From an uncultured Clostridia bacterium (GTDB lineage: Bacteria; Bacillota; Clostridia; UBA1381): 46,807 nt of DNA. Made by a program: the position numbers and the translations under genes. The stretch covers positions 1-46,807 of the forward strand of contig CALXWJ010000007.1 of assembly GCA_944392335.1 (NCBI GenBank), in the 5' to 3' direction. Shown here in pieces: positions 1 through 46,807 of the stretch (its first letter is position 1; each line of letters opens with the position of its first letter). Under the pieces are notes generated by a model that did no database searches, was not told where the DNA came from, and worked only from the letters and a program-made list of their open reading frames with translations.

Positions 1-138
1 ATACAATCCACTAAGGCATTGTATACAAAATCGTCACGCCGTCAAGTGACTTTCGCGGCATAAACGCTACTTTTGTAAAAAAATGAACTTATGCAAAAAA
101 ACTTACACAGATTACTTGACAAACCCAAAGCTGCAAAA

Positions 139-2361
139 TCAGAACAGTCTTATTCCGTAAATACCTGCCGGGCTTTTGTAGGATTTCTTAATTGTAATTT
201 CTATTTTTTCAATATTTTGCGCATCTATTTTATACTTAGGCGCTCTCAGATAATTATCCTCTTCCTCTATTGTTTTTTCCCCGTTTTTATCCTTTATTTT
301 AATTGTATATTCCTTTGCGAGAGTTTTATGAGGAGCTGTTACCTTCTCATCAACATCCAGACTATTATCAAAAATAACTGATATATACTCTGCATCAACA
401 GGTTTTACGGCCGTTAAAGTAAGAGTATGAGGCGCGGTATTTTCAGGTATCCAGATATTTTGATGTCCATACGGTCTTGAGTAACCGTTTACCGCGTTGT
501 ATGCACCGAACACATGTTGCTTTGGAGCAATGTTTTTAAACAAAATATTTCTCTTTTTCTCATACTGGTGATCGGAATAATTCCATTCGAGTCCCTGCGG
601 CAAAGGCATACTGTCATGATTTTTCCCATCATGATTTTCAAGGGTATGCATTCGTAATGTAACCGCTCCCATTGTTCTTTTTTCGGATACCGCCACGTTA
701 ATATCATCATTTTTCAAAAGTACAATATAAAGCTTTGAATCATCAGAAACTTTGCAGCCTATGGGAAGTGTGATCCATGAATTTTCCGTCTTTTTCAAAT
801 CGATGCTTCCTTCTTTGATAACCTTTGACGGAATAAATGTTTCGGGGTGTTCTCCTCCCAGCACCATGTATTTTAAAACGGTATCATTCAAAACTTCAAA
901 CTCCATATCCACCGATTTTATTTCTTCCGTATCCGACATTAAAGCAAGGCAATAATCTCTTTCAAGAGGTATAAATCCACAAAAATCCGTATTTTCATAT
1001 TCCATTTCGCTTGTTGCTTCCGCGGTGAAATTGTCATGTTCACTGTCCTTTAAATGCAGGATTGTCTGATCGTCATAAAGGAGTTCATGCTGCAATTCCT
1101 TGATAACATCACTGTTTGCAACTTCACGGGGCGTCATATCATATTTTTTACAAAAATACGCACATGTTCCCACTGCCTGACCGATTGAGCCGCATGTTGC
1201 CATAACTCTTGTAGATCCCAAAGCAATATGGGTTACGCTTATATCCCTTCCCGCAAGCATAAGATTATCTATGTCTTTTGAATACATTGATCTTAAAGGT
1301 ATATTATATGTCCCTGTTACAGGAACAAAATTTGAAGCGGGAGCTTCATCGTATATACCCTTTATGGCATGAATATCCATCGGCCAGCCGCCAATAGCCA
1401 CCGAATCCTTGAAATTTACCTTATTTTCCACATCATTTTCACAAAGCATATAATCGCCGACAAATCTTCTTGACTCTCTCGTTCCCGCTTTTGAATAAAC
1501 CCTCTTTAAATATTTATTCTTTGCCTGAGGATATTTGCCGCTGTTTTTAATATAATCCCAAATTCCGTAAATGAGCCTTCTCATTTCGGCTTCTGTTTCA
1601 TTATGCTCATGCAAAATATCAAGATGACCGCCGTATTCATATGCCCAATGCGGTCCGTTGACCGAAAAACCGCGGAAGTTTTCAGGTTTATTTATATCTT
1701 TAAAAAAGCTTAATTTAGTAACGTCATGCGCAAATTTCGGGGCTTTGTATTTGATTTCATGATCTGCCGTTCCCACTTCAAAATATATGGTATTTCCCAT
1801 TGTTCCTTTATCTGCTTTTTCAGGCGCCCAGTATTCGTTAAATTCATCTTTTCCTTCGCGTCCGATTTTATACTCCGCGCCTGCCGTCAATGCAAGCGTC
1901 CCGTTTCCGGTTGAATCTATGTAATTTTTTGCTTCAATCGCATAAACCTCATTATTCACGCAATGCCTTGCTATACATTTTGTAATTTTTTTATCTTTAA
2001 CTTCACAGTCTTCAATCAATGTGTTTGTCATCAGTCTTATATTTTTTTCATTGTTTATAAAATCAAAAAAAACAGCGTCTGAAAGCGCGTCCGCGCCGTA
2101 GCATTGAGTTTCGTTGTATTTTAACTTCATAAGCCTTATTTCCTCAACAAGGCCGCATTCCTTTGCATATATTGCCGGGTTTAATCCATGATGCGAGGCT
2201 CCCGATATTCCTATACCTATTTCGCTTGAAGCGTTTCCGCCTATTACCGAACGATCATTTACCAATATTACGTCAAGACCCTTTCTTGCGGCCGACACCG
2301 CGGCGCACATTCCCGCAATGCCTGCACCTGCCACCAATAAGTCACATTTTAAATCTATCAT
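139..2361 (-). CDS. FAD-dependent oxidoreductase (FAD_oxidored family)
   Basis: A 740-residue flavoprotein. The N-terminus carries a Rossmann dinucleotide-binding motif GAGIAG (about residues 12-17) followed by an acidic/Asn strand end and GGNASSE, typical of the FAD_oxidored (PF12831) proteins of carbohydrate-degrading Firmicutes and Bacteroidetes. A second FAD-contact region, LMLAGRDISVTHIALGS, lies near residue 370. The last 250-300 residues look like a beta-sandwich extension, possibly carbohydrate- or substrate-binding; this is inferred from composition. There is no signal peptide, so the protein is cytoplasmic. The substrate is unknown; relatives sit beside sugar-catabolic genes, and a GH123-like enzyme lies 2 kb away. 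The ATG at 2361 is the only good start, although the AAGGGAG ribosome site is about 15 nt upstream, which is long. The gene stands alone under its own promoter. Confidence 0.85.
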   Translation of the reverse strand: MIDLKCDLLVAGAGIAGMCAAVSAARKGLDVILVNDRSVIGGNASSEIGIGISGASHHGLNPAIYAKECGLVEEIRLMKLKYNETQCYGADALSDAVFFDFINNEKNIRLMTNTLIEDCEVKDKKITKCIARHCVNNEVYAIEAKNYIDSTGNGTLALTAGAEYKIGREGKDEFNEYWAPEKADKGTMGNTIYFEVGTADHEIKYKAPKFAHDVTKLSFFKDINKPENFRGFSVNGPHWAYEYGGHLDILHEHNETEAEMRRLIYGIWDYIKNSGKYPQAKNKYLKRVYSKAGTRESRRFVGDYMLCENDVENKVNFKDSVAIGGWPMDIHAIKGIYDEAPASNFVPVTGTYNIPLRSMYSKDIDNLMLAGRDISVTHIALGSTRVMATCGSIGQAVGTCAYFCKKYDMTPREVANSDVIKELQHELLYDDQTILHLKDSEHDNFTAEATSEMEYENTDFCGFIPLERDYCLALMSDTEEIKSVDMEFEVLNDTVLKYMVLGGEHPETFIPSKVIKEGSIDLKKTENSWITLPIGCKVSDDSKLYIVLLKNDDINVAVSEKRTMGAVTLRMHTLENHDGKNHDSMPLPQGLEWNYSDHQYEKKRNILFKNIAPKQHVFGAYNAVNGYSRPYGHQNIWIPENTAPHTLTLTAVKPVDAEYISVIFDNSLDVDEKVTAPHKTLAKEYTIKIKDKNGEKTIEEEDNYLRAPKYKIDAQNIEKIEITIKKSYKSPAGIYGIRLF

Positions 2362-2441
2362 GTTAATAATATTATACTCCCTTCAATGTTATAAAACCTA
2401 TAAATATGTTTGATTTTTACATCATCTGTCATATGGGCTTT

Positions 2442-2470
2442 ATTGTATCATAATTGATTTTATTTGTCAA
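2442..2470 (-). promoter_or_regulatory. sigma-A promoter of the FAD oxidoreductase
   Basis: Read on the minus strand: TTGACA (2470-2465), 17-bp spacer, TACAAT (2447-2442). It points at the start codon 80 bp downstream. Confidence 0.7.
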
Positions 2471-2552
2471 CAATTAAAAAGTACGGCAGATACCTTTTAC
2501 ACAAAAGATTAAATATATCAAATTTTTAATTTTAATATTTTTATCAAAGGTA

Positions 2553-2581
2553 TTGACAATGGTTTATTTACATGCTATAAT
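2553..2581 (+). promoter_or_regulatory. consensus promoter of tRNA-Gly
   Basis: TTGACA (2553-2558), 17-bp spacer and TATAAT (2576-2581) form a perfect sigma-A promoter ending 14 bp before the tRNA, as expected for a strongly expressed stable RNA. Confidence 0.85.
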
Positions 2582-2595
2582 ACAGATACTGATTT

Positions 2596-2670
2596 GCGGG
2601 AGTGGCTCAGTGGTAGAGCGTCACCTTGCCAAGGTGAACGTCGCGAGTTCGAATCTCGTCTTCCGCTCCA
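2596..2670 (+). tRNA. tRNA-Gly (anticodon GCC)
   Basis: The cloverleaf can be folded by hand. The acceptor stem GCGGGAG pairs with CTTCCGC. The D-arm contains GGCTCAGTGGTAGAGC. The anticodon loop TTGCCAA sits on a TCACC/GGTGA stem, and the T-arm contains GTTCGAATC. The discriminator is U, and the CCA end is encoded (2668-2670). It reads glycine GGC/GGU codons. It is monocistronic, with its own promoter and a hairpin terminator 45 bp downstream. Confidence 0.97.
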
Positions 2671-2714
2671 TTGACGTTTCTGTTCGCGCTTTTGTAGCTT
2701 GAACTTAACATATG

Positions 2715-2740
2715 ATCAATCCGTCCGGATTGATTTTTTT
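2715..2740 (+). terminator. rho-independent terminator after tRNA-Gly
   Basis: The 9-bp stem ATCAATCCG/CGGATTGAT is followed immediately by a T-run (2734-2740). Confidence 0.85.
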
Positions 2741-2807
2741 GTATACCGGACTTCCGTAGAGCTTGAAAGTACAAAAAAATCATCCTATGGGAAGGACTGT
2801 GTTAATT

Positions 2808-3026
2808 ATGAAAATTTTTGGGTATATTAACTTTATTTACTAATATATTTGTAGTGATATTTTATTTAGTTTATAAAACCAATCGAATAACTTGTCCGAA
2901 ATGTAATATCAGTAATGATAAAAATAATATTTATTGTATAAGTTGTGGAAATAAAACTTGTAAAAAATGTTATTAATTATACATAACAAAGATAAATATT
3001 GTAAAAGTTGCGGAGAAAAAATCTAA
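2808..3026 (+). pseudogene. frameshifted small membrane zinc-ribbon protein
   Basis: Three reading frames together spell one small protein. An ATG at 2808 lies about 12 nt after GGAAGGA but stops after 11 codons. Deleting one T from the T5 run at 2815-2819 joins it to a frame encoding a hydrophobic segment (LTLFTNIFVVIFYLVY) followed by a zinc ribbon, CPKC-x11-CISC-x4-CKKC, which stops at about 2975. A third frame immediately after adds another ribbon half, YCKSCGEKI, ending at 3026. The preserved Cys-x2-Cys spacing in all pieces indicates an originally single membrane-anchored zinc-ribbon protein broken by at least two indels. The alternative is slippage at the T5 run, or a sequencing error; the second break makes decay more likely. 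It lies between the tRNA terminator and dedA. Confidence 0.6.
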
Positions 3027-3091
3027 AAGCTTCCAACTTTTTTCTTTTTGCTGCCGTGTAACTGTTTGAAAGTGTTTAAGGAGGATTTTAT

Positions 3092-3712
3092 ATGCAGGAA
3101 ATCATATTAAATATTATGGAACAATTTGGATATTTAGGCGTATTTTTATTAGTGGCAATAGAAAATATATTCCCGCCTATACCGTCAGAGGTCATCCTTT
3201 TATTCGGGGGTTTTATGACCACATACACAAAATTAAAAGTATTCGGTATGGTTATATCTTCTACCCTGGGATCAGTTGTGGGGGCTTTAATCCTGTATTA
3301 TATCGGCAAAATATTCAACAAAGAAAAGTTAAAAAAGATAATTTCCGGTAAAATAGGGAAAATATTAAAACTTAAAAACAGCGATATTGACAAGGCTGAT
3401 AAGTGGTTTGATACAAAGGGTCAAAAAACAGTTTTCTTTTGCCGGTTCATTCCTATAATCAGAAGTCTGATTTCTATCCCTGCCGGAATGAGTGAAATGC
3501 CAATAGTTAAATTCTTAATATATACAATAGCCGGTTCGTTAATTTGGAATACAATTTTAATTATTATAGGTTCTGTTGTAGGTAATAATTGGACTAATAT
3601 AGTATCGATTCTGGATACCTATTCAAACATAGTAATAGTTGTCCTTGCAATTGCCTTTATTATATTTATAGCGCTATTCTATAAGAATAGGTTGAAGAAT
3701 GAAAAAAAATAA
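3092..3712 (+). CDS. DedA/SNARE-associated (VTT) family membrane protein
   Basis: A 206-residue integral membrane protein of the DedA family. Hallmarks are the acidic, proline-rich motif E24-NIFPPIPS-E33 in the first re-entrant region, and the basic motif FFCR118FIPIIR124 with the following SIPAG. Four to five hydrophobic segments are visible (about 15-35, 50-72, 125-160, 170-200). Members of this family have been shown to act as undecaprenyl-phosphate flippases recycling the cell-wall lipid carrier, or in membrane homeostasis; which paralog this is cannot be told from sequence alone. AAGGAGG lies 7 nt before the ATG. It is a single gene, with a 10-bp perfect stem directly after the stop. Confidence 0.9.
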   Translation: MQEIILNIMEQFGYLGVFLLVAIENIFPPIPSEVILLFGGFMTTYTKLKVFGMVISSTLGSVVGALILYYIGKIFNKEKLKKIISGKIGKILKLKNSDIDKADKWFDTKGQKTVFFCRFIPIIRSLISIPAGMSEMPIVKFLIYTIAGSLIWNTILIIIGSVVGNNWTNIVSILDTYSNIVIVVLAIAFIIFIALFYKNRLKNEKK

Positions 3713-3713
3713 C

Positions 3714-3750
3714 CAAAATCATAAAAGATAAGGATACTGCTATGATTTTG
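3714..3750 (+). terminator. hairpin downstream of dedA
   Basis: The perfect 10-bp stem CAAAATCATA/TATGATTTTG starts 1 bp after the dedA stop. It lacks a long T-run (TTTTGTG), so it may be a weak terminator or an mRNA 3'-end stabiliser. A second hairpin (GGGGGAAAT / ATTTTCCCCC, 3792-3821) follows. Confidence 0.5.
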
Positions 3751-3847
3751 TGTAAACTCAAAAATGATAAATAATCTAAGCGGTTTTCAAGGGGGGAAAT
3801 TCACTTTTTGGATTTTCCCCCTCAGCTATAATACATCATAACAGCAC

Positions 3848-3912
3848 AGGCGTGTTAAGGGTGATGGATGGCAGCGGCGCTGTGACCGGAAAAAAACCAT
3901 GTCCTTACGCCT
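3848..3912. other. possible structured RNA/DNA element in the convergent gap
   Basis: Nested inverted repeats lie between the convergent dedA and LURP-like genes. The outer stem AGGCGT...ACGCCT (3848-3853/3907-3912) continues as AAGG/CCTT (3857-3860/3903-3906). The inside holds ATGG/CCAT and the small hairpin CAGC-GGC-GCTG. It matches no riboswitch consensus I can recall. A TATAAT lies just upstream (about 3827) but without a good -35. The strand is undetermined. Confidence 0.35.
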
Positions 3913-3922
3913 ATCCTATATA

Positions 3923-3967
3923 TCCCACGCCGCCGATTACGGCGTGGGACAACTTGCGCGCGGTTAT
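3923..3967 (+). repeat. dispersed hairpin repeat, copy A
   Basis: Perfect 10-bp stem TCCCACGCCG/CGGCGTGGGA with loop CCGATTA, then the conserved tail ACAACTTGCGCGCGGTTAT. Related copies lie at 7101, 19761 and 45964. The repeat ends 9 bp before the stop codon of the minus-strand LURP-like gene. Confidence 0.8.
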
Positions 3968-3976
3968 AACATTTTT

Positions 3977-4441
3977 TTAATTTCTTGAACATTTTTCCGC
4001 ATCAATAGCCAAAACCATCATAAGAGCAATCAGCGAATTTTCTTTACTGACCTCGATTGTATATGTATCGGTCAGTTTAAAAAGCTCTTTGCTTACCACG
4101 GCAATTGTTTCATTTTGAGAATTTATAGTATAATCCCATTCGAATATATCTCCCTCAACATGCCAGCCGTTGCAGTCAATATTATATTTAGGCTTGAAAA
4201 AAGTAAATTCTTTTGATATGCATCCTATATAACTATCATTCACATATAATTCAAATTTAGGCATAAATGTGAGCATTACCTGTTTTACTGTCCCTATATG
4301 GATTCCATTCGGGTCAAGAATATGTAATTTATGTCCCCACGCCATCTTTCCTTCTACCGTATAATACGTATTCCCGTCGGAATCATATACGTCATAGCTG
4401 TCAAACCATGAAAACAACCGCTGTTTAAACAATAACTTCAT
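3977..4441 (-). CDS. LURP-one-related (tubby-like fold) protein
   Basis: A 154-residue protein of the LURP-one-related type: repeated beta-hairpins with the family pattern F-x-W-x-D-x-YDVYDSDGNTYYTVEG near the N-terminus, then LHILDPNGIHIGTVKQ, and a C-terminal hydrophobic helix (ALMMVLAIDA). These small single-domain proteins adopt a tubby-like beta-barrel; their bacterial role is unknown, possibly phospholipid-membrane association. I chose the ATG at 4441 because AAAGGAG lies 8 nt upstream; the ATG 18 nt further upstream overlaps that ribosome site. It follows the GH123-like gene by 40 bp on the same strand, so the two may be co-transcribed. There is no signal peptide. Confidence 0.75.
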   Translation of the reverse strand: MKLLFKQRLFSWFDSYDVYDSDGNTYYTVEGKMAWGHKLHILDPNGIHIGTVKQVMLTFMPKFELYVNDSYIGCISKEFTFFKPKYNIDCNGWHVEGDIFEWDYTINSQNETIAVVSKELFKLTDTYTIEVSKENSLIALMMVLAIDAEKCSRN

Positions 4442-4481
4442 TGCAATACTCCTTTCCAATCATTCATTCGGCAATTAAAAG

Positions 4482-6104
4482 TTATATGCCGTATACTTTC
4501 TTTAACTCATTATTCACAGCATTTCTTATATCAATTATAACCTTACCGTTACGCGCACATCTGTCAAAGGATATTTCACCGAAAATATCCTCTATTATTT
4601 TCAGCGTTTTTTCATATCCGATATGCTTTTCGAGCATTTTCATCGCGTAAAGATCCTGCAATGCGTGGAAGAATACCTGTATCCTGAGAGAATCAATAGG
4701 TCCATTCCCGCCGGGATACACCGAAAACGCGTCTCCCGAAGGGAAACCGCCCCCTGCATCGGTCTGTAAAAACGGGTTTATTTTATATTTTGAAAGACGC
4801 GAATAATAAAAATTATAGCCCCACTGCAAAAATCCCTTTACATTAAATTTAAACAGCTGCATACCTATGCTTCTGTTCCGATATGACGGCATTGCAATAA
4901 ACCTGTTTGATAGCTCCTTGTATTGCGCACAGCAGTAATATACCCACAAATTATCGGTATTCCCGTAAAAATCCATGGCATTATTTAATGCAACAACAGG
5001 ATTTTTAACAACGCCTCTTTTATAAAATTCATAATGTGACAAAGCGTCTATTATTTTAAAGCCTTTAAGATATTGTTCCGCCTCGTTTTTTGCTTTAAGA
5101 TAATCATCAAGCTGTCCGCTGTCCGGTTCGTCAGAAATATGAAAATATGTAACCTCCGAAACCCCTTTTTCCTTCACAAATGCGGCAAGGGCAGGAAGAA
5201 ATTGTCCCAGGAAGTTTTTATATCGTTCATCAATTGCCGAAACATCCCATCCGAACATCCTTTTTTCTTTCCCGTTTTCATTTACCATTATCTTTGGGGT
5301 AAACCTTGCACCCCATTGTGTAAACAAATGTGCCATTTCAAAATATTTTATTCCGTTTTTCTGACACATATTTATCCATCTGTCAAGCAATGAAAAATCA
5401 AAACTGTACTTATCTTTATCCTTTGTTATTTTTACAAGCTGGACGGTCGGCCTCTCGCCTCCCTCCTCCACATCAAGAGGAGGTGTAAAAATCGGTGTTA
5501 ATATCATGTTTATTCCGTTATCCGCCGCTCTCTTAACAAATTTCTCCGTCAATTCCCAATGCTTTTCGCTCCATGTTTTTACATTATAATATCGCGCGAT
5601 ACAATCCGCGTGGAACCATTGTGTAAATATCAATCCGCTTTCTTCAAGCTCTATCGGCAAAATCTCAACCGATATTTCCTTGCTTTTTTCTTCCTCCGCT
5701 GTTTTTAATATCACCTTTACGGTATGTTTTCCCACAGGGGCGTTTTTGTCTATCCTGATCCACAGAGCCTGAAACCATCCTGTTGCATTTACAACATTAT
5801 TTTCAGCAGGATATAAAATATCCGGAAATATTCCCGGTTCGGTACTGATATAATTATCATCCTCAGCGCCATCCGGATAGGTCGGAAGATTTACCGGGAC
5901 ATTTCCGACGGAATATACCTTTATATTATCCTTTATATCGCTTTGTATCTGTATATATATTTCTTTATCCTTTTTATCCTTAAATGCTATCTGATATGCA
6001 CATTCTTCATTTTTTAAAATATTTATGTCATAAATTTCATCAAATTGTGCCTCGTTTTTCGGCAAAACTTTTTCAAGAGATGAAATCTGCATAAGCTCTG
6101 TCAT
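4482..6104 (-). CDS. GH123-like glycoside hydrolase (DUF4091 family)
   Basis: A 540-residue protein. An N-terminal beta-sandwich (about 1-145, ending VKVILKTAEEEKSKEISVEILP) is followed by a TIM-barrel-like region with aromatic-rich segments. The motif YFHISDEPD carries the neighbouring Asp325-Glu326 pair that matches the catalytic Asp-Glu of GH123 beta-N-acetylgalactosaminidases, which use substrate-assisted catalysis. The later segments MPSYRNRSIGMQLFKF and KGFLQWGYNFYYSR are typical of DUF4091. There is no signal peptide, so it acts in the cytoplasm on imported oligosaccharides, perhaps GalNAc-containing; the exact sugar is inferred. The start is set by GGGGAG 8 nt before the ATG. It heads a probable two-gene unit with the LURP-like gene. 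Confidence 0.82.
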   Translation of the reverse strand: MTELMQISSLEKVLPKNEAQFDEIYDINILKNEECAYQIAFKDKKDKEIYIQIQSDIKDNIKVYSVGNVPVNLPTYPDGAEDDNYISTEPGIFPDILYPAENNVVNATGWFQALWIRIDKNAPVGKHTVKVILKTAEEEKSKEISVEILPIELEESGLIFTQWFHADCIARYYNVKTWSEKHWELTEKFVKRAADNGINMILTPIFTPPLDVEEGGERPTVQLVKITKDKDKYSFDFSLLDRWINMCQKNGIKYFEMAHLFTQWGARFTPKIMVNENGKEKRMFGWDVSAIDERYKNFLGQFLPALAAFVKEKGVSEVTYFHISDEPDSGQLDDYLKAKNEAEQYLKGFKIIDALSHYEFYKRGVVKNPVVALNNAMDFYGNTDNLWVYYCCAQYKELSNRFIAMPSYRNRSIGMQLFKFNVKGFLQWGYNFYYSRLSKYKINPFLQTDAGGGFPSGDAFSVYPGGNGPIDSLRIQVFFHALQDLYAMKMLEKHIGYEKTLKIIEDIFGEISFDRCARNGKVIIDIRNAVNNELKKVYGI

Positions 6105-6136
6105 AACATCAGCTCCCCGATTTAATTAGTATAATC

Positions 6137-6165
6137 ATTATAACATTTGTAAATTGAAATGTAAA
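6137..6165 (-). promoter_or_regulatory. promoter of the GH123-like gene
   Basis: Minus strand: TTTACA (6165-6160), 17-bp spacer, TATAAT (6142-6137). It lies 33 bp before the start codon. Confidence 0.65.
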
Positions 6166-6216
6166 TATATTTTATTTATAATCCGTAATTTTTCATTGTA
6201 TACGTCTTGTTAATAC

Positions 6217-6245
6217 TTGAATTGTGTCATAATGTATGATAAAAT
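6217..6245 (+). promoter_or_regulatory. promoter of the DUF6062 gene
   Basis: TTGAAT (6217-6222), 17-bp spacer, TAAAAT (6240-6245), about 40 bp before the start codon. Divergent from the promoter at 6137-6165. Confidence 0.6.
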
Positions 6246-6286
6246 AACAGTTATCAGCAAATAACCATTATGAAAGGAACTCTGTG

Positions 6287-7036
6287 ATGAAGGAAAAAAT
6301 ATATACAATACCTGTAAATGAGGCTTTTGATGCGGGAAGCGAATGTCCCCTTTGTTTTCTGCATAAAAAATTGGAGGAGGAAGCGGTTGAATATGCCCTC
6401 GGAGCTGCAATGATGGAGCCTGATTACAGAATATTATCCAATGATAAAGGATACTGTCAAAAACATTATTCCATGCTTTTTCAAAAGCCCAATAAATTAA
6501 GTCTCGCGCTTATCCTTGACACTCATCTTGAAGAAACCAGGAAAAAAATATCTGCTTTATCAAAAAATATTAATGATATGAACAAAGGAAAAAAACATCT
6601 TTTCGGTAAAAAGAAGCCTGAAAATCCCCTTTCGGATTTTGATAAGGCTTTATCCGACATTCATAACGGGTGTGTTATATGCGGCAAAATAAATCATACG
6701 GTTAAACGATATATTGAAGTTATTTTCTATCTGTGGAAAAATGACTCAAATTTTCGTGACAAGGTTTTAAATTCAAAAGGAGTATGTATACCCCACTTAA
6801 AAGAACTGATCATATCTTCCCGTGAATATCTTTCTTCGGACGAAGCGGCAGAATTTTCAAAATTGCTCTTTGATAAGGAATTAAACGAACTGGAAAGAAT
6901 TCAAAATGATATACATAAATTCACCCTTAAATTTGATTACCGCAACAAGGATATGGAATGGGGCACCTCCATTGACGCCCCAATAAGAACAATCGAAAAA
7001 ATCGCGGGGCATATAGTGACTTATGATAAGGAATAA
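6287..7036 (+). CDS. DUF6062 family protein with duplicated Cys/His sites
   Basis: A 249-residue soluble protein that I recognise as DUF6062, of unknown function and found in Clostridia. The visible architecture is a tandem pair of metal-site-like modules. Module 1 has CPLC (about residue 20) and, ~45 residues on, GYCQKHY. Module 2 has CVIC (about 130) and, ~45 residues on, GVCIPHL. Each is therefore Cys-x2-Cys...Cys-x2-His, the pattern of a four-ligand Zn site, separated by charged helical segments rich in Lys and Glu. The ATG at 6287 is preferred: GAAAGG lies 9 nt upstream, while the in-frame GTG 3 nt earlier is tighter. It is monocistronic. Metal binding is inferred and no enzymatic motif was seen. 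Confidence 0.75.
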   Translation: MKEKIYTIPVNEAFDAGSECPLCFLHKKLEEEAVEYALGAAMMEPDYRILSNDKGYCQKHYSMLFQKPNKLSLALILDTHLEETRKKISALSKNINDMNKGKKHLFGKKKPENPLSDFDKALSDIHNGCVICGKINHTVKRYIEVIFYLWKNDSNFRDKVLNSKGVCIPHLKELIISSREYLSSDEAAEFSKLLFDKELNELERIQNDIHKFTLKFDYRNKDMEWGTSIDAPIRTIEKIAGHIVTYDKE

Positions 7037-7100
7037 CTTCTTTACATAAAAATATACCCTTAAACGGTCATCTCATAATATCTGTAAACTAAGCAAAGAC

Positions 7101-7146
7101 GTCCCCCGCCACCGGCACAATCGGGGGACAACATGTACGCGGTTAT
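7101..7146 (+). repeat. dispersed hairpin repeat, copy B
   Basis: 8-bp stem GTCCCCCG/CGGGGGAC around a 13-nt loop, then the tail ACAACATGTACGCGGTTAT. Same orientation as copies A, C and D. It lies 65 bp after the DUF6062 stop. The following T-run starts after the tail, not at the stem, so it is not a classical terminator. Confidence 0.75.
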
Positions 7147-7199
7147 TTTTTGACTTTTTTCTGTAAAAAAATCTTTTAATTCGTATTTAACCGATCAAT

Positions 7200-7317
7200 T
7201 TGTATTTATATGCAAAAATCGTATAATATAAAATAAAAAAAACGTTAAATTTTGTAAAACTTTACAATGGTTTTTTTTTCAAAAACTATTGACTTTTATA
7301 TAATTTTAAGATAAAGT
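7200..7317 (+). promoter_or_regulatory. tandem promoters and a palindrome upstream of potABCD
   Basis: Two candidate promoters precede the operon: TTGTAT-16-TATAAT (7200-7227) and TTGACT-17-TAAAGT (7289-7317). Between them lies the inverted repeat TTGTAAA-AC-TTTACAA (7252-7267), a plausible operator just upstream of the second -35. The rest of 7147-7407 is very A+T-rich and shows no gene. Confidence 0.55.
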
Positions 7318-7407
7318 TTTTATAATGCGGTTTTTATTATTCCGCATATCAAATCAAGCTGTATTACAGTGTGATTTAAAATTTAATCTTGGATTGGAGG
7401 TAGACAG

Positions 7408-8472
7408 TTGGAAAAAATCATCAGTCTCGAAAATGTAGCTTTAGCCTTTGACGGAGAAACAATTTTGAACAACATCAGTCTGGACATTTACGACAAAGAG
7501 TTTGTAACACTTTTAGGTCCGTCCGGATGCGGCAAAACGACAACTCTTCGTATCATCGGCGGTTTTTTGGAACCTGACAGCGGGAATGTTATTTTCGAGG
7601 GAAAGAAAATAAACAATCTTCCCCCGCACAAAAGAAATATAAACACCGTTTTTCAGCGTTACGCACTCTTCCCTCACCTAAACGTCTATGATAATATCGC
7701 TTTTGGGCTGAGGGTGAAAAAGGCACAGGAATCCGAAATACGAACGCGTGTAACGCAAATACTTAAACTTGTTAACTTATCAGGATTTGAAAAACGTTCC
7801 ATTGGACGCCTGTCCGGCGGACAGCAGCAGCGTGTTGCAATAGCCCGGGCGCTTGTCAACCGTCCCAAAGTTTTATTGTTGGACGAGCCGTTAGGCGCTC
7901 TTGACTTAAAGCTTAGAAAGGAAATGCAGATCGAGCTGAAGAAAATCCAGCAAAGTCTTGAAATAACCTTTATATATGTAACCCACGACCAGGAGGAAGC
8001 TTTAACAATGAGCGATACCGTCGTGGTAATGAATAACGGAGATATCCAGCAAATAGGCACACCTCAGGATATCTATAATGAGCCCATAAATGCCTTTGTT
8101 GCAGATTTTATCGGTGAAAGCAACATTCTGGACGGTGTTATGAGAAAAGATTTTCTCGTATCTATGCACGGTCATGATTTTGAATGTGTTGATAAAGGCT
8201 TTAATGATAATGAAGAAGTGGATGTGGTCATAAGGCCGGAAGATATAAAGATAACAACACCGGACAATGCAAAAATCTCAGGGACAGTGACAAATGTAAC
8301 ATTTAAGGGCGTTCACTTTGAAATGTCGGTAAAATCCGAAAATTTTGACTGGCTTATCCACTCTACAAAAGCAGCGGAGCCGGGGAGCAAAATCGGCATG
8401 AACTTTGATCCTTTTGATATCCATATCATGAGAAAAACAAAAGTGAGGTGCTGCGATAATGAATCAGAATAA
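7408..8472 (+). CDS. potA: spermidine/putrescine ABC importer, ATPase
   Basis: A 354-residue cytoplasmic ATP-binding subunit of a polyamine importer. The ABC domain shows Walker [10 protein letters not shown] (about residues 38-46), the Q-loop in [14 protein letters not shown], signature [15 protein letters not shown], Walker [13 protein letters not shown] and the switch His in VTHDQEEA. The C-terminal ~110 residues form a TOBE-type beta domain (IRPEDIKI), as in PotA/MalK-class ATPases. The start is a TTG at 7408 with GGAGG 7 nt upstream; there is no ATG nearby. It is the first gene of potABCD and overlaps potB by 14 bp, indicating translational coupling. The polyamine assignment comes from the PotD neighbour and gene order. 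Confidence 0.93.
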
Positions 8473-9295
8473 AAAAGGCAACGGGATGCTTTCTTATCTT
8501 ACGGCATCACCTTACATTTTATGGATGATTATTTTTATAATCGTACCCCTTGCAATGGTTGCATACTTTGCATTCACAGACAGCAACGGGCAATTTACAT
8601 TTGAATATATAAAATCGGTAGGACAATATACAAATATATTTATCCGTTCCATATGGCTTGCGGCAATTGCTACAATAATATGCTTTTTGCTTGCATATCC
8701 CGTGGCATATATACTGACCAGGCTTGACAAAAACATTCACAGTACCATGATCATGCTTGTGACTCTTCCGATATGGATGAACTTTCTTTTGAGAACATAC
8801 GCGTGGATGACGCTTTTGGGCAATAACGGGATCATAAATTCGATACTTGGTTTTATCGGTCTTGGCCCGTATAAGCTTTTAAATACTCAGGGCGCCGTTG
8901 TACTGGGTATGGTTTACAACTATCTACCGTATATGATATTGCCGCTTTATACCGTTATGATCAAAATCGATAAAAGTATTTTGGAAGCGGCACAGGATCT
9001 CGGATGCAACGGAGCACAGGTGATATTCCGTGTGGTATTGCCTCTGAGCGTTCCGGGGATCACCTCGGGAATAACTATGGTATTTGTCCCCGCCATCAGC
9101 ACCTTTATCATTTCAAGAATGTTAGGCGGAGGGTCAAACCTATTGATAGGCGACCTTATCGAAATGCAGTTTTTAGGAAATTCCTATAATCCCAACTTAG
9201 GAGCGGCAATTTCATTGATACTTATGGTTATCGTTTTAATAATAATGACCGTTATGAACCAATTTGACGGTGATGACGATAAAGTATTAATATAA
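8459..9295 (+). CDS. potB: spermidine/putrescine ABC importer, permease
   Basis: A 278-residue inner permease with six hydrophobic segments, starting with the N-terminal [21 protein letters not shown]. The EAA loop typical of binding-protein-dependent permeases is present as [20 protein letters not shown]. It forms the channel heterodimer with PotC. The gene starts inside the end of potA, with a GAGGTG ribosome site lying in potA codons. It is followed 10 bp later by potC. Confidence 0.92.
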
Positions 9296-9311
9296 AAGGA
9301 GGGATATGAAA

Positions 9312-10133
9312 ATGAAAAAAATTTCTAAAATTTATTTAGCGCTTATATTTTTATTTTTATATGCTCCAATTTTTGTGTTAATTGTATTTTCATTTAATAC
9401 AACAAAAAGCAAAACAGTTTTCTCCGGGTTTACCCTTGACTGGTATGTAAAGCTTTTCAATAACGATTTAATACTGACGTCATTGAGAAATACACTGTTT
9501 ATCGCGACCTTTGCATCGATAATATCGACTGTACTCGGAACGACCGCCTCGATCGGTTTTTCAAGGATGAAAAGATTCCAGCGAAGCATTGCCATGAATG
9601 TAAATAACATTCCGATTATCAACCCGGAAATAGTAACCGGTGTATCATTAATGCTTTTATTTGTTTTCTTTTCCGTGAGGATGAACTTTGAATTTGGATT
9701 TATAACCCTTCTGCTTGCACATATAACCTTTGATGTACCTTACGTGGTATTGAATGTTATGCCTAAATTCAGGCAGATGGATCCTCATTTATATGAAGCC
9801 GCGCAGGATCTTGGCTGCAGTCCGGTAAAAGCATTTTTTAAGGTTGTCATGCCTGAGATAATGCCCGGTGTTCTTTCGGGATTTTTTATGAGCTTTGCTT
9901 TTTCCCTTGATGATTTTGTCATCAGTTATTTTACAAGCGGTTCAACATCCCAGACCTTGCCTATTACCATATACTCTATGACAAGACGAAAGGTAAGCCC
10001 TGAAATAAACGCGTTGTCTACAATAATTTTTCTTGTGGTGGTAATAGTTCTTGTTCTTAAAAATATAATTGAAAAAAATAATCAGAAAAAATTACAAAAC
10101 ACTGCTTTAATAGATATTGAAACAGAATTATAA
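9312..10133 (+). CDS. potC: spermidine/putrescine ABC importer, permease
   Basis: A 273-residue permease with six membrane segments and the EAA loop [25 protein letters not shown]; the C-terminal VLVLKNIIEKNNQKK tail is cytoplasmic. It is the PotB partner. The ATG at 9312 is preferred: GGAGGG ends 8 nt upstream, whereas the ATG at 9306 leaves only 2 nt. It sits between potB (16 bp) and potD (117 bp). Confidence 0.92.
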   Translation: MKKISKIYLALIFLFLYAPIFVLIVFSFNTTKSKTVFSGFTLDWYVKLFNNDLILTSLRNTLFIATFASIISTVLGTTASIGFSRMKRFQRSIAMNVNNIPIINPEIVTGVSLMLLFVFFSVRMNFEFGFITLLLAHITFDVPYVVLNVMPKFRQMDPHLYEAAQDLGCSPVKAFFKVVMPEIMPGVLSGFFMSFAFSLDDFVISYFTSGSTSQTLPITIYSMTRRKVSPEINALSTIIFLVVVIVLVLKNIIEKNNQKKLQNTALIDIETEL

Positions 10134-10141
10134 TTTTTTTA

Positions 10142-10169
10142 GGCATTGGGAAATAATAATCCCATTGCC
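10142..10169 (+). other. hairpin between potC and potD
   Basis: GGCATTGGG...CCCATTGCC (one mismatch) forms a stem in the 117-bp gap but has no T-run after it. It may protect the upstream mRNA segment or separate expression of the binding protein from that of the membrane subunits. Confidence 0.45.
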
Positions 10170-10250
10170 CTATGCAATTATTCACAAGCTTTATTTTAAG
10201 CATGCTTGACTGAGCTTTTTAAAATTAAAATTTGAAAGGATTTGATAATA

Positions 10251-11375
10251 TTGAAAAAAACCATTATATTTTTAACTTGCGCAATAACTGCGGTTTCGTT
10301 GTTTTCAGGATGTAATTCCGCTCCCGAAACATCATCGATCACCCTTTCCGATCCCGAATACTATCAGAAGTTTAAAGATCAGGATATGTCAATAAATGTA
10401 TATAACTGGGGTGAATACATTGCGGACGGAAGCGAAGACGGTATAATTGACGTAAATGCGGAATTTGAGGCTGCAACAGGTATTAAAGTAAATTATACAA
10501 CCTATGCGACAAACGAAGAATTATATGCAAAAATGAAGGGCGGCGGAGCTGATTATGATATAATCATCCCATCGGATTACATGATCGCGCGTATGATAAA
10601 GGAAGACATGCTGATGCCTCTTGATTATGACCTGATCCCAAATTCAAAATATGTAATGGATACATTCCAAAATCCTATATATGATGAAAATAATGCCCAT
10701 TCAGTCCCCTATACATGGGGTACTGTAGGTATCATTTACAACAAAAACCTCGTAGATGAAACAAATATTGACTGGGATATATTATGGGATGAAAAATATG
10801 CCGATCAAATTTTGATGTTTGATAACCCAAGAGACGCCTTTGCGATCGCGGAAATAATTTTAGGCTATTCTTTAAACACAGAAGATCCTGACGAATTAAG
10901 AGCGGCGGCTGAAAAGCTTAAAGAGCAAAAAAGTCTTGTGCAGGCGTATGTAATGGATGAAATCTTTGATAAGATGGGCGCCGAAGAAGCGGCCCTTGCC
11001 CCATATTATGCAGGCGACGCGGTAACCTTGATGGCTGATTATGACTTCCTCGGTTTTGCAGTGCCCGAAAGCGGAACAAACAGATTCGTAGACGCTATGT
11101 GTATTCCGAAAACCTCACAAAAAGCAGAAGCCGCGCATATGTATATCAATTTCTTAATGGAACCCGAGGTTGCTTTGGCAAACTGTGAATATATCGGTTA
11201 TTCAACACCTCATACAGCCGTATATGAACAGCTTGATGATGAAGTTAAAAACGACGGTTTTTCATATCCGAGTGATGAATACCTTGAAGAAAAAACAACT
11301 TTGTTTGTAAATCTTTCCGATGAAGCAAATCAGCTGATGCAGGATTTGTGGACAGAAATGAAATCTTCAAATTAA
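10251..11375 (+). CDS. potD: spermidine/putrescine-binding lipoprotein
   Basis: A 374-residue extracytoplasmic substrate-binding protein. The lipoprotein signal peptide MKKTIIFLTCAITAVSLFSGC ends in a lipobox LFSGC; the Cys would be lipidated. The mature part begins the PotD fold with INVYNWGEYI, and YDIIIPSDYMIARM, PYTWGTVGIIYN and the acidic polyamine-contact positions are recognisable. The TTG at 10251 is chosen as start: GAAAGGA lies 10 nt upstream, while the in-frame TTG at 10242 leaves 1 nt. It is the last gene of the operon and is followed by a strong terminator. Ligand preference (putrescine or spermidine) cannot be read off. Confidence 0.92.
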   Translation: MKKTIIFLTCAITAVSLFSGCNSAPETSSITLSDPEYYQKFKDQDMSINVYNWGEYIADGSEDGIIDVNAEFEAATGIKVNYTTYATNEELYAKMKGGGADYDIIIPSDYMIARMIKEDMLMPLDYDLIPNSKYVMDTFQNPIYDENNAHSVPYTWGTVGIIYNKNLVDETNIDWDILWDEKYADQILMFDNPRDAFAIAEIILGYSLNTEDPDELRAAAEKLKEQKSLVQAYVMDEIFDKMGAEEAALAPYYAGDAVTLMADYDFLGFAVPESGTNRFVDAMCIPKTSQKAEAAHMYINFLMEPEVALANCEYIGYSTPHTAVYEQLDDEVKNDGFSYPSDEYLEEKTTLFVNLSDEANQLMQDLWTEMKSSN

Positions 11376-11392
11376 GTAAATAAATCAACAAA

Positions 11393-11432
11393 AAAAGCAG
11401 TGTTTCCTATAAATTCGGTTCACTGCTTTTAT
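11393..11432 (+). terminator. bidirectional terminator potD/asnS
   Basis: The stem AAAAGCAGTG/CACTGCTTTT has T-rich flanks on both strands. It serves potD (+) and asnS (-), which converge here. Confidence 0.8.
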
Positions 11433-11460
11433 ATTTCATTGTTTTAGGCGCGGCATAAAA

Positions 11461-12855
11461 TCAATACTCAGCATTTCCTACCGTTCTTGGATATGGAATT
11501 ACATCCCTGATGTTTGAAACGCCTGTAAGATACATAATAATTCTCTCGAATCCAAGTCCGAACCCGGCGTGTTTTGTACCGCCGTACTTACGAAGGTTCA
11601 GATACCATTCATAATCTTCTTCCTTTAATCCCAGCTCCTCGATCCTCCGGAGAAGAACATCATATCTTTCTTCACGCTGGCTTCCGCCGATTATTTCTCC
11701 TACTCCCGGGACTAATAAATCCATTGCGGCAACTGTTTTATTATCGTCGTTTAATCTCATATAAAATGACTTTATTTCTTTTGGATAATCAATTACAAAT
11801 ACAGGCTTTTTAAATATTTTCTCTGTAATATATCTTTCATGCTCTGTCTGCAGATCACATCCCCACTCAACCGGGAAGGTAAAGTTCTCACCGCTCTTTT
11901 TCAAAAGTTCTACCGCTTCTGTATATGTCACCTTCTGATAATCGCTCGCGGCAAGTCTCTCAAGCCTTTCAAGAAGCCCTTTATCCACAAAGCTGTTGAA
12001 AAATTCAAGCTCCTGACGGCAGTTTTTAAGCACATGATTTATAATATGCCTGATCATATCCCATGCAAGTTCCATGTCATCGTTAATATCCGCAAATGCT
12101 ATTTCAGGCTCGATCATCCAAAATTCTGCCGCATGTCTTGCGGTATTTGAATTTTCAGCTCTGAAGGTGGGCCCGAACGTATAAATATTTCCGAACGCCA
12201 TGGCAAATGTTTCGCCCTCTAACTGTCCCGACACTGTCAAATTTGCACTTTTTCCGAAGAAATCCTGAGACCAGTCAATTTTTCCGTCTTGGGTTTTTGG
12301 AGGATTATCCAAATCAAGAGTGGTTACTCTGAACATTTCTCCCGCTCCTTCGCAGTCAGAACCGGTTATCAAAGGCGTATGAACATACACAAAGCCTCTT
12401 TTGTTGAAAAATTCATGAATTGCAAATGCCACTTCACTTCTTACTCTGAATACGGCCGAAAAGAGGTTTGTTCTCGGTCTTAAGTATGCCTGTTCTCTCA
12501 AAAATTCCACCGAATGCCTTTTTTTCTGTAAAGGATAATCAGGAGTTGAAGTACCTTCAACCGTAATCTTTTCAGCCTTTATTTCAAACGGCTGCTTCAT
12601 CTCGGGGGTCAAAGCCACCGTCCCCTCTACAATTATTGCAGCGCCTATGTTTTGCTTGCTTATTTCATCGTAGTTGTCGATTTTTTCCCTTTCAAAAACC
12701 ACCTGCGCCGATTTAAAGCAGCTTCCGTCATTCAGATCAATAAACCCGAAAGCCTTACTGTCACGAATATTCCTTATCCATCCGCCCAAAACGACCTTTT
12801 TCGCGCCAAAGGAATCCATATCGGAGTAAATTTCTTTAATTAAATTTCTTTTCAT
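11461..12855 (-). CDS. asnS: asparaginyl-tRNA synthetase
   Basis: A 464-residue class IIb aminoacyl-tRNA synthetase charging tRNA-Asn. An N-terminal OB-fold anticodon-binding domain (about 15-110, [23 protein letters not shown]) is followed by the catalytic domain. Motif 1 lies around [22 protein letters not shown], motif 2 contains [24 protein letters not shown] and motif 3 is [15 protein letters not shown]. The Asn-type insertion and overall length separate it from AspS. The start at ATG 12855 has GGAGG 6 nt upstream; the adjacent ATG at 12858 is the alternative, and a further upstream in-frame extension has no ribosome site. It is monocistronic with a long leader of about 140 nt. Confidence 0.96.
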
Positions 12856-12959
12856 CATATTCCTCCATTCCGCCGGTTTGTATCGGCAGTACAAATTAAA
12901 CAAAAAATCTGTATATGTTTTTACATATTGTAATACACTGCTTTAAGTAATACATAATA

Positions 12960-12990
12960 AGTATTCAGCAAAAAATTTTTGCTGAATACT
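12960..12990 (-). promoter_or_regulatory. perfect inverted repeat at the 5' end of the asnS leader
   Basis: AGTATTCAGC, an A/T core (aaaaaattttt), then GCTGAATACT: 10-bp outer arms plus a pairing core. It starts about 8 nt after the predicted asnS transcription start. It could be an mRNA 5' stem-loop or an operator. I see no T-box consensus in the leader. Confidence 0.6.
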
Positions 12991-13004
12991 GAATTTACCA
13001 ATAT

Positions 13005-13033
13005 ATTATATACCAAACGGATTCAAATGTCAA
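13005..13033 (-). promoter_or_regulatory. consensus promoter of asnS
   Basis: Minus strand: TTGACA (13033-13028), 17-bp spacer, TATAAT (13010-13005), a perfect sigma-A promoter. Confidence 0.85.
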
Positions 13034-13122
13034 TCATTTGTTTTTTTTAGTTTCCCCGTTTTAAAATTATGGCATTATGTGTTAAAATAGTTACACATAA
13101 TGCAATATGCCTGTATAAATAT

Positions 13123-13163
13123 AAAATCCCGCCGGATTTTTTGAGATATCCGACAGGATTTTT
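13123..13163 (-). terminator. terminator of the histidine kinase operon
   Basis: A long stem pairs AAAATCCCGCCGGAT with ATCCGACAGGATTTT (two mismatches), with a 10-nt loop and T-rich ends on both strands. It lies 24 bp beyond the kinase stop. Confidence 0.65.
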
Positions 13164-13186
13164 ACATTCATATATTTTTGTTGATC

Positions 13187-15478
13187 CTACAGGTTAATAA
13201 TAACCTTAAACAGGTCCCCGTCTGTCCTTACCTTAAGGCTTCCGCCAAAGGCTTCAATATAGCTTTTTGCGATCGCAAGCCCCAGACCGCTCCCTTCACG
13301 GCTTCTGCTTTCATCTCCTCTGATAAACCTTTCGGTTATTTCATCTTCATCAAAATCCATCTGATAGGAGGATATGTTTTTGAACTCTATTTCCGCTTTA
13401 TCATTCTTTTTCAATGAAATATACACTCTTGTATGTTCCATAGAGTATTTTAATATATTATTTATAAGATTTTCAAAAACCCTTGCGAGTTTTTTCCCAT
13501 CCGCCATAACATAAACCTCATCCTCTATATTTGTTTTAAAGTCAAGGGAGGTTTTCTTTATTTCCTTGTCATTTTCACCCAAAACCTGTTTTAAAAGCAT
13601 TGAAACATCTATCTTTTCAATATTGAAATTTTCATTTCCGCTCTGCACCTTTGATATGTCAAACAGATCCTGGGTAAGATTTTTAAGTCTCTGACTTTTG
13701 CTCATAATGATTTTAACATAGTCGTTTGCCTCACTTGGCGTCAGATTTTCTTTGTTCAACAGCTCAGCATAATTTATAATGGAGGTTAGGGGTGTTTTAA
13801 GATCGTGGGATACATTTGTTATAAGCTCTGTTTTCATACGCTCTGCCCTTACTTCATGTTCAACCGACTTTTTTATCCCGTCTCTTATCATATTGACGTC
13901 CTCACACATCAAGCCCAATATGCCGCTGTCGGTTCTGTCTATTTTGTATTCAATATTTCCGTTTTTAATTTCTGATATTGCTCTTCTCAATTCATCAAAA
14001 ATCGCGAATTTTCTTGAAATAAAATACCATACAGCCGCCAAAAGCACTATTACCAAAATTATGGATAAATGCGCAAATATGCATAATAAAAGCGTGTACC
14101 CGATAAGTCCCGATGTTATTATAACACCAATTTTTTCAGAGTGCATAATTTTGGAAAGTGATTTTGCATTTTTCAAGTGACTCTTAAGCTTAATATAACA
14201 CTTCTTTAAAAAACAAAAAATTCTGTATGTTAAAGAGTGTTTTATAAGAGTTTTATTTTTTATGTTTCTTGCCCATGATAATACCAACCCCTCAAATATG
14301 AATCCAAAAACTCCTGCAATTACCGCAACTCCCGCAACCACTACGCTTACCGGTATATATGAAAAAAGCGCATATTCAATAAAAAAGATGCATACAGCCG
14401 TTCCCGAAACAGCCGCCGCAATCAATATTATCGGCTGTATTTCACTGAACATATAGTCAATTTTCATCAGCTTTATTTTATCGCTTCCCTTTTCCTTTCC
14501 GCATACAATAATAAGATATACCAAAAGCAAAAGCATTACCAATAACAATACCCCGATTTCAGATGCATATCCCATCACTTCATTTCTCTCATGAAGCCAC
14601 TCTGCCATAACATATGATGCGGTTTGAGGTTTTACCATTACATAAATAGTCACATCATCAAACAATTCATTTTCACCGTAAACCCACGGAAAGTCAAAGG
14701 AATTGGAACATGAGGTACTCTGTGTTTCTCTGTTGTCATTATAATTGAATGTAACATAATGTTCTGAATTTAAAAACTGACTTTTATCAGCAACATCACT
14801 GTTTGCATAAATTTTTTCATAATTTTCTCCGTTAAGCACAATGTAATAATTCACAGCTTCGTCATCTGCATTTGAAAGATTTTTTTCTATCTTTTCATTA
14901 AGCATATTACGGAGTTCCTGTGTGGTTATTGTCTTTTTGTTTTTTTCGGTGTAATTTACAGATGAATTTTCTTCACCGTCATTGTTTTCTTCATATGTAT
15001 TTTCACTTTCTCCGTCCTGCGTACTCCCACGCTCCTGGGGTAATTCTGTAGGCTGAGGCTGTAAATCAACATTATCGGTTGCCTCCCCGTTTTGTGTGTC
15101 AAAAGACTCTTTCGGCAATTCGGTTGGCTGAGGCTCTGAATCAGCAGTATCTGTTGTTTCTCCATCTTCAAGCCTTTTAAACATATCTTCATCTGCAGGA
15201 TAGCTTTCGGTTTCATTTTCACTGATATTGTCATCAATTACAATATCATTTTCTCCCATATAATTTTCAACATATAAATATGCATTTGCAACTGCCCATA
15301 TCGGTTCCGACAGCTTTTCACGTATATAGTGACTGTCCCCGAAAGACGGTTCAAAGCGATAAACCGAGTCTCTTCTGCTCTCTATTGATATAATGCCGTT
15401 TGCGGCAAGACTTCCGCAGGCTGCAAATATTATACCCACCAACAACGCCGCCGCGATTTTAAAATATTTATTGTACAT
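13187..15478 (-). CDS. membrane sensor histidine kinase
   Basis: A 763-residue sensor kinase. An N-terminal membrane anchor (about 5-25) precedes a ~290-residue extracytoplasmic region that is acidic and low-complexity, with a duplicated 25-residue Pro/Glu/Thr repeat (QPQPTELPKE / QPQPTELPQE). Five to six further membrane segments follow (about 315-340, 365-420, 465-505). Cytoplasmic: HisKA with the phospho-acceptor His558 in NVSHDLKTPLTSI, then HATPase with an N-box around FENLINNILKYS and a G-box GSGLGLAIAKSY. The signal is unknown. The ATG at 15478 is preferred over the in-frame TTG at 15502, because AAAGGA lies upstream and the TTG would overlap the regulator's stop. It is transcribed 16 bp after the response regulator gene. 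Confidence 0.9.
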   Translation of the reverse strand: MYNKYFKIAAALLVGIIFAACGSLAANGIISIESRRDSVYRFEPSFGDSHYIREKLSEPIWAVANAYLYVENYMGENDIVIDDNISENETESYPADEDMFKRLEDGETTDTADSEPQPTELPKESFDTQNGEATDNVDLQPQPTELPQERGSTQDGESENTYEENNDGEENSSVNYTEKNKKTITTQELRNMLNEKIEKNLSNADDEAVNYYIVLNGENYEKIYANSDVADKSQFLNSEHYVTFNYNDNRETQSTSCSNSFDFPWVYGENELFDDVTIYVMVKPQTASYVMAEWLHERNEVMGYASEIGVLLLVMLLLLVYLIIVCGKEKGSDKIKLMKIDYMFSEIQPIILIAAAVSGTAVCIFFIEYALFSYIPVSVVVAGVAVIAGVFGFIFEGLVLSWARNIKNKTLIKHSLTYRIFCFLKKCYIKLKSHLKNAKSLSKIMHSEKIGVIITSGLIGYTLLLCIFAHLSIILVIVLLAAVWYFISRKFAIFDELRRAISEIKNGNIEYKIDRTDSGILGLMCEDVNMIRDGIKKSVEHEVRAERMKTELITNVSHDLKTPLTSIINYAELLNKENLTPSEANDYVKIIMSKSQRLKNLTQDLFDISKVQSGNENFNIEKIDVSMLLKQVLGENDKEIKKTSLDFKTNIEDEVYVMADGKKLARVFENLINNILKYSMEHTRVYISLKKNDKAEIEFKNISSYQMDFDEDEITERFIRGDESRSREGSGLGLAIAKSYIEAFGGSLKVRTDGDLFKVIINL
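15039..15190 (-). repeat. 75-bp tandem duplication inside the kinase ectodomain
   Basis: Two in-frame copies offset by 75 bp (15039 and 15114) each encode a 25-residue Pro/Glu/Thr-rich unit containing PQPTELP. Divergence is moderate and the frame is preserved. Confidence 0.75.
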
Positions 15479-15494
15479 TTCTTCATCTTCCTTT

Positions 15495-16190
15495 CTAATC
15501 AAGGGAAATTTTGTATCCTATCCCCCATACCACCTTCAAAAATTTAGGTTCTTTCGGATTTATTTCTATCTTTTCTCTGATATGACGTATATGTACCGCA
15601 ACCGCATTATCGCTTACGATCGTATCATCCTTCCATACGATTCTGTAAATTTCGTCAACCGAAAAGACTTTTCCCTCGTTTTTTGCCAACAACTCTACTA
15701 TTTTATATTCAAGTTTCGTAAGCTTTATCGCTTCACCGTCTACGGTTACCGTTTTTTTGTCGGTATCCACCGTCATAGTACCTATTTTTATAATATTTTC
15801 TTCTTCCTTCATACCCCCAAGCATTGTGTATCTTCTTATCTGTGACTTAACTCTTGCCATAAGCTCTGAGGGATTAAACGGTTTTGTTACATAATCATCA
15901 GCCCCTGCCGTAAGTCCCAGTATCTTGTCGCAGTCCTCCGATTTCGCCGAAAGAAGAATAACCGGGATATTTTTTGCAGTTCGTATTTTAATCAGTGTTT
16001 CGACTCCGTTTAACTCCGGCATCATAATATCCAGTATTATCAAATGTATCTCATTTTCCATTACCGCGTCTATTGCCTCAAGTCCGTTATACGCTTTTAT
16101 AACCTCATATCCGTCCGCCTTTAAAAACAGCTCAATGCTTCTGACAATTTCTTTATCATCGTCGACCACAAGAACATTATATTTCTTCAT
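15495..16190 (-). CDS. OmpR/PhoB-family response regulator
   Basis: A 231-residue DNA-binding response regulator. The receiver domain (about 1-120) has the acidic pocket D10-D12, phospho-acceptor Asp54 in LIILDIMMPELNG, the switch Ser81 (LLSAKSED) and Lys103 (TKPFNPSEL). The C-terminal winged-helix domain (about 130-228) shows LTKLEYKIVELLAKNEGKVFS and the recognition helix VAVHIRHIREKIE. The ATG at 16190 has AAGGAGG about 7 nt upstream; 12 more in-frame upstream codons have no ribosome site. It is co-transcribed with the kinase gene. TTCTTAA direct repeats before the promoter suggest autoregulation. Confidence 0.93.
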   Translation of the reverse strand: MKKYNVLVVDDDKEIVRSIELFLKADGYEVIKAYNGLEAIDAVMENEIHLIILDIMMPELNGVETLIKIRTAKNIPVILLSAKSEDCDKILGLTAGADDYVTKPFNPSELMARVKSQIRRYTMLGGMKEEENIIKIGTMTVDTDKKTVTVDGEAIKLTKLEYKIVELLAKNEGKVFSVDEIYRIVWKDDTIVSDNAVAVHIRHIREKIEINPKEPKFLKVVWGIGYKISLD

Positions 16191-16212
16191 ACCTTTTCCT
16201 CCTTCGGACATT

Positions 16213-16267
16213 ATTATATCAAACATTTCTTAGTATTGCCCTAATAAAATTCTTAAGTTTTTCTTAA
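16213..16267 (-). promoter_or_regulatory. response regulator promoter with direct repeats
   Basis: Minus strand: TATAAT at 16218-16213, with a poor -35 (GGGCAA) at 17 bp. Upstream, TTCTTAA (plus-strand reading) occurs at 16250-16256 and 16261-16267, an 11-bp period, with a further TTCTTA at 16227-16232. A weak -35 preceded by phased direct repeats is the usual layout for activation by an OmpR/PhoB-type regulator. Confidence 0.6.
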
Positions 16268-16314
16268 TTTTTGCTGAAAAAAATTAATATACCCGAATAT
16301 GATTTTTTTAAATC

Positions 16315-16346
16315 GGAGCAACGCTCCCGCTTTGCTTGCAAGGAGC
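16315..16346. other. alternative-pairing GGAGC/GCTCC triplet
   Basis: GGAGC (16315-16319), GCTCC (16323-16327) and GGAGC (16342-16346) lie in a row, so the middle segment can pair with either flank. The segment 16313-16370 is noticeably more GC-rich than its surroundings. It lies in the 330-bp divergent gap between the response regulator and dipeptidase genes, where I see no gene. Confidence 0.3.
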
Positions 16347-16519
16347 AGAGATCGCGACAGCTGCACTTAGGTTATAAATCCTGAGTATACAGTCATATTT
16401 TATTATAAAATTCTAATTATGTCAAATAAGAATAATTATACAAAAATCCAAAGGACAGGCAAAATTGCCGATTTTTTTCATATCTTTATTTTAACTATAT
16501 TATTTAAAGGAAAATGATT

Positions 16520-17446
16520 ATGAAAAATTATATTATATGCGATACTCACTGCGATACCGCGGCCAAAGCGTTTGATAAAAATTATACACTTTTTGAAAAC
16601 CCTCTGCATATTGATATTAAAAGAATGTCAGAATATAAAATGTATACCCCTTTCTTCGCTGTCTTTATTTCACCTGAATATTATTGTAATCCGGTCAAAA
16701 GATGTACTGATGTGATAGATTTTATACACAAACAGGCAACACAGCACAATGTTAAAATATGCAAAAGCTATTCCGATTTGATATATTGCCAAAAAAACAA
16801 CTGTTTATCAGCATTTATTTCAATTGAAGGCGGCGAAGCGGTAAAAAATATTTCCGATTTAAAAAATTTTTACAAGCTGGGTGTACGGATGATGTCGCTT
16901 ACATGGAATAACGATAATGCTTTAGGAGGCGGGGCTTTAGGCGACGGCAGAGGCCTTTCTGATTTTGGGGCGCGGGTTGTTGATTTTATGAACAACAATA
17001 AAATGATCATCGATCTTTCCCATGCAAATGAAAAGACTTTTTATGACGTTATGGAAATTACAAGAAAACCGGTTGTTTTAAGCCATTCAAATTCATACTC
17101 ATTATGCCCGAACCCGCGCAATATCACCGACAGGCAGTTTGAAGAAATAATCAGAACGGGCAGTGTTGTCGGAATAAACCTTTACCCTCTTTTTTTGACC
17201 GGAAATAAAAATGCCCGGGTCTCGGACATTCTTGACCATATAGAATATTTTCTCTCTTTGGGAGGGGAAGATAATATATGTATCGGCACCGATTTTGACG
17301 GGATCGAATACCTTCCCGAAAATTTTAGCGGAATAGAAAATATCGGTATGATTTTTGATGAGCTGTCAAAAAGAGGACATGATTCCGGAATACTTCAAAA
17401 AATTGCATATAAAAACATATACAGAATTATGAGTATTTGTCTATAG
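16520..17446 (+). CDS. membrane dipeptidase (peptidase family M19)
   Basis: A 308-residue zinc dipeptidase of the renal-dipeptidase family, hydrolysing dipeptides (often D-amino-acid-containing ones). Metal-site elements are the N-terminal H-x-D in CDTHCDT, the bridging Glu in ISIEGGEA, His in LSHANEKT and LSHSNSY, and the late Asp in IGTDFDG. The family phrase SLTWNNDNALGGGALGDGRGLSDFG is clear. There is no signal peptide, so it is likely cytoplasmic and used for peptide or peptidoglycan-fragment catabolism. The ATG at 16520 is preferred (AAAGG 9 nt upstream) over the ATG at 16514 (3 nt). It is followed by the aminotransferase, which has its own promoter. Confidence 0.9.
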   Translation: MKNYIICDTHCDTAAKAFDKNYTLFENPLHIDIKRMSEYKMYTPFFAVFISPEYYCNPVKRCTDVIDFIHKQATQHNVKICKSYSDLIYCQKNNCLSAFISIEGGEAVKNISDLKNFYKLGVRMMSLTWNNDNALGGGALGDGRGLSDFGARVVDFMNNNKMIIDLSHANEKTFYDVMEITRKPVVLSHSNSYSLCPNPRNITDRQFEEIIRTGSVVGINLYPLFLTGNKNARVSDILDHIEYFLSLGGEDNICIGTDFDGIEYLPENFSGIENIGMIFDELSKRGHDSGILQKIAYKNIYRIMSICL

Positions 17447-17478
17447 TTGAAAATTTTTGAATTTATTTACATTAATTC

Positions 17479-17507
17479 TTGCATTATTACCAAAAATAAT
17501 GTAAAAT
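17479..17507 (+). promoter_or_regulatory. promoter of the aminotransferase gene
   Basis: TTGCAT (17479-17484), 17-bp spacer, TAAAAT (17502-17507). Confidence 0.6.
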
Positions 17508-17573
17508 ATAATTATATCGATTAAAAAAATGCATTATTTTATTTTTATTTATTCAAAAATCGGAGGGTTTATG

Positions 17574-18758
17574 ATGCTATCTATTAAAGCTAAAGGTATA
17601 AGTTCATCACCTACACTTACAATTGACGCAAAATTTAAAGAAATGAAAGCAAACGGTGAAGATGTTGTCGGATTCGGCTGCGGAGAGCCTGATTTTGATA
17701 CTCCTCAACATATAAAAGACGCGGCAATCGCCGCAATAAATAAAGGTATGACAAAATATACCCCTGCTGCGGGAACTTTAGAGCTAAGAAAAGCGGTTGC
17801 AAAAAAATTTAAAGAAGAAAACGGTCTTGACTATGCACCGGGTGACATTGTTGTATCAAATGGTGCAAAACATTCGCTGGTAAATGCGTTTATGGCAATT
17901 TTAAATCCCGGTGATGAAGTTATCATTCCGGCACCTTTTTGGGTAAGCTATCCAGAAATGGTAAAGCTTGCCGACGGCGTCCCTGTAATAGCAAATGCAA
18001 CTGAGGAACAGAATTTTAAGGTTACCATATCCGATCTTCAAAAAGTTCTTTCACCAAAAACCAAAGCAATCGTTATGAATTCACCGTCAAATCCGACCGG
18101 TATGGTTTATACAAAAGATGAGTTAAAGCAAATTGCGGATTTTGCGGTTTCAAATAATTTATTTGTTGTTTCCGATGAAATATATGAACATTTGATATAT
18201 GAGGGAGAACATGTAAGTATTGCTTCTTTTAATGAGGAAATAAAAAAACGTACAATAGTTATAAACGGTGTTTCAAAGACCTACGCGATGACCGGCTGGA
18301 GAATAGGATACGCGGCTGCTGCTCCTGAAATTGCGAAAATAATGGCAAATATCCAGTCTCACGCCTCGTCTAATCCAAACTCGATCGCCCAGGCGGCAGC
18401 TGTTGCGGCGCTTACCGGGCCCACAGATGAGATCGAAAGAATGCGCCGCCATTTTATGAAAAGACGTAACTATATGGTCGAAGCGATAAATGAAATCGAC
18501 GGGGTTTCCTGCTTAAATCCTCATGGGGCTTTCTATATTATGATGAGCATAAAGGAATTAATAGGCAAAACCATGTATGGGAAAGTCATTAACAATGCCG
18601 ATGATTTTGCGGATCTTTTTCTTGAAAAAGAAAAAGTCGCGTTAGTCCCCGGAACAGGCTTCGGAGCTCCCGAATATGTAAGATGGTCCTATGCAACCAG
18701 TATGGATACTATTGTTGAAGGCATCCAAAGACTGAGAAATTTTTTGGAGCATAAATAA
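17574..18758 (+). CDS. class I PLP-dependent aminotransferase (aspartate aminotransferase type)
   Basis: A 394-residue fold-type I aminotransferase, most likely aspartate:2-oxoglutarate aminotransferase. Seen: VGFGCGEPDFDTP near the N-terminus, the PLP-phosphate contact SNGAKHSL, the Asn in MNSPSNPTGMVY, Asp/Tyr in VSDEIYEHL, the Schiff-base lysine in NGVSKTYAMTGWRIGYA, and the substrate-carboxylate Arg in YVRWSYATS. These are the class Ib AspC signatures of Bacillus and Clostridium. The start at 17574 has GGAGGG 6 nt upstream; the adjacent ATG at 17571 is possible. It is monocistronic with its own promoter and a perfect terminator. Confidence 0.9.
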   Translation: MLSIKAKGISSSPTLTIDAKFKEMKANGEDVVGFGCGEPDFDTPQHIKDAAIAAINKGMTKYTPAAGTLELRKAVAKKFKEENGLDYAPGDIVVSNGAKHSLVNAFMAILNPGDEVIIPAPFWVSYPEMVKLADGVPVIANATEEQNFKVTISDLQKVLSPKTKAIVMNSPSNPTGMVYTKDELKQIADFAVSNNLFVVSDEIYEHLIYEGEHVSIASFNEEIKKRTIVINGVSKTYAMTGWRIGYAAAAPEIAKIMANIQSHASSNPNSIAQAAAVAALTGPTDEIERMRRHFMKRRNYMVEAINEIDGVSCLNPHGAFYIMMSIKELIGKTMYGKVINNADDFADLFLEKEKVALVPGTGFGAPEYVRWSYATSMDTIVEGIQRLRNFLEHK

Positions 18759-18765
18759 TAAATAC

Positions 18766-18806
18766 AAAAAGCCAATGAAGTTAAAATCCCGATTCATTGG
18801 CTTTTT
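18766..18806 (+). terminator. terminator of the aminotransferase gene
   Basis: Perfect 14-bp stem AAAAAGCCAATGAA/TTCATTGGCTTTTT with a T-run. Between here and 19003 I see no gene. Confidence 0.9.
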
Positions 18807-19003
18807 ATTATTCTTAAATTTTTATTTTAATGGCAAGGGTAGGAGATAAAAGAAATAAATAACCAATGAAATATATTGGATAGTGTAAGCATGATAAGCA
18901 AAGCGGTCAAACATGCAAAAAAAATAAAAACAAAATCTTATCTTTGTTGGTGTTAGACAAGAATAATTACAAACTAAAAATTACACATAGACAAAATAAA
19001 TAC

Positions 19004-19032
19004 TTGACATCATAACAAAAATATTGTAAAAT
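19004..19032 (+). promoter_or_regulatory. promoter of the toxin-antitoxin operon
   Basis: TTGACA (19004-19009), 17-bp spacer, TAAAAT (19027-19032). The -10 overlaps the first bases of the large palindrome at 19028. Confidence 0.8.
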
Positions 19033-19065
19033 ATTTATACAACATATATGTTGTATAAATATTTT
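19028..19065. promoter_or_regulatory. 38-bp perfect palindrome, toxin-antitoxin operator
   Basis: The arms AAATATTTATACAACATA and their exact complement meet at 19046/19047 and extend to 19 bp each without mismatch. It spans the -10, the start site and the leader, ending 15 bp before the toxin start codon. A two-fold site overlapping the promoter is the expected autoregulatory operator of an XRE antitoxin or its complex. Confidence 0.85.
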
Positions 19066-19080
19066 TAATTGGAGCATATT

Positions 19081-19419
19081 ATGAAGGTATATACATATGA
19101 AAATTCAAGTGGGAAAGACTTGATACAAAAATATATAAGTACACTTACCACAGATGAACAAGTCGATGCATATTCAGTTTTGCAAGCATTTGAAGAAGAT
19201 AGACTTAATGATCTAAATATTAAATTGTGGCAAGGAAAAATTTGGGAAGTATATTTTTATAAACACAATAGAATTTTTTATGTTACAATACAAAACAAAG
19301 CAGTTTATTTATTACACGCATGTCGAAAGCAAAAAAACAAAACTGAGAAATCAGATAAAAATACAATCATAAAGCGGGCAAAGGAGCTCGGAAAAGTGTT
19401 AAATAAAACTTTTATATGA
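19081..19419 (+). CDS. RelE/HigB-like toxin (Gp49 family)
   Basis: A 112-residue toxin-like protein of the RelE/ParE superfamily, closest in pattern to the HigB/Gp49 group. Seen: the helical N-terminus (DLIQKYISTL...DAYSVLQAFEED), then the beta-core LWQGKIWEVYFYKHNRIFYVTIQNKAVYLLHACRKQKNKTEKSDKNTIIKRAKEL, with the aromatic/basic positions used by the ribosome-dependent mRNases of the family. Cleavage of mRNA is inferred from the family. The ATG at 19081 has GGAG 7 nt upstream; the in-frame TTG at 19069 lies on that ribosome site. Toxin first, antitoxin second is the higBA order. Its stop overlaps a possible antitoxin start (ATGA). Confidence 0.85.
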   Translation: MKVYTYENSSGKDLIQKYISTLTTDEQVDAYSVLQAFEEDRLNDLNIKLWQGKIWEVYFYKHNRIFYVTIQNKAVYLLHACRKQKNKTEKSDKNTIIKRAKELGKVLNKTFI

Positions 19420-19442
19420 TGTTAAAGATTGGAGTTAAAACT

Positions 19443-19736
19443 ATGCCATTTAAAAAAATAAATGTAAACAAAGAAATAAATAACTTAAAATTAAATAATA
19501 GTGATTTTTCTAAAGCTTGGGACGAAAGCAGAGAAGAATACAAATTGATTTCAGAGATTGTAAGAATACGCAAGCAAGAAGGGATGTCACAGTCCGAGTT
19601 GGCGAGAAGAAGCGGAAACAAGCAGCAATCAATTTCACGTATAGAAAACAGAGAAAATAGCCCAACATTAAAAACATTATGTAGTATATTGAATGTTTTG
19701 GGATATGAATTAAAAATTGAAATAAAACGAAAATAA
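19443..19736 (+). CDS. XRE-family antitoxin (HigA-like)
   Basis: A 97-residue antitoxin. The C-terminal half (about 38-95) is a helix-turn-helix of the Cro/CI type: VRIRKQEGMSQSELARRSGNKQQSISRIENRENSPTLKTLCSILNVLGYEL. The N-terminal ~35 residues are likely the toxin-binding segment. It neutralises the upstream toxin and represses the operon via the 38-bp palindrome (inferred). The ATG at 19443 has GGAG 8 nt upstream; an alternative ATG at 19416 overlaps the toxin stop and would add nine residues through translational coupling. The hairpin repeat copy C follows 24 bp after the stop. Confidence 0.87.
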   Translation: MPFKKINVNKEINNLKLNNSDFSKAWDESREEYKLISEIVRIRKQEGMSQSELARRSGNKQQSISRIENRENSPTLKTLCSILNVLGYELKIEIKRK

Positions 19737-19760
19737 TATGTTTAAAATGGACGTGACATA

Positions 19761-19804
19761 CTCCCGCCGCAGATTACGGCGGGAGACAACATGTTCGCAA
19801 GTTT
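19761..19804 (+). repeat. dispersed hairpin repeat, copy C
   Basis: Perfect 9-bp stem CTCCCGCCG/CGGCGGGAG with loop CAGATTA, followed by ACAACATGTTCGC and a diverged tail end. It lies at the convergent junction, 1 bp from the end of the minus-strand EamA gene. Confidence 0.8.
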
Positions 19805-19805
19805 T

Positions 19806-20741
19806 TTAAAAATCGCCGGACAAACCGTCATTCACCCCGAGAAGGATAATACCCAAGATCGTCACAATAATGGTTATATATTGTGAAACAGCCAGTTTTT
19901 CTTTCAAGAAAATTCTTGAAAGTATAATCGATACCACACAATATGAAGCTATCATCGGTGCTGCAACCACTCCGTTGCCGCTCATTGCGTACACATAGAA
20001 AAATTGTCCCACCGTCTCAAAAACCGCCGCACAAAGCCTGTTCCCCTGCATTTTCGGTGAAAATTCCTGTTTCTTTACAAATTTAATAAAAATAAACAGA
20101 ATAACGGCACATATGAAGAATGTCAGCTCATAGGATGTATTTGCAACTGCCTCAAAAGTATCTTCGGTGACATTCAGCAGCGGTGTTGTGGCAACGTCAT
20201 CAAGATAATACGCGTCAAAAAATGTTCCCAAGGCATCGATAATACAATATAATACCGGCATTAAAAATGCAACAAATCCAATCGCGTATTTTCTGTCATC
20301 GCCTATCGCGTATTCATTCTGCAATTTTTTTTCAACAAAGCCTAATGCTATTACACCTGCACATATCATTACAACACCTATTGCCGACAACGCATCAAGA
20401 GATTGTCCCAAAATAACAAGACATAATATGCAGGTTACCGCGCCTGAAGAATTTTGTATCGGCGATGAAATTGAAAGCTCGAGATACTTTAATCCAAAAT
20501 ATCCTATTGTCATGGATAATATGTACATTGCCGAAACAGGCAAGTATACAATAATATTTGCAAAATCGTAATTTATGTCACTTGTTATAAGCGTATAGAC
20601 AGCGTGCACACCCATTACAAGACCTACTATAACGGTGGTTTTCAGATGGCTGTATTTATCCTTTTCTACCGCTCCCTTTTTATAAAATAAATCTGCTGCT
20701 CCCCACGCCAAAGTTGTTAAAAGTGCAAATAGAAACCACAT
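19806..20741 (-). CDS. EamA/DMT-superfamily transporter
   Basis: A 311-residue membrane protein with about ten hydrophobic segments in two EamA halves (about 1-135 and 150-305). The drug/metabolite-transporter motif is seen in the N-terminal WFLFALLTTLAWGAADLFYKKG and in SSPIQNSSGAVTCILCLVILGQ. Substrate unknown; members export or import amino acids and small metabolites. The start codon overlaps the stop of the methionine gamma-lyase-family gene by 1 bp (TAATG), with GGAGG 9 nt upstream, so it is translationally coupled. Coupling to a PLP lyase hints at a related amino acid or its product as substrate (inference). Confidence 0.88.
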   Translation of the reverse strand: MWFLFALLTTLAWGAADLFYKKGAVEKDKYSHLKTTVIVGLVMGVHAVYTLITSDINYDFANIIVYLPVSAMYILSMTIGYFGLKYLELSISSPIQNSSGAVTCILCLVILGQSLDALSAIGVVMICAGVIALGFVEKKLQNEYAIGDDRKYAIGFVAFLMPVLYCIIDALGTFFDAYYLDDVATTPLLNVTEDTFEAVANTSYELTFFICAVILFIFIKFVKKQEFSPKMQGNRLCAAVFETVGQFFYVYAMSGNGVVAAPMIASYCVVSIILSRIFLKEKLAVSQYITIIVTILGIILLGVNDGLSGDF

Positions 20742-22033
20742 TATTCTATTCCTCCCAAGTCTACAAGTTTTTCTTCATATAATTTTTGAAGCGACATCAA
20801 TATTCCCAGTTTTGCGTGATACCATGTAAGCCCGCCCTGAAAATATACCGCATAAGGCTCACGTATGGGGCCGTCTGCGCTAAGCTCGATTGACGAACCC
20901 TGAATAAACGCTCCGGCGGCCATTATAACTTCACTGTCATAGCCCGGCATTGCCCACGGTTCAGGTACCACATAGCTGTCAACAGGTGCCGCTGCCTGGA
21001 TACCTTTACAAAATGCAACCATTCTTTCTGCAGATCCCAGTTCTACCGCCTGAATAATATCATGTCTTGACTCAGTGCTGTTGGGAACAACCTTAAATCC
21101 AAGACTCTCATAAATGTTTGCGGCAAATATTGCCCCTTTTAACGCTCCCGAAACAACAGTCGGAGCAAGGAAAAATCCCTGATACATGGATTGAATAATT
21201 CCAAGATTCGCGCCTACCTCCTGTCCGAGTCCCGGTGCTGACAAACGATATGAACATCTTTTTACGCACTCTTTCGTTCCACATATATATCCACCGATAG
21301 GCGCAAGTCCTCCTCCCGGATTTTTAATAAGAGATCCCACTATCATATCGGCCCCAACATCGGACGGTTCTATCCTTTCCACAAATTCACCGTAACAATT
21401 ATCAACCATACAAATAACATCGGGTTTGATTTCTTTTATAAACTTTATAAGTTCACCGATTTTTTTTACAGAAAAGGTTTCTCTTGTCTGATACCCTTTT
21501 GATCGTTGGATCGTTACAAGCTTTGTTTTTTCGTTTATGGCTTTTTTAATTGCGTCATAGTCAAAAGAATCATCTTCCAAAAGGTCAACCTGTCTGTATA
21601 TAACGCCGTACTCCTTTAAAGAGCCTATGGATTCTCTTATTCCTATAACCTCCTCCAAGGTGTCATATGGTCTACCCACCGGTGATAAAAGCTCATCCCC
21701 CGGTCTTAAATTCGCGCTCAAAGCTACCGCAAGCGCATGGGTTCCGCAAGTAATCTGAGGACGTACCAGAGCCGCTTCGGTATGAAAGCAGTCTGCATAT
21801 ACTCTTTCAAGATTATCTCTTCCCTCATCGTTATATCCATATCCTGTCGTTGCCATAAAATTAGTTGCATTAACATGATTTTTCTGCATGGCATGTATAA
21901 CTTTAAGCTGATTATATTCAGCTGCCGCATCAATATTTTCAAACCTCTCTTTAAGTCTTTCTAATATTTTCTTGCCGTACTCATACACCTCCTTGCAAAT
22001 TCCCATCTGCTGATACATTTCAAATTTACTCAT
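20741..22033 (-). CDS. methionine gamma-lyase family PLP enzyme
   Basis: A 430-residue protein of the Met_gamma_lyase (PF06838) family, once labelled 'aluminium resistance protein', common in Firmicutes. It is a Cys/Met-metabolism type fold. Seen: the cofactor region RPQITCGTHALAVALSANLRPGDELLSPVGRPYDTLEEVIG, the Asp of VICMVDNCYGEF and the Schiff-base lysine in VGSLIKNPGGGLAPIGGY. Substrate not established. The AAAGGAG ribosome site overlaps the end of the AbrB-like gene, 11 nt before the ATG. It is the middle gene of AbrB-lyase-EamA. Confidence 0.87.
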   Translation of the reverse strand: MSKFEMYQQMGICKEVYEYGKKILERLKERFENIDAAAEYNQLKVIHAMQKNHVNATNFMATTGYGYNDEGRDNLERVYADCFHTEAALVRPQITCGTHALAVALSANLRPGDELLSPVGRPYDTLEEVIGIRESIGSLKEYGVIYRQVDLLEDDSFDYDAIKKAINEKTKLVTIQRSKGYQTRETFSVKKIGELIKFIKEIKPDVICMVDNCYGEFVERIEPSDVGADMIVGSLIKNPGGGLAPIGGYICGTKECVKRCSYRLSAPGLGQEVGANLGIIQSMYQGFFLAPTVVSGALKGAIFAANIYESLGFKVVPNSTESRHDIIQAVELGSAERMVAFCKGIQAAAPVDSYVVPEPWAMPGYDSEVIMAAGAFIQGSSIELSADGPIREPYAVYFQGGLTWYHAKLGILMSLQKLYEEKLVDLGGIE

Positions 22034-22041
22034 TTTCCATG

Positions 22042-22275
22042 TTACTCCTTTATGTCATTAAGTATTTTATTTGCCACTTCATTTATGACATCTGTTTTTG
22101 TTATTACAATACCGCTTTTTTCATCTCCCAATATCAAGAGATTATCTCCGGGTTTTATATCAAACGCAACCCTTGCCTCTTTTGGGATAACTATTTGCCC
22201 TTTTTCTCCGACTCTTGCGGTACCAAACACATATTTCCCTTTTGGCAAACTTAATATATGTTTTCCCTTTGGCAT
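22042..22275 (-). CDS. AbrB/SpoVT-type DNA-binding regulator
   Basis: A 77-residue protein with one swapped-hairpin AbrB domain: GKYVFGTARVGEKGQIVIPKEARVAFDIKPGDNLLILGDEKSGIVITK, matching the family consensus. A basic lead (MPKGKHILSLPKGK) and a short C-terminal helix follow the AbrB/AbrB-like pattern; it binds DNA as a dimer or tetramer. The start at ATG 22275 has AGGTGG a few nt upstream; an in-frame upstream extension has no ribosome site. It is the first gene of the operon, 8 bp before the lyase gene. It is presumably the local regulator, possibly acting at the inverted repeat at 22313-22348. Confidence 0.85.
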   Translation of the reverse strand: MPKGKHILSLPKGKYVFGTARVGEKGQIVIPKEARVAFDIKPGDNLLILGDEKSGIVITKTDVINEVANKILNDIKE

Positions 22276-22312
22276 TTTCCCACCTCTCATATACATTTTG
22301 ACACAAAAAATC

Positions 22313-22348
22313 TGACATACAAAACAAGCCAATCCTTTTTGTATGTCA
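22313..22348. promoter_or_regulatory. 12-bp-arm inverted repeat in the AbrB operon leader
   Basis: TGACATACAAAA (22313-22324) and TTTTGTATGTCA (22337-22348), 12-bp spacer. It lies downstream of the predicted start site and 38 bp before the AbrB-like start codon: operator or mRNA stem. Confidence 0.7.
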
Positions 22349-22371
22349 TACTTTTCCTACTTTTCCTACAA

Positions 22372-22400
22372 ATTATACCACCATTTTCCCTATGTGTCAA
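22372..22400 (-). promoter_or_regulatory. consensus promoter of the AbrB-lyase-EamA operon
   Basis: Minus strand: TTGACA (22400-22395), 17-bp spacer, TATAAT (22377-22372). Confidence 0.85.
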
Positions 22401-22450
22401 GTTTTTTTACATATTTTATTAATACCTTTATTTTAAAATCGGCAAAAATA

Positions 22451-22479
22451 TTGACATCATAAAAAAATATTGATATTAT
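22451..22479 (+). promoter_or_regulatory. promoter of the GH95 gene
   Basis: TTGACA (22451-22456), 17-bp spacer, TATTAT (22474-22479). Its spacer is nearly identical to that of the toxin-antitoxin promoter. Confidence 0.75.
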
Positions 22480-22531
22480 ATAAATGTTAAAATAACATAG
22501 CGTCAATGAAACATTATAGGAGGATACCCAA

Positions 22532-24841
22532 ATGAAAAATTACGAATTACGATATAATGCTCCGGCACCTTTCGGAAATGAAAATCTGTCACAGTACGAT
22601 CATAAAAATCCCCATGACATACCCGATGACGGCTGGGAAAAATGGTCACTACCCATTGGAAACGGTTACATGGGAGTCAATATTTTCGGACGAACCGTTA
22701 CGGAACGCTTGCAAATCACAGAAAACAGCCTTTCAAATCCTTACTGCGGTACAGGCGGGCTTAACAATTTTTGCGAATTATACATAGATTTTAATCATGA
22801 TAATGTATCTGACTATACACGCGGGTTGAATTTAAACAATGCAATATCAAATGTATGCTATAATTATAACGGCGTAAAATATAAAAGAGAATATTTTACA
22901 AGCTATCCCGACAAGGTATTTGTCACACATCTTACATCGGATAAAAAGGGTTCACTTTCTTTTACCGTACGTCCCGAAATACCGTTTATTAAGCCTTACC
23001 TTTTTAAAGAAGGTGACGGAATGGGTAAAACGGGAGAAGTAAAGGTTAATGATAATCTCATAACCTTTTTCGGTGAAATGGAATTTTATAAAATCCTTTT
23101 TGAAGGTCAGGTTTTGGTTAAAATAAAGGGCGGAAAATACAAGCAGTCCGATAATACAATCGAGGTAACAAATGCCGATGAAGCATTGATAATTACCGCT
23201 GTCGGAACAAACTACAAATTATGCCGCGAAGTTTTCACGCAAAAAGACCCCAAATTAAAATTGGCAGGATTTGACGCACCCCATGAAAAAGTAAGCAGAA
23301 TAATTGAAGCCGCGTCAAGATTTACATACTCCGAATTAAAAGAAAGACATATTGCCGACTACTCCCCTATTTTTGAAAGGGCTTCGATAGATTTAGGCGG
23401 AACGGACAATCAAAAAACAACCGATACACTTTTATCAGAATACAAAAACGGCAAAAAGGACAAATACCTTGAAGAACTGTATTTTCAGTATGGACGTTAT
23501 CTTTTAATAGCATCTTCCCGTCCGAAAACATATCCGGCAAATTTGCAGGGCACCTGGAATAAATACGACTCCTCACCCTGGTCAAGCGGTTACTGGCACA
23601 ATATAAATGTACAAATGAACTATTGGCCTGCTTTTAACACAAATCTTATTGACTTGTTTGAACCATATGCCGACTATTTTAACGCATATTTACCTCTTGC
23701 AGAGGATCTTGCAAGTGATTATGTATCACGGTTTTTCCCCGAAAATCACGAAGATGGACAAGGTGCTGACGGCTGGATTATCGGAACGGGTGCATGGCTT
23801 TACACAATTTTCGGCATGGACGAACCTTTCCACGGGCATTCAGGTCCCGGAACAGGAGCTTTTACATCAAAACTATTTACCGATTATTACGAATTTACCG
23901 ATAACCGGGACATATTAAAAAATATAACATATCCTGCCCTTTTATCAATGTCAAGGTTTTTATCAAAGGTTCTGATAAAACAGGACGGGAAATATCTTGC
24001 AAAATACTCGGCTTCTCCAGAACAGGAGCATAACGGCTCGCATTATTATACCGTAGGCTGCGCGTTCGATCAGCAGATGATATACGAAAATTACAGCGAC
24101 ACCTTAAAAGCGGCAAAAATACTTGATGACCACGACAAATTACTTGATGTAATAAAAGAGGAAATAGATCATCTTGATCCTGTTATTATCGGGAAATCCG
24201 GTCAGATAAAGGAATTTCGCGAAGAAGAATATTACGGAGATATAGGTCAGTATCATCACCGTCATATTTCTCAATTGATAGGTCTTTGTCCCGGAACATT
24301 AATAAACCGTAACAATCCCGAATGGATTAAAGCTGCGGAATTTACCTTAAACGAAAGAGGCGACGAGTCCACCGGCTGGTCAACCGCGCATAAAATAAAC
24401 GCGTGGGCAAGAGTTAAAAACGGAAACAGGGCATATGATCTTTTAAATATGATTTTAACAAGATGTACATTAAATAATTTATGGGACACACACCCACCAT
24501 TCCAGATCGACGGGAATTTCGGAGCAACTGCCGGAATTGCCGAAATGCTTATGCAGAGTCATGAAGGTTATATACACCTTCTCCCCGCCCTACCCGATAA
24601 CTGGAGTACCGGAAGCTTTAGCGGCCTTACCGCAAGAGGCGCTTTTGAGGTTTCTTTAAAATGGGACAATAAAATCATATCGCAAATTGAAATTCTGTCA
24701 AAAACAGGTAATGACTGTAAAATATACATTGGCAAAGGTTATTCACGCGGCAAATATCCGATAGAAAACGGATATATCGATTTTAAAACAAATCCCAATG
24801 AAAAATATGTTATTGATTTAACATATCAACAATCCGTATAA
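22532..24841 (+). CDS. glycoside hydrolase family 95 (alpha-L-fucosidase/galactosidase type)
   Basis: A 769-residue enzyme of GH95, inverting alpha-1,2-L-fucosidases and alpha-L-galactosidases. The N-terminal beta-domain begins with LPIGNGYMGVNIFG (about 40-53). The (alpha/alpha)6 barrel carries NLQGTWNKYDSSPW and HN357IN359VQMNYWP, matching the catalytic Asn pair described for Bifidobacterium AfcA. SPEQEHNG (Glu497/Glu499) is the likely general-acid region and PPFQID660GNFG the conserved Asp. The C-terminal beta-domain runs from LPALPDNW. There is no signal peptide, so it acts on imported fucosylated oligosaccharides from plant xyloglucan/pectin or host mucin. AGGAGG lies 8 nt before the ATG. 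It is monocistronic, with its own promoter and terminator. Confidence 0.92.
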   Translation: MKNYELRYNAPAPFGNENLSQYDHKNPHDIPDDGWEKWSLPIGNGYMGVNIFGRTVTERLQITENSLSNPYCGTGGLNNFCELYIDFNHDNVSDYTRGLNLNNAISNVCYNYNGVKYKREYFTSYPDKVFVTHLTSDKKGSLSFTVRPEIPFIKPYLFKEGDGMGKTGEVKVNDNLITFFGEMEFYKILFEGQVLVKIKGGKYKQSDNTIEVTNADEALIITAVGTNYKLCREVFTQKDPKLKLAGFDAPHEKVSRIIEAASRFTYSELKERHIADYSPIFERASIDLGGTDNQKTTDTLLSEYKNGKKDKYLEELYFQYGRYLLIASSRPKTYPANLQGTWNKYDSSPWSSGYWHNINVQMNYWPAFNTNLIDLFEPYADYFNAYLPLAEDLASDYVSRFFPENHEDGQGADGWIIGTGAWLYTIFGMDEPFHGHSGPGTGAFTSKLFTDYYEFTDNRDILKNITYPALLSMSRFLSKVLIKQDGKYLAKYSASPEQEHNGSHYYTVGCAFDQQMIYENYSDTLKAAKILDDHDKLLDVIKEEIDHLDPVIIGKSGQIKEFREEEYYGDIGQYHHRHISQLIGLCPGTLINRNNPEWIKAAEFTLNERGDESTGWSTAHKINAWARVKNGNRAYDLLNMILTRCTLNNLWDTHPPFQIDGNFGATAGIAEMLMQSHEGYIHLLPALPDNWSTGSFSGLTARGAFEVSLKWDNKIISQIEILSKTGNDCKIYIGKGYSRGKYPIENGYIDFKTNPNEKYVIDLTYQQSV

Positions 24842-24867
24842 TATAAAATGAGATTTATACAAAAATT

Positions 24868-24908
24868 TTATGAGGCAGAAAAAATTTTCCTGCCTCATAT
24901 TTTTTTTG
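24868..24908. terminator. bidirectional terminator between GH95 and SGNH genes
   Basis: ATGAGGCAG (24870-24878)/CTGCCTCAT (24890-24898) with an A/T-rich loop and T8 on the plus strand. It ends the GH95 transcript and the long minus-strand surface operon. Confidence 0.85.
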
Positions 24909-24910
24909 AA

Positions 24911-27900
24911 TTATTTTATATAGGGTACCATTTGATTGCTGTTATTCGGTTGTGCGTCGCTTCCCCACAAGAAGAATTTATATGTTTTTCCAGTTATATC
25001 AATCTCTTGCGCTGAAAGGCTTATTTTCATAGTGTGTTTTTTCTCACTGCCGTTATATATTATAATATTCTTTCTCGGAACAACCTGTTCAAGTCTGCCT
25101 GTTTCGTCATATACAGCAAAGTATCCGTCATATCCATACTTATTCATAACATATTTTGATTCTATATCTATATTTATAATATCGTCTGTAATATACGGTT
25201 CACCGCCTGTGATTACATCTTTTCCGTAAAATTCATCATAAACGCTGTTCATATCATACCAAGGCGTCAGACGGAAAGAGTCTATTAAAAAGTACAGTCC
25301 CATAATCTGATTATTTTTATAATCGTCATCAAGCATAATTTTAATATACTCATTTCCGTTTCCTGTAAAATGAATTTTATCTCCATTACCCATATAAAAT
25401 TCAATTATAAAATCATCACTGTAATTTCCGCAGGCCCCGACACTGTGATATACCACTGTATCTTCTCCGCCGTTATATGCAATTTCAACTTTACATTCCA
25501 GTGCAAGACGTCCCGAATTTAACCAAGTATCAACAAGATAGTCGCCTTCCTCAATACTTCCTATATCCCATTTTACCCATATAAGGTCATCATATGAATC
25601 AACATCACCCAATGCATTTATCTGATCCTGTGTAACCTTTGTAGGTGCTTCTTCATATCGGCTGTGACCTGTTCCGGCTCTCTCTGCGCTGTTTACAACA
25701 TCGGACAGCTGTGCCATACTCAGTTTATAAGGTATATGTGTCGGTTCACTTAATGTTATATTAATTGCGTTTGATTCAATACCACCGATAAGTTCAACCT
25801 TTATTTCATATTCTCCTGCTTCAATAAATACATCTTCAGGAATAAATATCATATTATTTTTCAATTCATAATTTACAGATATGTTATTTACATACACTCT
25901 CGAAATAAATCTTTCATCAATTGTATCACTAAGTTTTATTACCCTTGCAACATTTGTATATGATGTGTTATTTTCACTTTCGGTAATCGTAATACTGTCA
26001 GGAACACTGTAAAATTCAGCTAACAGTTTTCCATCATCAAGAACTTGTGTAAGACTTATTACTTCGGCATAGAATCTGGACGTCATTGAAACAGGGGCTC
26101 CATTTGAAACCTTGATATATTCATCTTCTGTTCCGTTAAATTCAAATGTTCCAATGTTATGCCATGTATCATCCTTTGTAGTATTTATAGTAATACTGCT
26201 TGTACCGTCTGCAGATACAACTTCAACATTCAATTTTCCCATTGCATACTGTGTTCCGTTTATTGTCCCGTCGATATCAAACCAATCAAGCCTGTATACT
26301 CCTTTTAATTCTTCTCTGCCCTTCCATTTTACGCTTGCTGCCGGATCATTATTATATACCTGAAAAATATTTCCCGGATTTCCGCTCCAACCGATAATCT
26401 GTCCGTTTGTTTCAAACGGTACTCCTTCTTTTTCAATAAGTTTATCCGACATAGTATAGAAATACTGATCTATATCTTCTATTTCTACCTTATCATAATA
26501 TTTCACATTATTTTTATCGGTTATTTCAATATGATATGTTCCTGCTTTATCAAATAAAGCACTGTTAAACATAATTTTGCCGTCACTTATCTCATAATCC
26601 TTGTTCAGACTTAACCTTATACCATTCATGCTGACATCTGTTATTTCATCACATGAATAGGTAAATAACTCATATCCGCCAACCTTGTACGAATTATTTT
26701 CACTCGCAGTCAATCCTGACGGAAGGCTGTTCAACTCATTTATTTTTTCTTCTATTTCATTTAACTTTACACTTGCTTCGTCACTGATTGGTGTTCCGTT
26801 AAATTCAAGATATTCAACCTGTTTTTGTATTTCTGCTAATTCATCCAATGTTATACTGTAAGTATTCAAAGACATAATCTTTGATGAGATATAATCATAA
26901 TAACCCTTTATCACAAAATTATCGATATATATCGGATTGCTTTCGGTAACAGGCGCACTAAGCAAAATATACAGATCATCAAAACTATTTCCTCTTATTG
27001 TTGTTCCGCCCTGTGCTGATATTTCACCGTTTGTATATGTAGCTTCAACACCGTCAATAAAAAGCTTTTGATCGTTATTTTTAAAATTCATAATCAATTC
27101 ATACTTATGCATTTTACCAGCTTCGGGCCAATATGTGTTTTCCACATTCCAGTATCTTGATGCCGTATTATCAGCGTCCCTTACCCAAACTCTTGCAGGA
27201 TTGCTTTTAAGCATGGAGAATCTGTCGTTTGCAAGATCAGGCGCGTCACAGATTCTGATTCCGGCGTCATTAGTGTTTTGTAGTTCAAAACTCAAATATA
27301 TAATATCATAACTGTTTTCATCTATATCATGATGAATTCCTGTATGCTGTCCTCCGTATATTACAAGTTTTCCGTCTTTAACATCTACCGTCGCATCATC
27401 GGCTCCCTCATTTTTCATGCCGTTAAATACTTCCCAGCCCGGATCAACAAAAGAATCTTTAAGGTCACCGTCAAAATTACTTTCAAATCCGCCTATTGTC
27501 TTTTTAAGCTGCGGATTTTCATTCATAAAATCATCTATTGTTTTATATCCGTTTTCCGGAACAGAGCCGTTAACTGCCAGTCCGTATATAGCCATGCTTC
27601 CGTCTGATGTTCCGTCGGCACTTTCAAAATCAGCTCTTGTAATTGTTATTGTATGCTCGCCGTCGGGAAGATCTGTTTTTCTCCATAAAATATCATATTT
27701 TGTTGTGCTGTCTTTTGCCCCTTTTACATTTTCCAAAACATAATCACTTCCGTCAGCATTTCCGTTTGTAATTCTGATATTGAAGTTATTTCCTATTCTC
27801 GCTCCTCTAAGCATTGCAACCTTGCCGGTAAAATTAAAACTTATTGAATCGCCTGTTGTTGCTGTTTTAAGATGGTTCTTACCGTTATATGAGGACAGTC

Positions 27901-28912
27901 CCCATCCATCACCTGATATAACAGCTTCTGTAAAGGGCACGGTATTGAAATTATCATCATATATGTTTCCGCTGTATTTTGCTATACTGTTCAGATCAGC
28001 ATCCGATACTGCAAGATATTCTGACGGATTGTCCGACACTGTCTTTTCCATATATTCAGCATAAAGCTTTGTTCCTACTGTTGTGTTCGGATGAACACAG
28101 TCGTTAGGAGAATATACATCATTCTGTGTATAAGTATTACCATCCAGTGCCGCTGCACCGTTTGATATTACATTCTGTATATATGTATCAATATTTATTG
28201 ACGGTATTCCATATTTTTGTGCTATTTCCTCGTGAAGGTCAATACAAGGTCTTGGCATTACAAGTCTGCCTATTCTGTTATCGTCTGTTGCGGTATTTGC
28301 AATGTGTGTTTTACCCATTCCCACATAATTATATATAATTACAGGTCTGTCAGGCAATGCAAGAAGCTGTCTTGTTATGGCTTCCATATCGTTTTTAATG
28401 CTTGTAATTTTTCCCTCGTTAGGAGCATATGTATATCTTTTTCCGTTGTAAATAAGATATTCATGTCCCTCCTCATCAACAGGTAAAACATACTTACCAA
28501 GAGATACATCAAAATCAATCTGAGTATCTGCCTCACCTGATGCGTCCGATACAATTTCATTATGAGTTGAACGGTCATTTACCGAAAATTCAACAAATAC
28601 AATATCAGGATCATAAGCTACAACACTGTCATAAAGCCTCGCAATTCCGAAATCAGAACCTGTACCTCCCACACCTGCATTGTAGAAATTTACAGTTTTT
28701 CCGGTCTGTTCTTCAAGCCAATCACAAAATAATGCGCCGTAAGACTGTGTAGTTCCTCCCAATTCTGTAATTGAACCTCCTATTGCAACGCAGTTTATTT
28801 CATCTTTTCCGGCAAAATATCCGGAATAATCTTCCTGTGCTGCAAGAGCAGTCTGCGGCAGCTGCGTTGCAAGGATCATTAAAGCCGCAGTCAAACTAAC
28901 AATTTTTTTCAT
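24911..28912 (-). CDS. giant secreted SGNH/GDSL esterase with binding modules
   Basis: A 1,333-residue exported protein. The signal peptide ends around TALAA (24-25). The SGNH hydrolase domain (about 30-300) has block I AIGGS47ITELGG (Ser nucleophile), block II NAGVGGTGSD, block III FVEFSVN112DRS and block V D271CVH274PN, a complete catalytic set. A beta-sandwich follows (about 310-450), then a LamG-like domain (about 475-680), a short helical spacer, Ig-like beta domains and two CBM-like domains up to the C-terminus. SGNH members de-esterify glycans, e.g. acetylated pectin or xylan; the exact substrate is inferred. It has no SLH domain or sortase motif, so its anchoring is unexplained. It is the last gene of the surface cluster, 17 bp after the preceding one. 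Confidence 0.85.
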   Translation of the reverse strand: MKKIVSLTAALMILATQLPQTALAAQEDYSGYFAGKDEINCVAIGGSITELGGTTQSYGALFCDWLEEQTGKTVNFYNAGVGGTGSDFGIARLYDSVVAYDPDIVFVEFSVNDRSTHNEIVSDASGEADTQIDFDVSLGKYVLPVDEEGHEYLIYNGKRYTYAPNEGKITSIKNDMEAITRQLLALPDRPVIIYNYVGMGKTHIANTATDDNRIGRLVMPRPCIDLHEEIAQKYGIPSINIDTYIQNVISNGAAALDGNTYTQNDVYSPNDCVHPNTTVGTKLYAEYMEKTVSDNPSEYLAVSDADLNSIAKYSGNIYDDNFNTVPFTEAVISGDGWGLSSYNGKNHLKTATTGDSISFNFTGKVAMLRGARIGNNFNIRITNGNADGSDYVLENVKGAKDSTTKYDILWRKTDLPDGEHTITITRADFESADGTSDGSMAIYGLAVNGSVPENGYKTIDDFMNENPQLKKTIGGFESNFDGDLKDSFVDPGWEVFNGMKNEGADDATVDVKDGKLVIYGGQHTGIHHDIDENSYDIIYLSFELQNTNDAGIRICDAPDLANDRFSMLKSNPARVWVRDADNTASRYWNVENTYWPEAGKMHKYELIMNFKNNDQKLFIDGVEATYTNGEISAQGGTTIRGNSFDDLYILLSAPVTESNPIYIDNFVIKGYYDYISSKIMSLNTYSITLDELAEIQKQVEYLEFNGTPISDEASVKLNEIEEKINELNSLPSGLTASENNSYKVGGYELFTYSCDEITDVSMNGIRLSLNKDYEISDGKIMFNSALFDKAGTYHIEITDKNNVKYYDKVEIEDIDQYFYTMSDKLIEKEGVPFETNGQIIGWSGNPGNIFQVYNNDPAASVKWKGREELKGVYRLDWFDIDGTINGTQYAMGKLNVEVVSADGTSSITINTTKDDTWHNIGTFEFNGTEDEYIKVSNGAPVSMTSRFYAEVISLTQVLDDGKLLAEFYSVPDSITITESENNTSYTNVARVIKLSDTIDERFISRVYVNNISVNYELKNNMIFIPEDVFIEAGEYEIKVELIGGIESNAINITLSEPTHIPYKLSMAQLSDVVNSAERAGTGHSRYEEAPTKVTQDQINALGDVDSYDDLIWVKWDIGSIEEGDYLVDTWLNSGRLALECKVEIAYNGGEDTVVYHSVGACGNYSDDFIIEFYMGNGDKIHFTGNGNEYIKIMLDDDYKNNQIMGLYFLIDSFRLTPWYDMNSVYDEFYGKDVITGGEPYITDDIINIDIESKYVMNKYGYDGYFAVYDETGRLEQVVPRKNIIIYNGSEKKHTMKISLSAQEIDITGKTYKFFLWGSDAQPNNSNQMVPYIK

Positions 28913-28929
28913 TTTGAATCCTCCCTTGT

Positions 28930-30657
28930 TTAATTTAAATATAACAATCTGTATAATACAACTGCCGCTTCCGCTCTTGTTGTCCCGTTTTTCGGGTTAA
29001 AGTTTTTATTATCGTCACCTTTGACCAAGCCGAGCGTAACCGCTGTATTTACATAGTCCACAGCCCAATCGCTTATTTGTTCTTTGTCGTTAAAGTCGGA
29101 AATGTTTATCCATTGAGGTTCTTCATTTTCCAAAAGCCATGCCCCGACAATTATTTTTACCATTTCTTCTCTTGACACCGCGTCATTCGGTCTGAAACTT
29201 GTATCATCCGATATTATTCCCGCCTTTAAAGCTCTTTTTACATATGTACTAAACCAATCTGTGTCATTTACATCATTAAAACTTGATTCAGTGGTTTCAG
29301 TAAGATTAAATGCCTTAACCGTAAGCGTTACAAATTCCGCACGAGTTATTGTTCTGTTCGGTTCAAACATTTTGTCCCCGACTCCATTTATAATACCGTC
29401 TGAAGCAAGAGTTACAATTTCATTTTCCGCCCAATGATTAACAGTATCGTCAAATGTAATTTTTTCCTTGTCAATCTCAGGAATTATTGTAACTGTCTGA
29501 TTTGTATTTCCGGTATAACCGTTTGATGAAGTTGTACTGCCTCCGGTTCCGGAACCTCCACCGCCGGTTCCGCCTCCTCCCGAACCGCTTTCACCGGAAG
29601 ATGATGCATAATGAAATACTATTTTAATTGGTTCGCTGTCATTTTTCGCTCCGTTTACTGCCGATGCCTTTATTATAAAATCATCAATTTCAACATCTTT
29701 TATCAAATTATTTCTTGTTGAACCGCTGAATTTAATTTGTATCTTGTTTTCTTTTATATTTGAAGCAACATCACACTTAATTCCGTTTAATTCTTCAGGA
29801 AGAGTAAAATCATAATCTTCACCCTTAACGAAAGCACCATCTTTTATAATATTTCTTATCAAAACCTCAACTTCAAATGTACTTTTACTTGTGCTTACAT
29901 TTTTTTCATCATTCATATAAGCATTATAACTGTACTTATCCAATGTTACGGTATTTGCCGCACTTTCGGAATATATTGTAATTCCACCTATCTTATCTGA
30001 TGCGGTATTTGCTGTTCCAGATTTAATCAAGGAGCTGTTAAGTTTAATTTCAGGGCTGTAATTTTCAGTAACTTCTCCGCTTCCCGTTAGAGTAAATTCT
30101 ATTGTTTTTTCATTAACAGCCTCAGCTTCAAAAGAATATCCGGAAGGCAAATTTTCAGCCGTAAAATCCGAACTGTCCAATTCTCCCATATTTAACAATG
30201 CATTTGTTACATTTACAGTAATTTTATTATAATCAGGATCAGGTTTATTATCCTTAATCAACAGTATCTTGCCGCTTGATACCGATGCATTTAATTTTAC
30301 CGGGCTGTATGAATTTAAAGGTGCTGTAAAATTAAAGCTGTTTTCATCTGCCATCTCTCCCTTTAGCGTCACTTTGTATTCACCCGGTTCATAATCTTTT
30401 GCATTAATAACTGTTGTATATGCACCTTCTTCTCCGCTGATTATCTGGTCATAAAAAATCCTGTTTTCATTTGAATCATATACAACAACCGAAATATTTT
30501 CATCCGGTCCTGACTGTACGGTACCGTTTATAATTATCATTTCTTCAACCGGATCTATAACAGTGGATACTTCCAAACCGTACTGTGCAAATACACTTAT
30601 TGATATTGAAATTACTGCTATGCAAACTGCAAGAGCTGCAGCCATACTTTTTTTCAT
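28930..30657 (-). CDS. exported protein with Gly-rich linker and three SLH domains
   Basis: A 575-residue S-layer-anchored protein. Signal peptide 1-24 (SVFA). Residues 25-350 hold three or so beta-sandwich/Ig-like domains with no catalytic motif. A low-complexity Gly/Ser linker (about 353-375, GSGGGGTGGGGSG) leads to three SLH domains (about 400-450, 460-510, 525-572), recognised by HWAENEIVTLASDGIINGVGDKMFEPNRTITRAEFV, FRPNDAVSREEMV and FNPKNGTTRAEAAVVLYRLL. SLH triplets bind secondary cell-wall polymers, often pyruvylated, and hold the protein on the cell surface. The role may be display or adhesion; no enzyme is visible. It sits 17-24 bp from both neighbours, so it is co-transcribed with them. 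Confidence 0.85.
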   Translation of the reverse strand: MKKSMAAALAVCIAVISISISVFAQYGLEVSTVIDPVEEMIIINGTVQSGPDENISVVVYDSNENRIFYDQIISGEEGAYTTVINAKDYEPGEYKVTLKGEMADENSFNFTAPLNSYSPVKLNASVSSGKILLIKDNKPDPDYNKITVNVTNALLNMGELDSSDFTAENLPSGYSFEAEAVNEKTIEFTLTGSGEVTENYSPEIKLNSSLIKSGTANTASDKIGGITIYSESAANTVTLDKYSYNAYMNDEKNVSTSKSTFEVEVLIRNIIKDGAFVKGEDYDFTLPEELNGIKCDVASNIKENKIQIKFSGSTRNNLIKDVEIDDFIIKASAVNGAKNDSEPIKIVFHYASSSGESGSGGGGTGGGGSGTGGSTTSSNGYTGNTNQTVTIIPEIDKEKITFDDTVNHWAENEIVTLASDGIINGVGDKMFEPNRTITRAEFVTLTVKAFNLTETTESSFNDVNDTDWFSTYVKRALKAGIISDDTSFRPNDAVSREEMVKIIVGAWLLENEEPQWINISDFNDKEQISDWAVDYVNTAVTLGLVKGDDNKNFNPKNGTTRAEAAVVLYRLLYLN

Positions 30658-30681
30658 ACTTTTTCATTCCTTTCCCAATAA

Positions 30682-33600
30682 TCAATCTTCAAAGTATATT
30701 GCTCTTACAATATCTCCGATTGTTATAGCCCATAAATCTTCATTATACATTTCTGTTTTAGAAGCTCTTTTAAACTTTGTATGAGAACTGTTTGTACTGT
30801 ATATGCTGTATCCCGCGGTATCCAGCAAAACATACTTTTCTTCACCGTTTACAAGCGTTCTGATATATCCGCTTACAACCCCTGAGTATTGTCCCAAATG
30901 AACAAATTTTAAGCTTCCCGATGTAGACTCCTCCCATGGTTTTGAGAGTTTTATTACCTCTTTTACAACTATGCCGGAATTATATTTATTAAGCGAACCC
31001 GGAGAATACATCATATAGTCAAATTTTTCAATAGGAGAAGTTCCGCTTTTTAGTTTAAAATCCGATAAAACATTCAATGTGCTGGTACTGTCCCTTAATG
31101 AAATTTCATAGCTTGTATAGAATATATCGTCTTCATCACAATATTCATTCATATCCTCAATAAATCCAAAATTATTTGCATCCTGATAAACAGCATTTTC
31201 ATATTCGGTTAATATCATTATATCCGCTATCGGCTCGGTTTTTGCTACCAGAGCTTTAGCGCCTGATGCAAATTTATTTGTAAGATTCGTCCATTCTATC
31301 TTCTGAACTTCAAACTCACCGTTTACATCCTTTAAAAGGAATATCATATCGGGGTTTATACCTTTCCAGCTTCCGTCAAAGTATACTCTCACTGCACGAT
31401 AATCGAATTTATCTCCCAATGTAACCGCTCCGTTATTATACCATTCGATTGATTCTATTTTTGTTATAGTACCGTTTTTGGCAGTAAATTTGTATACTCC
31501 TCTGCCTTCTGTATCCTTACGGTTTTCAACTGCTTCATAATATCCCACTTCAGGATAATACAAGGTTTTATTTTTTATATTTACTTTGTATTCTCTTTCA
31601 ACAAGACTTCCGTTTTCTATTCTTGCCACTGTCAGATAGGGGTATTTACTATCATCCTCAGGTTCATCATTGTATTTTACAACAATCCCATAAAACTCCG
31701 CACTTGTATCTGCGCGCATGAATTTTGCGAAGCCCCTTGCATCTGTATAAACAACTACCGCAGCATTTAAAAATTCATTTGCTTCATGTGACGCGGAAAA
31801 TTCATTTTCACCGTTTACCGCAACATAAAATTTATTGTTTCTGTCGAATATTCTTTCACCGTCCTCTGTTTCCACAGTTATTGACTCATTGCTTATTGTT
31901 TTAAGTGTTCCCTCAGCCGAAACATCTGAAGCGACAACGGTCAATTCATCGTCTAACCAAATATAATCAAAATACATATTTGCTCTTAATGATTTTACGG
32001 TTGAAATGTTATTGTTAACAATAACTCTCATCGGTTTTACTTCACCGATATCTTCTATCTGAGAATATCCGTATATTCCGCTCTGATATGTTATAATATC
32101 CGAAGAAGCAGTTTCGATCAGACCTCCGTCGATCAATTCAAAAAGATCAATTCTTGTGATTTTACCATTTGTTACGGCGATTCTTGAAAACATATTTATA
32201 GGATAAACCGTACCTGTTAATTCAGCACCGTTTAAAGTAATAATCGCATCCTCCGATAATGCTGTCCTCACACAGTTTGTTGCAGCGACTCTTTTTATTT
32301 TGTCAGCAGTGTACTCATCATTGTCTTCAGATGAATTGACTTCTGTTATATATCCCCATACCAACGCGCTGTTTTTAAAAGAATACATATACGCAATATT
32401 TTCATAATTTTCGTCGATCCATACATACTGCATTGTATTTTTAAGATTATCTGAAACATTGTCATATGTACAGTAATAGGATAATCCCGTATCATTATCT
32501 GTAATACTTACACTTTTTTGACTTATATTACAATCATTCACATAACACTCAATCTCAATAAGTTTATGATACTTCCAAAGAATATTAATTGATTCATCAA
32601 TTGCATAAGACGCATCCTGTCCGGAGCTTACCGTTAATACCATTTCGGGTGCTGTTAACGCATTTTCCATTAATATGAATGAATCTTTTAAATTCATATA
32701 TTGTCTTTGGCTTATCACATTTATATTGTCAAGAAGATCATATTTATATGCCATCGCCATATACCCGTTGGGCCAGCCCCCCTGAAGTTCTGCGGCAATA
32801 TTATAATTATTTATATTGCATATAATTGTAACCGCTTCACTTAACATTATATAATCATCAGGTCTGAAATTTTCATCCAACGCGATAAATTCCATTCTCT
32901 GTGCCATATTAATTGCAGAAAACTGAGGATGAGAAGCCGGTACATCCGCATAAACCTGTGTCATTGAAGTTGCCAAGTTAAGACCTAAAGTCTGCATAAC
33001 CAGTTCCACAAATTCCCCTCTTGTCAGTTTTGTTTCCATTTCATAGTCTGAAATCGAAGCCGGAATAGCGTCCAAAGCAGATAATTTCATATAGCTTTGC
33101 GCGAAAAAATCATCCTCAAATTCTACATCTCCCAGTTCACCTGCATAAATATAAACATTATCATAACAGGCACTGCCGGATTTTGTTGCATCCATATAAA
33201 ATCTTATTTTTTCAATAGCCGCACCTGAAAAAGTCGGTACTGCAGGTGAATAATTTCTGTCATAATACTTTTCTATCATTACATCGTCAACATACGCCGT
33301 AAGTGTTTTATCGGTGTAGTTAAAATCAATTCTGTACCTGTGCCATTCATTCATTGAAGGCTTTGTATCGGTTGTATTATAAAAGAAATAGGGGCTATTG
33401 TCAGCAGTTCTAAGAATAGGTCCTCTTCCGTCTCCCAAAAGAGTAAAGAAATCATAAAAATTTCCGTCAGCAAATTTCACCTGTATAATTGCCTGCTGTC
33501 CTCCGCTGTTCTTAGCCTCGAATTCAAAGGTAAAATTACCGGAATAATTTAAATTCAAAACTGGTGCATCACCCTGACTTACGCCTGATTCCACAGATAA

Positions 33601-33777
33601 ATACGAACTGTCTTCACTCAGAATTTTATATCCGCTTTCACCTGCTGAAAAAACAGAGTCAGGCACAAAATTTTCAAAATCCTGTACAATATTTAATTTT
33701 GATGCCGCATACACCGGATTTAGCGTACTCATACAGCATATTAATGCTGCAAACGCAGCTGTAAATCGTTTAAGCAT
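30682..33777 (-). CDS. exported LamG-type and SLH-domain protein
   Basis: A 1,031-residue exported protein. Signal peptide 1-24 (NPVYAA). A LamG/concanavalin-like domain follows (about 26-215; FEFEAKNSGGQQAIIQVKF, WHRYRIDFNYTDKTLTAYVDDVMI). Then come two SLH-like repeats (about 220-345; TRGEFVELVMQTLGL, FRPDDYIMLSEAVTIICNI), less canonical than in the neighbouring SLH proteins. The remaining ~650 residues are beta-rich with no motif I recognise. SLH repeats in the middle rather than at an end are unusual. It is probably a surface binding or structural component. The ribosome site AGGAGG lies 6 nt before the ATG. Gaps: 121 bp upstream, 24 bp downstream. Confidence 0.75.
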   Translation of the reverse strand: MLKRFTAAFAALICCMSTLNPVYAASKLNIVQDFENFVPDSVFSAGESGYKILSEDSSYLSVESGVSQGDAPVLNLNYSGNFTFEFEAKNSGGQQAIIQVKFADGNFYDFFTLLGDGRGPILRTADNSPYFFYNTTDTKPSMNEWHRYRIDFNYTDKTLTAYVDDVMIEKYYDRNYSPAVPTFSGAAIEKIRFYMDATKSGSACYDNVYIYAGELGDVEFEDDFFAQSYMKLSALDAIPASISDYEMETKLTRGEFVELVMQTLGLNLATSMTQVYADVPASHPQFSAINMAQRMEFIALDENFRPDDYIMLSEAVTIICNINNYNIAAELQGGWPNGYMAMAYKYDLLDNINVISQRQYMNLKDSFILMENALTAPEMVLTVSSGQDASYAIDESINILWKYHKLIEIECYVNDCNISQKSVSITDNDTGLSYYCTYDNVSDNLKNTMQYVWIDENYENIAYMYSFKNSALVWGYITEVNSSEDNDEYTADKIKRVAATNCVRTALSEDAIITLNGAELTGTVYPINMFSRIAVTNGKITRIDLFELIDGGLIETASSDIITYQSGIYGYSQIEDIGEVKPMRVIVNNNISTVKSLRANMYFDYIWLDDELTVVASDVSAEGTLKTISNESITVETEDGERIFDRNNKFYVAVNGENEFSASHEANEFLNAAVVVYTDARGFAKFMRADTSAEFYGIVVKYNDEPEDDSKYPYLTVARIENGSLVEREYKVNIKNKTLYYPEVGYYEAVENRKDTEGRGVYKFTAKNGTITKIESIEWYNNGAVTLGDKFDYRAVRVYFDGSWKGINPDMIFLLKDVNGEFEVQKIEWTNLTNKFASGAKALVAKTEPIADIMILTEYENAVYQDANNFGFIEDMNEYCDEDDIFYTSYEISLRDSTSTLNVLSDFKLKSGTSPIEKFDYMMYSPGSLNKYNSGIVVKEVIKLSKPWEESTSGSLKFVHLGQYSGVVSGYIRTLVNGEEKYVLLDTAGYSIYSTNSSHTKFKRASKTEMYNEDLWAITIGDIVRAIYFED

Positions 33778-33898
33778 ATTAAACCTCCTACATTTTTACA
33801 TATAAAGTAAATCACATATCAATTCACAAATCATTTTATCACTCAAATCCCAAACAATTCATATAATCATTTTAACATAATACGTATATGTGTTTCTT

Positions 33899-36800
33899 TT
33901 ATTTGTAATATATATTTGTAACGGGTGTTAAATCATTATGCCATACAAATACTTTCACCATGCCGTTTTCAGACAATGTTCCGAATTCAAGCGTTTCATT
34001 TACTTTAACATTGCTTTGCGCTTCAACTGACACCTGTTTTATGATACACTTATCTATTTTCCCGGTATCAGTATAATAACATATGATTACCAAACAATCC
34101 TGACTTTGTTGCGTGGTATTTTCCAACACTGCATTTACATTTGCATATTGCGCATTTTTAGAATCGGACATAATAACATTATTTTTATCGTAATATGAAA
34201 TCTGTGCAGCAGCTTCGATTTCGTTATTCTTACCCGAAAGTACATATGTATATGGTCTTGAAATATTGCTGCTGTTAATATTCAAATAATATGTGACCGT
34301 TTCACGTATCGGATATTGAGGGGTTATGGTAATTTCATTTTCATCTGATATAACATCAATACTCATTTTATTACCGTTTTCACTGTAAATTGAAACAGCA
34401 TCGGCTGAAATTACAGCATCTGCACTACATTTAATAACTACATTGCCGAAGATATTATTATTGTTTAATCCTTCCTTTAACTCTTCTGTATGTTCATCAG
34501 AATCAGATATTTCAACTGTATTTATGTTAAACATTTCTCCTGTTTTTTCAAACATTACAGCGGATAATCTTGGCATAAGTGATGACATATCAATTTCCAC
34601 GCTGCAGTCAGTGCCCTTATTCATCTTATATGTACCCAATTTTTTCCATCCGGATGACTGACTTTGTGCAACGCTTGCTGTTTCGGTTCCATTTTCATAT
34701 CTGACTGTAGCAGAATAATCTTTATTTGAGCTGTGATATGATGTATAAATATAAACTGTATACTCGCCGCCTTCTGTAATAGTATGCGTAAAGCTTGCAA
34801 TTCCTGAAGTTCCATAAACCGATGTTATTCCGTTATATCCCGGTTCAACCGCATCACCGCTTGTAAATAATGATGATGTTGTTGTAAATCCATTATCATT
34901 AACGGTTACAATAATAGGTTCTGATCCTATAGCAACCGAATTAGGTGAAAGAACATATATATCATACGGCAATAAAGGCTGAGGATCCTGAGGAGTCACT
35001 TTTACAATTTCATCACCGGTTATTACACCGTCCGTTTTTTCCTTAAATTGTTTTGTATACAACTTTATTCTTCCGTAATCAGACGCCGAAAGTTTACTCA
35101 AAAAATCATTTACACCAATTCCCTTGTCGAATCCGGAAATAATATGTTGTTGTGCATCTACATTAATTCCATCCTTTCCGGTAAGAATTGATGTTACGCT
35201 TCCGCTGTCAACATTGAGTAAGTATTCTCTTTTTTCTCCGTTCTGAGCTATTACATAAATTTTATCACCATCAAAAACCTGACCCTCATAATCTTCTGAA
35301 TAAGGATAAACCACTTTTGCATATTCAGAAATTAATATTACTTTTTTTAAATCTTTAAAATATGTACCATACGGTATATTTGAAATTGTATTTTCTCCTA
35401 TCTCATAATTTCCTGCATCAATAATATAATTTTCAGATGACGCCGGTATTACAGACAAATTAAATGTATATTCGTTATCACCTAAAGTTATCAGAAGAAT
35501 ATCATTATCAAGTATGTCCTGTGTGTTTTCTGTTTCACCCGTATAGATTTTAGCTTCTGCCGCATCAGCCCTTATAATTTTTTTCAGGAATTCTTCCGTC
35601 GATGTATTGTAAGGAATTTGTGATATATTTTCTCCATCAAGTTTATAATCAATTACAGCTATTGTTTTATCTACCGTAATGTTATATATTATCTGTGATT
35701 CTGCCTGAGTATCTACAAATAATTTATCATCATTTTCAATAATATCTTCCTCACTTTTTCCTTCTACACTATATTTTTTTGCAGAAGCAAAATTAATGTA
35801 CGATAAAAATTCAGAAACCGTCTGTCCATCCAAAACTCCTCTGACGGTGTGGTTCTCATTATCTATATCATAAATATCTGAGGTAAGATTAATTGACGTT
35901 AATGCATTTTCCCAATACAGCAGCTTATCATAGTTTGATATTTCTGACTCTGTTATTCCCAATGCAAACATTTCATCAGCCGCATTTCTTGCGTATTCGA
36001 TTTTTTCTGTTAAATCATCAGGCGCACTTTCACTTTCTTCGGGCAAAAGATTAATAAAATATTCTGCATATTTTGTTGGCGAATACACCTTTACGTTATC
36101 CCAGTATACACCTATTTCGGGAGCACTTCCCGTCCAGTCCTGATCTTTTTCAGTATTAATACCGAATTCTATTGATGTCATTCCTGTCCAGTCCTTAACT
36201 GCAGGTATAATATCCTGTGTAAGAGTTTCATTTGTTACCGATGCTTTAACACCGTTTATATATGTTATAATTTCACCGTCAAAATCTATTATCTGACGAA
36301 CACTGTATACTCTTTCGTCATCCATTAAAAGCGGTTCATCCTCAAATGAAAGCCACATTGCACCGTATGACGGATCTCTCATAAGGGTTCCTCGTGCATT
36401 GATCCTTGAACTCCACAATGAGTACCCCATTTTATCAGGTCTTGGCGTTTCATTTTCATAATGAGCGTTTGTCATTATCCATAGCTGTTTATTTGTAAGT
36501 CCTCTTTGTATAATATCGTATTCCACAACCACCTTGTCTTTGATCGTTTCAAATCCTATTTTATTTGCCCGGAAAAAGATGCCGTCAATATAAATCGGTT
36601 TTACTTTCATGGCAAGCATATTACTGCCCTTGTAGTTTTCGATTGAGCTTGTAACCTTGTCCTCCTGAGAAAATGAATTCGGATTTTCACTGTCATTTAT
36701 AAGATTATTTATCTGCATATACTGTTCATAATCCCTGTAGTTGAATTTATCACTGTATAAAACGCCGTCTGTATATGTTTTTAAATAATATTCTTTTTTC

Positions 36801-37459
36801 TCCCCGTCAATGTCTGCTACAAGTTTATCGGAATCCTCAATCACTCCGAATTTTTCAAAACCGTCAAAGTCAAGTACCTGCACATTTGCTGCTTTGGGTA
36901 TCGTTATATTTTCCAGTAAATCATTTACAGTCGTGGTATATGGAATATCATATATGACATTCAAAGAATTGTTTACTGTATATATACCGGAAGTAATTTC
37001 TAAAGATTCCCCTGCATATACCAGTTTTATTCCCGAATATCTTGACTGTCCGTCTGTTGTAAAGGTCAATACCGTATTTCCTTCATTAAACAGGCTTTTT
37101 CCGACATTCTCCCAGCCTGTTTTGGTATTTACTCTAAATCCGATATTCATATTGTCCGACTTTAAAGTACAATTACCTGCATCGGCTTCAACTCCGCTGA
37201 AAAACCAGTATATATCATAATCACCTGTATAGGGCAGGGTTACCGATATATTTGCAGACGCATTATTGCCCACGCTGTAGTAGCCGAAATCGTTATAATG
37301 AATACCTGTCGAATTTGTTGATGTATTCCATGTTCCCGTAACGGGAGTAAAGCTTTCGGCGCCAAAAATAAACTCTTCGCCGACATTTGCCGCTAATACC
37401 GTTATTGAGTTTATAAGCACCATACTCACTGCCAACAAACATGATAAGATTTTTTTCAT
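33899..37459 (-). CDS. secreted multi-module CBM/LamG/beta-repeat protein
   Basis: A 1,186-residue exported protein with no enzyme domain that I recognise. Signal peptide 1-24 (VLAA). Modules: CBM-like beta-sandwich (about 25-150); beta-repeat 1 (158-226); LamG-like domain (227-470, ending VYWDNVKVYSPTKYAEYF); helical spacer (470-530); beta-repeats 2-5 (530-835); second CBM-like domain (850-975, EGGEYTVYIYTSYHSSNKDYS); Ig-like domain (980-1080); C-terminal beta domain to 1186. The five ~65-75-residue repeats share a core like IPY-x-T-x2-(E/D)FL and a D-x-(I/L)-x-V strand. I chose the ATG at 37459 because the in-frame GTG ten codons upstream overlaps the AAAGGAAA ribosome site. It is likely a glycan-binding surface protein. 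Confidence 0.78.
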   Translation of the reverse strand: MKKILSCLLAVSMVLINSITVLAANVGEEFIFGAESFTPVTGTWNTSTNSTGIHYNDFGYYSVGNNASANISVTLPYTGDYDIYWFFSGVEADAGNCTLKSDNMNIGFRVNTKTGWENVGKSLFNEGNTVLTFTTDGQSRYSGIKLVYAGESLEITSGIYTVNNSLNVIYDIPYTTTVNDLLENITIPKAANVQVLDFDGFEKFGVIEDSDKLVADIDGEKKEYYLKTYTDGVLYSDKFNYRDYEQYMQINNLINDSENPNSFSQEDKVTSSIENYKGSNMLAMKVKPIYIDGIFFRANKIGFETIKDKVVVEYDIIQRGLTNKQLWIMTNAHYENETPRPDKMGYSLWSSRINARGTLMRDPSYGAMWLSFEDEPLLMDDERVYSVRQIIDFDGEIITYINGVKASVTNETLTQDIIPAVKDWTGMTSIEFGINTEKDQDWTGSAPEIGVYWDNVKVYSPTKYAEYFINLLPEESESAPDDLTEKIEYARNAADEMFALGITESEISNYDKLLYWENALTSINLTSDIYDIDNENHTVRGVLDGQTVSEFLSYINFASAKKYSVEGKSEEDIIENDDKLFVDTQAESQIIYNITVDKTIAVIDYKLDGENISQIPYNTSTEEFLKKIIRADAAEAKIYTGETENTQDILDNDILLITLGDNEYTFNLSVIPASSENYIIDAGNYEIGENTISNIPYGTYFKDLKKVILISEYAKVVYPYSEDYEGQVFDGDKIYVIAQNGEKREYLLNVDSGSVTSILTGKDGINVDAQQHIISGFDKGIGVNDFLSKLSASDYGRIKLYTKQFKEKTDGVITGDEIVKVTPQDPQPLLPYDIYVLSPNSVAIGSEPIIVTVNDNGFTTTSSLFTSGDAVEPGYNGITSVYGTSGIASFTHTITEGGEYTVYIYTSYHSSNKDYSATVRYENGTETASVAQSQSSGWKKLGTYKMNKGTDCSVEIDMSSLMPRLSAVMFEKTGEMFNINTVEISDSDEHTEELKEGLNNNNIFGNVVIKCSADAVISADAVSIYSENGNKMSIDVISDENEITITPQYPIRETVTYYLNINSSNISRPYTYVLSGKNNEIEAAAQISYYDKNNVIMSDSKNAQYANVNAVLENTTQQSQDCLVIICYYTDTGKIDKCIIKQVSVEAQSNVKVNETLEFGTLSENGMVKVFVWHNDLTPVTNIYYK

Positions 37460-37585
37460 ATCAAAAACATTTCCTTTCTGTATTTTCACCCTAAGTCGGG
37501 CAAAAACGCAATATTACTGTATGTTAATAAATTACCAATTTAATTTAAACATTACCTTGTTTTTTTCAATTTAAGATAAATCACT

Positions 37586-40500
37586 TTATTTTCCGGCTTT
37601 TAACTGATATGTAAAATATGATTTGCAGTCGCCTGAAATTACTGTTATAAATACACCCGCATCGCTTTTCCATAACTTGACATCGGCATTTTTGCCTGCG
37701 GTATATTTTATATCGGAAGATAATAAGCTGTCTATATCAAGATCGGTATAATATATAGATCTGTCAGGTTCAAATGATGCTACATTTTCACCGTTTATAC
37801 TAAGACTTGTAAGATACGGATTTGCACCTTGTGATTTTGGTGCTCTGATTATAATATTGTCAAGACAATATCCGCCTCTTGCGGAATCGGTTGATGCGTT
37901 TCCGTCGGTTGTATCAAATATAAACTGATTTACGCTCGTAACATCCGAAACATCGAGCGCCGCTTTTTCCTTTACCAATTCACCGTTAATGTAAATATCA
38001 TAATACTTTTCTGCAAGATTAAGTTTGACATGAATATCATACCAAGTATCAGGTGTATATTTCATAAGACTTGTATTTTTATTTGTGCCGTCATATATAT
38101 TTCCGTCAGTTGCAAATGTTATTCTTGCGGCACATCCTCCGGTTGTTCCGTTTTGAGTAGTATAATATCCTGTTTTATATAAACCTACCGAAAAAGCACC
38201 GGTTGACTGCTTCAAAAGTACAGATACACTCATCTCAACATAGGAATCCTGAGGATCAAAAAATCTGTTTCCGTATTGTCTTGTTGCTTCTTCATCACGA
38301 CATTCAAAAACCTTGTTCATAGGATTTGTAATATCCTGTGAAACCTTTACATTTAAAGGTGAATAGCTTCTGAAAAACAATCCGGCAGGTCTTTCGCCTA
38401 TCACATCATTTTCAAAATCATCATAAACGAGTGTTGTAAGATTTCCTGTTTCCGGAATACGTCCCGACATATACTTTTCTTTTGCTTCTTTGATTTTACC
38501 TATTAACTCTTTTTTTACATTATCATCATTATTTTCCGCTGAATTCAATCCTTCATTTGCAAGTGTACTCAATTCTTCCTTTAAATCAGCCGGATACATT
38601 CCGGGGGCTGTTCCCGCTTCGGTCGAATTTACAAGTGCCTTTGCCGATAATGCTTCGGAATAAAGTGCATCTTCAAGGCTTATGGTTGTAAAGCTTGCAA
38701 CACCATCTGTGTTCCATCTTTGTTCATATCCAAGCATCGGAGTGGATTTTACTCTCCAATAATATGTGGTTCCGTAATCGAAATCAAATGAAGCCTCACC
38801 GTCAGTTGTATTTTTATAATATATTATATTTTTAAATTCGGGATCATCGCTTATAAATACTTCATATGATCTTACTCCGCCTTTTCCCTGTTCCCATTTT
38901 AAAGTAACCTCAGTGGGAATATTCTGTTCTGCGTTTTTTGGGTAAACAGTAGAAAATTCATCTGCTCTGTTATCATATATTATTGATTGTGTATCCTTTC
39001 TTTCTCCGCCCGTATATGTACCTATCTGATCAAACGGTATCGGTTCAAATTCCGGACATACTTCCTGAATTTTTGAAAAATCAAAATCGTAAAAATCAGT
39101 CAGGTCACTCTCAGGCAGTCCTTCAAATTCAACCATCGGAGTAGATGTTCCCCCGTATGTTGAAATACAGTCCTCGTAAGTAGATTTACCGCTGTTAAAC
39201 GCGACGTTGTTTTTTACCTCATTTCCGATAGGATCTCCAAAGGAATCTGTAAAGTTCTGATATGCCTGCGGATATTTACTTTTATAAGGTTCTTCATCTA
39301 CCGAATATGTTTCAAGGTTGCTCCATATCGGTCCGCCCACCGAAATAGATTTTTCTATACCTGTCTTTACAACATTTATAGGGGTATCGCAGTTGATATA
39401 TAAATTGTTGTAAATTTTATTATATCTTCCTCCATGTAAAAATGTACCCGGTTCTTTCGCGTTATAAACAACATTGCCGTATATTTCAACACCCGAGGTA
39501 CAGTCGTCTATATATATACCCAACGCACCTTCTCCCGAAAAACCGGGAACAGGCATAAGACCTACCGAATCCTTTACAATATTATATCTTATTATGGTAC
39601 CGTATCCAAGCCCGTAATTAAGATAATAAATTCCGCCCGTATCACCCATTTCAAGGTTAGTTCTTTCAACAATATTGTATTCTATGATATTTTCCATTCC
39701 GCCTCCCGATATACCGTGAGTAAGAATATTGTATATATGATTGTTCGCCACACTGTTTGAACATCCTGTAATTGTTATACCCTGTTTTGAACCGCCGCCT
39801 GTTCCGACATCGTGAACTTCATTGTTTTCCGCTCTGTTATTTCCGGGAGTAAGAGTATACAAATTACCTCCGTTTACTGAAATGCCAACAGCACCCACAT
39901 ACGAAACATCACAGTCTCTTACTGTATTATTATAGCCGTTTAATGAAATACCGTTACCCGACACATAACATACTTCTCCGCCTATATACATACAGTTTTC
40001 GCTGTTTTCGGAAAATACGACTCCTGCCGCTCCTCCTACTTCAACGTCAATGTTTTTCATAACAACATTCTTTGTGTCGCCAAACTTTATAACTTCAAAA
40101 TTCTGAGAAGCAAATTTTAAGTCCTGTCCTATTGAATCGGAGAACGGATAAAGATACAATTTGTTATTGTCATAGTCTATGTACCATTCTCCCTCTGTAT
40201 CTATTTCCGATAACAAATGTTCAGCAAAATATCTCGCATAACCGTAATTTCCAAGACCGTTCCAGTCACGCCCCACAATTCTCATATTATCAACATCGAC
40301 ATCCGCGATACTTGCGTAGTTAATTGTATAAGGAGTCATCCAATATCCGTTTAACCAGCCATTTTCCTCATCTGCCCATCTTAATTGTCTTGCGTCAGAT
40401 ATTTCATATGTAAATCCTTTTTTCCTCGGTCCGGAATCAGATCTTGCACCTGTATCAATAATCTCACCGGTTTTTCCGTAACCGACATTCGGCCATCTTG

Positions 40501-41551
40501 CAAGTGTTCCTCTGTTATCTCCCATTACCAAAATATATGGAGTGCTGTTTACAAGGTCCATTTTGGGGACATTGTAAATTCCCGCATCAGCCAGATTTAT
40601 TTCATACAAATGTTCTCTGCCTTCCTTCGGAACTTTATTTAATATACTCTCATCCGTCACCTTTTTCATTAAATCAGAAGAAATATTTTTTCCTGCGGTA
40701 AACACAACTTTTTCGTCCTCATACGGCATATAAAATATCGGAGTATCCTCTGTGGCCGAGCTTTCTTCTCCTATTACAAATGTTTCGGACAACGCATATA
40801 CACCTTCTCTGAACAATACACAAATGCCGTCGTTCTGATACAGTCCCTCATCTTTATATTTTCTTAAAGCATTTTGCAGTTCTACCATCGTTCCATAAGG
40901 TTTTTCAAAACTTCCGTCACCGCCTGTGGCTTCGGGTGACATATATATTTTAAACGCGTTTTCTTTCGGCTCGGGCAAAGTAATGTCACGGCTTTTTAAT
41001 TCCTTTACCGAATAGCCGGGATATTCACCGTCATTTATTTCTACCAAAGCCGCGGCACTGTCATCCTTTTCAATTAATCTGTATACAACGGCATTAGGTC
41101 TTATAAATCCGTTTGCGGTTGCTTTTTTTGCAACCACCTTTGACCTGTTACCGGCAGGAATCTGATATTCTCCAAGACTTACCAAACCGGATTCTCCTTC
41201 TTTGTGCGCTAATTCAACCGAATTCATAAGCGTGTCATCAACATAGACAGAAACCTCAATTTTATCGGCATTTGTTGAATATACAAGATTGTAGTAAAAA
41301 ATTTCATATTTTCCTCCGTTTAATAGCATGGGAGAAAATATTGCCTCTGCCGAATCGTCTTCCGTATCATATACCGAACTCGTATCATTATATCCCTTTA
41401 ATGACGAACCACTAAAACTTCCGTTTGACGAAAATTCTCCTGAATCCACCGTTATTACAATATCCTCATACTCCGCAGAAAAAGCAGGCAAGGAACAAAA
41501 CATCATAGATGCCATCAATATCAACGAAACTATTTTTCTTTTCATGTTCAT
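37586..41551 (-). CDS. secreted GH141-like right-handed beta-helix enzyme
   Basis: A 1,321-residue exported protein. Signal peptide 1-26 (LPAFSA). A CBM-like domain (about 27-165) precedes a right-handed parallel beta-helix (about 200-800). Its opening MSPEATGGDGSFEKPYGTM, the segment LARWPNVGYG and the rungs NNRAENNEVHDVGTGGG and GDTGGIYYLNYGLGYG resemble family GH141, the fucosidase/xylanase-type enzymes acting on pectic or xylan side chains. Next come an FN3-like domain (about 870-955), a FIVAR-like helical spacer (957-1035), a LamG-like domain (1040-1250) and an Ig/cadherin-like C-terminus. The GH141 assignment rests on motif resemblance and I cannot fix the catalytic residues. The ATG at 41551 has AAAGG 6 nt upstream. 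It lies 28 bp behind the SLH-only gene. Confidence 0.78.
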   Translation of the reverse strand: MNMKRKIVSLILMASMMFCSLPAFSAEYEDIVITVDSGEFSSNGSFSGSSLKGYNDTSSVYDTEDDSAEAIFSPMLLNGGKYEIFYYNLVYSTNADKIEVSVYVDDTLMNSVELAHKEGESGLVSLGEYQIPAGNRSKVVAKKATANGFIRPNAVVYRLIEKDDSAAALVEINDGEYPGYSVKELKSRDITLPEPKENAFKIYMSPEATGGDGSFEKPYGTMVELQNALRKYKDEGLYQNDGICVLFREGVYALSETFVIGEESSATEDTPIFYMPYEDEKVVFTAGKNISSDLMKKVTDESILNKVPKEGREHLYEINLADAGIYNVPKMDLVNSTPYILVMGDNRGTLARWPNVGYGKTGEIIDTGARSDSGPRKKGFTYEISDARQLRWADEENGWLNGYWMTPYTINYASIADVDVDNMRIVGRDWNGLGNYGYARYFAEHLLSEIDTEGEWYIDYDNNKLYLYPFSDSIGQDLKFASQNFEVIKFGDTKNVVMKNIDVEVGGAAGVVFSENSENCMYIGGEVCYVSGNGISLNGYNNTVRDCDVSYVGAVGISVNGGNLYTLTPGNNRAENNEVHDVGTGGGSKQGITITGCSNSVANNHIYNILTHGISGGGMENIIEYNIVERTNLEMGDTGGIYYLNYGLGYGTIIRYNIVKDSVGLMPVPGFSGEGALGIYIDDCTSGVEIYGNVVYNAKEPGTFLHGGRYNKIYNNLYINCDTPINVVKTGIEKSISVGGPIWSNLETYSVDEEPYKSKYPQAYQNFTDSFGDPIGNEVKNNVAFNSGKSTYEDCISTYGGTSTPMVEFEGLPESDLTDFYDFDFSKIQEVCPEFEPIPFDQIGTYTGGERKDTQSIIYDNRADEFSTVYPKNAEQNIPTEVTLKWEQGKGGVRSYEVFISDDPEFKNIIYYKNTTDGEASFDFDYGTTYYWRVKSTPMLGYEQRWNTDGVASFTTISLEDALYSEALSAKALVNSTEAGTAPGMYPADLKEELSTLANEGLNSAENNDDNVKKELIGKIKEAKEKYMSGRIPETGNLTTLVYDDFENDVIGERPAGLFFRSYSPLNVKVSQDITNPMNKVFECRDEEATRQYGNRFFDPQDSYVEMSVSVLLKQSTGAFSVGLYKTGYYTTQNGTTGGCAARITFATDGNIYDGTNKNTSLMKYTPDTWYDIHVKLNLAEKYYDIYINGELVKEKAALDVSDVTSVNQFIFDTTDGNASTDSARGGYCLDNIIIRAPKSQGANPYLTSLSINGENVASFEPDRSIYYTDLDIDSLLSSDIKYTAGKNADVKLWKSDAGVFITVISGDCKSYFTYQLKAGK

Positions 41552-41579
41552 ATCTTTCCTTTCACGTATTCATAAAAAA

Positions 41580-42203
41580 TTAAAGATCAGCTTTTTTTGT
41601 TATTTCCAGTGTGTTTATCAGAGAATAAATCATATCAGCCGCCTGTGATCTGTTTATTTCAAGCAAAGGCTCAAACAGTAAAATATCATTATATCCCTTT
41701 GCAAAACTAAGCATTGTGCCTTTTTTAACATAGTCCCTTGCCCAGTCCGAAATATCATAATAATCGGTAAAATATGTTGCCATATCTCCTGCCGGGGAAA
41801 GATCATATTTACTCTGGTATATTTCAACCAAAATTTTTACTGCCTGTTCATGATTTATAAATCCGTTGGGTTTAAAGGTATTATCTTCATATCCGTTTAT
41901 GTATCCCATATTTACCGCAATGTTCACATCATTATAATACCAATCGGAATTATTTACATCAGAAAATTCATTGACAATGCCTTCATTGTATCCCATTGCC
42001 CTGTTTATCATCGAAACAAATTCCGCTCTTGTTACTTTTTTTTGGGGAGCAAACAAATTATCCCCGACACCCTCGACAATACCCCTTTGCGCAAGATATT
42101 CAATCTTATCCTTTGCCGGATCATCTGATATGTCGTTAAATTCCGCATAAGCAGTTTGTGTCATCATCAAAACGGTCAACAAAAACAATAAAATTTTTTT
42201 CAT
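41580..42203 (-). CDS. exported protein made only of three SLH domains
   Basis: A 207-residue protein: signal peptide 1-20 (TAYA), then SLH domains at about 21-70, 78-128 and 140-198 with essentially nothing else. Seen: LAQRGIVEGVGDNLFAPQKKVTRAEFVSMINRAMGY, DWYYNDVNIAVNMGYINGYEDNTFKPNGFINHEQAV and DWARDYVKKGTMLSFAKGYNDILLFEPLLEINRSQAADMI. Such a protein should bind the secondary cell-wall polymer with no displayed cargo, so it could be an adaptor, a competitor or a surface-occupancy regulator. It is the first gene of the surface cluster, divergent from the AraC regulator across a 217-bp very A+T-rich gap. Confidence 0.88.
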   Translation of the reverse strand: MKKILLFLLTVLMMTQTAYAEFNDISDDPAKDKIEYLAQRGIVEGVGDNLFAPQKKVTRAEFVSMINRAMGYNEGIVNEFSDVNNSDWYYNDVNIAVNMGYINGYEDNTFKPNGFINHEQAVKILVEIYQSKYDLSPAGDMATYFTDYYDISDWARDYVKKGTMLSFAKGYNDILLFEPLLEINRSQAADMIYSLINTLEITKKADL

Positions 42204-42420
42204 AAATATTTTCCTTTCCTTAAAAAAATATCATTTTGGGAAAAAATAATAATATTAGATTTTTTATTATTTTTCAATCAATTTGTTCAATTTTAAACTC
42301 TAAAATCATTATTATATTATGCATTTTTTTCTTATAATAAAAATATAACACATTTTTTTTTGAAATTCCATTGTAAAATGACTAATAAATATGTTAAAAT
42401 GAGAATAAAAAAGGAGTGGG

Positions 42421-43251
42421 ATGAAAATGTCAAAAAAAGAGTTTTATTATGTGTCACTCTCTGACGGAGATGCTTCACTAAGAGTAAGATTCATTTTTGC
42501 CAACACAGCTTCTTTTACGGGAAGTGATATACCGTGCTACATTTTACGTTTTATTATCTCGGGCTCATTGGATATTTGCGGCAAGATTTTTACCAAAGGT
42601 CAATGTATTTTATCTACTCCCTCAATAAATACTCATAGTGGCTATACTCCAAGCAAAGATTTTTTCTGCGTAGGTGTAGCTTTTGATGGTATGCATTCCG
42701 ACAAACTAATGGATGATTTGAAAATAAAACAAATAAATCCTCCTTTTTTTGCGCCTATATATGATATTGATGAACTAATTAAAATTTACATAGATTTATC
42801 TGATTTATATCCTGATGCTGAATATATACAGGCAGATCCTCCTCAGATATTATCACAAATTACAGCAAAAAGCTATTTTTACAGAATGCTTCACTCACTT
42901 GAAAATCAGGAAGAAATGCAGATAGAAACAAAAACACGAAAACTTCTTGTTGCCGCTGAAGAATATATGAGAAACAATTTTAATAAATCGGTTACTATAG
43001 ATGATACCGCAAAATTTCTTTCAATAGACCGCCGTTCCTTATATAATCTGTTTATAAAGCACTCTGGAATTTCACCAAAACAGTACCTTAATAACATAAA
43101 AATTTCACGTGCCTCTGATTTATTACTCAATACCGATAAAAACATATCAGAAATAGCAGAAATTATGGGTTATAAAGACCCTTTCCAGTTTTCTTCTTTT
43201 TTTAAAAAGCAAACGGGGTTATCTCCAAAAAAATACCGCTCGTCTATATAA
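42421..43251 (+). CDS. AraC-family transcriptional regulator
   Basis: A 276-residue regulator. The N-terminal ~150 residues look like a cupin-type ligand-sensing domain (CYILRFIISGSLDICGKIFTKGQCILSTPS). The C-terminal ~100 residues are the two-helix-turn-helix AraC/XylS DNA-binding domain: VTIDDTAKFLSIDRRSLYNLFIKHSGISPKQYL, then ISEIAEIMGYKDPFQFSSFFKKQTGLSPKKYR. The ligand is probably a sugar. AAGGAG lies 4 nt before the ATG at 42421; an ATG at 42427 has a better spacing of 10 nt and is equally likely. It is divergent from the surface cluster, so it is the natural candidate for its activator (inference). A terminator follows directly. Confidence 0.88.
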   Translation: MKMSKKEFYYVSLSDGDASLRVRFIFANTASFTGSDIPCYILRFIISGSLDICGKIFTKGQCILSTPSINTHSGYTPSKDFFCVGVAFDGMHSDKLMDDLKIKQINPPFFAPIYDIDELIKIYIDLSDLYPDAEYIQADPPQILSQITAKSYFYRMLHSLENQEEMQIETKTRKLLVAAEEYMRNNFNKSVTIDDTAKFLSIDRRSLYNLFIKHSGISPKQYLNNIKISRASDLLLNTDKNISEIAEIMGYKDPFQFSSFFKKQTGLSPKKYRSSI

Positions 43252-43291
43252 AAAACTGCTTATCTGTTTTTTTAAACGATAAACAGTTTTT
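43251..43291. terminator. bidirectional terminator araC-type gene/DUF6472
   Basis: AAAAACTG-c-TTATC pairs with GATAA-a-CAGTTTTT around a T-rich loop, with T-runs on both strands, between two convergent genes. Confidence 0.8.
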
Positions 43292-43296
43292 CTTTT

Positions 43297-43488
43297 TTAG
43301 TTTTGTTTTCTGACAATTGAATACTCATCACCGTTTTTAAAATAAGGACAGTTATCAAATGAATTTTTTAAGAATTTATACATTTCATCCTCATCAAGAT
43401 TCATAGAACACACATAACATTCATATTCTTCGTCATATTCGTAATACATACATAAATCACAGGATGTATTCTTTTTTTTAGATACCAT
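43297..43488 (-). CDS. DUF6472 family small cysteine protein
   Basis: A 63-residue protein that I recognise as DUF6472, a small Clostridia family of unknown function. It holds CDLCMYYEYDEEYECYVC, i.e. C-x2-C, a Tyr/Glu/Asp-rich hairpin and another Cys, then DEDEMYKFL and CPYFKNGDEYSIVRKQ. Four cysteines in this spacing suggest one bound Zn. It is cytoplasmic. GGAG lies 7 nt before the ATG at 43488. It stands between the terminator and the cloverleaf-like element. Confidence 0.8.
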   Translation of the reverse strand: MVSKKKNTSCDLCMYYEYDEEYECYVCSMNLDEDEMYKFLKNSFDNCPYFKNGDEYSIVRKQN

Positions 43489-43535
43489 AAAGCTTCTCCG
43501 TTCTTTTGTATAAACCGGTTTTAATCAAAAATGGT

Positions 43536-43700
43536 GCTGCCGCATTAAAATCGTATAGGGCCGGTCGATTTTAGATGCAGAACGGACGAAATGCACCCGA
43601 CGGTGTACTTTGTATACTCCGAGTGATGCATTTCGTCCGCAGTGTATGCGGGAAACGCAACGAGTTTTCCACATACGCAATCTGTGCTAAAAGCGGCAGC
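43536..43700. repeat. cloverleaf-like palindromic element
   Basis: The outer stem GCTGCCGC (43536-43543)/GCGGCAGC (43693-43700) encloses three hairpins: TAAAATCG/CGATTTTA (43546-43553/43566-43573), CGGACGAAATGCA/TGCATTTCGTCCG (43583-43595/43627-43639), and GTATGCGGGAAAC/GTTTTCCACATAC (43644-43656/43664-43676, GT wobble). It fills the gap between the DUF6472 and DAHP synthase genes and is more GC-rich than its surroundings. It may be a palindromic mobile element (MITE/REP-like) or a structured RNA. Confidence 0.75.
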
Positions 43701-43714
43701 CCTATCATTTTTTA

Positions 43715-44743
43715 TTATAACAAATCTGCTATATCAAGAATCAATTTTTCGGTTTTAAACCATCCCAGACACGGATCTGTTATGGATTTTCCGTATACAC
43801 CGTCGCCTATCTTCTGTGCACCGTCTTCTATATAGCTTTCAATCATAAAGCCTTTGACCAATTTTTTAATATCGGCTGAATGGCGCATACTGTGAAGTAC
43901 TTCTTTACAAATCCTTATTTGCTCTATATACTGTTTATTGGAATTTGCATGGTTTGCATCAACGATGGCTGCCATATTTTCAGGCTTCTTTTCAGAATAC
44001 ATATCATATAATCTTATTAGGTCTTCATAATGATAATTCGGCTGCGACTGTCCGTGTTTATTTACCGAACCTCTTAAAATCGCATGAGCTAAAGGATTTC
44101 CTTTGGTGTGTACCTCCCAGCCGTTATATATAAAGGTATGGGCATGGCTTGCCGCGATTATTGAGTTCATCATAACGGAATAATCACCGCTTGTAGGGTT
44201 CTTCATCCCCGCAGGTACATCCATTCCGCTTGCCGTCAGTCTATGCTGTTGGTTTTCTACCGATCTTGCTCCTATTGCCACATAAGAAAGCAGATCGGAA
44301 AGATAGGTGTAATTTTCCGGATAAAGCATTTCATCCGCACAAAAAAATCCCGTTTCCTTTATAACCTTTAAATGCAGCTCTCTGATTGCCGTAAGACCCT
44401 TTAACATGTCAGGTCTTTCATTGGGATCGGGTTGATGTACCATCCCTTTATACCCGTCGCCTGTTGTACGCGGTTTATTTGTATAAACTCTCGGAACGAT
44501 TAATATCTTGTCTTTGACCTCTTCTTGTATTCTTGCAAGTCTGTTTGTATAATCAATAACAGAGTCAACATTGTCTGCCGAACACGGTCCTATAATAAGC
44601 AGGAATTTATCGTTTGTACCATAAAATACATCTGCCAACTCCTTATCTCTTACTTTTTTTGCTTCCACAAGGTCAGGAGTTATCGGGAATTGCTCTTTTA
44701 TCTCATCCGCACTCGGAAGCCTACGTTCAAATAACATATGCAT
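43715..44743 (-). CDS. 3-deoxy-7-phosphoheptulonate (DAHP) synthase, class I
   Basis: A 342-residue enzyme condensing phosphoenolpyruvate and erythrose-4-phosphate to DAHP, the first step of aromatic amino-acid synthesis. Seen: LLIIGPCSADN (PEP site), VPRVYTNKPRTTGDGYKG, VAIGARSVENQQHR, MKNPTSGDYSVMMNSIIAASHAH, AAIVDANHANSNKQ and the late metal/substrate region FMIESYIEDGAQ...YGKSITDPCLGW. This is the AroF/AroG/AroH type (class I alpha); E. coli paralogs are feedback-inhibited, and which amino acid controls this one cannot be told. The ATG at 44743 has AAAGGA 9 nt upstream. It is monocistronic. Confidence 0.95.
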   Translation of the reverse strand: MHMLFERRLPSADEIKEQFPITPDLVEAKKVRDKELADVFYGTNDKFLLIIGPCSADNVDSVIDYTNRLARIQEEVKDKILIVPRVYTNKPRTTGDGYKGMVHQPDPNERPDMLKGLTAIRELHLKVIKETGFFCADEMLYPENYTYLSDLLSYVAIGARSVENQQHRLTASGMDVPAGMKNPTSGDYSVMMNSIIAASHAHTFIYNGWEVHTKGNPLAHAILRGSVNKHGQSQPNYHYEDLIRLYDMYSEKKPENMAAIVDANHANSNKQYIEQIRICKEVLHSMRHSADIKKLVKGFMIESYIEDGAQKIGDGVYGKSITDPCLGWFKTEKLILDIADLL

Positions 44744-44894
44744 TTTTATACATCCTTTCCTGATATTTTTACATTATATAATTTTATCACATTACAAAAT
44801 ATTTTACAATAAGCAATAAGAACAAATTTTTTTCATATTTATCTTATTTTACAATCATTTTGTTTTAAACCTTGTTCGACTCTATTCATAAATA

Positions 44895-44969
44895 AAACAA
44901 AAACCGACTGTATCGTGCAATAAGAAACACAAAAATAACCCGTCGATCTCTTATTGAGTACACAATCGG
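44895..44969 (-). terminator. long terminator of cysK
   Basis: Read on the minus strand, CCGATTGTGT...CAATAAGA pairs with TCTTATTG...ACAGTCGG over about 20 bp with few mismatches, followed by TTTTTGTTTT. Confidence 0.75.
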
Positions 44970-44986
44970 AAATAATATATAATATT

Positions 44987-45916
44987 TTAATTAAAATACC
45001 CCGGTGTTGACAAGTATCTCTCTCCCGTATCGGGTAAAAGGGTCACTATGATCTTACCATTATTTTCGGGACGTTTCGCAACCCGCGTGGCTGCATATAC
45101 CGCAGCTCCGGAAGAAATACCGACCAATATTCCTTCTTCTCTTGCCAGTACCCTTCCCGCATCAAATGCATCTTCATCTTCAACGGCAATGATTTCGTCA
45201 TATATTTTTGTATTCAAGGTCTGCGGCACAAAACCAGCCCCGATCCCCTGTATTTTGTGAATTCCGGCGGTACCCTTCGAAAGTACCGGAGAGGCGGCCG
45301 GCTCAACGGCTACTATTTTTATATCCGGATTCTTTGATTTTAAATATTCTCCCACGCCGGATAAAGTACCGCCCGTACCGACACAGGCAACAAATATATC
45401 TACTTTGCCGTCGGTATCTTTCCATATTTCAGGGCCTGTGGTATTTATATGCGCTTTTGGATTTGAAGGGTTTGTAAATTGACTCGGTATAAAGCTTGCG
45501 GGAATTTCCTTTGCAAGCTCCTGCGCTTTTTCGATGGCTCCGGTCATTCCCTTTGCCCCTTCGGTCAATACCAGCTCGGCGCCGTATGCGCTTAGCAGAT
45601 TTCTTCTTTCAATGCTCATTGTTTCCGGCATGGTAAGTATGATTTTATATCCTCTTGATAACCCGACAGCTGCAAGTCCTATCCCTGTATTTCCGCTCGT
45701 AGGTTCTATTATCACCGCTCCCGGTTTTAACACACCCTTTTGTTCCGCGTCATCTATCATTTCCTTCGCGATTCTGTCTTTCACACTTCCGGCCGGATTG
45801 AAATATTCCAATTTTGCTAAAAGTGTAGCTTTCAGATCATTGTTTTTCTCATGGTTTACAAGCTCCAATAACGGCGTATTTCCTACTAAATCAGTAATTT
45901 TTTTGTATATTTTCAT
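44987..45916 (-). CDS. cysK: cysteine synthase (O-acetylserine sulfhydrylase)
   Basis: A 309-residue PLP enzyme making cysteine from O-acetylserine and sulfide. Seen: the Schiff-base lysine in [11 protein letters not shown], the substrate loop [11 protein letters not shown], the phosphate-binding GTGGTLSG and the late [12 protein letters not shown] with the PLP-ring contact region. Length and motifs fit CysK rather than cystathionine beta-synthase. The ATG at 45916 has GTGGAG 6 nt upstream; an in-frame GTG at 45934 overlaps that region. It is monocistronic: consensus promoter at 46087-46115 and a leader of about 165 nt holding hairpin repeat copy D. No T-box or S-box motif was seen. Confidence 0.94.
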
Positions 45917-45963
45917 AATAATCTCCACTTTCACATAACAGTACTCTCGCTGATCACAAATAT

Positions 45964-46008
45964 GCCCCCGCCGCCGGTAACTTGGAAGGACAGCTTGCGC
46001 GCGGTTAT
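45964..46008 (+). repeat. dispersed hairpin repeat, copy D (decayed stem)
   Basis: The tail ACAGCTTGCGCGCGGTTAT matches copy A at 18 of 19 positions, but the right arm of the hairpin is degenerate, so the stem is lost. It lies inside the predicted cysK leader. Confidence 0.65.
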
Positions 46009-46086
46009 ATCGATATCATTCCCTGTTGAATATTCAAATATTCATTAGCTTCGGCATATCTTATTCCATCTGCCGATTGTACATGT

Positions 46087-46115
46087 ATTATACCACCCAT
46101 TTAAAATGTTGTCAA
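46087..46115 (-). promoter_or_regulatory. consensus promoter of cysK
   Basis: Minus strand: TTGACA (46115-46110), 17-bp spacer, TATAAT (46092-46087). Confidence 0.85.
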
Positions 46116-46294
46116 TATATTTTCATTTAAACACCTTTATATCAGCTGCTGCAGCCTATTGTCAAGACTGCCCGCAAAAATACAATTATTAAGTAAAGTC
46201 AGACAATGAATAACCATAATTACCGGATAATGGTTTCCCAAGTATCTGCAATTTTTACCATTCAAAAACAACATGTAATTATCGTTTCGAAAAA
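46116..46294. other. intergenic gap, possible prophage/chromosome boundary
   Basis: No supported gene. The stretch holds CAGCTGCTGCAG and a short CCATAATTACCGGATAATGG inverted repeat. A 45-codon minus-strand reading frame (46274-46137) has no ribosome site. An attachment site could lie here, but I cannot see the second copy. Confidence 0.3.
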
Positions 46295-46328
46295 AAAACG
46301 AAACCTTATAATTTCAAGGTCTCGTTTT
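46295..46328 (-). terminator. terminator after the holin gene
   Basis: AAAACGAAACCTT/AAGGTCTCGTTTT (one mismatch) with a long T-run on the minus strand, 14 bp after the holin stop. Confidence 0.85.
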
Positions 46329-46341
46329 TATATTTCAATAA

Positions 46342-46587
46342 TTAATCTGATATATTGGTATTGAGCTCATTTAAATACTTATCCGCTTTAACGGCATTTT
46401 TCGTGAAACTGTTATTTTTCCACCAGCTCCATGCCGTAACAATTACCTGAACAGCAGCCGACAACGCGGAATATATTTCCTCTTCGCTCCACGGTATCGG
46501 ATTTTTCCCGGCAATCAGCAATATACTGTTAATTGTAGATATAAATAATATTATCGTTCTTATAATAGTCTCTTTTTTAACATGCAT
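46342..46587 (-). CDS. phage holin (SPP1-type)
   Basis: An 81-residue small membrane protein of the SPP1/phi-LC3 type holin group. The first hydrophobic segment (about 8-27, TIIRTIILFISTINSILLIAG) is followed by KNPIPWSEEEIYSALSAAVQVIVTAWSWWKNNSFTKNAVKADKYL, the family phrase with a second membrane segment and a charged C-terminus. Holins permeabilise the membrane to let the endolysin through at the end of phage growth. AAAGGAAAGG lies about 11 nt before the ATG. It follows the XkdX-like gene on the same strand and is followed by a terminator instead of the usual endolysin. Confidence 0.85.
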   Translation of the reverse strand: MHVKKETIIRTIILFISTINSILLIAGKNPIPWSEEEIYSALSAAVQVIVTAWSWWKNNSFTKNAVKADKYLNELNTNISD

Positions 46588-46623
46588 AAAACATGATTCC
46601 TTTCCTTTTTAAGATTTTATTCC

Positions 46624-46761
46624 TTATTCATCCGCCTCATAGTCCTTCCCGCAGATTTCTTTAAACTGCTCCGGGGTGATAACCCCAAGCCCGCAGTATC
46701 TTTTCAGCTGGTCAAGCCTTATGTAGCCTTTGTTGTATCTTGCTCTTATAGTTTTATACAT
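46624..46761 (-). CDS. XkdX-like small phage protein
   Basis: A 45-residue protein, MYKTIRARYNKGYIRLDQLKRYCG...GVITPEQFKEICGKDYEADE. The pattern 'short helix, linker, ITxEQFKEITGxDY' is that of the XkdX/tail-fibre-adjacent small proteins of Firmicutes prophages, usually found between tail and lysis genes; its function is unknown. GGAGGG lies 8 nt before the ATG at 46761. Its start overlaps the stop of the upstream partial gene, the tight packing of phage genes. Confidence 0.72.
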   Translation of the reverse strand: MYKTIRARYNKGYIRLDQLKRYCGLGVITPEQFKEICGKDYEADE

Positions 46762-46807
46762 TGTCCGTCCCTCCCGTCAATATTAAAAGCTCAAGCTCCG
46801 TTATATA
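46754..46807 (-). CDS. C-terminal tip of an upstream phage tail-type gene (partial)
   Basis: The window edge cuts this gene. Only the last 17 codons are visible, YITELELLILTGGTDNV, with the stop TAA at 46754-46756 overlapping the XkdX-like start. Position and the ITELELLI phrase fit the gene that normally precedes xkdX in prophages (tail or tail-fibre). The short stretch allows no more. Confidence 0.5.
   Translation of the reverse strand, partial: YITELELLILTGGTDNV

Follow-up and report, generated by a model that had tools for sequence, protein, structure and literature searches.

The locus studied here raises the question of how a bacterium might keep a set of exported glycan-active proteins at its surface, and of whether this set is one of a kind. 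It lies in a 46,807-nucleotide stretch of DNA (hereafter the window; contig CALXWJ010000007.1, assembly GCA_944392335.1) from an uncultured Clostridia bacterium of the lineage UBA1381. A sequence-only reading of the window had described six exported ORFs on one strand next to a divergent AraC regulator, and both are borne out. The six ORFs (24911-42203, minus strand; 5,663 aa in all) form one tight operon with intergenic spacing of 17-121 bp and are transcribed in the order P6, P5, P4, P3, P2, P1. All six proteins carry a signal-peptide-like N-terminus, as judged by eye and without SignalP, and the divergent AraC gene is separated from the operon by a 217-bp gap. The P4 ORF opens at a GTG at 37489 (33899-37489), and its probable start is the ATG at 37459. 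A promoter-like site and a terminator-like hairpin flank the operon; promoter-like sites in the region are not clearly more frequent than expected by chance, and terminator-like matches are no more numerous than chance predicts (8 observed against 8.0), the rest of them lying inside coding regions. Elsewhere in the window, 19069-19736 holds a toxin-antitoxin-like pair, a Gp49/HigB-like gene (PF05973) followed by that of an HTH protein.

Table 1. Features of the locus and of the surrounding window (window coordinates).
Feature	Coordinates	Strand	Description	Evidence or remark
P6	41580..42203	-	207-aa secreted protein, three SLH repeats only	PF00395 5.6e-32; triple-SLH profile 153 bits
P5	37586..41551	-	Predicted GH141-like right-handed beta-helix enzyme; Golvesin_C-like N-terminal domain, sialidase-like CBM at C-terminus	Matches to 5mqp/BT_1002 and 9rx2
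P4	33899..37459	-	~1186-aa secreted repeat/CBM-like protein	Golvesin_C x2, 5e-12
P3 (B)	30682..33777	-	LamG-like domain, degenerate SLH, tandem beta domains	Leave-one-out profile; AlphaFold2/Foldseek for SLH
P2 (A)	28930..30657	-	Ig-like N-terminus, Gly-rich linker, C-terminal triple-SLH anchor	PF00395 1e-39; triple-SLH profile 223 bits
P1	24911..28912	-	Predicted 1333-aa SGNH esterase	PF13472 1e-12; PDB 6hfz 1.7e-9
P7	42421..43251	+	AraC-family regulator, divergent from operon	PF12833 1.5e-21; kept beside operon in sister species
Promoter-like site TTGAAA-17-TATTAT	42249..42277	-	Upstream of P6	Consensus scan
Terminator-like hairpin, 14 pairs	24869..24899	-	Just 3' of P1, operon end	Consensus scan only
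GH95 gene	22532..24841	+	Convergent to operon, no signal peptide	PF22124 6e-129
GH123 gene	4482-6104		In window, not part of operon	
ABC importer operon	7408-11375		In window	ATPase with TOBE_2, two permeases, SBP_bac_6/8 binding protein

Pfam and PDB sequence matches uphold the GH141-like, repeat/CBM and SGNH proteins of the earlier description. P5 matches BT_1002 (PDB 5mqp) at 6e-8 by sequence and at 5e-38 with a family profile, and its D637 and D682/D683 fall in register with two Asp of BT_1002 spaced 41 residues apart, which we take to be the catalytic residues of that enzyme. By beta-helix homology and this Asp pair, P5 is predicted to be GH141-like. P1 presents a putative nucleophile, S47 in GGSIT, and an Asp/His block, DCVHPN at 271-276, and would thus possess the GDS-type nucleophile and Asp-His block of SGNH esterases. 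Its best solved relative, the GDSL-like protein 6hfz, presumably a CE17 mannan acetylesterase, is matched over 82 residues only. In Pfam, Golvesin_C is found in P4 and, under the gathering score, also in P1 and P5.

Both GH95 and GH123 are present elsewhere in the window, as had been reported, and they bear on the nature of the substrate. Together with the fact that the GH141 and SGNH families are not specific to pectin, they would suit a surface machinery of the same kind acting on a host glycan (mucin-type, fucosylated, N-acetylgalactosamine-bearing) instead of a plant polysaccharide such as pectin. However, GH123 lies 18 kb off and outside the operon, and sister loci of the order encode GH28, GH88 and GH106, which are typical of pectin; we hold a host substrate to be unlikely, if well worth keeping in mind. 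The GH95 gene is a possible intracellular partner of the operon, and in a sister species its position falls beyond the contig end. No carbohydrate importer is encoded between 24911 and 43251. The ABC importer operon of the window lies 13.5 kb from the glycan locus, with unrelated genes between, and is probably of an iron or polyamine type rather than a sugar type.

What, then, could hold these proteins at the wall? The sequence of P1, P4 and P5 holds nothing that would fix them there. A cellulosome-like assembly was considered and dropped, as neither dockerin nor cohesin domains are found among the Pfam matches of the operon proteins; they are likewise missing from the A family tallies and from the 25 most frequent families of sister-locus neighbours. 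The sequence-only reading had listed two SLH-anchored proteins and one LamG-SLH protein. The two anchors stand, with triple SLH repeats on P6 and on P2, the latter including three TRAE-type motifs. For P3 the picture is more nuanced: its LamG and SLH scores (17.0 and 17.7 bits) are under the Pfam cut-offs, its SLH region is upheld by an AlphaFold2 model and Foldseek (6cwr, 2e-5), and its LamG region shows a weak likeness to CBM66. The P3 model was built from 23 sequences at low confidence (58), and we use it for the SLH region only and treat LamG with caution. SLH-GH141 proteins in relatives suggested that P6 and P5 might be a split SLH-GH141 enzyme; the best matches of P6 are A-type anchors (defined below), and the idea was rejected.

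We used P3 and the SLH family as genome queries, and retrieved and annotated all 40 loci with a P3-like gene (B). The typical arrangement is a pair: a protein ending in three SLH repeats (A), followed by an 840-1030-aa protein with a degenerate SLH on its N-terminal side (B). Direct pairing with A is seen for 33/40 B genes, with gaps mostly of -1 to +58 bp, and the unpaired rest includes fusions and cases with an intervening gene. Two natural fusions are single polypeptides, one joining A to B (L123:6219-10532, 1438 aa) and one joining an SGNH domain to B (L122:7516-11589, 1358 aa). Two unpaired, divergent B-like proteins of this genome (L139:8758-11910, 1051 aa; L136:3763-7479, 1239 aa) lie outside GH141 loci.

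P3 belongs to this family. When kept out of the B profile it is still matched at E 1.4e-36 over profile positions 29-721 of 922, and by this profile evidence it is a true but divergent B-family member, with the longest branch in the B tree. P2, encoded 24 bp after P3, has the C-terminal triple SLH and the adjacency to B that characterise A proteins, while its Ig-like N-terminus does not significantly match those of other A proteins (leave-one-out E 0.046). The gene order here is B then A, the reverse of every other A–B pair found. Given the P2 N-terminus, the branch length of P3 and the reversed order, the studied locus is the most deviant of the A–B loci.

The pairs keep constant company. GH141-like genes are present in 31 of the 33 A–B stretches and, genome-wide, 58/68 GH141-like genes have a B no more than 10 kb away, on the same strand in every case, against a chance expectation of at most 25% of positions, or 12% with the same strand required. 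The first 20 loci were chosen around SLH matches, but this statistic is independent of that choice, since both families were searched genome-wide; the binomial estimate assumes mutually independent genes, which the GH141-like genes are not, and the association is very large nonetheless. Further neighbours of paired B in this genome are GH29/GH42/GH95/GH3/GH4-type enzymes, SGNH proteins, Big_5 and CBM domains, SBPs and permeases; in relatives they are GH28, GH88, GH106, GH2, CBM9, F5/8 type C, SBPs and permeases. Regulators also occur beside the pairs, and glycan-gene neighbours are retained in relatives that lack GH141. From these gene neighbourhoods, the studied locus is probably one of roughly 35 surface glycan-degradation loci in the genome, nearly all with an A–B pair.

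This recurrence qualifies two earlier claims. The locus is indeed transporter-less, yet several sister loci have SBP and permease genes, and six of the 14 SBP_bac_1 genes of the genome have a B at a distance of 10 kb or less; a missing importer is common among A–B loci, and is neither general nor defining. The proposed Gram-positive analogue of a PUL held by SLH domains survives in that the locus is PUL-like and SLH-associated, is passed on as one unit and has an architecture repeated some 35 times, but the SLH repeats sit on a separate A–B pair and not on the enzymes. Consequently, attachment of the enzymes is only putative.

One could argue that such loci are ordinary SLH-attached degradation systems in the style of Paenibacillus or Caldicellulosiruptor, in which A and B would be no more than numerous S-layer paralogues carried along with the enzymes. 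Carbohydrate proteins with SLH are frequent in such bacteria: Paenibacillus sp. JDR-2 has 77 SLH genes, with SLH fused to glycanases (PMC4765114). In addition, the A–B distance-matrix correlation (r 0.34) is not above that of A and GH141 (0.31). We had considered A–B coevolution as proof of contact and discarded it as unspecific, because a correlation no higher than that of A with GH141 points to inheritance as a locus and not to contact. Yet in Paenibacillus the SLH sits on the enzyme, whereas here three SLH repeats are found on 2/54 GH141-like ORFs of A–B loci. The fixed adjacency, the near-zero gaps in 33 loci and the natural fusions argue for a joint role of A and B, and we consider it quite unlikely that the two are passengers.

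The preferred reading, in which A and B act together, gains from the history of the B family, which is found in 61/61 sampled genomes of the order. A tree of 80 B proteins places 26 solitary B in one clade (SH-aLRT 100), sorted by family, with paired B as a deep radiation outside it. Solitary B occurs once per sampled genome, measures about 850-900 aa and is surrounded by housekeeping genes. It is presumably a housekeeping S-layer protein of the order, as its copy number, its SLH region and its csaB linkage suggest. In other orders of the phylum, A-paired B was seen in 0/16 B loci; in three of these 16 (L149, L152, L153) a solitary B lies near csaB, with CsaB over the NCBIfam curated cut-off. 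Judging from these gene neighbourhoods, the A–B arrangement in glycan loci looks derived within the order, with a wall- or S-layer-type protein as its source. In two further cases (L156, L163) solitary B-family genes lie near RND efflux permease genes; such neighbours suggest diderm Bacillota and a possible link of B to an outer envelope.

The core B of this genome, modelled from an 80-row alignment, reaches a mean pLDDT of 91.9, and its three-SLH unit superimposes on that of SpaA-SLH with pyruvylated ligand (Z 19.5, 2.7 A over 161 residues). Beyond the SLH, beta structure runs on for about 650 residues, which we read as small beta-barrels. Mainly single OB-type domains align with this region (Z 5-7 in VIA-align), and these matches may reflect only a common small-barrel arrangement. 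The full-length fold of B found no match, and beyond the SLH Foldseek returned only DDB1 propellers (TM 0.1 or less), a lack of full-length match that in itself proves nothing. The B family is an uncharacterised, order-wide family in which an SLH region leads into tandem small beta-barrels. The pyruvylated SLH ligand is made by CsaB, which is encoded in 40/41 genomes and is over the cut-off in the source genome.

The kinship of B with a presumed core S-layer protein also invites a different view: A–B pairs could be alternative S-layer modules, with the GH141 and SGNH enzymes remodelling the cell's own wall or S-layer glycan. The position of B near csaB in three genomes outside the order, and the missing importer in most loci, would fit this view. 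On the other hand, neighbours such as GH28, GH88, GH106, GH42, GH29, CBM, ABC importers and AraC speak for use of nutrient glycans, and 40 copies with differing enzymes suit many substrates better than one surface. We regard remodelling of the own surface as very doubtful.

Returning to nutrient glycan use by an A–B unit, SLH strength differs between its partners. Measured with one profile, which is derived from A and hence favours A, the median is 199 bits for A, and core B and paired B reach 79 and 39 bits; in the studied locus the same profile gives 223 bits for P2, 153 for P6 and 27 for P3. Subject to this bias, the values point to A as the anchor and to B as a partner that anchors itself poorly. 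Counts of TRxE motifs proved unusable as a measure of SLH binding, for core B is also near zero with a simple pattern.

Building on gene content, synteny, recurrence, the family membership of P3, SLH folds and csaB, we infer a scheme for regulation, A–B contact, enzyme retention and substrate: (I) P7 would sense a sugar and turn the operon on, (II) the SLH trimers of P2 and P6 would attach to the pyruvylated secondary cell-wall polymer, (III) P3, whose own SLH is degenerate, would be kept at the wall with or by P2, (IV) P3 would form a local S-layer-like platform, where its LamG-like domain may bind glycan, (V) P5 and P1, which share Golvesin_C/CBM modules with P4, would de-esterify and trim a decorated polysaccharide near the cell, and (VI) importers with genes elsewhere would take up the products, and intracellular enzymes such as GH95 would complete their breakdown. 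Overall, we give a probability of about 0.6 to the reading that the locus is a surface glycan-degradation unit organised on an A anchor and an S-layer-like B paralogue.

The locus is not confined to this genome. A sister species within the genus has, on two contigs with an overlap in P4, the divergent AraC gene, P6-P5-P4-P3-P2, a 246-aa gene, an extra GH141-like gene and P1. The insert between P2 and P1 (L002:7089-12054) thus comprises the 246-aa gene and a 1407-aa GH141-like paralogue that is 39% identical to P5; this gene pair is missing from the studied locus, whose P2 and P1 genes have 17 bp between them. The sequence-only reading had proposed a search for conserved neighbourhoods, with homologues scattered and never together as the result that would speak against it. 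The genes do occur together, in the same order, in the sister species; the exact set is not widespread, with full-length P4 in these two genomes only among the 41 searched. DNA identity between the two is about 96-97% over 28930-43234 (very nearly P2 to AraC), with 87-90% at the AraC end, and 75% in P1, the left boundary falling sharply at the P2 stop codon; the genes beyond AraC differ. As a yardstick of divergence, the core B gene is 84-85% identical at the DNA level; it was used instead of the LysRS gene of the window, which found no match in the sister genome. For other SLH loci, identity between the two genomes runs from 75 to 98.7%, an unevenness that suggests mosaic loci or exchange between species. 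The P2-AraC block looks like the exchange of a locus cassette.

In sum, gene neighbourhoods, modelled folds and recurrence suggest an SLH-based organisation of glycan use in this order. Tentatively, and somewhat short of an even chance, the order of Bacillota may have made its S-layer protein the basis of a modular PUL system, in which most polysaccharide loci have their own B and a dedicated A, substrate-specific S-layer patches cover the cell and hold enzymes and glycan in a manner that is neither cellulosomal nor of the SusCD type, and A–B is a sequence marker of PULs. If the pair is a working unit, it offers a simple gene signature by which the glycan loci of a little-known order could be found and counted, connects S-layer biology with the acquisition of nutrients and opens a surface assembly that lacks dockerins or sortase to direct testing. 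Even were A and B just passengers of the enzymes, some 35 parallel loci in a 3.6-Mb genome would denote an unusual glycan specialist. Our literature search found no paper describing the A–B SLH pair.

Comparison with known systems places the locus between several of them. Like Sap and SpaA, the B family has the SLH trimer fold, as superimposed above for core B, but B continues as tandem small beta-barrels and is multi-copy in glycan loci. P5 shares the beta-helix profile match and two spaced Asp with BT_1002, and differs in being distant in sequence, a predicted enzyme with extra Golvesin_C and CBM modules. As in Paenibacillus sp. JDR-2, SLH would keep polysaccharide degradation at the surface and SLH genes number in the tens, whereas here SLH is on separate proteins encoded beside the enzyme. 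Gram-positive PULs have been defined by a degrading enzyme, a carbohydrate transport system and a transcriptional regulator (PMC5320581); the studied locus has two of the three, the enzyme (by homology) and the regulator, and is missing the transport system. It resembles the PULs of Roseburia and E. rectale (PMC5320581) in its clustered CAZymes and regulator, with an ABC importer in some sister loci, and departs from them by the missing transport system and the added A–B SLH pair. With Bacteroidetes PULs, the genome shares many loci, each with an adjacent surface-protein pair, glycan enzymes and a regulator; unlike there, A and B are SLH proteins that would bind the wall and provide no transport across a membrane, and neither SusC/SusD nor TonB transporters appear in the Pfam results for the window. 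By analogy, the locus would work like a PUL with A–B in place of SusC/SusD, yet it is not a member of the Bacteroidetes class. Gram-positive polysaccharide loci have so far been without a sequence marker like SusC/SusD, and an order-wide A–B SLH pair could mark glycan loci here as SusC/SusD does in Bacteroidetes.
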